Below are positions 1-37,431 of a stretch of DNA of 37,431 nucleotides, one piece after another. The DNA lies in the IMG/VR virus record IMGVR_UViG_3300025120_000190, positions 1 through 37,431 of that record; one strand, 5' to 3'. Every line of letters begins with the position of its first letter. Within the stretch, counting starts at the first letter, position 1. The stretch comes from a virus. The notes beneath the pieces were generated by a model. The model ran no database searches. It saw only the letters and a list, made by a program, of their open reading frames with translations, and was not told where the DNA came from. Made by a program: the position numbers and the translations under genes.

Positions 1-1734
1 TGAACCTGAGTTACCTGATGAACCTGATGAACCTGAGTTACCTGAAGAACCACTTGAACCATCATCACCTGAAGAACCACTTGAACCTGAGTTTCCTGAT
101 GAACCTGATGAACCTGAGTTACCTGAAGAACCACTTGAACCATCATCACCTGAGGAACCACTTGAACCTGATGAACCTGAGTTACCTGATGATCCACTTG
201 AACCTGAGTTACCTGATGAACCTGATGAACCTGAGTTACCTGAAGAACCACTTGAACCATCATCACCTGAAGAACCACTTGAACCTGAGTTACCTGATGA
301 ACCTGATGAACCTGAGTTACCTGAAGAACCACTTGAACCATCATCACCTGAAGAACCACTTGAACCTGATGAACCTGAGTTACCTGATGATCCACTTGAA
401 CCTGAGTTACCTGAAGAACCACTTGAACCATCATCACCTGAAGAACCACTTGAACCTGAGTTACCTGATGAACCTGATGAACCTGAATTACCTGATGAAC
501 CTGAAGAACCACTTAAACCTGATGACCCACTTGAACCTGAGTTACCTGATGAACCTGAAGAACCACTAATACCTGATGACCCACTTGAACCTGAGTTACC
601 TGATGAACCTGAAGAACCACTAATACCTGATGATCCACTTGTACCTGTGATACCTGATGAACCACTTGTTCCTGATGAACCTGATGAACCTGAAGCACCT
701 GAAGAACCTGATGAACCTGAGTTTCCTGATGAACCTGAGCTACCTGAGTTTCCTGATGAACCGCTTGAACCATCTGTTCCTGATGAACCTGAAGTTCCTG
801 ATGAACCTGAGTTACCTGATGAACCTGATGAACCTGATGAACCATCTGTTCCTGAAGAACCTGATGTTCCTGAAGAACCCGAAGCACCTGAAGAACCTGA
901 TGAACCTGTTTTACCTGATGAACCTGATGAACCTGATGAACCATCAGTTCCTGAAGAACCTGATGAACCTGAGTTACCTGATGAACCTGATGAACCTGAG
1001 TTACCTGAAGAACCACTTGAACCTGAGTTACCTGAAGAACCACTTGAACCTGAATCACCTGATGAACCGCTTGAACCATCTGTTCCTGATGAACCTGAAG
1101 AACCTGATGAACCTGTTTTACCTGATGAACCTGATGAACCTGATGAACCATCAGTTCCTGAAGAACCTGATGTTCCTGAAGAACCCGAAGCACCTGATGA
1201 ACCTGATGAACCTGAGTTACCTGATGAACCTGATGAACCTGAAGCACCTGATGAACCACTTGAACCTGAATTACCTGAAGAACCACTTGAACCTGAGTTA
1301 CCTGAAGAACCGCTTGAACCATCTGTTCCTGATGAACCTGAAGAACCTGATGAACCTGTTTTACCTGATGAACCTGATGAACCTGATGAACCATCTGTTC
1401 CTGAAGAACCTGAAGAACCTGATGAACCTGTTTTACCTGATGAACCTGATGAACCTGATGAACCATCTGTTCCTGAAGAACCTGATGTTCCTGAAGAACC
1501 CGAAGCACCTGATGAACCTGATGAACCTGAGTTACCTGATGAACCTGATGAACCTGAGTTACCTGATGAACCACTTGAACCTGAATTACCTGATGAACCT
1601 GATGAACCATCTGTTCCTGATGAACCTGATGAACCTGAAGAACCTGACGATCCTGATGATCCTGATGATCCGCTTGAACCATCTGTTCCTGATGAACCTG
1701 ATGAACCACTTGAACCTGATGAACCTGAAGTACC
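1..1734 (-). repeat. Collagen-like tract 7 (at least 578 residues, continues past the left edge)
   Basis: Longest Gly-X-Y tract in the window. Towards the left edge the triplets become more uniform, with alternating GSS, GNS and GDD. Three copies of the GAS-marked block lie near 870, 1174 and 1490, which indicates internal duplication. Confidence 0.9.
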
Positions 1735-4700
1735 ATCAGAAAGTACTGAACAAAGTACCATCATAGTACCATCGGCAATTGATCCAAGAGTACCAGAAAC
1801 ATGAGTTACCCCAATTAATGAAGGAGTAGCATTTGTAGGTCCTGATGTAACATTATATGTTGCAAAAGAAGATCCACCAGCTACTGATATTATAAGTTGT
1901 GCATTAGTAGTACTTAATAATTGTATCGCTAAAGGAGTAGAATTACTAGCTGTTCTTATTTGTGTTACAGATGAACCTATTGTATTATTGCTAAAATAAA
2001 CTTCATTAATATTGGTTAAACCATTATCTGATGTTTTTTCAGCATTCACACAAGCCCCACTCAAACCAGTATTACCTGAAGAACCACTTGAACCTGAAGT
2101 TCCTGATGAACCTGATGAACCACTTGAACCACTTGAACCTGATGAACCATCATCACCTGATGATCCTGAAGTACCTGATGAACCTGAGTTACCTGATGAA
2201 CCTGATGAACCTGAGTTACCTGAAGAACCACTTGAACCTGAATCACCTGATGAACCGCTTGAACCATCTGTTCCTGATGAACCTGAAGTTCCTGAAGAAC
2301 CTGAGTTACCTGATGAACCTGATGAACCATCTGTTCCTGAAGAACCTGATGTTCCTGAAGAACCTGATGAACCTGTTTTACCTGATGAACCTGAAGAACC
2401 ACTTGAACCATCTGTTCCTGATGAACCTGATGAACCACTTGAACCTGATTCCCCTGAAGAACCTGATGAACCATCTGTTCCTGATGAACCTGATGAACCA
2501 TCTGTTCCTGATGAACCTGAAGTACCTGAAGAGCCACTTGAACCATCTGTTCCTGATGAACCTGAAGTTCCTGAAGAACCTGAGTTACCTGATGAACCTG
2601 ATGAACCATCTGTTCCTGAAGAACCTGATGTTCCTGAAGAACCCGAAGCACCTGAAGAACCTGATGAACCTGTTTTACCTGATGAACCTGAAGAACCACT
2701 TGAACCATCTGTTCCTGATGAACCTGATGAACCATCTGTTCCTGATGAACCTGAAGTACCTGAAGAGCCACTTGAACCATCTGTTCCTGATGAACCTGAA
2801 GAACCATCTGTTCCTGATGAACCTGAAGTACCTGAAGAGCCACTTGAACCATCTGTTCCTGATGAACCTGAAGAACCATCTGTTCCTGATGAACCGCTTG
2901 AACCTGATGAACCTGATAAACCTGATGAACCTGAAGTTCCTGAGTTACCACTTGCTGCATAATTAATTACACACTTATCATTATTAGTAAACCCAGTATC
3001 AACTAAAACATCAACAGTATATAGAACTCTTCCTGTTGAGTTAGATAAAGCAACAACAGTAGCTACAAATACTTCATTTCCACCTGTAGCATCATATATT
3101 GTTACTACTCCAAATCCAGTAGAAGAATTACCTGTATTATTCCATGATAACAACCACTGCTCCATATCGATACCACTAGCATCATCATGACTAATAGTTA
3201 ATAAACCTGTTCCTGAGTTATAACTCCAATCACCTGAATTTGAAGTTGCTTGTGTACTAGAATACGAATATGGAACTCCTCCTTTTAGACCATCTATACC
3301 ACTTGATCCTGATGAACCGCTTGTTCCTGATGAACCTGATGAACCTGATGAACCTGATGTACCTGATGAACCTGATGTACCTGATGAACCATCATCACCT
3401 GAGGATCCTGAAGAGCCATCTGTTCCTGAAGAACCTGATGTACCTGAAGAACCGCTTGAACCATCTGTTCCTGATGAACCTGAAGTTCCTGATGAACCTG
3501 AGGCACCTGAAGAACCTGATGAACCTGATTTACCTGATGAACCTGATGAACCTGATGAACCATCTGTACCTGAAGAGCCTGAAGTTCCTGAAGAACCGCT
3601 TGAACCACTTGAACCATCATCACCTGATGATCCTGAAGAACCGCTTGAACCATCTGTTCCTGATGAACCTGAAGTACCTGAAGAGCCACTTGAGCCGCTT
3701 GAACCATCGTCACCTGATGATCCTGATGAACCACTTGAACCATCTGTACCTGAAGAACCACTTGAACCTGAAGTTCCTGAAGAACCTGATGAACCATCTG
3801 TACCTGATGAACCTGAAGAACCACTAGTTCCTGCAGGACCATCATTAACAAAATCTACTACTGCATCAAAATTACTAGTTGAAGTAGTTATATTACCTGA
3901 TAGAGGATCTACAGTAAGTTCATAATTTCCGGTATTAGAAGCAACTCCTGTAACTGTAAATGTTCCTATATCATTAGCATTATCTGCTGCTTGTACAGTT
4001 AATATTCCTGCTGGTGCTATGTTGTCTCCAACAAATGATGCTAACCAAGCTTCCATGTTAACACTTTCTGCACTTACATTAGCTATATATACTTCTGTAA
4101 TGTTGCTGAATGCTGTACCACCAGTCCAATCAAATTCTATTTTTCCTGATGCTGGATTAGTTCCTGAGCCATCAAAATCATATCTTATTCCACCTCTTTC
4201 TCCATCTGTTCCAGATGAACCACTTGTTCCTGAAGAACCTGAAGAACCATCTGTTCCTGAAGAACCTGATGTACCTGAAGAACCTGAAGAACCTGATGAA
4301 CCACTTGAACCATCATCACCTGAAGAACCACTTGAACCTGAAGAACCGCTCGAACCATCTGTTCCTGATGAACCTGAAGTTCCTGAAGAACCGCTTGAAC
4401 CATCTGTACCTGATGAACCACTTGTTCCTGATGAACCTGAAACTCCTGAAGAGCCTGAAGAGCCTGAAGAACCTGAAGAACCTGCTATTCCTGTTAATAA
4501 ACATATACTACCTACCCCTGTTACAATACCTGTTGAAGTCGTTGATGATATTGTTACATCTAATTTGTAAATATTACCACTAAGTGATATACTACTAATA
4601 TTATAAATTGCAGTATCTCCACCTGAGTCATTTATTTTTAGCATACCTGTTTGGAATACTAAATATTGATTGAAAAATGTTGATTGGTCTACACCATTAT

Positions 4701-7700
4701 CATCTACTTTATTGACATATACAGACGTTACTATAGGGTATAAATTAGTTCCTGTAGCTATCTCTCCACTAGATGGAGTAGTTGTTGTAGATGTAGTTAT
4801 ATCATACTCAAAACATTGTGATGATGATAATCCTGATGAACCACTTGAACCTGAAGTTCCTGATGAACCTGATGAACCTGATGAACCTGATGAACCATCT
4901 GTACCTGAAGAACCACTTGATCCTGATGAACCTGATTCACCTGAAGAACCTGAAGAACCTGAAGAACCACTTGAACCATCATCACCTGAAGAGCCTGAAG
5001 AACCACTTGAACCATCTGTTCCTGATGAACCTGATGAACCTGATGATCCTGAAGAACCATCATCACCTGAAGAACCTGAAGAACCACTTGAACCATCTGT
5101 TCCTGATGATCCTGATGAACCTGATGAACCTGAATTACCTGAAGAACCGCTTGAACCATCTGTTCCTGAAGAACCTGAAGTACCACTTGATCCTGATGAA
5201 CCACTTGATCCTGATGAACCTGATGTTCCTGAAGATGTATAACCACAAATTACTAAACTAGCTCCTTGTGCTAAATTTGTAAATGAACCACTTACATAAG
5301 TTACTCCTATTTGAGTTCCAGATGTTGCTAAATAAGTATAATTAGCTATATTCCCATTAGGATCTTGTATTGTAATTACATCACCTACTGATAAACCATT
5401 TAATATTAAAAATAAAGGAGTTGAGGTGCTTACAAATTGTAATCTAGCAACAGCACTAGCTATTAATGTTGAATTATTACTACTATCTAAAAGATCTACT
5501 TGATCTGTTCCTGTTGGATTGGTTGTAAGTTTAACTGTTGAACAACCTCCTCCTTCATTACAACATTGACTAAAAACACAAGTAGTAACAGTATCTCCTT
5601 GATTAGCCCCTGTAAAAGAACCTGATATATAACTTACGTTTATAGCTGTGGAAGAAGGCTGTCCTAATATTGTAAAAGTAGCAGTACCCCCATTAATTGT
5701 TATTTCTATTATAGAGCCAGTACTTACACCAGCAAGTAATTGTAAAGTTGGATCGTTTGCACCATTAAAAGTTAGTTGAGTAACTAAATTAGCTGCAAGT
5801 GTTGCTGATCCATTGCTTTGTAGCATTATAATTTTTCCAGCTGACATTCCAGATACAGCTGCTACATTTGTACTACATGCACCACTTAAACCATCTACTC
5901 CCGATGAGCCTGATGTACCTGAAGAACCATCTGTTCCTGAAGAACCTGATGTACCTGAAGAACCTGAAGAACCTGAAGAACCTGAAGAACCATCTGTTCC
6001 TGAAGAACCTGATGTACCTGAAGAACCTGAAGAACCATCTGTTCCTGAAGAACCTGATGAACCATCTGTACCTGATGAACCACTTGATCCTGATGAACCT
6101 GAAGTTCCTGAAGAACCGGAATTACCTGATGATCCTGAAGAACCTGAAGTACCACTTGATCCTGATGAACCATCTGTACCTGATGAACCTGATGAACCTG
6201 ATGAACCTGATGAACCTGATGTTCCGGATGAACCTGAATCACCTGAAGAACCTGATGAACCATCTGTTCCTGATGAACCTGATGAACCTGATGAACCTGA
6301 AGTACCATCTGTTCCTGAAGAACCTGATGAACCTGAAGTTCCTGAGCTACCTGAGGTACCATCTGCCCCTGCACTTGTAAAACATACAGAGTATGTACCT
6401 GTTTGAGCATTATTATTAATAAATACATCAAGAAATGTTAATGTAAATACGAAATCACCATTACCGTTTACACTAACTGCAGTTATTTGGTAGTCTGCAC
6501 CTCTTCCATCTGAAGATTTAGTTAATTTAATACGTCCCGTTTGACTATTTACATATTGTGAAAGAAATATAGATTTATCATCACCATTACTATCAATTTT
6601 ATCAAATATAAATGATGAAATGCTACCAAAAAGAACTGCATTTCCAGCAAATTCTCCACTTGCTGGGTTAGTAGTTCCTGATGTTACTAAATCATATTCC
6701 ATACATTCTGATGCACTAATACCTGATGATCCTGAAGTACCTGATGAACCTGATGAACCACTTGATCCTGATGAGCCACTTGATCCTGATGAACCGTCTG
6801 TACCTGAAGATCCTGATGAACCTGATGAACCTGAGGAACCTGAATTACCTGAAGAACCACTTGAACCATCTGTTCCTGAAGAACCTGATGTACCTGATGA
6901 ACCTGAAGAACCTGAAGAACCCGAATCACCTGAAGATCCTGATGAGCCATCTGTTCCTGATGAGCCACTTGAGCCATCCGTTCCTGATGAACCTGATGAA
7001 CCTGATGAACCTGAATCACCTGAAGAACCTGATGAACCATCTGTTCCTGAAGAACCACTTGAACCATCTGTTCCTGATGAACCACTTGAACCATCTGTTC
7101 CTGATGAACCTGATGAACCTGAAGTTCCTGAAGAACCTGAGTTACCGGATGAACCTGATGAACCATCTGTTCCTGATGAACCTGATGTTCCTGATGAACC
7201 TGAATTACCTGAAGATCCTGATGAACCGTCTGTACCTGAAGACCCACTTGAACCATCTGTACCTGATGAACCTGATGAACCTGAAGTTCCTGAAGAACCT
7301 GATGAACCATCTGTTCCTGATGAACCTGAAGAACCATCTGTTCCTGATGAACCTGATGAACCTGATGAACCTGAATTACCTGAAGATCCTGATGAACCGT
7401 CTGTACCTGAAGAACCACTTGAACCATCTGTTCCTGAAGAACCGGATGTTCCTGAAGAACCTGAATCACCTGAAGAACCACTTGAGCCATCTGTTCCTGA
7501 AGAACCACTTGAACCATCTGTTCCTGATGAACCTGAAGAACCATCTGTTCCTGATGAACCTGAAGTACCTGAAGAGCCACTTGAACCATCTGTTCCTGAA
7601 GAACCACTTGAACCTGATGAGCCTGATTCACCTGATGATCCTGATGATCCATCTGTTCCTGATGAACCTGAAGAACCATCTGTTCCTGATGAACCTGATG

Positions 7701-8382
7701 AACCATCTGTACCTGAAGAGCCTGAAGTTCCTGAAGAACCACTTGAACCTGATTCCCCTGAAGAACCACTTGAACCATCTGTTCCTGAAGAGCCACTTGA
7801 ACCTGATGAGCCTGATTCACCTGAAGATCCTGAAGAACCATCTGTTCCTGATGAACCTGAAGAACCATCTGTTCCTGAAGAACCACTTGAGCCACTTGAA
7901 CCTGATGAGCCTGATTCACCTGAAGAACCTGAAGAACCATCTGTTCCTGATGAACCTGATGAACCATCTGTACCTGAAGAACCTGAAGTTCCTGAAGAAC
8001 CACTTGAACCTGATTCCCCTGAAGAACCACTTGAGCCTGAGTTACCTGATGAGCCTGATGAACCTGAGTTACCTGATGAGCCTGATGAACCTGATGAACC
8101 TGAAGATCCTGACGTATTACTTCCTACAAATAACCAACTAGCAGTATTAGTAATATTAGCAGAATCAGTTAAAACATAAATACCATTATTAGCAGTAGTA
8201 GAATCTTCAGCAACAGTAACAGTCATACCATTATAACCATAATAACTGCCATCTAATGCTGTCCAGTTAGATGCTACAATTAAATCTGCTTTTGTAGGCA
8301 CATTTGCACGAGCATCAAATGCTCCTGCTATTTGTGGCTCAAAATTTGCCGATATTGGTAATGTTCCTTTTTGTCTTGCCAT
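1..8382 (-). CDS. Giant modular collagen-like tail fibre protein (3' end beyond window)
   Basis: The frame is open from ATG at 8382 to the left edge, giving 2,794 codons without a stop. I translated every non-repeat block to check this. Residues 1-90 form a non-repetitive head starting MARQKGTLPISANFEPQIAG, probably the attachment end. Then seven Gly-X-Y tracts (about 464, 161, 134, 97, 184, 299 and at least 578 residues) alternate with six non-collagenous blocks. X is mostly Ser, Thr, Asn or Asp and Y mostly Ser or Asp; I noticed proline only in one GPAG, so this is a collagen-like rod without the usual stabilising residue. Phage collagen-like proteins are normally trimeric fibre shafts, and the position after gp13-15-like genes and a fibre-like gene fits a virion fibre. 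Nine bases separate it from the gene before it. No clear ribosome binding site is visible. It could instead be a long surface decoration protein. The C-terminal tip, which would bind the host, is not in the window. Confidence 0.9.
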   Translation of the reverse strand, partial: MARQKGTLPISANFEPQIAGAFDARANVPTKADLIVASNWTALDGSYYGYNGMTVTVAEDSTTANNGIYVLTDSANITNTASWLFVGSNTSGSSGSSGSSGSSGNSGSSGSSGNSGSSGSSGESGSSGSSGTSGSSGTDGSSGSSGTDGSSGSSGESGSSGSSGSSGSSGTDGSSGSSGTDGSSGSSGESGSSGSSGSSGTDGSSGSSGESGSSGSSGTSGSSGTDGSSGSSGTDGSSGSSGTDGSSGSSGESGSSGSSGSSGTDGSSGSSGTSGSSGTDGSSGSSGTDGSSGSSGTDGSSGSSGDSGSSGTSGSSGTDGSSGSSGTDGSSGSSGNSGSSGSSGSSGTDGSSGSSGTDGSSGSSGTSGSSGSSGTDGSSGSSGTDGSSGSSGNSGSSGTSGSSGTDGSSGSSGNSGSSGTSGSSGSSGTDGSSGSSGTDGSSGSSGTDGSSGSSGDSGSSGSSGSSGTDGSSGSSGTDGSSGSSGDSGSSGSSGSSGTSGSSGTDGSSGSSGNSGSSGSSGSSGSSGTDGSSGSSGSSGSSGSSGSSGTSGSSGISASECMEYDLVTSGTTNPASGEFAGNAVLFGSISSFIFDKIDSNGDDKSIFLSQYVNSQTGRIKLTKSSDGRGADYQITAVSVNGNGDFVFTLTFLDVFINNNAQTGTYSVCFTSAGADGTSGSSGTSGSSGSSGTDGTSGSSGSSGSSGTDGSSGSSGDSGSSGTSGSSGSSGSSGSSGTDGSSGSSGTSGSSGSSGNSGSSGTSGSSGSSGSSGTDGSSGSSGTDGSSGSSGTSGSSGTDGSSGSSGSSGSSGTSGSSGTDGSSGTSGSSGVDGLSGACSTNVAAVSGMSAGKIIMLQSNGSATLAANLVTQLTFNGANDPTLQLLAGVSTGSIIEITINGGTATFTILGQPSSTAINVSYISGSFTGANQGDTVTTCVFSQCCNEGGGCSTVKLTTNPTGTDQVDLLDSSNNSTLIASAVARLQFVSTSTPLFLILNGLSVGDVITIQDPNGNIANYTYLATSGTQIGVTYVSGSFTNLAQGASLVICGYTSSGTSGSSGSSGSSGSSGTSGSSGTDGSSGSSGNSGSSGSSGSSGTDGSSGSSGSSGDDGSSGSSGSSGSSGTDGSSGSSGSSGDDGSSGSSGSSGSSGESGSSGSSGSSGTDGSSGSSGSSGSSGTSGSSGSSGLSSSQCFEYDITTSTTTTPSSGEIATGTNLYPIVTSVYVNKVDDNGVDQSTFFNQYLVFQTGMLKINDSGGDTAIYNISSISLSGNIYKLDVTISSTTSTGIVTGVGSICLLTGIAGSSGSSGSSGSSGVSGSSGTSGSSGTDGSSGSSGTSGSSGTDGSSGSSGSSGSSGDDGSSGSSGSSGSSGTSGSSGTDGSSGSSGTSGSSGTDGERGGIRYDFDGSGTNPASGKIEFDWTGGTAFSNITEVYIANVSAESVNMEAWLASFVGDNIAPAGILTVQAADNANDIGTFTVTGVASNTGNYELTVDPLSGNITTSTSNFDAVVDFVNDGPAGTSGSSGSSGTDGSSGSSGTSGSSGSSGTDGSSGSSGSSGDDGSSGSSGSSGTSGSSGTDGSSGSSGSSGDDGSSGSSGSSGTSGSSGTDGSSGSSGSSGKSGSSGSSGASGSSGTSGSSGTDGSSGSSGTSGSSGTDGSSGSSGDDGSSGTSGSSGTSGSSGSSGSSGTSGSSGSSGIDGLKGGVPYSYSSTQATSNSGDWSYNSGTGLLTISHDDASGIDMEQWLLSWNNTGNSSTGFGVVTIYDATGGNEVFVATVVALSNSTGRVLYTVDVLVDTGFTNNDKCVINYAASGNSGTSGSSGLSGSSGSSGSSGTDGSSGSSGTDGSSGSSGTSGSSGTDGSSGSSGTDGSSGSSGTSGSSGTDGSSGSSGTDGSSGSSGSSGKTGSSGSSGASGSSGTSGSSGTDGSSGSSGNSGSSGTSGSSGTDGSSGSSGTSGSSGTDGSSGSSGTDGSSGSSGESGSSGSSGSSGTDGSSGSSGSSGKTGSSGSSGTSGSSGTDGSSGSSGNSGSSGTSGSSGTDGSSGSSGDSGSSGSSGNSGSSGSSGNSGSSGTSGSSGDDGSSGSSGSSGSSGSSGTSGSSGSSGNTGLSGACVNAEKTSDNGLTNINEVYFSNNTIGSSVTQIRTASNSTPLAIQLLSTTNAQLIISVAGGSSFATYNVTSGPTNATPSLIGVTHVSGTLGSIADGTMMVLCSVLSDGTSGSSGSSGSSGSSGTDGSSGSSGSSGSSGSSGSSGSSGTDGSSGSSGNSGSSGSSGNSGSSGSSGNSGSSGSSGASGSSGTSGSSGTDGSSGSSGSSGKTGSSGSSGSSGTDGSSGSSGSSGKTGSSGSSGSSGTDGSSGSSGNSGSSGSSGNSGSSGSSGASGSSGSSGNSGSSGSSGASGSSGTSGSSGTDGSSGSSGSSGKTGSSGSSGSSGTDGSSGSSGDSGSSGSSGNSGSSGSSGNSGSSGSSGNSGSSGSSGTDGSSGSSGSSGKTGSSGSSGASGSSGTSGSSGTDGSSGSSGSSGNSGSSGTSGSSGTDGSSGSSGNSGSSGSSGNSGSSGSSGASGSSGSSGTSGSSGITGTSGSSGISGSSGSSGNSGSSGSSGISGSSGSSGNSGSSGSSGLSGSSGSSGNSGSSGSSGNSGSSGSSGDDGSSGSSGNSGSSGSSGNSGSSGSSGSSGDDGSSGSSGNSGSSGSSGNSGSSGSSGDDGSSGSSGNSGSSGSSGNSGSSGSSGNSGSSGSSGSSGDDGSSGSSGNSGSSGSSGNSGSSGSSGDDGSSGSSGNSGSSGSSGNSGS
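1738..2055 (-). other. Non-collagenous block 6, module family beta
   Basis: About 106 residues starting ACVNAEKTSDNGLTNINEVY and ending VTHVSGTLGSIADGTMMVLC. Related by eye to both halves of the block at 5233-5880. Confidence 0.6.
2056..2952 (-). repeat. Collagen-like tract 6 (about 299 residues)
   Basis: Long Gly-X-Y tract with repeated GTDGSSG motifs. It contains one copy of a larger block marked by a GAS triplet with a rare TCG serine codon (near 2634-2650) that recurs in tract 7. Confidence 0.9.
2953..3288 (-). other. Non-collagenous block 5, module family alpha
   Basis: About 112 residues with GGVPYSYSSTQATS, IDMEQWLLSW, FGVVTIYDATGGNEVFVATV and a C-terminal DKCVINYAA. Related by eye to the block at 3841-4200. 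Confidence 0.6.
3289..3840 (-). repeat. Collagen-like tract 5 (about 184 residues)
   Basis: Gly-X-Y tract that opens with GPAGTSG, the only proline I noticed inside the Gly-X-Y tracts, and closes with GIDGLKGG. Confidence 0.9.
3841..4200 (-). other. Non-collagenous block 4, module family alpha
   Basis: About 120 residues with ERGGIRYDFDGSGTNPASG, then VNMEAWLASF and GTFTVTGVASNTGNYELTV. The arrangement GG(I/V).Y, a central MExWLxS(F/W), then a beta-rich tail is shared with the block at 2953-3288 and resembles domains common in marine phage collagen-repeat fibres. Confidence 0.6.
4201..4491 (-). repeat. Collagen-like tract 4 (about 97 residues)
   Basis: The shortest Gly-X-Y tract, ending GTDG just before the next block. 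Confidence 0.9.
4492..4830 (-). other. Non-collagenous block 3, module family alpha
   Basis: About 113 residues starting SSSQCFEYDITTSTTTTPSS and containing DDNGVDQSTFFNQYLVFQTG. Homologous by eye to the block at 6364-6720. Confidence 0.65.
4831..5232 (-). repeat. Collagen-like tract 3 (about 134 residues)
   Basis: Gly-X-Y triplets rich in GSS, GTS and GDD, between two non-collagenous blocks. Confidence 0.9.
5233..5880 (-). other. Non-collagenous block 2, two tandem beta-family modules
   Basis: About 216 residues that split into two halves of similar design. The first half ends VSYISGSFTGANQGDTVTTC and the second ends VTYVSGSFTNLAQGASLVIC. Both endings resemble the one in the block at 1738-2055 (VTHVSGTLGSIADGTMMVLC). 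Cysteines, including CC, cluster at the junction (NEGGGC), so disulfides or metal binding are possible. Confidence 0.65.
5881..6363 (-). repeat. Collagen-like tract 2 (about 161 residues)
   Basis: Uninterrupted Gly-X-Y triplets, mainly GSS, GTD and GTS, ending GVDGLSGAC at the next block. Confidence 0.9.
6364..6720 (-). other. Non-collagenous block 1, module family alpha
   Basis: About 119 residues beginning with SASECMEYDLVTSG and containing ASGEFAGNAV, DSNGDDKSIFLSQY and TGRIKL. It aligns by eye with the block at 4492-4830 (C.EYD, SGE.A, D.NG.D.S.F..QY, TG..K). Likely a beta-rich domain projecting from the shaft. Confidence 0.65.
6721..8112 (-). repeat. Collagen-like tract 1 (about 464 residues)
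   Basis: Glycine codons (GGT, GGA, GGC) fall at every third position, with GSS, GTS, GTD, GNS and GDS triplets. At DNA level this is a degenerate nine-base periodicity of CCTGATGAA-type words on the plus strand. Confidence 0.9.
8113..8382 (-). other. N-terminal head domain of the giant fibre
   Basis: About 90 residues precede the first Gly-X-Y repeat. They contain NWTALDGSYYGYNGMTVTVA and a following NNGIYVL stretch, which look like short beta strands. In phage fibres this end usually joins the baseplate or another fibre segment; that role is inferred here. Confidence 0.6.
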
Positions 8383-8391
8383 TTTATATTA

Positions 8392-9726
8392 TTATGTCAA
8401 AAATCTTAATTTTCGTGCACCTATAACAGATCCATTATGTGTATACCTATCATAAGGAATATTACTAACTCCTTGTATTGTTTTGGTTACTGATGTTACT
8501 GTAAATGTTGCTAAGTTAATATTATCAAATACGTTACTTAATGTATTAAATTGTTGTAACCCTGTTATAGTACTAAATGCCTGGGGTATGTCAATTGTTT
8601 GTTTTGCACCACCCCCACCAGATTCTGTTACCACATCTACTGTTATATTACTAGTCATTGATTGTAAACCTTGTTTAGTCAATGTACTAATATTTACTGT
8701 GGTAGCAAACACTGGGTAAACACCTGTTATTGTTCTTGTTAAATTATTGTTAGTTTGACCAGCAGGTAGAGGACTATTAAAATTATTTCCTGTACTTGAT
8801 AGAGGTTGCTGACCAGCATCATAAGCAACTCTTGAAGTCCATGATTGAGCACCCTGTACTATCGTATATACTGCGGTTGTAGCTGTAGAATTTGTTAGGG
8901 AAGTACTAGATTGTGGAGTTGGTACTGATCCCGGTCCTGTGTAAATATACGCATTAGGTAATCCACTTCTAAATCCATTTGTACCATAAGCTGGGTTGAT
9001 TGATCCCCTACTAAATGTTGAAGATAAAGTTATACCTCCTATTGCAAATTGTTCCCCAATTTCTCTAAAACCAGATGGTGATAAAGTAAAATTTGTTTGT
9101 GATGGATTTGTTAATGATGGAAATAATTCAGGATATAACATTAAATCCATCATTTCTTGAAATGATTTTCCAGGTGATGGAAATGTTGTTCCTGATGATA
9201 TATTATCAAAAGGTGAATTTCCTGGGAAGTTTTGAGGTAAAGCAGTTGCATTAATAAAATTACCACCTGCAGAATCTATTGTTATTTCTGTTGCACTAGT
9301 TTGTGTAAGAGTAATACCTGTTCCTTCTGTTAAATTAACAGTAGAATCTACTCCTGCAGCAGCATCTAAATTTAAAGGAACACTTGTTCCTGATTTTGCT
9401 CCTGCTGATAATGTATAAGTATCTCCCCCTCCTGTGAATTCAATATTTGCTTGACCACCACCAAAATTAGTAACTGTAACCCCTGATCCTATAAAATTTA
9501 ATCCAGTTGCTACTGGAACTACTGGAGCTCCTCCTTGTAATACATCTATTCCTCCAAACCCTGGAAGGTTAGATAAGTCAAATGATTGAGAAAGATTATT
9601 TTCCCAAGTATAAAAATTTAAAAAAGTTCCTTGTAAAGAAGCTGAATAAAACAGAGATGAAAAATTCCCATCTACCTCAGCAAATGTTAACTCTGATCCT
9701 TTAGTCTGTCTTAATATTATTGCCAT
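8392..9726 (-). CDS. Fibre-like virion structural protein
   Basis: A 444-residue protein. It opens MAIILRQTKGSELTFAEVDG followed by NFSSLFYS, a start seen in structural or fibre proteins of marine T4-like phages (KGSELTF.EVD.NF.SL). The middle has NLTEGTGITLTQTSATEITI, the GTGI(T/S)(L/I) beta repeat typical of fibre shafts. The second half (from about residue 170, FPSPGKSFQEMMDLMLYPEL) looks like a globular beta domain. The protein is rich in Ser, Thr, Gly and Asn and has no transmembrane segment. A good ribosome binding site (AAAGG) precedes the ATG, and an ATATTTATA motif lies 13 bases upstream. The giant fibre gene follows after 9 bases, so the two are probably co-transcribed and may assemble together as adaptor and shaft. 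The precise role is unassigned. Confidence 0.8.
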   Translation of the reverse strand: MAIILRQTKGSELTFAEVDGNFSSLFYSASLQGTFLNFYTWENNLSQSFDLSNLPGFGGIDVLQGGAPVVPVATGLNFIGSGVTVTNFGGGQANIEFTGGGDTYTLSAGAKSGTSVPLNLDAAAGVDSTVNLTEGTGITLTQTSATEITIDSAGGNFINATALPQNFPGNSPFDNISSGTTFPSPGKSFQEMMDLMLYPELFPSLTNPSQTNFTLSPSGFREIGEQFAIGGITLSSTFSRGSINPAYGTNGFRSGLPNAYIYTGPGSVPTPQSSTSLTNSTATTAVYTIVQGAQSWTSRVAYDAGQQPLSSTGNNFNSPLPAGQTNNNLTRTITGVYPVFATTVNISTLTKQGLQSMTSNITVDVVTESGGGGAKQTIDIPQAFSTITGLQQFNTLSNVFDNINLATFTVTSVTKTIQGVSNIPYDRYTHNGSVIGARKLRFLT

Positions 9727-9739
9727 TTTAACCTTTAAT

Positions 9740-9748
9740 TATAAATAT
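9740..9748 (-). promoter_or_regulatory. ATATTTATA motif upstream of the 444-residue gene
   Basis: The minus strand reads ATATTTATA with 13 bases between the motif and the ATG at 9726. One of seven such sites in the window; function inferred from position only. Confidence 0.35.
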
Positions 9749-9771
9749 TATAACCTTTAAGAAAATTGATT

Positions 9772-10719
9772 TTATTTATCATTAAACGTTGTAGGGTTGT
9801 TATCTGTTTGTATTCCTAATTTTGGATTATTATTATTAACGCTAGTTGGTAAGATTTTTACAGTTTCCATATCAAATATTATTTGGGTTCCATTACTTTG
9901 TTTTTTTATTGATGCTAATTCTTTTTGAATAGTATCAGGAATAAGATATCCATGTAATTTTAATGAAAATTGAGTTTTTACAATTCTGTTTCCTGCATTT
10001 TCTATTTCTACAGAAGTTGCATAATTATCAATACGTGCTCTAAATTTAAATCTTTCAGGATTACCCCAATAAGAATCAGAAGCATAATTCATTGCTTCCA
10101 CAATTTTATTCATTTGTTCTACATAATAAGTTGATATAATAAAATCATAAGTTAAATTTACATAATCTGGTACTACTACAGCATATGATTCTTTTTTAGG
10201 GATTCTATTATTTAGTATATTAAAATTATCATATTCATTTTTTGCACTATATTGTTTTTCAAATAATTGAACATTATTAGGATAATTAGCATCTAATTTA
10301 TTAGCTATACTTCTTACTTTTTCTATATTATTACGTTTAAAAGTAATAACAGGCATCATTATCTTTCCTTTTAAATCCCTATAATACCCTTGCTTTTGAA
10401 CTTGTGCCCATCTTTCAGGTGATCCATAATACACAGGAACTTTTTGTACTACACCATTCTGCATTACAGTGGGTTTGATAACATTTTCTAAATAGAAGAA
10501 AAGTGCCTCATCATTTTCTTTTAATCCTAAAGAAAAAGGTTTTGTTTTATCATCCCTAAAAGATACTTGATTACCTCTATTATTTCTATCAGGAAAAGCT
10601 CTATTAGGATTTCCTGTAGTTTCACCATTTTCGGGATTTTTATAAGTATCCTGTACAGGATTACTTAATAATATTTCCCTCTGTGTTTTAGGTCTAGGTA
10701 TTTTTCCGTGTTCTGCCAT
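9772..10719 (-). CDS. gp15: gp15-like tail terminator / sheath stabiliser
   Basis: A 315-residue protein. Residues about 85-175 contain ALFFYLENVIKPTVMQNG, VPVYYGSPERWAQVQKQG and GKIMMPVITFKR, the (V/I)P(I/V).YG...RW ... (L)P.(I/M)(S/T)F layout of T4-like gp15. In T4, gp15 caps the finished tail tube and sheath and makes the joint to the head neck. The later region (residues about 200-280) includes FIISTYYVEQMNKIVEAMNY and NRIVKTQFSLKLHGYLIPD, again like gp15. The N-terminus (about 70 residues) is polar and Asn-rich, probably flexible. The gene follows the gp14-like gene with one base between, matching the T4 order 13-14-15. No ribosome binding site is visible, so translation may be coupled to the gene before it. 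Confidence 0.75.
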   Translation of the reverse strand: MAEHGKIPRPKTQREILLSNPVQDTYKNPENGETTGNPNRAFPDRNNRGNQVSFRDDKTKPFSLGLKENDEALFFYLENVIKPTVMQNGVVQKVPVYYGSPERWAQVQKQGYYRDLKGKIMMPVITFKRNNIEKVRSIANKLDANYPNNVQLFEKQYSAKNEYDNFNILNNRIPKKESYAVVVPDYVNLTYDFIISTYYVEQMNKIVEAMNYASDSYWGNPERFKFRARIDNYATSVEIENAGNRIVKTQFSLKLHGYLIPDTIQKELASIKKQSNGTQIIFDMETVKILPTSVNNNNPKLGIQTDNNPTTFNDK

Positions 10720-10720
10720 A

Positions 10721-11335
10721 TTATTGATATCTTGCTTGAGTTAAACCTAACTTATCTGCTTGTACATAATGAGATTTACAAATAATTGAAATATTAGAAC
10801 CATAAGCACTTAAATCTCCTGGACCATCTGCTAAATTAATAGTATTTACATTATTAGGATACTCTGGATTTTTACCTACAAAGTATTGATTTGCTATTAC
10901 TTCATGTACTTCATAATAACCTTCATTATACATAATAATATCCCCTACTTGTGGTACTAAATCAGCTCCATATCCTGTTTGAGGTAATCCTGTATAACTA
11001 TTTCCTTGACCTTGTCCTGATGAATCTGGATTAAGATTAAAATCTTGATTTTTATCTAATAAATCATCTCTTAAAAAGCTAAATTGTATTTCTTTATTAA
11101 AATCAGTTCCTAAATCACTTTCAGGATAAATTTCATCTGTTCTTTCTACTAAAGTATTAAGTAAAACAGGTCCCATATAATACTTTTCTTCAGCTGCTTC
11201 TCCGTATAAATTAATTTTTGTTTCTTCTAATTTATATTTGTAAAAAGCACACTGCTCTGTTATGATATCACCCATCAATTCTCTACTCATATGTCTGAAT
11301 AGACTTACATCTCTTTGTGTGCCAAATAATGCCAT
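10721..11335 (-). CDS. gp14: gp14-like neck protein
   Basis: A 204-residue protein starting MALFGTQRDVSLFRHMSREL. It carries KINLYGEAAEEKYY and a central YYEVHEVIANQYFVGKNPEY, a pattern typical of T4-like gp14 neck proteins, in which a YxExxxV...Y..G.NP stretch follows a GD(I/L)I sequence (here VPQVGDIIMYNEG). In T4, gp13 and gp14 form the collar that seals the packaged head and receives the tail. It lies between gp13- and gp15-like genes with single-base spacing, and an AGGA ribosome binding site precedes the ATG. Assignment rests on motif resemblance and order. Confidence 0.75.
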   Translation of the reverse strand: MALFGTQRDVSLFRHMSRELMGDIITEQCAFYKYKLEETKINLYGEAAEEKYYMGPVLLNTLVERTDEIYPESDLGTDFNKEIQFSFLRDDLLDKNQDFNLNPDSSGQGQGNSYTGLPQTGYGADLVPQVGDIIMYNEGYYEVHEVIANQYFVGKNPEYPNNVNTINLADGPGDLSAYGSNISIICKSHYVQADKLGLTQARYQ

Positions 11336-11336
11336 A

Positions 11337-12536
11337 TTATCCTATATAAATTACTCTTGGAACTCTGTCTAATTCCTTCATTACAAAATCAGATTCCATT
11401 GTTCTTCTTTCTAATAACTTTTCTCTTGATGTTTCATCAAAAAATGCTCTTAATGAAGCTAATAATGCTTCTTTTTCTTCTCTTGCTGCTGCTATTAAAT
11501 CAGCTTGGTTTAATGTTATTTCAGCATTAGGTATTGGAATAGTTTCATATTTACCTCTTACATATCCTAACATTTCTTTACATATAGCTAAAGTCATTTC
11601 AAATATCCAACTTCTACCTACTGAATTAATTTCATCATATTTAGGGTTTTTATAAGGTACCCCACTTACCATTTTTATTTTATCATAAGCTTCTACTATA
11701 GATGCTGTTGATCTTTGAGATTTAGATATAAACTCTACCCACATATTTCCTGCCGAACCTGATGGATTATCTAATGATGCTGTTCCAAATGCTTGGGGAA
11801 TAGGAAATACTCTTAACACATTATCATGCATTTCAAATGAATAGTTAGATATTCTAACTGTATCATTCATTTCTATTTGTTGAATAATAGCCATATCATA
11901 ATTTAAAGGCATCATAAGATAACCTCCACCATAACCAAATCCACCTAATCCTCCAACTCCATCAATTCCTGCTGCTACTGTTCCTCCTAAACCAAACCCA
12001 AAACCATCATAAGCATTCATCATTAAAGCAGAAGCTGGTCTGTCTTCATAAAATACTCTCATTATTTCAATATCATTAGGTTCTGTAAAGCCATTTTGGT
12101 ATGCTAATTCATTTAAATCATAATCTTGAACACTTCCAGATAATGGTACTTTTAATTTATGCCAAGGAACATTTCCTCCTGTTCCAGCTTCAACCCCATA
12201 TTGTTCTGAAAAATCAATTACACGACCTAAGTTAGGTGTTACAATTGCTTCATCAATTTCTATACTTGAAGGTGCTCCCTCTAATGTTAAATAATTTTCT
12301 CTAATTTTATAAGCATATAATTCATTACCATACACCGTAACTGCCTCTTCAAATGCAGCATAAATATTTACTGCTTGTAATTCAATTTCAACTAAAGGAT
12401 AACCTAATCTTCTAGTAACAAAAGTACAAACCTTGTCTGCATCTTTTTCAAAGGCTATATCATTGTCATAAAACCCAAAAGGTGTATCTCCTGGGTGGAA
12501 TGAACTAGATCCGGGCCAAATTGGTATGTTTGCCAT
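11337..12536 (-). CDS. gp13: gp13-like neck protein
   Basis: A 399-residue protein. Residues about 30-75 (KDADKVCTFVTRRLGYPLVE, then AFEEAVTVYGNELYAYK) match the start of T4-like gp13/neck proteins, where a C-x(3)-RRLG-P-(V/L)-(I/V)E block precedes a helix with an acidic AxE/DxY pattern. A glycine-rich insert sits at about 175-215 (GFGFGLGGTVAAG, GGLGGFGYGGGYLMMP). The C-terminal third is helical and charged (about 330-385). T4 gp13 acts with gp14 in head completion. It lies 10 bases after the 156-residue structural gene and one base before gp14. The leader is A-rich without a ribosome binding site. The glycine-rich loop is unusual and may be a lineage-specific insertion. Confidence 0.75.
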   Translation of the reverse strand: MANIPIWPGSSSFHPGDTPFGFYDNDIAFEKDADKVCTFVTRRLGYPLVEIELQAVNIYAAFEEAVTVYGNELYAYKIRENYLTLEGAPSSIEIDEAIVTPNLGRVIDFSEQYGVEAGTGGNVPWHKLKVPLSGSVQDYDLNELAYQNGFTEPNDIEIMRVFYEDRPASALMMNAYDGFGFGLGGTVAAGIDGVGGLGGFGYGGGYLMMPLNYDMAIIQQIEMNDTVRISNYSFEMHDNVLRVFPIPQAFGTASLDNPSGSAGNMWVEFISKSQRSTASIVEAYDKIKMVSGVPYKNPKYDEINSVGRSWIFEMTLAICKEMLGYVRGKYETIPIPNAEITLNQADLIAAAREEKEALLASLRAFFDETSREKLLERRTMESDFVMKELDRVPRVIYIG

Positions 12537-12546
12537 AATTTATTTT

Positions 12547-13017
12547 TTAATTCGTTGCTATTGGTGCATTTACTAACACATATTCTACATCTATACTTGA
12601 ACTGATAGCATATACAGATATAAATTCTATGTCTTGACTAAAGCTTCCTATAAAATCACTTCCTGATACTCCAACCCCCGAAAACATTAGAGAAGAAGTT
12701 GGTAATACATCCATAGTCCAATAAGATGGTGTTACACCTGAAGATGTGAATGATACAGCTAATGAAGCTGAATCATCCATATTTGTTATTCTTCCATAAG
12801 CTATACTATATGAAGGAAATAAAGCTGGGCCTGGAGTTAAACCATTAGTGTTAATTAAATCAACTGAAGTAGTATTAGGACAAGTTACTATTCTTCTATC
12901 ATAATTAGTTACATTAGGAATTCTATAAAGATTTTCATTAACGGTTCTAATACCATTAATTACATGGTCTTCCTTAATTTTTACTTGGAATGTTGAGGGT
13001 TTTATAGTGGATGCCAT
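12547..13017 (-). CDS. Small virion structural protein, family unrecognised
   Basis: A 156-residue protein beginning MASTIKPSTFQVKIKEDHVI. It is rich in Ser, Thr, Val and Ile, with alternating hydrophobic residues suggesting an all-beta fold (for example ASLAVSFTSSGVTPSYWTMD and SIDVEYVLVNAP). There is no signal peptide or membrane segment. It lies directly before the gp13-like gene and after PhoH, with an ATATTTATA motif 10 bases from its ATG, so it appears to open the neck transcription unit. A head-decoration, head-completion or tail-related role is plausible but not shown by any motif. Confidence 0.75.
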   Translation of the reverse strand: MASTIKPSTFQVKIKEDHVINGIRTVNENLYRIPNVTNYDRRIVTCPNTTSVDLINTNGLTPGPALFPSYSIAYGRITNMDDSASLAVSFTSSGVTPSYWTMDVLPTSSLMFSGVGVSGSDFIGSFSQDIEFISVYAISSSIDVEYVLVNAPIATN

Positions 13018-13027
13018 ATCTTTTTGT

Positions 13028-13036
13028 TATAAATAT
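13028..13036 (-). promoter_or_regulatory. ATATTTATA motif upstream of the neck unit
   Basis: Minus-strand ATATTTATA followed by AC, 10 bases from the ATG at 13017. It lies in the short gap after phoH. Confidence 0.35.
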
Positions 13037-13068
13037 GGAAGAAAATGAAGTAAACATAAAAAACATGT

Positions 13069-13803
13069 TTATTTTTTACTTTTCCCACTAGACCCAGCTG
13101 AACCCTTTATGATTCCTCTCCCTGTTGCTTCTTCATATATTTCAATCAAATCATCAACAATAGGATCTCTATGATTTTGCATTAAGGTTACTCCAATCAT
13201 ATTTTTTACCCTACGAGAAGCAGCATATAAAAATCTAAAACCTGAGTCTGCTTTGCTACGTAAATCTACTTGATGATCATCCCCACAAACTACCATTTTT
13301 GATCTTAAACCTATACGAGTTGAAATCATTTCCATTTGTTCATGAGTAACATTTTGTGCTTCATCTACAATAATACAACTATCTAAAAAAGTTCTTCCCC
13401 TCATAAATGCTAATGGAACTATTTCTATTTTACCATCTTCAATTAATTTTTCAACTTTTACTTTATCATAAAGAGAATACATATTTTGGTAAATAGGTTG
13501 AATCCAAGGATCCATTTTTTCTCTTAAATCCCCAGGTAAAAATCCAATTTCTTCTTTTGAAACTGTAGGTCGGGTTATTATTATTTTTGAATAGTGTCTT
13601 CTTAAAAGTCCATCTAAAGCTATATTACATGCTAGTAAAGTTTTACCTGATCCAGCTTTGCCAGCTAGTATAGTTAAAGTATTATCTAATATTTTTGCTT
13701 TTGCTTCTTTTTGTTCTTCGTTTAATTGTATTTTAAATTTAATTGGATTCTTCACTATTCTTTTTGGTCTAAATACTTCGTCTGTATGATGATTTGAGGT
13801 CAT
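13069..13803 (-). CDS. phoH: PhoH-like P-loop ATPase
   Basis: A 244-residue protein. Walker A is AGKAGSGKT (residues 47-55), Walker B is IIVDEAQN (144-151), and a GDDHQVD stretch follows at about 174-180, all as in the PhoH family (helicase-like fold related to the N-terminal half of RecD/Rep helicases). PhoH is among the most common auxiliary genes of marine phages; it is linked by name to phosphate starvation but its biochemical role in phages is unsettled. The C-terminus is a Lys/Ser/Gly tail. The start overlaps the end of the phosphatidylserine decarboxylase gene by 35 bases, and no other Met precedes the P-loop, so this start is chosen. It probably belongs to the same transcript as the two enzyme genes upstream. 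Confidence 0.93.
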   Translation of the reverse strand: MTSNHHTDEVFRPKRIVKNPIKFKIQLNEEQKEAKAKILDNTLTILAGKAGSGKTLLACNIALDGLLRRHYSKIIITRPTVSKEEIGFLPGDLREKMDPWIQPIYQNMYSLYDKVKVEKLIEDGKIEIVPLAFMRGRTFLDSCIIVDEAQNVTHEQMEMISTRIGLRSKMVVCGDDHQVDLRSKADSGFRFLYAASRRVKNMIGVTLMQNHRDPIVDDLIEIYEEATGRGIIKGSAGSSGKSKK

Positions 13804-14512
13804 TATGGGTTATTTTAATTAATTTATCAAGGCCTGCATTAACATGATTTGTTTCATCTAATAAAAGATCAAATTTGAATCTTTCATCTAAAGGTAAAAC
13901 TAAATCTACTTGGGAACCCCACCTAATTAAACTAAATCTTTCATTTTGAGTACAAAGATCTTGCTGTTTTTTAAATGGAGCTATTACATTTACATCTTCA
14001 TCGGCTATTTGTATTATATGATATGTGTAATCTAAAGAAGGTACATATATCTGGTTAGACATTCTTTCGTTAAATTTTAAGTAATCCATATTATTAGGAT
14101 TAATTACTTTATTTAATATATCCTTTTCAACAGCTAACATGGGTTTGTTAGTTGATTCAATAGGTTCTAAATTTTTATATTTTAATACTCCCCCATAAGG
14201 AATTCTATTAATATGTACATCATAAAATGACATAAATATTCCTATTACTAATGAGGGTTTATTGTAGCTTTTATCCCCCATTACATCTTGAATTGTATAA
14301 TCTATACCTTTAATTTCAAGTACCTGTTCTCCTGGTTGTACTATTTTTTGATACAAAATAGTTCCATCAGCTGGGCTGTAGAAATGTTCATAATCTATAT
14401 ATGAAGGTCTAATTGGATCTCTAAAAAAGAATGTATTACTTAATTCACCTACAGATATTTTAGATAATTCTGCTACTTCACCATTTAGCCAGTCTTCTAA
14501 TTTTTCAGCCAT
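13769..14512 (-). CDS. psd: Phosphatidylserine decarboxylase-like protein
   Basis: A 247-residue protein with the family's key elements in order: SPADG (residues 46-50), FMSFYDVHINRIPYGG (93-108) and SLIRWGSQVDLVLP (194-207). PS decarboxylases self-cleave at a Gly-Ser bond to make a pyruvoyl group; here GS is residues 199-200, and D49, H100 and S200 match the Asp-His-Ser triad needed for cleavage. The reaction turns phosphatidylserine into phosphatidylethanolamine at the host membrane. Length is close to the short bacterial type. An expected N-terminal membrane segment is not evident; the first 40 residues are mostly polar, so the enzyme may be peripheral. Its ATG overlaps the stop of the pentein gene as TAATG (translational coupling). 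PSD in a phage structural region is unusual; the substrate in infection is inferred, not shown. Confidence 0.88.
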   Translation of the reverse strand: MAEKLEDWLNGEVAELSKISVGELSNTFFFRDPIRPSYIDYEHFYSPADGTILYQKIVQPGEQVLEIKGIDYTIQDVMGDKSYNKPSLVIGIFMSFYDVHINRIPYGGVLKYKNLEPIESTNKPMLAVEKDILNKVINPNNMDYLKFNERMSNQIYVPSLDYTYHIIQIADEDVNVIAPFKKQQDLCTQNERFSLIRWGSQVDLVLPLDERFKFDLLLDETNHVNAGLDKLIKITHNDLKSSYRRSI

Positions 14513-15426
14513 TAAAGGAGAGTTTTAAAATGATCCACTCTATTTAAATGCATTACCATACAACTTAACATTGCTCCTGATTTCATATACTCTGATAAAT
14601 TGAAAATTACAGGTTCCATTCCCTCATTAGAACATATTTTTTCTAATGAAGCTATTTTATGTTTTTCACCATCATAAAATTCATCTCCTCGTTTCATTTC
14701 TGAAATATTTGAAGCACATAAAATCATATTACCTAATCTAACTGAATTAGCCATTCCATATAGCGAGTCATTAACATTTATGTCTATTACGTTAGTATGT
14801 GCGCTTATTTGTGCGACCTCGGATCGATCATATAACTCCGTACAAACCATAGTACTGCGCGTATTTAACGGGAAAATACTACAATCTAAATGATACATAT
14901 ACTCATCAACCATTTTAACTTTAATAATTTCCATATCAAAATTTTCTTCCATCCATTGATAAGTTTTTTTATCTGAACGAATATCATATCCACCTATATA
15001 AACATTATCCTTAAGATATTTTATATCAGCTTCACCTTCCCATTTATGAGGAGATATGTGAGTTTTATAACCCATTTGATTAAAAAATTTCTCACCTACA
15101 AATTCTTCACCTTGCCTTGGGGGTGAAGTATAGTTAGATAATAAAATATGATTTTCATCTTTAATATGAGGTAATTGTAATCCTAAATTAGCTACATAAA
15201 TTAAGTCTTGGAAATTACCTTCTGCAGGTAATAAATGCACTAATGATTGACCCGCCATAAAATTATATAGATCCATAAATTGCTTATAAGCTTTAGGTCT
15301 ATTTATAGATAATTCTTTTTCGGACATTTCTTTCATCCAAACATTATTTGGATCATTTGTTGAAAATGTATGTGGGAAATTCATTAAGTAACTTTGAATA
15401 GGTAACTGTGAGGGTGTCTCTTTCAT
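14512..15426 (-). CDS. Dimethylargininase/amidinotransferase-family pentein
   Basis: A 304-residue protein of the pentein superfamily, closest in pattern to the COG1834 N-dimethylarginine dimethylaminohydrolases. Visible blocks are QDLIYVANLGL (73-83), ILLSNYTSPPRQGEE (94-108), WEGEADIKYL (129-138), GGYDIRSD (145-152), YHLDCSIFPL (178-187) and SGAMLSCMVMHLNR (283-296). The catalytic set is present: acidic residues E130/E132/D134, His179 and the nucleophilic Cys289. Members hydrolyse methylarginines to citrulline or move amidino groups from arginine to amines. The exact substrate cannot be read from sequence. The gene follows the gp23 terminator with an ATATTTATA motif 27 bases upstream, so it likely opens its own unit. 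The TAATG overlap ties it to psd. Confidence 0.88.
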   Translation of the reverse strand: MKETPSQLPIQSYLMNFPHTFSTNDPNNVWMKEMSEKELSINRPKAYKQFMDLYNFMAGQSLVHLLPAEGNFQDLIYVANLGLQLPHIKDENHILLSNYTSPPRQGEEFVGEKFFNQMGYKTHISPHKWEGEADIKYLKDNVYIGGYDIRSDKKTYQWMEENFDMEIIKVKMVDEYMYHLDCSIFPLNTRSTMVCTELYDRSEVAQISAHTNVIDINVNDSLYGMANSVRLGNMILCASNISEMKRGDEFYDGEKHKIASLEKICSNEGMEPVIFNLSEYMKSGAMLSCMVMHLNRVDHFKTLL

Positions 15427-15453
15427 TTAAAAACTTTTTATTATTAATTCCGA

Positions 15454-15462
15454 TATAAATAT
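15454..15462 (-). promoter_or_regulatory. ATATTTATA motif upstream of the pentein-psd-phoH unit
   Basis: Located between the gp23 terminator and the pentein ATG (27 bases away), where a promoter is expected because the upstream transcript should end. Confidence 0.45.
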
Positions 15463-15491
15463 ACTAACTACTTACTAAGTAACCAAGGAAT

Positions 15492-15520
15492 AAAAAAAGC
15501 CCCGCTTTCGCGAGGCTTTT
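15492..15520 (-). terminator. Rho-independent terminator after gp23
   Basis: Minus strand: AAAAGCCTCGC, a GAAA tetraloop, GCGGGGCTTTTTTT. The stem pairs seven G/C-rich bases (one G-U) plus flanking A-U pairs, followed by a U run. It lies about 20 bases beyond the capsid stop codon. Confidence 0.92.
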
Positions 15521-15542
15521 AATAAATATATGAATTATACTA

Positions 15543-17573
15543 TTACAGGCTGTTTAATCCTGAAACGTAAATTCTACCATAAAATTCTGGTCTTAACATC
15601 TTCTTAGCGTAACGAGTTAATAAACCTTTTCTTGGAGTGAAGGTTGTTGGATCGTAAACTAATGGAGTCATGATTAATGGAATATATGGAGAGAATACAG
15701 CACCTGCTTCCAAGAACTGACCACCTCTGTATCCTAATAGGATCGTGTTGTCTGTCATGTAAGGGTTTTTGTAAACTTGATATCTACCATTCATTGAACC
15801 AGCTTTCTGTACACCAAATGCGTAGCTCATTTTAGCAGCATCACCATCTGAGTTACTAGCAAATCCTGGAATAGATTCGATAATAGTAGCTACTGTTGGA
15901 GAACATACCATGAAATTCGCTCCACCTCTAAGTGTTCTTTGGTGAATGATGTTACTTAACTTCTGAACTTTAGTTCCTAAAGTTTGGAACCACTGTCCTT
16001 GTGAGTTAAAGAAGCCTAAATTCGCTCCAGCACCCGCAGCAGTAATTGTTGCGTTGTTAGTAGCACTCCAGTACTCATCACCAGCACCAGCATCTTCGAT
16101 TAGCATTGCAAGAATTTCTTGATCAATTTCTAATGAAATATACTCACTCATGATTGAAGTTAATTCAGCTTCAGCATCTAAAGAATGATAAGCATTTAGA
16201 TCTTGAGCGAACTCAGGCGTCCAAACAGCTTTCAATTTTTTAGTTTTAGCTACGATAGCTTCACTTCTCATTTGTACATTAATCTCTGGAATAGCGATTG
16301 GTTGGTTAGCAGCATTTAATGCAACGTTACCATCTTCAAAATCACCTCTGTTATTGTCAGTAGGTTGTAGAGTTTGTAAAATAGTAGTTGTTGCAGCTGG
16401 AGCAATTTGTGAACCAGCAACACAGAAGAAAGAAATTATTCCATCTACTCCTCTAACGTCTGCAGCAGCTGCAGCACCTAAAGTAATTACAATTGCTCCA
16501 GCACCTGCACCTGCATTTGGTCTAGAAGCAACTGAGAAAGTTACTGTATCACCAGCAACATATCCAGATCCTGGGTTGTTAACAATCATCCCAGTAGTAG
16601 CACCACCAACAGCTACCAAAAAGTCAACTGTTAAACCAACACCAGCAACAGAAGTTGTAGCAGTAGGGGCAATGTTATTATCCGCACCACCAGCAGTACC
16701 AGCAGAGTCAGTAGTAATATCACCAGCTGGAACTGTTGAAACACCAGCAGCAGGAGTTGGGAAATAAGCACCTGAACTTAATTTAGTAAATGCTGGGTAT
16801 TGTCTTGATCCATCAGCTGGAAGCGTAGCTGCTCCACCTAAATAAAATCCTTGAATAGCCGTTGCATCATAGTTAGCATCTAATACAGTAGCTAAAAAGT
16901 TAACCTTTTCAACATTTGCAACTGTATCTGTACCAGTAAATGTAAATGCTGAGTCAGCATTCATATCTCTGTAGAAATTAGCGTTACCAACATTGTAAGT
17001 AGTAGCAGCTAAAGCACCTGAAACTAAGTTTTGAGTTGAATATCCAAATCTACCAGCTCCATATAAACCACCTGCAGCCGCGTTACCGAAACCACTAGTG
17101 TTTGTTGGAACTGCATCTGGAGATGCTGTACCATATAAAGATTGTCCAATTGTAAATGGATTCTTTTGAGTATTTCCTGCTGTTTCTGGTGAACCTACGT
17201 TAGTTCCACCATATTGGAAATCTAGATAAAATACTAGACCTGAAGGAAGATTCATTGGCTGAACCGAAACGAATTCTTTCGCTGCGATTTGTCCAAATAC
17301 CTTTCTTACCAATGGTAAAGCAACACCAGCCCACTGACCTGCAGGACCGTTACCAGCTGTAAATGTAGCTGATCCACCACCTGTTTGAGTGTTCTCTGTT
17401 ACTAATTGTTTTGCTTGGTTTTCCAAGATCATAGACATATTGTTTTTGTCTTGCTCGGATCCCATGCCTTCTAATAGACCTGTTTTGGCCCATTTAGCGC
17501 TTAACCTTGCAGAATCACTTTGTAGTGATTTGTAAGTGTTTGCACTTTCTAATAATGAATTTAATTGTGACAT
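15543..17573 (-). CDS. gp23: Major capsid protein (gp23-like) with inserted domain
   Basis: A 676-residue protein; T4 gp23 is 521. The N-terminal core-facing region (1-60) ends QAKQLVTE|NTQ, matching where T4 gp23 is cut by gp21 (after residue 65). WAGVALPLVRKVFGQIAAKE and FVSVQPMNLPSGLVFYLDFQ (81-120) are the hallmark gp23 segment. INVQMRSEAIVAKTKKLKAV (431-450) and MLRPEFYGRIYVSGL near the end are also typical. Residues about 270-395 form a Gly/Ala/Thr-rich extra domain with NPGSGYVAGDTVTFSV, likely exposed on the capsid surface. The gene has more GC-rich codons than its neighbours, as expected for the most abundant protein. It follows gp22 after 35 bases and is closed by a strong terminator. 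The leader is A/T-rich without a clear ribosome binding site. Confidence 0.95.
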   Translation of the reverse strand: MSQLNSLLESANTYKSLQSDSARLSAKWAKTGLLEGMGSEQDKNNMSMILENQAKQLVTENTQTGGGSATFTAGNGPAGQWAGVALPLVRKVFGQIAAKEFVSVQPMNLPSGLVFYLDFQYGGTNVGSPETAGNTQKNPFTIGQSLYGTASPDAVPTNTSGFGNAAAGGLYGAGRFGYSTQNLVSGALAATTYNVGNANFYRDMNADSAFTFTGTDTVANVEKVNFLATVLDANYDATAIQGFYLGGAATLPADGSRQYPAFTKLSSGAYFPTPAAGVSTVPAGDITTDSAGTAGGADNNIAPTATTSVAGVGLTVDFLVAVGGATTGMIVNNPGSGYVAGDTVTFSVASRPNAGAGAGAIVITLGAAAAADVRGVDGIISFFCVAGSQIAPAATTTILQTLQPTDNNRGDFEDGNVALNAANQPIAIPEINVQMRSEAIVAKTKKLKAVWTPEFAQDLNAYHSLDAEAELTSIMSEYISLEIDQEILAMLIEDAGAGDEYWSATNNATITAAGAGANLGFFNSQGQWFQTLGTKVQKLSNIIHQRTLRGGANFMVCSPTVATIIESIPGFASNSDGDAAKMSYAFGVQKAGSMNGRYQVYKNPYMTDNTILLGYRGGQFLEAGAVFSPYIPLIMTPLVYDPTTFTPRKGLLTRYAKKMLRPEFYGRIYVSGLNSL

Positions 17574-17608
17574 GTTTTAATAATTTTTAGTCGTTTATAA
17601 TTTAATTT

Positions 17609-18859
17609 TTAACCGTTGATAATACCTGCCAATTTCTGGAAGCGCATTACCATTTCATCTGATTCTACAATAGGTTTTTTACTTGGAGCTTTTGGAGTTG
17701 ATATTGATTTTGAAGCTCTACCTAAATTTTCATTTATGTGTTTTTTAGTTGAATTGAATCCTGTGTTAACAGTTTCAAATACTAATTTTGCTTCTTTTAC
17801 AGTACCAGCTTTGTCAAATGCTTCTAATACTTTTACCTTTTGAGATTCGTTTAAATTTTTAGATTTAAAGATTTTATTAGTATAAAGTAACTTAGCGTTT
17901 AATAAATTGATTTCATTTAACTCAGATCTTAAAGTCTTAACAGTTTCATAAGCTTCTGCTAATTCTTCTTTCATCTTAGAATCACCTGCAAATTTTCTTT
18001 TACCATCAGCTTTCTCCATGTTTTCAGAATCAGCTCTACGTTGTTTCATGTCTTGCTTTTTCTTACCATGTTTAGCGCCTTCAGCATCGTCTAATCGTGC
18101 ATCGTACCCTTGTTTTTCATCAATTTCTTCTTTTGCTTCGTCCAATTCAACGTCAACCGCAGTTTCCATATCATCTTCTACTTCTACTTCTCCATCTTCA
18201 TCTACATCCACATCAACGTCATCTTCGAATGATTCACCAGCTTCTAATTCGCCAGCTCCTACCATGTCTTCAATTACGTCTTCAATGAATTTTTTAAGAT
18301 CCTCTTCAGACATATCTTCAAGGTCGATATCTTCGTCCTCATCTTCAATGTCTTCTTTTTCGTCCTTTTCACCGTCTAAGTAGCCTTCTTCTTCAGCATC
18401 AGTACGTTCGTCCTCTTTCAAGTCCTCTTTTTCGTCCTTCATACCGTCTTTGTAGCCTTCTTCTTCAGCGTCTGTACGAGCATCTTCTTGTAATTCTTTG
18501 TCCAACTCTGCTAAAATTTCATCTAATTCAGATACATCTTCCTCTTTGATTTTACGCATTTTTTCTGCGTCAGCTTCTGCTTTGTTATCGCTTTTACGAT
18601 CATCGCCTTCTGCCTTTTCCTTTTTGGTCATGTATTCTTTTTTTTCCGAAATTTCTGCATCATCTTTCTTTGCTTCGTCTACTTTATCTTCTACAGCTTC
18701 ATCCATATCCTCTTTATCCATTTCTTCTAACTTTGCAGCTAGCATAGATTTGATTTGTGGTTGAAACGCTTCTTCTAAAGCAATCTTAGCATTTGCAATG
18801 GCTGATTCTTTTACAGTCTTTGCATCGGCGATAGCCTCTTTTAAAAAGTTTCTGTTCAT
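17609..18859 (-). CDS. gp22: Prohead scaffold protein (gp22-like)
   Basis: A 416-residue, highly acidic Lys/Glu/Asp-rich protein, positioned between protease and capsid genes as in T4. Such scaffolds fill the prohead core and are degraded by gp21. Residues 128-146 and 152-170 are near-identical repeats (RTDAEEEGY(K/L)DG(M/E)KDEKED). Residues 172-260 are almost entirely Asp/Glu/Val. A coiled-coil helix follows (about 307-370). The N-terminus MNRNFLKEAIADAKTVKESA is amphipathic and is followed by ALEE|A, a candidate gp21 site. The C-terminus MRFQKLAGIING resembles that of the 214-residue protein at 36391-37035. It is longer than T4 gp22 (269 residues). An AAGGA ribosome binding site sits just before the ATG. 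Its 180-base leader carries two hairpins. Confidence 0.92.
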   Translation of the reverse strand: MNRNFLKEAIADAKTVKESAIANAKIALEEAFQPQIKSMLAAKLEEMDKEDMDEAVEDKVDEAKKDDAEISEKKEYMTKKEKAEGDDRKSDNKAEADAEKMRKIKEEDVSELDEILAELDKELQEDARTDAEEEGYKDGMKDEKEDLKEDERTDAEEEGYLDGEKDEKEDIEDEDEDIDLEDMSEEDLKKFIEDVIEDMVGAGELEAGESFEDDVDVDVDEDGEVEVEDDMETAVDVELDEAKEEIDEKQGYDARLDDAEGAKHGKKKQDMKQRRADSENMEKADGKRKFAGDSKMKEELAEAYETVKTLRSELNEINLLNAKLLYTNKIFKSKNLNESQKVKVLEAFDKAGTVKEAKLVFETVNTGFNSTKKHINENLGRASKSISTPKAPSKKPIVESDEMVMRFQKLAGIING

Positions 18860-18881
18860 TTTCCTTAATTTTTTTTGGAAG

Positions 18882-18901
18882 TACGATTATTAGGAATCGT
18901 A
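18882..18901 (-). promoter_or_regulatory. Leader hairpin 1 upstream of gp22
   Basis: Perfect 7-bp stem TACGATT/AATCGTA with a 6-base loop, 23 bases before the gp22 ATG. There is no U run on the minus strand, so it is not a terminator; it could affect mRNA stability or translation. Confidence 0.45.
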
Positions 18902-18922
18902 ATAAGAATTTATAATTTGTGA

Positions 18923-18943
18923 ATGTCATATCAGAAATGACAT
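18923..18943 (-). promoter_or_regulatory. Leader hairpin 2 upstream of gp22
   Basis: Perfect 7-bp stem ATGTCAT/ATGACAT with a 7-base loop, 64 bases before the gp22 ATG. It could be an operator-like inverted repeat or an mRNA structure. Confidence 0.45.
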
Positions 18944-18984
18944 ATTATGTTTATACGTATATGAAGATTATTAAAAATAATAAG

Positions 18985-19013
18985 AAAAAGCGCCTCTTCG
19001 AAAAGAAAGCGCT
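18985..19013 (-). terminator. Rho-independent terminator after gp21
   Basis: Minus strand: AGCGC, TT, TCTT, a TTCG tetraloop, AAGA, G, GCGCT, followed by TTTTTC. It lies 26 bases past the gp21 stop, separating protease and scaffold transcripts. Confidence 0.9.
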
Positions 19014-19039
19014 AATTCCGGTTCACAGGGTAAAATTGT

Positions 19040-19648
19040 TTATATTATAGGACATGACCCATTAGCACATAATATTTCTGTGATAATATTATTTACTTTG
19101 GTATATGGGTTTTTTTGTTGAATTTCGATTCCTTCTTTTACTAAATGCATAAATGAATCTGGATTTGAGGGTGTTGAAACAAAATCCCAACATAGTAATT
19201 CGAAGTCATCTTGTACTTCTTGTACTTCACCCATTGGTTTTAAACTTCCCATTCCACGAGAAGATACTCCAACTGTAATTCCACTTTCAACTAATGCTTT
19301 TAAAATATTTCCACATGGAGTAGGTAATATTTCTATTTTACCCATTACATTATCTCCATCCCACCACATATCAGCTATATTATGTGATACATTTTGTAAA
19401 TTAATAATAGTACTATCTGGGTGGTCTAATTCACCCATTGCTCTATTTTCATCTACTAATACTCTATACTTGTCAATTTCTCTTTCCCATAAATCTTTAG
19501 AATAATATCTACCATTACCGTTTTTTACTTCGGCGGTAGCTAATATTCCTTCAACTAATGGATTACCTCTTTTAGAAATATTATTTTCTGATAAGGAGGT
19601 CGGCATGGCTGTGAATAGCCTTGTTTCAACAAGTACTTGCTTACTCAT
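19040..19648 (-). CDS. gp21: Prohead core protease (gp21-like)
   Basis: A 202-residue serine protease of the T4 gp21 family (herpesvirus assemblin-like fold). Key blocks are VEGILATAEVKNGNGRYYSK (32-51), MGELDHP (71-77, catalytic His76) and ITVGVSSRGMGSLK (124-137, catalytic Ser within SSRG). It cleaves scaffold, capsid and internal proteins inside the prohead at (L/I)xE-type sites, then itself, allowing DNA packaging. Length matches T4 gp21 (212). The start at 19648 has a weak leader, and the gene follows the 365-residue gene after 3 bases. A terminator follows it, so protease and scaffold levels could be set separately. Many proteins in this window carry matching cleavage sites near their N-termini. 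Confidence 0.95.
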   Translation of the reverse strand: MSKQVLVETRLFTAMPTSLSENNISKRGNPLVEGILATAEVKNGNGRYYSKDLWEREIDKYRVLVDENRAMGELDHPDSTIINLQNVSHNIADMWWDGDNVMGKIEILPTPCGNILKALVESGITVGVSSRGMGSLKPMGEVQEVQDDFELLCWDFVSTPSNPDSFMHLVKEGIEIQQKNPYTKVNNIITEILCANGSCPII

Positions 19649-19651
19649 ATA

Positions 19652-20749
19652 TTAAAATTTTTCTTGTCCAACTTTTCTTGGAGCATAATCAGCTGATTGG
19701 CCATTATTCTTTTCCCAAGCTATAGCATCAGATTCATCAACTATTTCTTTTTTGTAAGATTTACCACACATTTTTTCATAAAGTTTTTCCATCTTCATTT
19801 TTCTTCTTTCAAGATCTTTAACTTCACGCTGCATAGCCTTAATTTTTGTCTTATCAGCTAGCTCAGATAAATTTTCATCTTCAGTTACCATAGAAAGTCT
19901 TGCATTCTTTTTTTCTACAATTTCATCAATATGGTTGATTTTAGCTTCTAAAGCTACTATTTGGGATTGTTTATCAATTTCAGCTAATTTACTATCTAAT
20001 GTTTCTTTTTTTACTTTTTTCTTTTTTGGTAGTGGTTTTTCCCCTAATGGGCCATTTTCCATTAAATCTAATAATGATATCATTTTATTTTCTTTTAGTT
20101 TTACTTTTTCCATTTGGTCAGATTTACTAGCTGTTAATCCAGGTGCTTCATCTGTGTATCCAATTCCATCAACTCCAAAAGCTGCGTTTTTAACATAATA
20201 TAAAGGATCACTAGCTAAATTTTTAGCTACTAGTTTTTCTGCTTTTGCTATTGCTTCTCCTAAATCTGCATCTGATACAGTTTCTCTAACTTTATCCATT
20301 TCAAATTTAAGACCTAATCTAAATTCTTCACCATTTAAATTATCAACATTTTTATCATCTTTATAATCAAATCCTTTTGTTTCTAATTCAACTATATCTT
20401 TATCAGGCTTGCTAGCATCTGCTTTACGTGCTTCATCTGCTTTAGATTCTTTAGTTTGAGCAATGTGTACCGGAGGATATCTATTAGGGTTTTTTGGATT
20501 TGCTTCCTTTATTATTTCCATATTTTCATCAAATATTTTAAACCAATCTGGTTTAGTATTTGATTGAGTAACTACACCCGCTATATTTTCAGATATTACA
20601 GATCTATTTAGTAATATTTCTTCTGCTTGATTAAATGTAGCAGAATTAATTACCATGTGTGGGTAATTTCTTTTAACCTCTTTAAGGAAAATTTCTTTAC
20701 TACCTTTTCCTTTTTTTATTTGGTTGTATTGTTCTTGTATTGTTTTCAT
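19652..20749 (-). CDS. Head-associated protein of unknown function, coiled-coil
   Basis: A 365-residue, Lys/Glu-rich protein. The N-terminus has MKTIQEQYNQIKKGKGSKEI followed by FLKE and a later FNQAEEILLNRSVI stretch. The YxxIKxGKGxKExFLK pattern is one I associate with conserved uncharacterised proteins beside gp21 in marine T4-like phages. Residues about 230-335 are predicted coiled coil, ending LERRKMKMEKLYEKMCG. FLKE|V near residue 25 fits a gp21 cleavage site, so it may be a prohead core component, in the place of T4 gp67/gp68. It has one of the best ribosome binding sites in the window (AAAAGGAGA, just before ATG). The preceding gene ends one base before it starts. Confidence 0.8.
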   Translation of the reverse strand: MKTIQEQYNQIKKGKGSKEIFLKEVKRNYPHMVINSATFNQAEEILLNRSVISENIAGVVTQSNTKPDWFKIFDENMEIIKEANPKNPNRYPPVHIAQTKESKADEARKADASKPDKDIVELETKGFDYKDDKNVDNLNGEEFRLGLKFEMDKVRETVSDADLGEAIAKAEKLVAKNLASDPLYYVKNAAFGVDGIGYTDEAPGLTASKSDQMEKVKLKENKMISLLDLMENGPLGEKPLPKKKKVKKETLDSKLAEIDKQSQIVALEAKINHIDEIVEKKNARLSMVTEDENLSELADKTKIKAMQREVKDLERRKMKMEKLYEKMCGKSYKKEIVDESDAIAWEKNNGQSADYAPRKVGQEKF

Positions 20750-21628
20750 TTATTCTCCTTTTAATAAGTCTTTAATATCTTTTATATAATCTAAAACTAA
20801 ATCTGTTGGTTTTACCACTGAATATGATGATGGATTATCATTATAATAATCACTTGTTTCATTTTTAGCGTTGCTCAACATCTTATAAATATCATTCATT
20901 TCTTGTTCAATTACATCAAATGCTGCTATTCTTTTATCTTGATAATCTTTTTGATCCTCAAATAATTGTTTTACATCTAACTTTGAACCTTTTTGTACGT
21001 AATTTCCTGCTTTATTTTTTGGAACTAATTTATACCCAAACTCACTAGTATAGGTATTTTTTTCTACTCCATCTTTACCGGCTTTAGGACCCGGACCTAA
21101 ACTTGCACCTGGGTCTTTACTTTCTGGGATAGGTTTTTGTTTCTTTTTAGGTTTTCTGAATGCATAAGGTGTTAAAAAAGCACCTGCTGCCCCAGATGTT
21201 GACATTTCATCAATTTCTTCTTCAGTTAACTGTCCCTTTAATTGAGCGTAAAATGCTGGGTATTCTTTTCTTATATGAGTTCTAAATTTATTAAATTCTA
21301 ATCTTAACTCATCTGCTATACTTCTTAATACTTCATCATCTCTTACAGATTCACCTTTAACTAAGTTATTAGCTGCATCTTTAGTTGCTTTAAGTTGTTT
21401 AATAAGTTCACTGAAGGAAGGTAATCGAATTATTGTATGAGATATACCACCACCCTCTGATTCATAATCAGCATCTGTTTTAAAATAAGTGTCACCATCG
21501 TCTGATAAAAAATCTCTATCATCCCATGGACCATATTTTTTTTCAATCCATGCTTTTAACTTTGGATCAATATCTTTTCTTTTAGCTTCTGTAACTAATT
21601 TGTATATTTTGTTTACTATATTACCCAT
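20750..21628 (-). CDS. Head-associated protein of unknown function
   Basis: A 292-residue polar protein. The N-terminus is MGNIVNKIYKLVTEAKRKD, in which LVTE|A resembles the LVTE|N predicted for gp23, so it may be processed by gp21. The middle carries EIDEMSTSGAAGAFLTPYAF followed by a KKKQK basic patch (about 158-185). I recall similar E(M/I)S(T/S)...AG(A/Y)xTPxAF motifs in proteins of marine T4-like phages, where function is unknown. The C-terminal half is charged and helical. It overlaps the end of the 286-residue gene by 8 bases and abuts the next gene, so all three between gp20 and gp21 are probably co-translated core proteins. Confidence 0.8.
   Translation of the reverse strand: MGNIVNKIYKLVTEAKRKDIDPKLKAWIEKKYGPWDDRDFLSDDGDTYFKTDADYESEGGGISHTIIRLPSFSELIKQLKATKDAANNLVKGESVRDDEVLRSIADELRLEFNKFRTHIRKEYPAFYAQLKGQLTEEEIDEMSTSGAAGAFLTPYAFRKPKKKQKPIPESKDPGASLGPGPKAGKDGVEKNTYTSEFGYKLVPKNKAGNYVQKGSKLDVKQLFEDQKDYQDKRIAAFDVIEQEMNDIYKMLSNAKNETSDYYNDNPSSYSVVKPTDLVLDYIKDIKDLLKGE
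20755..20761 (-). promoter_or_regulatory. Strong ribosome binding site for the 365-residue gene
   Basis: Minus strand AAAGGAG five bases before ATG at 20749. It stands out because many genes here lack any Shine-Dalgarno sequence, and it supports this start. Confidence 0.75.
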
Positions 21629-22478
21629 TAGCTGTAGTTAATTCTTCTAATAATGAATGATATTGTAATAAATCAACTAAATGATTATTTTTTATAGTTG
21701 TTCTTTTATTTAATTCTACAATTAATTTATCAATTTCTTGTAATTTTATTTTTGTTGTTTGATCTTTAACTTTTTTAGTTTCAGATTTTAAAATTGATTT
21801 TAATGATATAATTTCTTTATTATAAAATTCCTTTAATAAGGGACCATTATCTGCTGATGTAATAAATTCCTTTAATATTGATTTTTGTTTAGTATTTAAA
21901 TCATTATATTTAGTATTAAAGTTTTCAAGTAAAACATGATATGTTAATGTACGTAAATCTTTATCATAAGATTTAAATTCTTCTAGTACCGTGTCTTTAA
22001 TTTTTTCTTTATTTATTCCTTTAGTTGTAATGTGTTCTAATACTGTAATTTTATTATCTACTATTTGTGTAGAATTTGTTACCTTTTCAGTATTATATAT
22101 TTCTAATAAAGTATATAAAGAAGCTTGTGCTTTATAATCTGATAATTTAGTTCTAAATAGATCTTCGACATCATAATGAGATTTTAATTCTTTAATTAAA
22201 TTATATTTCTCATTTTTTAATTTCCTTCTATTAAGTTTTTTAGATTGTTCTAATATAGTAGATAAGGTAAGTGAGGCTTTGCTTTCACTTAAATTTTTGT
22301 CATTGAATATGGTTTCATACAATTTGTATTCTTTTCCTAATTCTGTATTAACAAAATATTCTTTAATGATCTTAATAGCTGGTGAATTTTTTCCAGATAA
22401 AGTATCACCAGTTATCTTTTTGACTAGAATCTCAAAAAGAATACCGGTATTTTTAAATTTTGAGTGTTTTATATACAT
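21621..22478 (-). CDS. Head-associated helical protein of unknown function
   Basis: About 285 residues from ATG at 22478. A TTG one codon upstream (22481) is also possible, but ATG is preferred. The N-terminus reads MYIKHSKFKNTGILFEILVK, then ITGDTLSGKNSPAIKIIKEY and ELGKEYKLYETIF. The protein is Lys/Glu/Leu-rich and probably all-helical with coiled coils, with no catalytic motif. Proteins starting Y(K/I)xxKFKNTG(L/I)LFE(L/I)L are familiar beside the portal gene in marine T4-like phages, without assigned function. It may belong to the prohead core or to portal assembly. It lies 31 bases after gp20, with an ATATTTATA motif 15 bases upstream. Confidence 0.8.
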   Translation of the reverse strand: MYIKHSKFKNTGILFEILVKKITGDTLSGKNSPAIKIIKEYFVNTELGKEYKLYETIFNDKNLSESKASLTLSTILEQSKKLNRRKLKNEKYNLIKELKSHYDVEDLFRTKLSDYKAQASLYTLLEIYNTEKVTNSTQIVDNKITVLEHITTKGINKEKIKDTVLEEFKSYDKDLRTLTYHVLLENFNTKYNDLNTKQKSILKEFITSADNGPLLKEFYNKEIISLKSILKSETKKVKDQTTKIKLQEIDKLIVELNKRTTIKNNHLVDLLQYHSLLEELTTANG

Positions 22479-22493
22479 CAATATTTATTTTAG

Positions 22494-22502
22494 TATAAAT
22501 AT
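22494..22502 (-). promoter_or_regulatory. ATATTTATA motif between gp20 and the next gene
   Basis: Minus-strand ATATTTATA, 15 bases from the ATG at 22478, in the 31-base gap after the portal stop. Confidence 0.35.
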
Positions 22503-22509
22503 ATTAAAA

Positions 22510-24423
22510 TTATTGTTCCTTAATATTTGATTCATCAAGAAGCGAACTTTTCGCCTTATCTTGCTCAAATACTAACTGTTTTTCAGATGGGATAGACTTT
22601 AACATACTTTGGTGCTGTAAATAGTTTGAATTATTCTCTAATGCTAATGGTGATTTATTAGTATCATTATAATCTTTTTTCATACCTGCAGCACCTAATC
22701 TATCTTTACCAAAATTATCATCTTGTGTATTTCGTTTAGATACCTTTTCACTAGGTCTACCTAAAGGTGTTTTATCTTTAGATCCATCTTTATAACCATC
22801 TGGTACATTGCCTGGGTCTGAGTACATTCTACCACTACCATATAATGATGCTAAATCATGAGGAGTACCATATGATTTACCTGTTTCTATAGGATCATTA
22901 CCTTCTGCTTCTATTTGGTCAATTCTAAATTTACGTTTAGCATCCTCTCTAATTAGATCTCTATTTTCCTCAAATTGATCTTCACTTAAATGGAATATAT
23001 GTTCATAAATCCAATCAGTAGGCATTAAATTAGTTTCCATCATTTGAGCAGCTAAATCAACTTTTTCCTTCATTAATGCTATTCTTTCTTGATCATAAAT
23101 GATTGAAGGATTAGTTAATGATAATTCAAAATTACCTAATTGTTCATCTCTATAACCTTGTGTATATAAATGAACTAATGCTATTTTATATAATTCAGAT
23201 ACAATAATTCTTTGTATACGCTCTATTGTACGAGCAAATCTAATGTCTTGAGCTGCTAATGTAGCTTTACCATCTGAATTTTCATCATACCCCATAAATT
23301 GTTTAGGTACTTTTAAAGCTGCAAATAATTTATCTCTTAAATATTCAACATCTTGAATTCCATCCCATTGTAAACCATTTAAATTTTCAATTTTAGTTGC
23401 TTGATCATTTCCTCTAACTGGAATATAAAAATCTTCTAATATGTTTTGCATATTATATTTTAAATTATATTCACCTGTTTTTTCATCTACAAATGGAGTA
23501 CGCTTTAATTTACTTAAAGTTTTTTCCATAAAAGCATCTACTTCATTTGGTGGAATTGCTCCTACATTCATATAAAAAATACGTTTTTCAGGTGCACGTA
23601 CAATTCTATGAATTAACATTGCATCTTCCATTAACGTATATTGTTTAAATAATTTTCTTGCGGGTTCAATATATGATCTACCATAAGGTAAAAAATTCAT
23701 ATCAGACAATAATCTAAAATGAGCCATTTCATAATTATCAAATATAATACTACTTGCTTGATCTCCTGAATTAGGGACATTGTAATAACCATAACTTGAA
23801 GTTGATACCCCATCAGGTTGAAATCTAAATCTTACATCTTGAGGATTATTTGGTTCCCCAGTATCAGTATCAGTTCCAATTTGTCCTTCTATTCTTTCAA
23901 TATGAAATGCAGTATAAGGAATTACATTATAAACACCAAATTTTTCAGCAATTTCTAATTTTAAGAAAAAATCACCATATTTACACATATTACGAATCCA
24001 AGACCAAAGATTAAATTCTATATTTAAAACATCATAAAATAAATTGTATAGAATTTTTTGAATGTCTTCATCTGCTGATTTAATAGATAAAACTTCACCC
24101 ATATCATTTTTTAAAGTTGCTTCATCAGCAACAATATCTAATGCAGATGCTATAATAGCATCCATATCCATTGCATCATAATCTGAATATAATAAAGGAC
24201 GCATTGTTTGATAATTGAATGCTGCCTGTTGACCATAAATTGATGTTCCTGAATTTGAGTATATTCTATTAAATCTATCTACTAATGAATTAGTTTCTAA
24301 ATCTCCAGTTTGTTGTGCCTTATTAACATCAAATACTTTGAGTTGATCGCCTCCAACATTACGAATTATTACATCTGTTGAAAATAATCTTCTAAGTCTT
24401 GAAAATAAACTTGTATCTGCCAT
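22510..24423 (-). CDS. gp20: Portal vertex protein (gp20-like)
   Basis: A 637-residue protein; T4 gp20 is 524. Recognisable portal features include DAMDMDAIIASALDIVADEA (about 79-98), a WSWIRNMCKYGDFFLKLEIA block, MLIHRIVRAPEKRIFYMNVG and KVPKQFMGYDENSDGKATLA, all typical of T4-like portals. The dodecameric portal sits at one capsid vertex, nucleates prohead assembly, and is the channel through which terminase packs DNA and to which the neck binds. The last 120 residues are Lys/Asp/Asn-rich and low in complexity (for example DGYKDGSKDKTPLG), longer than in T4. It follows the terminase gene by 20 bases without the sheath and tube genes that intervene in T4. Confidence 0.95.
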   Translation of the reverse strand: MADTSLFSRLRRLFSTDVIIRNVGGDQLKVFDVNKAQQTGDLETNSLVDRFNRIYSNSGTSIYGQQAAFNYQTMRPLLYSDYDAMDMDAIIASALDIVADEATLKNDMGEVLSIKSADEDIQKILYNLFYDVLNIEFNLWSWIRNMCKYGDFFLKLEIAEKFGVYNVIPYTAFHIERIEGQIGTDTDTGEPNNPQDVRFRFQPDGVSTSSYGYYNVPNSGDQASSIIFDNYEMAHFRLLSDMNFLPYGRSYIEPARKLFKQYTLMEDAMLIHRIVRAPEKRIFYMNVGAIPPNEVDAFMEKTLSKLKRTPFVDEKTGEYNLKYNMQNILEDFYIPVRGNDQATKIENLNGLQWDGIQDVEYLRDKLFAALKVPKQFMGYDENSDGKATLAAQDIRFARTIERIQRIIVSELYKIALVHLYTQGYRDEQLGNFELSLTNPSIIYDQERIALMKEKVDLAAQMMETNLMPTDWIYEHIFHLSEDQFEENRDLIREDAKRKFRIDQIEAEGNDPIETGKSYGTPHDLASLYGSGRMYSDPGNVPDGYKDGSKDKTPLGRPSEKVSKRNTQDDNFGKDRLGAAGMKKDYNDTNKSPLALENNSNYLQHQSMLKSIPSEKQLVFEQDKAKSSLLDESNIKEQ

Positions 24424-24435
24424 GTTTTATTTATT

Positions 24436-24444
24436 TATAAATAT
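24436..24444 (-). promoter_or_regulatory. ATATTTATA motif upstream of gp20
   Basis: Minus strand ATATTTATAAATA, 12 bases from the portal ATG. This copy also contains TATAAATA (24432-24439), the T4 late-promoter -10 sequence, in the gene's direction. It would give an almost leaderless transcript. Confidence 0.4.
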
Positions 24445-26015
24445 TATATTAGCCAACTAATGTCGTGGTCTTTACCATTTATTTTGGTTTTATATGGGTT
24501 TTCAACACTACTATTAGCATTATACCCACCACTATATTTGACTTTATTACTTTTTATGCTTCCTAATGCTGCTCTTGCCATGTCTAAACTCTGTTGTTGA
24601 AACTTCAATGAAGTATCTCTCAGGAACATACCAATCCCAAATGACATAACCAAGTCATCATTGTAACCACTTTGAGCTTCTGGTCTACCATTTTTCCAAA
24701 TGAATACTTTCATTTCTTCTAACAAACGTTTCGAACGAATTATTACGGATTTGTCACCTACAAATTCCCTAAATTTATTAATGCAGAGTGGTCTTGTTCT
24801 CATAGACATTGTAAATCCTGGGACCATTTCACTATTACTTTCATATACTCTTAAAAAAGATTCAGCTGTAAGTGCATCTGATTTTGGTGATTGGTATAAA
24901 TTTCTATATCCTCTTTCTCTAATAGCATCTAATGTTGCCCATCCTATATTAGCATTTTCTACTACTAGCATAGCATTATTATATTCAGTAGCTAACCCAG
25001 TTAAAAAATAACCAAATTCTTTTGGGGGTAATTGGCCCTTATATTCTGCTACTTGTGTATTAGTTTGAATATCCATTACATGACATGCCGAAAAGTCTTT
25101 TCCATCTCCCCTGGCAACATCAGCTACAATCATATATTCTCTAGAATAGTCAGCGTTTTCCCAAACCCATAAATTTTGATCTGCTCCTCTTCTTTCTAAT
25201 GGATCTTGAATTGTACTTTGTGATATAAAATCAATCCATTCTGAATAAAATACTATATCTCCTGATGTGCTAAAATCACAGTCACATTCTTGTGAAGCTA
25301 ATCTTGGGTCACCTAATAATTCATCTTGTCTATCTCTCCATGATTGATCTCTTTCAGGATGAACATCCCAAGGTAATCTTATTGGTATAAAATCATTTTG
25401 ATTATTTTCTGCTGATACCCATGTTTTGTGAAACCAATTTCCAGTACCATAAGGAGTACTTAATACTATAGCACCACCCCCTGTTGCTAGTGTTTGTTGA
25501 GCTGATGCCCATATTTCTCCAATTTGGTCAATAAAGGCTGCCTCATCAATTAATAGTAATGATACTGCTTCTGATCTACCAGCATCACTACTTGCAGATG
25601 TTGCTTTAATTATTGAACCATTGTTAAGTCGAAGTGATAATTTATTATTTTCTTCAGCTGGTATTTTTAACCATGAAGGTAAATTATCATACATAAATTT
25701 TACCTTAGTAACCATATTACGTGCTGTTTCCTGTTTAGTCGCAATACATAATACATTTTTATCTTTATGAAATAACATTAACCATAAAGAGTATCCAGCT
25801 GATAGTGTTGATATTCCTAATTGTCTAGATTTTAAAATAATTGAATATGGATTTTCTTGCATTAAATGCAATACTTTTTCTTGGAATGGGTATAAATTAA
25901 ATAATATTCTTCCTCTTTGAGGATGTTGGATATTACAGTACTTTTTCATAAAGTGTGCAGGATCTTTAGCACATTTTATATATTCTTGTCTTATTATTTG
26001 TTTTAAATCTGACAT
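24444..26015 (-). CDS. gp17: Terminase large subunit (gp17-like)
   Basis: A 523-residue packaging motor and nuclease. ATPase domain: KSRQLGIST (62-70) stands at the Walker A position, LLLIDEAAF (153-161) is Walker B with catalytic Glu158, and a coupling-motif stretch IVLSTPYGTGNWFHKTW is at 183-199. Nuclease domain: MIVADVARGDGKDFSA (295-310, metal ligand Asp299), AMLVVENANIGWATL (348-362, Glu353) and YNDDLVMSFGIG (451-462, Asp453/454), the Asp-Glu-Asp triad of the RNase H-like fold. The classical P-loop lysine is replaced (LGIS rather than LGKT), a variant known in related terminases. The start overlaps the stop of the membrane-protein gene by one base. No small terminase (gp16) was recognised nearby. 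Confidence 0.96.
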   Translation of the reverse strand: MSDLKQIIRQEYIKCAKDPAHFMKKYCNIQHPQRGRILFNLYPFQEKVLHLMQENPYSIILKSRQLGISTLSAGYSLWLMLFHKDKNVLCIATKQETARNMVTKVKFMYDNLPSWLKIPAEENNKLSLRLNNGSIIKATSASSDAGRSEAVSLLLIDEAAFIDQIGEIWASAQQTLATGGGAIVLSTPYGTGNWFHKTWVSAENNQNDFIPIRLPWDVHPERDQSWRDRQDELLGDPRLASQECDCDFSTSGDIVFYSEWIDFISQSTIQDPLERRGADQNLWVWENADYSREYMIVADVARGDGKDFSACHVMDIQTNTQVAEYKGQLPPKEFGYFLTGLATEYNNAMLVVENANIGWATLDAIRERGYRNLYQSPKSDALTAESFLRVYESNSEMVPGFTMSMRTRPLCINKFREFVGDKSVIIRSKRLLEEMKVFIWKNGRPEAQSGYNDDLVMSFGIGMFLRDTSLKFQQQSLDMARAALGSIKSNKVKYSGGYNANSSVENPYKTKINGKDHDISWLI

Positions 26016-26605
26016 TATTTATTTCCTATTTTCCAATATAATCTACCAGATATTACAGGTTGGAAATTTTGATTAACTCCTAATCCTAACCCATACATTT
26101 GTTTTTTCTTATTTTTGTATAATAATTCACCTCCAACATAATTTAACTGGTCTGATCTTCCTTGTATTCCTATACCCCAATAAAATTCTCTATTATTTAG
26201 ATAAATTTCTTCAGTTATAGTTGTTGTAGGTATTAAAATATTGGATTCAACTGCTCTTTTCCAAACTGTATTTTTATATATAGTATCTGTTATTGTTATA
26301 ATACCTAAAGAATCTAAATCAATTTCATCTATAAAAACATTTTTAGCATAATAATCTTTTAATACTTCTAAAGTATCAATAGGGGTATTAATTAAAATAG
26401 AATCTATTTGAGTAACAATTTTAGTTTTCCATTTAGGAACATATACTTCTTTTACAACATTTATAGTATCCCACTTAGTTTCTGTTTTTGTAATAATTTT
26501 AGGCTCAGTAATAGTTTTCCCCCCACCACATGACCTCATAAAAAAGATAATAGCCACTAATGCTACAATAAGTAGCGTTTGAATATTTTTAAAGAAGTCC
26601 TTCAA
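26015..26605 (-). CDS. Membrane-anchored protein of unknown function
   Basis: A 196-residue protein. Residues about 9-23 (QTLLIVALVAIIFFM) form one N-terminal transmembrane segment, followed by RSCGGG with a cysteine at residue 26. The sequence before the Cys is a poor lipobox but could be a divergent lipoprotein signal. The next region is beta-rich with Thr/Ile/Val alternation (TKTETKWDTINVVKEVYVPK) and the C-terminal 60 residues (REFYWGIGIQGRSDQLNYVG onwards, ending SGRLYWKIGNK) have amphipathic strands and a glycine-aromatic pattern reminiscent of outer-membrane barrels or a compact beta domain. Similar proteins occur in Bacteroidetes phages. It overlaps its upstream neighbour by 17 bases and gp17 by one. 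A lysis (spanin-like) or envelope role is possible but unproven. Confidence 0.7.
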   Translation of the reverse strand: MKDFFKNIQTLLIVALVAIIFFMRSCGGGKTITEPKIITKTETKWDTINVVKEVYVPKWKTKIVTQIDSILINTPIDTLEVLKDYYAKNVFIDEIDLDSLGIITITDTIYKNTVWKRAVESNILIPTTTITEEIYLNNREFYWGIGIQGRSDQLNYVGGELLYKNKKKQMYGLGLGVNQNFQPVISGRLYWKIGNK

Positions 26606-27062
26606 TCTCTTTTTTAATTTTTGTTAAAGTTTTAAGTCTATCCTTTAACTTTTCTTTTTCACTACCTTCAGCATCTTTCCATTTTTTAGCTGTGGATTTT
26701 AATTCTGCTGATGTTTGTTGTAGTTTAGAAGCTAATTTTGATATAGAGTCTCCCTTTTTAGCAGATTTCATTGCTTTTTTATCCATATCATCTTCATCTT
26801 CATCCTCAAACACAGCTGTAGGGGCAACTGGGATATTGTATTTATCTATTGTTTGATCGTCATATTTATGATCTACATAACCATCATCTTGGAATTGGCC
26901 TGTATCATTTCCTTCTCCTAATCCTAAATCTTTAGTTAATTGAGCTGTTTTTTCTAATTCAGCATTATAATCTTGTTGGGCCTTAACATCTTCTTTAGAT
27001 GCTTCTTCTAAAATATCAAGTATTTCTTCTTTTATAGCCTTTTTAAATTCTGATCTTTTCAT
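26589..27062 (-). CDS. Candidate prohead core/internal protein
   Basis: A 157-residue acidic and lysine-rich protein. The N-terminus MKRSEFKKAIKEEILDILEE followed by ASKED is an amphipathic helix with LEE|A at residues 18-21, a gp21-type site. It closely resembles MKKSELKEIIKANFLSE of the 214-residue protein at 36391-37035. The middle has an acidic EDEDEDDMDKKAMKSAKKGD stretch, and the C-terminus is a coiled coil (about 110-157). This composition fits a scaffold or core protein that enters the prohead and is trimmed. It starts a run with the membrane protein and terminase genes, and an ATATTTATA motif lies 16 bases upstream. No enzymatic motif is seen. Confidence 0.75.
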   Translation of the reverse strand: MKRSEFKKAIKEEILDILEEASKEDVKAQQDYNAELEKTAQLTKDLGLGEGNDTGQFQDDGYVDHKYDDQTIDKYNIPVAPTAVFEDEDEDDMDKKAMKSAKKGDSISKLASKLQQTSAELKSTAKKWKDAEGSEKEKLKDRLKTLTKIKKEIEGLL

Positions 27063-27078
27063 TGTAAGAGTATTTTGT

Positions 27079-27087
27079 TATAAATAT
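27079..27087 (-). promoter_or_regulatory. ATATTTATA motif upstream of the packaging genes
   Basis: Minus-strand ATATTTATA then AC, 16 bases from the ATG at 27062, touching the stop codon of the preceding NTPase gene. Confidence 0.35.
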
Positions 27088-27617
27088 CACAAAGAAACTG
27101 CTTGTTTAACTAATTCTATACGTTCTTCAGTGGATCCTTTAATTTCTATTAAATTTTTAATTTTATGTCTATATTTAATAATTAATAATTGGATATTCTG
27201 ATCAATTAATTTTCTATACTCTGCATTAGTTTCTCTAACACCATTATTTTCTATTTCAACTCCTTCAGGTGAAACATAAAATACATAATCATACTCATCT
27301 AACATATTATTTGCAAAACTACAAAAATCATCTGCCTCTAAATAATTCATAGATTTTGAACATTTAGCAAATGCCATTACATCAATAATTGTTCTATCTG
27401 TTATGATATTATCTTGCATTAATTCACTTGCCCTTTCAGCTAAAAATACTGCTTGACCCTTAACTGTTGAATCTGTATTTAATGGTATACCCATTTCCAT
27501 AAGATACTTAGAACGTTCTGTTCTAAATTTATAATCTTTAAACTCTGGTAATTTAGCTAAAGCATTAACTAAAGTTGTTTTACCTACTGACATTGTGCCA
27601 CAAAAACCTATTTTCAT
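27087..27617 (-). CDS. P-loop NTPase, kinase-like (AAA_28/NadR-like)
   Basis: A 176-residue protein beginning MKIGFCGTMSVGKTTLVNAL; the Walker A is GTMSVGKTT (7-15). A DRTIIDVMAFAKC stretch at about 98-110 matches the D-R-(S/T)xxD block of small nucleoside or nicotinamide-riboside kinases and AAA_28 proteins, and VRETNAEYRKLID (about 131-143) looks like a lid/arginine segment. Such proteins phosphorylate small molecules or act as regulatory NTPases; the substrate is not readable. It is short and lacks extra domains. It follows the cupin gene by one base and precedes the core-like gene, closing the metabolic island. Confidence 0.8.
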   Translation of the reverse strand: MKIGFCGTMSVGKTTLVNALAKLPEFKDYKFRTERSKYLMEMGIPLNTDSTVKGQAVFLAERASELMQDNIITDRTIIDVMAFAKCSKSMNYLEADDFCSFANNMLDEYDYVFYVSPEGVEIENNGVRETNAEYRKLIDQNIQLLIIKYRHKIKNLIEIKGSTEERIELVKQAVSL

Positions 27618-27618
27618 A

Positions 27619-28026
27619 TTAAAATGGTAAATTTAATGGATCTAACTGTGAAGATCCCATTCCTACTCTATAACTATCACTATCAAAATGTTGTGTTGAT
27701 ACCTCAAATATACAACTTCCTTCTTCAAGAGCCAACATTTGGTGAGGTTGACCTGGCATTAAGTGAATACAATCACCTTCTGTTACTTCAACTGATAACT
27801 GTTCTGCTGTTTCAGTATCAATGTATTTATATAAAAATTTTCCTTTAGAAATATACCATGCTTCATCTTTAAGTAAATGATAATGCATTGAAAAAGATTT
27901 ACCTTCTTTAAATACTAATAATTTACCACAATAATGTTCATTATTAATAATCCATAATTCATGACCCCATGATTTTTTATGAATTTCTCCTTTATAGGGC
28001 ATTGCTTGTAACGTATGTTCTCTCAT
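27619..28026 (-). CDS. Cupin-domain protein, mannose-6-phosphate isomerase-like
   Basis: A 135-residue single cupin. Motif 1 appears in GKSFSMHYHLLKDEAWYISK (HxH at 48-50, with E55) and motif 2 in GDCIHLMPGQPHQMLALEEG (the second His about residue 93). KKSWGHELWIINNEHYCGKL (18-37) is typical of the type II phosphomannose isomerase/GDP-mannose pyrophosphorylase cupin, where KxWG.E takes part in sugar-phosphate binding. The protein may act on a sugar phosphate or bind a metal and small ligand. It lies one base from each neighbour, in a block with the kinase-like and FAD genes, suggesting a joint small-molecule task. Confidence 0.8.
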   Translation of the reverse strand: MREHTLQAMPYKGEIHKKSWGHELWIINNEHYCGKLLVFKEGKSFSMHYHLLKDEAWYISKGKFLYKYIDTETAEQLSVEVTEGDCIHLMPGQPHQMLALEEGSCIFEVSTQHFDSDSYRVGMGSSQLDPLNLPF

Positions 28027-28027
28027 A

Positions 28028-28303
28028 TTAATTTCTATAAGTTTCTCCTTTAGGTGCTGATTGTTTGTACCAAGGTAATCCTTCTCTTTCTTTCATTATT
28101 TCTCTAAAATCTTCTTCTGAGTATTCAATTCCGCTTAAAAAGAAACCTTTTTTAAATTCTGATTTTTTATTTATTGGAACAATTGCCGGATGGTCCCATC
28201 TATGATGTTTCCAATGATCTTCACCTTCCATTTTTATTAGATAATGTCTTGCTCCTCTTGACTTAATAACTTTTTCTTCATATAATTTTTCACTGTTTGC
28301 CAT
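28028..28303 (-). CDS. Small protein with a DGPA-like repeat unit
   Basis: A 91-residue protein rich in Lys, Glu, His and Trp. HWKHHRWDHPAIVPI followed by FKKGFFLSGIEYSEEDF (residues about 29-67) resembles the H-R-x-D-G-P-A-x ... WYxxGxxYxxE(E/D)F unit found in small phage proteins of unknown role. The central glycine of DGPA is His here. The C-terminus GLPWYKQSAPKGETYRN is polar. It sits between the FAD oxidoreductase and the cupin, with 1-16 base gaps, so it likely shares their transcript. Function unknown. Confidence 0.7.
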   Translation of the reverse strand: MANSEKLYEEKVIKSRGARHYLIKMEGEDHWKHHRWDHPAIVPINKKSEFKKGFFLSGIEYSEEDFREIMKEREGLPWYKQSAPKGETYRN

Positions 28304-28319
28304 AGTCTTTATTTTTTAT

Positions 28320-29627
28320 TTACATTTTTATAATAATCTGTTCTGCTACTAATGTACCCTGTGCTCCTGATACTGTAATTCCTCTAGCACTTAATGCATC
28401 ACCTACAAAGTGAACATTAGGGTATTTTGTTAAACTTAAATCTTCATAATTTACTAATGGTTCAGGTGATAGATATTTAATTTCAGGTACATACACACCC
28501 CAGTCATCTCCTAATGTAGGAAATACTTTTTTCATATCATTAATAAAATCATCAATGTACGTGTAATATCCTTGAAATGCTTCTCTTACTTCATCTAATG
28601 AATCAATTTGAACTGCACTAACGCCTATACCTTCAGATGTAGTAGTAGGTTTTCTTGTAGGACTATAAAATAATCCAGTACTTTCTTTTTGTACTTTTCC
28701 TACTAATTCTCTAGACCAATCAAATGGTTTTTCAATACCTTGAACTTCCATTAATATACCAAAATTGGTCATATCATTTCGGAATGCTTCGTCTTTTTTA
28801 GCGTGTCCATTGTATGAATGGTCCCCATACGTTTCTTCAACGGCAACGTATGCTGCATTGTTGTTTGTACAGAAAGAACGTAATGATACTCCTTTGTCTT
28901 CGAATTTACGATATAATTTGAAATCATAACTTACATCAATTAATTTTTGAAAGTGTTTTTGTGGTGCTTCAAATCGAACACCTATTTGTACTGGTTTTGG
29001 TTCAGTTGGTAAATCATATTTTTCTGCTAATTTTTTACCAAAGTCAATACCTGATTTACCTACACCAAATATAAGTTTATCATATCTTTGAGTCCAATCA
29101 CCATTACCCTTTATTTCTGTATAGGAAATAAAATTTTCTTCAAAATCAATATCTGTAACTTTGGTTTCCCAAATAAATTCTACACCACCATCAACTAAAA
29201 AGTCATACCAATTTTTACCTATTTCGTGCAAATAATCTGTACCAACATGCCATACTGGGAATAAACGTAAACCAAAATAGGGTTTAATAAAATCTGGTTC
29301 TGCTATAGGATTTGAACATTGTACTTCTTCTGGTTTAGGGTGGAAACGTTTAAAATTATCTATCACCTGATCAAATAATTCCATTGCTTTTTCTTCACCA
29401 CAATATTTAGATAATTGACCACCAATTGAAGTATGATAAGTTAATTTACCATCAGACCAACCTCCTGCTCCTAGGAAACCTGTCATTACTTCTTCATATG
29501 GTCTTAAATATGGATCTTTACCCATATCAATAATGGTAATTTTACCATCAAAACCACTATCAATTAGCTTAGTAGCAGCATTTACATTTGCTACACCTGC
29601 TCCAATCATTACTACACTTTTACTCAT
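28320..29627 (-). CDS. FAD-dependent oxidoreductase (COG2509-like)
   Basis: A 435-residue flavoprotein. The N-terminal dinucleotide fold is VVMIGAGVANVNAATKLIDS (5-24), with Asn at the third glycine position of GxGxxG, then the acidic ITIIDMG end of the second strand. FGVGKSGIDFGKKLAEKY recalls the middle of uncharacterised FAD-dependent dehydrogenases of COG2509. The C-terminal FAD-binding block is NVHFVGDALSARGITVSGAQ followed by GTLVAE. A long central segment with Tyr/Phe/Trp probably forms the substrate domain. The electron donor and substrate are unknown. Such an enzyme is rare among phage structural genes. It starts the metabolic island just after a strong terminator; the leader lacks an obvious ribosome binding site. 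Confidence 0.85.
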   Translation of the reverse strand: MSKSVVMIGAGVANVNAATKLIDSGFDGKITIIDMGKDPYLRPYEEVMTGFLGAGGWSDGKLTYHTSIGGQLSKYCGEEKAMELFDQVIDNFKRFHPKPEEVQCSNPIAEPDFIKPYFGLRLFPVWHVGTDYLHEIGKNWYDFLVDGGVEFIWETKVTDIDFEENFISYTEIKGNGDWTQRYDKLIFGVGKSGIDFGKKLAEKYDLPTEPKPVQIGVRFEAPQKHFQKLIDVSYDFKLYRKFEDKGVSLRSFCTNNNAAYVAVEETYGDHSYNGHAKKDEAFRNDMTNFGILMEVQGIEKPFDWSRELVGKVQKESTGLFYSPTRKPTTTSEGIGVSAVQIDSLDEVREAFQGYYTYIDDFINDMKKVFPTLGDDWGVYVPEIKYLSPEPLVNYEDLSLTKYPNVHFVGDALSARGITVSGAQGTLVAEQIIIKM

Positions 29628-29660
29628 CTAGACTTGAATTTTATTTGTTATCAATATACG

Positions 29661-29694
29661 AAAAAAAAATGTGACCTCCAAATAGGAGGCCACA
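29661..29694 (-). terminator. Rho-independent terminator ending the internal-protein unit
   Basis: Minus strand: TGTGGCCTCC, loop TATTT, GGAGGTCACA, then nine T residues. A 10-bp stem with one G-U pair. It lies about 60 bases past the stop of the 163-residue gene and before the FAD oxidoreductase. Confidence 0.92.
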
Positions 29695-29754
29695 GATCTC
29701 AAAATTTATTTTATATAATCGTTCGGCTATGAATCGAACTGTTTGTTTTAGTTT

Positions 29755-30246
29755 TTAATAATCATCTTCATCATCATAATAATCATCATAATCATCTTCT
29801 TCATATGTATCGTCTTCAAATTCAGCATCATAATCAAACATATCACCTGCTGTATTTTTAGTATACTTACCTTGTTTAGCTTCAATATGAGATAAAATAT
29901 GTTCTAAAGCATCCTCAATAGTTTCTTCATAATTAGTTCCGTTTTTAAATATCATGTTCATAGCTGATCTTACACCTGTGTTGGCATTAACTAAGAACGA
30001 ATGAGCTGGTCCTACTGTTTCAGTACCATATCCTGTCGTATACTCATCTCCATCATTATAATAGCGATAAACAATTCTATTAATAGCTCTTAACATTTCA
30101 CCTTCCATAGTATCTGATTTGCCAGATCCTGCTACCAGTTCATCATAAAGAGGTTGGTTTCTATCATCTAAGTCTTTACTTACAAATTCTTTAATTTGGG
30201 TTAGCTTGCTTTCAGCTAAATATTTTTTATAATCAAAATTTTCCAT
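29755..30246 (-). CDS. Candidate internal (prohead-targeted) protein with acidic tail
   Basis: A 163-residue protein. The N-terminus MENFDYKKYLAESKL carries LAE|S at 10-12, a strong gp21-type cleavage site inside a peptide like the T4 capsid-targeting sequence (which has a KTYQEFIAEA pattern). The body (about 30-130) is helical with conserved-looking VGPAHSFLVNANTGVRSAMN. The C-terminal 25 residues are Asp/Glu/Tyr only (YDDYYDDEDDY). It is the last gene before the terminator at 29661-29694. Expected to be packed in the head; function after release unknown. Confidence 0.75.
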   Translation of the reverse strand: MENFDYKKYLAESKLTQIKEFVSKDLDDRNQPLYDELVAGSGKSDTMEGEMLRAINRIVYRYYNDGDEYTTGYGTETVGPAHSFLVNANTGVRSAMNMIFKNGTNYEETIEDALEHILSHIEAKQGKYTKNTAGDMFDYDAEFEDDTYEEDDYDDYYDDEDDY

Positions 30247-30250
30247 ATTA

Positions 30251-30466
30251 TTATATTTTTTGTCCTATATATCTTGTAGATGTACACTCTGACATTATTA
30301 TTTCCCCAAATTCATCAACCCCAGCATCATAAGTATATGAACTATCTGGGTGGTATTCATTTCCACATCCCTCACATTTAAAGGGGGTAAAAATTACAGG
30401 AGGAAAAGGATCTAATGTATTTTCTCCTTTATTATTTCCCCATGCAAATTCATCTTCCCAACTCAT
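30251..30466 (-). CDS. Small cysteine-containing protein of unknown function
   Basis: A 71-residue acidic protein. FKCEGCGNEYHPDSS carries a CxxC pair followed by His, with a third Cys in MSECTST further on, so a small zinc site is conceivable, though a full four-ligand set is not obvious. It is positioned between two candidate internal proteins with 3-4 base gaps. The start MSWEDEFAWGNNKG lacks the lysine-rich targeting peptide of its neighbours. Confidence 0.65.
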   Translation of the reverse strand: MSWEDEFAWGNNKGENTLDPFPPVIFTPFKCEGCGNEYHPDSSYTYDAGVDEFGEIIMSECTSTRYIGQKI

Positions 30467-30469
30467 TAT

Positions 30470-30868
30470 TTAGTCTCTTGAGTCATATGAATCATCATTA
30501 CCTGGGTCTGCTAATTCTTTAGCAGCTATAATTGCTTGTTCTAAACCATCATGTACAGCATCACTACCTATATGATAAAATTGATCTTTCATTTCTTCAA
30601 CATGAGCTACAAATTCAATTATTTCATCCATAGTAGGCATATTCCAAACACCTTCTTTTATGTGACTTGGTTTCATTCCTAATTTAGCAGCAGCACTTTT
30701 AACTCCATCTCTAGGTTCTTCTTCTTTGTCTTTTTTAGCTTCATAAGCTGCTTTAACACTTTCTAATGTAGGTAATGCTTCACCTGATTTTCTGGTATCA
30801 TACCCAGGTGCGTTCTCATTTAATAGTGTTTTATTACTTATAAATTTTTTTAAATTAAAATTATCCAT
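30470..30868 (-). CDS. Candidate internal (prohead-targeted) protein
   Basis: A 132-residue protein. The N-terminus MDNFNLKKFISNKTLLNENA has LNE|N at 16-18, matching the (L/I)xE site of gp21 substrates, and its first nine residues align with MENFDYKKY of the 163-residue neighbour. The middle is Lys/Glu-rich (AAYEAKKDKEEEPRDGVKSA) and the C-terminal half helical (residues about 75-120). There is no catalytic motif. It is probably cut and packaged in the head like T4 internal proteins. The leader is A-rich without Shine-Dalgarno. Confidence 0.75.
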   Translation of the reverse strand: MDNFNLKKFISNKTLLNENAPGYDTRKSGEALPTLESVKAAYEAKKDKEEEPRDGVKSAAAKLGMKPSHIKEGVWNMPTMDEIIEFVAHVEEMKDQFYHIGSDAVHDGLEQAIIAAKELADPGNDDSYDSRD

Positions 30869-30888
30869 TTTTCTATTTTTTTATTATT

Positions 30889-31248
30889 TTATTGACCTCT
30901 CCCGAATTCGAAAGCAATTCCAAACTCTTGGCCTACCTCTTCTAATACATCTGATGGGTCTATTCCTGTGTCTCTAATCATTTGAATTATTTCACCTATT
31001 ACTTGGCCCGATCTTTTATCTGTACCTGCAGCACCAAAGCTTTCTTCAGCTAATTTTAATTGACCCTCATCATATTCAACTTCCTCACCATCTGATTTTT
31101 TAACGCTATATGCATTAATTTTAGAGCCAAACATTCTACGTGAATCAGTAACTTCCATTTCATCACCTCCACTTTTCATAGTTACTTTATCTCCTACTTT
31201 AAATTTCTCTTCATTAAGAAATTCTCTAAATGTTTTTAATTCTTTCAT
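30889..31248 (-). CDS. Candidate internal protein with KOW-like domain
   Basis: A 119-residue protein. The N-terminus MKELKTFREFLNEEKF is the closest match here to the T4 capsid-targeting peptide (MKTYQEFIAEA), with LNE|E at 11-13 as the expected cut. Next, KVGDKVTMKSGGDEMEVTDS and a later YSVKKSDGEEVEYDEGQL suggest a small SH3/KOW-like beta barrel (about 16-65). The C-terminal region (70-119) is helical and acidic. It starts after a 60-base gap following the small cupin-like gene. Packaged-protein status is inferred. Confidence 0.75.
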   Translation of the reverse strand: MKELKTFREFLNEEKFKVGDKVTMKSGGDEMEVTDSRRMFGSKINAYSVKKSDGEEVEYDEGQLKLAEESFGAAGTDKRSGQVIGEIIQMIRDTGIDPSDVLEEVGQEFGIAFEFGRGQ

Positions 31249-31308
31249 TTTTTTTATTTTTTACAATAACCTAAGCAAACTTGCTTGAAAGTTATATAAT
31301 ATATTATA

Positions 31309-31626
31309 TTACAAATTAATTTTTTCATTTTTGTAAATTTTCAAATTTAATACTCCTGTTCCTTTAATGACTCTATGCCATTTATGTCTAGGTATAAATA
31401 TACGTTCTTGAAGTGAAGTCGGCAAGGAATTATCTAATTGTAACTTCCAATCAGTATTGCCTATAATTTCAACTACTCTATCTTCATCATCACGATGCCA
31501 GAGTAATTCTATAGGATCAATGGTTTCCGAAAATTGTCTTAGAGTATAATTATCTGTAACTTCTAAGTCAATATAAGGTTTACCAGAATCCTGAGAAGCT
31601 TGATTTAAGTCCGAGTAATTTTGCAT
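31309..31626 (-). CDS. Small cupin-like protein
   Basis: About 105 residues, starting at the internal ATG 31626 (MQNYSDLNQASQDSGKPYID). A longer frame upstream to 31725 exists, but that part overlaps the neighbour by 146 bases and is Lys/Arg/Val-rich and unlike a real N-terminus. The core PIELLWHRDDEDRVVEIIGN, WKLQLDNSLP and RIFIPRHKWHRVIKGTG is the single-cupin pattern (HxD near the front and a second His in WHRVIKG) of small proteins found in many marine phages. It may bind a metal or sugar. It overlaps the end of the 390-residue gene by 47 bases. The start is uncertain. Confidence 0.65.
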   Translation of the reverse strand: MQNYSDLNQASQDSGKPYIDLEVTDNYTLRQFSETIDPIELLWHRDDEDRVVEIIGNTDWKLQLDNSLPTSLQERIFIPRHKWHRVIKGTGVLNLKIYKNEKINL

Positions 31627-32752
31627 AACGTGGTAATCTACAACTCCAATATCCAGCTTTTGTTCTATCTTTTTTAGACGAACATTTATGACGAGCAGCA
31701 AACGCCGCACGTGCTTTTGAGTCATTTATTTTAGCTCTTAAACCACCAGATCCAAATCTGACAGTTTTAATTTTTTTAGTTTTAGGATCCTTAACGTATA
31801 CTTTATATGCTTTACCACCTGATGATGAACGCATTGGTTTTCCTATTGGTCTATTGTCTTTTTTCTTAGCTTTTTTCTTTTTAGCTTCGTTTAATGATTC
31901 ACTTATGTCAAAATGGCTACTAAGATTATTTTTAAATATATCAAAATCACTTCTATCAAAGGCTAATATTTGACCATTATTTAAATTTCTATAAACACCT
32001 TTTCCACCTTGTTCTTGGCCTGTATATCTCCACATTCCACTTGAGATAGAGGTATCTTGGTATTTTATGTTTTTATTTAAATCAAAATTTGGATATTTAG
32101 AATCTGATTCGTTTAATTGACTTCTTAAAAGTGATTTCCAATTAACCATTATTTGAGCCACTCCTTTTATAAACTCCGGATTTTTTAAATCACCCTTAAA
32201 TTTACCAAATAATGCTCTTAATTCTTCTTTAAATTCAGATACTGATCCTGTTGGTTCGAATGGAATAGAATCTGGATCCTCTGGGTTTCTATTAAAACCA
32301 CTATAACGGGTGACTTCATTCATAGACATATTGTCCATTTCATCACGAACCCATTCTTTTTCATTATCACCTAATTGATCATAATCCATTCCGAATTCCA
32401 TATTTGCTAATTCATCTTCAAGATCCATGTGTTCATTTAATTCAATAGGAAAATCTAATGGTACTTTTTTACCTTCAAACATTCCAAAATGACCTAAATT
32501 AGTTTCTGTAAGTAAAGCTTTATCATCTTCATTGGTAAATTCTAAAATACCTCTACTATATAATGATCTTGCTTCTGCAAATAAATCAAAGTAAGCACGT
32601 GAGCCAGCACGATATAAATGCTCAGTAAGCGGTTTATTAGTGTCTATATGGTGTTTTAAACCTTCGGACAATATAGCCTTCGGAGCTTTGCTCTCATTAA
32701 GTACTAACGCAGTACTTTTAGTTTCACACGTATCACATCCACATTTACACAT
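31580..32752 (-). CDS. Candidate internal protein with DUF5872-like C-terminus
   Basis: A 390-residue protein. The N-terminus is MCKCGCDTCETK, four cysteines in eight residues, then LVLNE|SKAPKAILSE|G (about 16-30), two gp21-type sites. The middle is acidic and helical. The last 100 residues switch to strongly basic: KKKKAKKKDNRPIGKPMRSS, then KAYKVYVKDPKTKKIKTVRF, RAAFAARHKC, GYWSCRLPRYAKLLGL and a terminal FSGFW. This basic tail matches the DUF5872 pattern of T4-like marine phages (YKVYVK..KTK.IK.V.FG ... GYWSCRLPRY), with conserved Cys and His. A DNA-binding packaged protein is plausible. It shares a one-base gap with the 373-residue gene and overlaps the small cupin by 47 bases. Confidence 0.75.
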   Translation of the reverse strand: MCKCGCDTCETKSTALVLNESKAPKAILSEGLKHHIDTNKPLTEHLYRAGSRAYFDLFAEARSLYSRGILEFTNEDDKALLTETNLGHFGMFEGKKVPLDFPIELNEHMDLEDELANMEFGMDYDQLGDNEKEWVRDEMDNMSMNEVTRYSGFNRNPEDPDSIPFEPTGSVSEFKEELRALFGKFKGDLKNPEFIKGVAQIMVNWKSLLRSQLNESDSKYPNFDLNKNIKYQDTSISSGMWRYTGQEQGGKGVYRNLNNGQILAFDRSDFDIFKNNLSSHFDISESLNEAKKKKAKKKDNRPIGKPMRSSSGGKAYKVYVKDPKTKKIKTVRFGSGGLRAKINDSKARAAFAARHKCSSKKDRTKAGYWSCRLPRYAKLLGLKSSFSGFW

Positions 32753-32753
32753 A

Positions 32754-33875
32754 TTATTTCATTATTTCGTTGTATGATAATTCTACTTTATCACCTGTTA
32801 AACTGCCATTTCTATATAATAAATTTTCAGGTTGAACTGTTGCTCTTAATCCTCCTGTAGCTTTACGAGTAGAATCATGTCTAATATTTAAAACAGGTTC
32901 GGCATTAAATTCCTCAACATCTCTCATATCTTCTATAATTTTAGAAACTTCTACTTTAATTGTATCTCCTTCTAAACTAAAATCTTTAGGGGAATATGTT
33001 CTATAAATTACAACAGCATCGTCAGATCCAAATATTATAGACTCTTCATCTTTGGATGGTAAATCTGTAACAATAACACCTGTTACTTTTCTATCAGTAC
33101 CTTCATTATACATAATATTGATACCATCTTTTACATTACCTAATTTATCTTTAAAAGGTTTAAAAGTTAATTCAGGAGCAAAGTCTCCTCTTTTTATTTT
33201 TTCTGATAATTTGGCAACTACATCTTTATATCTTGTATCTGAGCTTTCCCAAAAACCAGCATTATCTTTTTTAATTGAAATAGGATAATCTTTATCACCT
33301 TTTAAAACAACATCTGCTTTTTTACCACCAGCTACATCATATCCTACATCAAAAACTTCTTTAATTCCTTTAGTAGCATAATTTTTATTTGAACCTACAA
33401 ATACTACATTTTTAGGACCATCTTCAAGATATTTTCTTAATTCATTAGATAATATATCTTCATTTTCAGTACCAGCTGATGCTCTACCTTGAGCATTTGA
33501 GGGTTTTAATAAAAATACTGCACCTTTATATAATACAGCCCCCATTGAAGAACCTTTAGAATTTGGATCAAATGTAAAATCTTCTAAAGCATCCATTTTT
33601 TGAGCATAATCAAAACGTTCTGATCTTGGAACTAATACTTTATATCTAGTACCTGATACTTTTTTAAAATCCTCATCTTTAAATTCAAATTTATCTTTAA
33701 GAACTTCTATACCTTCTTCAGCATCTGTAACTTCATTAATTATAGTAAATTTTTTACCTATTAATTTAGATATTTCTGATTCTAGTAACAAAACATCCTG
33801 ATCATTATTCATGTCAGGATATCCTTTAGGAAACTTATATGCAATCCTATTTAAATATTTTGTAATTACATCCAT
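32754..33875 (-). CDS. Putative PD-(D/E)XK nuclease-like protein
   Basis: A 373-residue protein. Residues 130-205 carry a pattern seen in restriction-endonuclease-like phage proteins: GRASAGTENED (130-140, acidic helix), KKADVVLKGDKDYPISIKKD (185-204), then AGFWESSDTRY. The ADVV strand followed by (I/S)xK resembles the PD-(D/E)XK core (Asp188 and Lys202), with Ser200 where Glu is usual, so activity is uncertain. The N-terminal MDVITKYLNRIAYKF is amphipathic; the LLLESE stretch at 29-34 may be a cleavage site. The C-terminal half is beta-rich. It could be a DNA-cutting or DNA-binding protein carried in the head. It shares a TAATG overlap with the 151-residue gene. Confidence 0.65.
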   Translation of the reverse strand: MDVITKYLNRIAYKFPKGYPDMNNDQDVLLLESEISKLIGKKFTIINEVTDAEEGIEVLKDKFEFKDEDFKKVSGTRYKVLVPRSERFDYAQKMDALEDFTFDPNSKGSSMGAVLYKGAVFLLKPSNAQGRASAGTENEDILSNELRKYLEDGPKNVVFVGSNKNYATKGIKEVFDVGYDVAGGKKADVVLKGDKDYPISIKKDNAGFWESSDTRYKDVVAKLSEKIKRGDFAPELTFKPFKDKLGNVKDGINIMYNEGTDRKVTGVIVTDLPSKDEESIIFGSDDAVVIYRTYSPKDFSLEGDTIKVEVSKIIEDMRDVEEFNAEPVLNIRHDSTRKATGGLRATVQPENLLYRNGSLTGDKVELSYNEIMK

Positions 33876-34330
33876 TATATATCTATGTCTGTTGTGTCAT
33901 CAATATCAACATCTACTTCTTCACCCCCACTATCAGATGAACCCCCATCAGCAGATTCTGCTGTTTCAGGAGCACCATATCGTAAAATACGAGCAATAGC
34001 ATCAATAGCTCTTTCTTCTTCTGGTAAATTAAGTAAGTAATATTTTTTACCTTCAACTTGAGCTATCCAACTTGTTCTTGTAAATATTAGATAAAAATTA
34101 AAGTCGTTTTTTAAATTAATTCTAAATGTAGTAGGTTTTGGAGCAACCCAATCAATTGATGCTATAAAATTATCAAATTCATGAGTTAATAAATCAACTA
34201 TTACTTTTTTTAGTTCTGGGAATTTGGCAAACTCATCATACTCAACAGCAGCTGCTTCAGCTTGTTTTCTGTTACCAACGAGAGTTGGAACAAGTAATCT
34301 AACTTTTTCCCTTAATTCTGCCGCTGTCAT
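33875..34330 (-). CDS. Hypothetical protein with acidic C-terminal tail
   Basis: A 151-residue protein beginning MTAAELREKVRLLVPTLVGN. Residues 40-105 contain alternating beta strands (TTFRINLKNDFNFYLIFTRT, then KKYYLLNLPEEERAIDAIAR). The last 30 residues are Asp/Ser/Gly/Val-rich (GEEVDVDIDDTTDIDI), similar in bias to other proteins of this block. I do not recognise a family. It lies 1 base from the 618-residue gene and shares a TAATG overlap with the nuclease-like gene. Confidence 0.7.
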   Translation of the reverse strand: MTAAELREKVRLLVPTLVGNRKQAEAAAVEYDEFAKFPELKKVIVDLLTHEFDNFIASIDWVAPKPTTFRINLKNDFNFYLIFTRTSWIAQVEGKKYYLLNLPEEERAIDAIARILRYGAPETAESADGGSSDSGGEEVDVDIDDTTDIDI

Positions 34331-34331
34331 A

Positions 34332-36188
34332 TTATTTTTGTTTTGCTGTTGGACCTTTTCCTCCGCCTTTTGCTTTATAAGATGCTACTGCACCCGCAAT
34401 AGCTTTTGCTGCTTTTTCTGATTTACCTGATTTTTTAATTTTATTTACTAATGTATCATATGATTCATCTACTTTACCATCTTGATCTTCATCTTTAGCA
34501 TCTATTTTTTTATCCCAAAATCCTTTAGGTAAACCTTCAGCTATACTTTCACTAAATGATTTCATCCATCTAGTTAATATTTCTCTAGCTTCTCTTTTTT
34601 CTAAATCAAATGCAGACTGTAAATAAGGAGCAGCACCAAACATATTGGTTTTACCTGAATCTCTTAAATCATTTAAAAATTTAAAATATAAATCATCTGA
34701 CATATGTTCTTCTAATGAAGTAGATTCATTTACTTTAGCATCTGGGTAATATTCTGCAGGTCCTATTCTTAATTTACTTTTATCAGTAACACCTGTATCA
34801 AACCAAGATCTAATAGCATCATCAACATTTCCACCACCTAAGAAAAAGCTTAATAAACCTTCTAAACCTTTAGAACCTTCTGCTATAAAAGCATCAAATT
34901 CTTCTTCACTATCCCACTCAAATTTATCATCTGATGTAAATTGATATGTTGGTTTATTTTGTAAATTAGACATTGCAAATGCAGTTCCACTACCACTATG
35001 ACCTCCAAAATGTGATTCTTTAAGAGATACAACATCCTTAGATGGTGTTTCTTTATATTTAAAATAAATAGCATATCTTTTTTTATTACCATTATAATCT
35101 TCTAAATATATTTCTTTTTTAGCAAATGCTTTTCCGTTGTAGGCACGGCGCCATTTATTCATATTCATAGCTTCTGTTATGTTTTCTTCAGTTAAATCAT
35201 CTACAGATGTAATGTAATCTTCAACGGTCTCGTCAATATCAACACCATCTATGGCTTCTACACTGTCATTGTTTATAACGCGTGTATTTGCGTCAACTAC
35301 GGCATCAATTTGTGGTTCGTTAAGTTCAAAATCAAGGTATTCTTGAGCACCAACTACAGCCTCTTTTGCCTTGAATATTTTACTTTGCCACCATGAAGGT
35401 AAATCTACTTCACCCATACCATCAAATTGATCTAAGGTTTTATATAATTGCATAGATGCTTTACCAATTTGATATAAATCACCTTTAATCATACTAGGTT
35501 CATTATCTTCATGACCTAAGTCTAAATCTTCATTTAATCTATCAACAATATCTTTAAAGGCAGCATCCTTATCACCTTTATATAATTGTTTAACAATTCT
35601 TTTACCTAATATCTCTAACTCACCATTATTTAATGAGTGAGGTCTATTAAAACCTTCTAAATATCCTGATCCAATTATAACTAAATCTTCATCTGGGTTG
35701 TCTAAATCTTCTTCTTCGTACCCAAAATCCTCTTCATCATTTGCTTTAACTCTTGGGGGTAAAGGTTTTAATTCTAACTCTTCTTCTAAACCTAATACAG
35801 ATTCTTCTTCTGTATGATCCGGAGCTGCTGTAGTAACATCTAATTCTGCATCTATTGGATCACCATGAGCACCACTTTCTAAATCTTCCTCTTTGATATT
35901 TTTTTCAATAGCTGCTCCTCTGGTTTTTTCATAATCAGATAGCTTACCATCTTTATTCAAATCTGCTTTTTTAGGATTTTTTAATGCATCTTTAATTAAT
36001 TCTGTTATTTTAGGATCTCTCATTTCTTTGGTTTGTTTTTTAGCCATATTAGTAGCACGTCCGTACATAACAGCTTCTGCATCCTTACCATACTTTTTTA
36101 CTAGATCTCTTTTATTATCTTTCATATTCATGATAATATCTTCTCTTTTATTGAGTTCAGCCTTAGTAAGTTTGCGTTCGTTGATCAT
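34332..36188 (-). CDS. Large acidic protein with EF-hand-like motifs, probably head-internal
   Basis: A 618-residue protein. The N-terminus RKLTKAELNKREDIIMNMKD followed by a KKYGKDAEAVMYGRATNMAK stretch is one I associate with uncharacterised marine T4-like phage proteins. Residues 76-87 (DLNKDGKLSDYE) are a canonical EF-hand calcium loop, and DEDQDGKVDESY near 564-575 is a second, imperfect one (Tyr at position 12). A long acidic segment (about 105-190) includes EESVLGLEEELELKPLPPRV. The C-terminus ends SGKSEKAAKAIAGAVASYKA then a GPTAKQK basic tail, again recurring in phage proteins. Possibly a core or capsid-packaged protein that binds calcium. No catalytic site is seen. Confidence 0.75.
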   Translation of the reverse strand: MINERKLTKAELNKREDIIMNMKDNKRDLVKKYGKDAEAVMYGRATNMAKKQTKEMRDPKITELIKDALKNPKKADLNKDGKLSDYEKTRGAAIEKNIKEEDLESGAHGDPIDAELDVTTAAPDHTEEESVLGLEEELELKPLPPRVKANDEEDFGYEEEDLDNPDEDLVIIGSGYLEGFNRPHSLNNGELEILGKRIVKQLYKGDKDAAFKDIVDRLNEDLDLGHEDNEPSMIKGDLYQIGKASMQLYKTLDQFDGMGEVDLPSWWQSKIFKAKEAVVGAQEYLDFELNEPQIDAVVDANTRVINNDSVEAIDGVDIDETVEDYITSVDDLTEENITEAMNMNKWRRAYNGKAFAKKEIYLEDYNGNKKRYAIYFKYKETPSKDVVSLKESHFGGHSGSGTAFAMSNLQNKPTYQFTSDDKFEWDSEEEFDAFIAEGSKGLEGLLSFFLGGGNVDDAIRSWFDTGVTDKSKLRIGPAEYYPDAKVNESTSLEEHMSDDLYFKFLNDLRDSGKTNMFGAAPYLQSAFDLEKREAREILTRWMKSFSESIAEGLPKGFWDKKIDAKDEDQDGKVDESYDTLVNKIKKSGKSEKAAKAIAGAVASYKAKGGGKGPTAKQK

Positions 36189-36191
36189 ATC

Positions 36192-36362
36192 TTATTTTTT
36201 ATCCTCAGCTACAGATGCTTTTCTATACTCTGAAATTAATTTTTTAATTCCACCTAATGCTTTTCTAGCACGACCATGAGCCGCTTTAGATTTACCACTA
36301 TGCTCGATTGAAAATGTTTCATAAAGTGCATCTAACTGTTCTTTTAATTTTAATGTATCCAT
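36192..36362 (-). CDS. Small basic protein (56 residues)
   Basis: An ATG at 36362 to TAA at 36192. The protein MDTLKLKEQLDALYETFSIE continues HSGKSKAAHGRARKALGGIK and KLISEYRKAS, with an excess of Lys, Arg and His. It is histone-like in composition: two amphipathic helices joined by a basic HSGKSKAAHGRARKA segment, which could bind DNA. Three bases separate its stop from the 618-residue gene. Its leader is A/T-rich. Confidence 0.7.
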   Translation of the reverse strand: MDTLKLKEQLDALYETFSIEHSGKSKAAHGRARKALGGIKKLISEYRKASVAEDKK

Positions 36363-36390
36363 TTTTATAAATTTTATTTATTAATAACTA

Positions 36391-37035
36391 TTATTTAATT
36401 AATCCAGCTAATTTTCTGAATCTATTTACTTCTTCGTTAATTACTTCTTCTTTAATTTCTTCATTTGTTGAAGCCACAACGTGTGCTCTAGTATAATAAG
36501 TAATTGTATTTCCAATTTGATCCATTAACTTTTCATCTCCCATAGCAGATGCTTTTTCTTGTGCCTTAGTTAAAAGACCTAATACAGCTGCTGTATCACT
36601 ACTTTCTCCTGCTAATTCTGAATCTACTTCAATTTCTGATTTGTCAGATTCATCATCAATATTTACTTCATCTTCAATATCAACATTAATGTCTTCATTA
36701 TCTTCAACATCTACTTCTTCTGCTTCTCTCATTGTATCATCTTCTTCATACTTACCACGCATGCCTTCATCCATATCATCATCTCCACCTCTCATGGCTT
36801 CATCAACGTCATCCTTTTTCATTTCTTCAGAAACGTCTTTAGGTTCGTCTTTTTTTAATTTAGCTAATTTAGCTTCATTATCTTTAATGTCTTTTTCAAG
36901 GTCTTTAATATGGTCTCTATCATCACGGATAGCACCTTCCATACGTTTTTGTTCTTCCTTGTTTCCTTTTTTAGAATCTTCAGCCTCTGATAAGAAGTTA
37001 GCTTTGATTATTTCTTTTAATTCTGATTTTTTCAT
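36391..37035 (-). CDS. Scaffold-like acidic protein (candidate second core protein)
   Basis: A 214-residue, very acidic protein. The N-terminus MKKSELKEIIKANFLSE|AED has a gp21-type site at 15-17 and parallels MKRSEFKKAIKEEILDILEE of the 157-residue protein. Residues 30-65 form a coiled coil, then come short repeats (MRGGDDDMDEGMRGKYEEDD) and an Asp/Glu/Val stretch (VEDNEDINVDIEDEVNIDDE) like that in gp22. The C-terminus NRFRKLAGLIK mirrors the MRFQKLAGIING end of gp22. This suggests a gp22 paralogue or a core partner that docks at the same site. A TATAAATA late-promoter-like sequence lies 26 bases upstream of the ATG (37062-37069). Confidence 0.78.
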   Translation of the reverse strand: MKKSELKEIIKANFLSEAEDSKKGNKEEQKRMEGAIRDDRDHIKDLEKDIKDNEAKLAKLKKDEPKDVSEEMKKDDVDEAMRGGDDDMDEGMRGKYEEDDTMREAEEVDVEDNEDINVDIEDEVNIDDESDKSEIEVDSELAGESSDTAAVLGLLTKAQEKASAMGDEKLMDQIGNTITYYTRAHVVASTNEEIKEEVINEEVNRFRKLAGLIK

Positions 37036-37061
37036 TTTATTGAATTTATTTTAGTTGGGTT

Positions 37062-37074
37062 TATTTATAAATAT
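37062..37074 (-). promoter_or_regulatory. Late-promoter-like TATAAATA with ATATTTATA motif
   Basis: Minus strand reads ATATTTATAAATA. TATAAATA (37062-37069) is the T4 late -10 consensus, correctly oriented and 26 bases from the ATG at 37035, so initiation would leave a short leader. The overlapping ATATTTATA (37066-37074) is the motif shared with six other sites. Confidence 0.55.
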
Positions 37075-37119
37075 ATGAAATTTCTTCTAACTGCGCAGAA
37101 TGGCGTTTTTATGGTGTTT

Positions 37120-37431
37120 TTAGGATACAGCATCTTGTACTACTCCTTTTAATATTTGAGCTACTTCTGTGCCTTTAACTAAAGATTTTAAACCATACAA
37201 TCCACCTTTAAGATATCCTGCTTTTTTTATATATCCTACAGCATTATCTCCTGCTTGACCTGCCATAAGAAGAATTACAATAGCATATAAGATATCAGAA
37301 ATTATTTTTTTACTTTTTTCATTTTTAGTAAATATTCCTACTACTCTTCTTATAGGTGCTTTAAATGCTTCTTCATTTTTATGAGTAAAATTATATATTT
37401 TTTTAGCAGCTTCTTTTCCTTTACCCCATTC
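37120..37431 (-). CDS. Hypothetical membrane-associated protein (5' end beyond window)
   Basis: The last 103 codons of a gene that enters from the right edge; the frame is open to 37431 and stops with TAA at 37120. The visible part begins EWGKGKEAAKKIYNFTHKNE, continues with a hydrophobic ISDILYAIVILLMAGQAG that could be a membrane helix, then GYIKKAGYLKGGLYGLKSLV and a KGTEVAQILKG end. It is basic (Lys-rich) and helical. I associate this kind of C-terminal sequence with uncharacterised marine T4-like phage proteins; no function is assigned. Gap to the next gene is 84 bases. Confidence 0.65.
   Translation of the reverse strand, partial: EWGKGKEAAKKIYNFTHKNEEAFKAPIRRVVGIFTKNEKSKKIISDILYAIVILLMAGQAGDNAVGYIKKAGYLKGGLYGLKSLVKGTEVAQILKGVVQDAVS

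Follow-up and report, generated by a model that had tools for sequence, protein, structure and literature searches.

Interchangeable N-terminal leaders of the T4 capsid-targeting kind predicted on unrelated proteins of aquatic T4-like phages

Five proteins of a marine phage begin with short leaders that we consider, with high confidence, to be capsid-targeting sequences of the T4 kind, cut by a gp21-type protease and falling into several interchangeable classes. The stretch of DNA analysed (the window) comprises 37,431 bases and is an entire IMG/VR record (IMGVR_UViG_3300025120_000190), itself a fragment. Leaders, unrelated cargo, exchange of leaders between cargo, an LxE motif at the boundary and a protease gene can all be read directly from the sequences. 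Because these tags are interchangeable, end in a protease motif and cap hundreds of viral proteins, it is very likely that they label proteins destined for packing into the head and for trimming, and probably for delivery into the host together with the DNA.

In T4 the leader consists of the first 10 residues of IPIII, of which residues 4 and 7 are important for targeting and residues 8 and 10 for processing, and gp21 cleaves after L/I-x-E (PMC9026906). The three internal proteins of T4 have only the leader in common, and the type IV restriction enzymes that they block differ (PMC12373910). Since leader, processing and internal proteins have already been described for T4, the mechanism we propose is a known one; what look new are the interchangeable leader classes, the scale of the cargo, a scaffold-like leader and an apparent polyprotein cargo. 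In the prohead, the leader would bind the core (or the shell) and draw its cargo inside. The gp21-type protease would then cut after the glutamate of LxE to free mature cargo in the head, from which it could leave with the DNA. In the lineage of the window phage, leader classes have been swapped between cargo genes, and some cargo is fused into longer proteins with LxE joints. We infer packaging, cleavage and injection in the window phage, as well as the binding partner of the leader; by analogy, the tagged proteins may act early in infection.

Results and Discussion

The window comes from a T4-like myovirus and a relative of Flavobacterium phage immuto, with which its major capsid protein shares 64% identity across 64% of the protein. 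It codes for terminase, portal, a gp21-type protease and the major capsid protein. That gp21 is encoded here, as the initial annotation of this DNA had stated, was confirmed by a phrog_207 match (E=8.3e-59) of the prohead protease at 19040–19648 (minus strand), which we presume to be the enzyme that cuts the leaders. A gp22-like scaffold (17609–18859, minus strand) is assigned from its position between this protease and the gp23-like major capsid protein (15543–17573, minus strand, phrog_138). The N-terminal region of the gp23-like protein contains conserved LLE/S, GLLE/G, MILE/N and LV[TM]E/ motifs (the slash denotes the predicted cut) and is kept across relatives. A relative of 163,571 bases (G006) is colinear with the window but circularly permuted. 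Positions 1–8179 of the window include several long overlapping ORFs and match 27.3–34.9 kb of G006 in many offset registers, which points to long degenerate repeats, probably of a fibre gene.

Leaders were assigned to four classes. Type I follows the consensus MDNFDLKKYLAEG[KR]LLKE (also given as NFDLKKYLAEGKLLKE), type II MKKSELKQIIKEEIxKVLNE, type III the T4-type MKTFxEFIxE, and type IV RMQKLAGIITE, which copies the scaffold C-terminus. Scored with position-specific matrices built from viral leader scans, the five window proteins reached 16.4–30.1 bits, whereas the maximum among internal control windows (n=3,951) was 9.3, 7.0 and 10.9 bits for types I, II and III, respectively. As a control of the method, the same scan of T4 returned four ORFs, namely ipI, ipII, ipIII and gene 61.1; the ORF at 73591 is presumably ipI. 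Gene 61.1 (NC_000866, L102:18966–19130), annotated only as hypothetical, begins with MKTFKEFIKED, for which the T4-type matrix gives 24.6 bits, and its product is a candidate internal protein.

Lone LxE motifs are common, and short Lys/Glu-rich N-termini might resemble each other by chance. We regard this explanation as negligible, since the leader scores lie far above those of the internal controls, similar scores were not found among the internal positions sampled, and the type I pattern is found in at least 120 viral stretches but in only two small contigs of a much larger collection of bacterial and archaeal genomes (257 Gb). One of these two contigs holds a relative of the 30470 protein and is therefore probably misbinned phage. 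By our own arithmetic, a uniform-base model predicts well below one chance match to this pattern.

The best-scoring leader (30.1 bits) is that of a 163-residue type I tagged cargo at 29755–30246 (minus strand). It reads MENFDYKKYLAE/SKLTQIKE/, with residues 1–12 at 30211–30246 and a second LxE at residue 20. In orthologues the leader has the canonical form MxNFDxxKYLAEGKLLNE/, and it is at the second LxE that the cargo begins. The AlphaFold2 model of this protein has a mean pLDDT of 52. The second type I cargo (132 residues, 30470–30868, minus strand, 16.4 bits) begins with MDNFNLKKFISNKTLLNE (residues 1–18 at 30815–30868), while its orthologue in G006 begins with MDKFNLKKFLGEKSLLNE; its C-terminal domain is found under type II leaders in L225, L267 and L271. 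The type III cargo at 30889–31248 (119 residues, minus strand, 23.5 bits) carries MKELKTFREFLNE (residues 1–13 at 31210–31248), which is similar to MKTYQEFIAE/A of T4 ipII and ipIII, and its C-terminal domain occurs under type I leaders in L136 and L161. The acidic type II protein at 36391–37035 (214 residues, minus strand, 23.1 bits) has the leader MKKSELKEIIKANFLSE (residues 1–17 at 36985–37035), and its cargo stands behind type I-like leaders in L198 and L099. Near the terminase gene, a 157-residue type II protein (26589–27062, minus strand, 25.3 bits) begins with MKRSEFKKAIKEEILDILEE (residues 1–20 at 27003–27062). Judged by eye against positions 4 and 7 of IPIII, aromatic residues are present in 30889 (F7/F10) and 29755 (F4/Y9) and absent from the type II leaders.

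All peptides listed in the initial annotation exist as written: YKKYLAE/S in 29755–30246, TLLNE/N in 30470–30868, FREFLNE/E in 30889–31248, ANFLSE/A in 36391–37035, DILEE/A in 26589–27062, VLNE/S in 31580–32752 and ALEE/A in the scaffold. The proposed leader logic holds for the five tagged N-termini, which score far above the null, but fails for VLNE/S, which follows a Cys motif with no leader, and ALEE/A is an internal site of the scaffold. The description as Lys-rich and amphipathic fits type II, while type I leaders carry a slight negative net charge (median −1).

Scans of IMG/VR with degenerate DNA patterns that were tied to the start codon found types I, II and III in at least 120 stretches each. 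These comprise at least 133 distinct proteins in at least 74 cargo clusters for type I, at least 117 in at least 82 for type II and at least 119 in at least 51 for type III; a directed scan for type IV found 58 proteins in 31 cargo clusters. Across all fetched viral loci, 684 leader-bearing ORFs group into 333 cargo clusters without detected mutual similarity, counts that are not frequencies since the loci were partly picked by leader. "Unrelated" here means no BLAST match at 1e-4, so that rapid divergence would inflate the number of clusters, and the scoring matrices let in some false positives. When an arbitrary 15-mer was used instead to retrieve 120 loci, scores above 13 bits were reached by 7 of 2,232 ORFs. 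A family beginning MKxxLKKLIKEAVKEAIxEELKxILLEA (134654 in G006, 81525 in immuto) scores as type II but is a single orthologue family and was not counted. Immuto, whose host of isolation is Flavobacterium sp. LMO8, has leaders at 1803, 102294, 102880, 103806, 113188, 117631 and 118632. With a 20-residue leader as query, tblastn returned no match in named phages, perhaps owing to the low-complexity filter. The leader strings were absent from the literature texts searched, a set that mostly excluded subscription papers.

The information content of type I leaders falls to background beyond residue 18–19, and an [LI]xE lies within residues 13–24 in 94% of the proteins with type I leaders and in 79% of those with type II leaders, compared with 2–10% in the next two 12-residue stretches. 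A single cargo can stand under different leader classes in different phages, with homology beginning right after LxE (1–7 residues past the glutamate in the clearest pairs); 19 of the 333 clusters have more than one class. For example, MNNFDLKKYLAEGRLLKE/DVSSRF pairs with MKELYRFRQFLTEGKIVKE/DVSSRF, placing DVSSRF directly behind type I and type III leaders, and the cargo IELNTSFLQSQDDFERGGDEG follows MDNFDLKKYLAEGKLFEE in L115 and MKKSQLKQIIKEEILKVLNE in L261. This exchange with type III, together with LxE, is the basis on which types I, II and IV are likewise predicted to act as T4-like leaders. Tagged genes are adjacent beyond chance in 5 of 7 genomes tested (P 0.0008–0.02). The G006 genome has the 30470/30889 pair at around 114 kb and a further type I gene (774) ahead of its 29755 orthologue, an arrangement that fits exchangeable cargo loci.

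Codon use at some leader positions differs from the rest of the same genes: at type I positions, F4 is TTC in 40% versus 13% and K14 is AAG in 53% versus 10%. This skew suggests that leaders spread by copying of DNA. The same position-specific skew would be expected of a selfish or regulatory DNA cassette that sits at start codons and encodes a peptide with no role. We find this very improbable: synonymous sites within the leaders still vary, the DNA upstream is merely A-rich, and different peptide classes replace each other with LxE retained.

A proxy for packaging is available from the T4-like cyanophage S-CREM2, for which 52 virion proteins with coordinates were identified by mass spectrometry (PMC10665884 Table 3). 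Five of these 52 virion proteins (ORFs 6, 13, 14, 136 and 154) have the pattern [FYL]xxF[ILMVF]xE in their first 12 residues, compared with none of the 156 other proteins (P=8e-4). Within 30 residues the counts are 7 of 52 and 1 of 156 (P=3e-4), and a stricter pattern, [FY]xxF[ILMV]xE, gives P=0.015. All four detected enzymes that are neither structural nor lytic (SAM hydrolase, kinase, cytidylyltransferase and Cas9-like) carry the pattern within 30 residues. Since the expression was chosen with the N-termini already known, though it follows the T4 leader, this comparison is supportive rather than blind. The text of the S-CREM2 report mentions neither targeting, nor N-terminal, nor propeptide (PMC10665884). 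The virion NMNAT of S-SCSM1 (PMC9602691) also begins with such a sequence, MKSFLQFLKE/A. The phrog_207 protease was detected in 18 of 23 tag-bearing IMG/VR records of at least 52 kb compared with 3 of 8 random records of at least 50 kb (size-matched P ~0.05 by our own arithmetic; 3 of 16 random records overall). Some tag-bearing IMG/VR records have no detected protease and are possibly fragments, and a scan of Microcystis phage Mel-JY01, which has the protease, gave no convincing leader.

The localisation of types I, II and IV is predicted from sequence, and these peptides could instead address a tail, a replisome or a host complex, with LxE being incidental. This we judge improbable, because LxE closes every class and cargo homology begins after it, type III is the leader already proven in T4, and virion proteins are enriched for leaders of the T4 type. 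We therefore retain the head as the predicted destination. The initial annotation had envisaged one shared targeting peptide with a gp21 site; recurrence on unrelated cargo, exchange between orthologues, near-absence from cellular genomes, the protease and the virion mass spectrometry of a T4-like cyanophage lend that idea good support, but several classes take the place of the one peptide.

The scaffold itself (17609–18859) contains 16 [LI]xE sites compared with 8.2 in shuffles (P=0.002), and its C-terminus, MRFQKLAGIING, reappears as the type IV leader. Among 11,792 ORFs, RMQKLAGII-like motifs are found only at C-termini (79 proteins, 72 of them in the scaffold cluster) or near N-termini (10); in the wider set of the directed scan, fifteen occurrences are internal or in cut ORFs. 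The typical start of the 58 type IV proteins is MKKQILSEEFxRMQKLAGIITE/, and six type IV clusters share cargo with other classes, mostly type I. The type IV leader may mimic a contact made by the scaffold.

Alternatively, the tagged proteins might chiefly be components of the prohead core or structure, like T4 gp67 and gp68, which would be targeted and cut without being host effectors. Two of them, 26589 and 36391, are acidic. The former, encoded near the terminase gene, has 49 distinct relatives, all with type II leaders among the matches listed, and the C-terminus of 36391, VNRFRKLAGLIK, resembles that of the scaffold. These two proteins may be core components rather than injected effectors. 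As a general account, this possibility appears doubtful to us, since most tagged families are accessory and variable, the cargo of the locus varies among relatives (as in G006), and zeta toxin and HAD are among the enzyme families to which a few tagged proteins show matches. Scans of PHROGs and Pfam gave no internal-virion-protein match for the proteins of the block. PADLOC matches of cargo were mostly weak and single and were left out of the evidence. By eye, the type II cargo at L239:8171–8842, GKQVGTLYHFTDVDALLGILKSNKM, looks like the N-termini of DarT or ADP-ribosyltransferase-like proteins; T4 Alt is a packaged ADP-ribosyltransferase. Proteins in L662 and L362 with T4-type leaders appear, also by eye, cytidylyltransferase/NMNAT-like and recur in other viral contigs.

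Leader-borne cargo recurs within longer proteins of other phages, and a probable fused cargo (a predicted polyprotein) with [LI]xE joints is found in the window. This 618-residue multi-domain protein without a leader (34332–36188, minus strand) contains the joint DRLNE(220)/DLDLGHEDNEPS, which matches the cargo behind the type II leader MKKSQLKQIIKEEISRMLKE in L282, and its residues 501–565 match a type I cargo of L111. Across 35 cargo clusters, [LI]xE directly precedes the domain start in 39% of cases on average, compared with 1.5% at random positions (P=0.0018), and lies within two residues in 51% compared with 7.8% (P=5e-4). ORFs called upstream of a leader, which inflate the result, were left out of these statistics.

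The proposal that the block at 29755–37035 is a set of cargo genes stands for 4 of its 11 ORFs (26589 lies outside), but the rest have no leader and the block is not uniform. ORFs 30251, 31309, 32754, 33875, 34332 and 36192 were scored without yielding a leader. The 390-residue protein at 31580–32752 (minus strand) has a Cys-rich N-terminus, and its VLNE/S was dropped as a leader since it comes after the CxCGCxxC motif. This LxE is kept in all 28 distinct homologues (shuffling predicts 12.8), and in three orthologues, including those in L208 and G014, the Cys motif is preceded by a type II leader. ORF 31309–31725 starts inside 31580 and has 53 distinct homologues; many of these align only from about residue 49, so that the true start may lie downstream of the called one. 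The untagged protein at 32754–33875 (minus strand) begins with a different module, KFPKGYPDMNNxQDxLLLE, which 29 proteins share and which is not an LxE leader; 29 of its 30 occurrences are in the first 40 residues, on 11 clusters. A small untagged Hc1-like (histone H1-like) protein at 36192–36362 (minus strand; PF07432, 29.8 bits, cut-off 23.5) is kept within the block in several relatives.

The closest known system is that of IPI, IPII and IPIII of T4 (PMC9026906, PMC3012670, PMC12373910), where a leader of 10–20 residues ending in (L/I)xE likewise precedes unrelated mature proteins and a gp21-type protease is encoded; the 30889 leader is nearly the T4 peptide. In contrast to T4, we find the additional classes I, II and IV, far more cargo families, type I cargo that is acidic rather than basic, and fused cargo with LxE joints. 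In phiKZ and SPN3US, head propeptides are cut after xxE by a gp21 relative and the paralogues gp53 and gp54 have an identical 15-residue N-terminus (PMC5694885), but several propeptides there exceed 100 residues, whereas those described here have 12–20 and are common to unrelated proteins. T4-like cyanophages have virion enzymes that begin with T4-type leaders (S-CREM2, PMC10665884; S-SCSM1, PMC9602691), with cargo other than that of the window.

Conclusions

We lean towards the broader reading that aquatic T4-like phages have a general address system for head entry, with at least four interchangeable leaders, one of them copied from the scaffold, hundreds of unrelated cargo families, swapping at tandem loci and polyproteins cut at LxE joints. 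The function of most aquatic phage genes is not known. A leader that can be read from sequence would predict which proteins are packed into the head and delivered first, as are the anti-restriction proteins of T4. Hundreds of uncharacterised families would thereby become a defined set of candidates for injected effectors, and natural leaders would be at hand with which to load proteins into the heads of phages outside E. coli.
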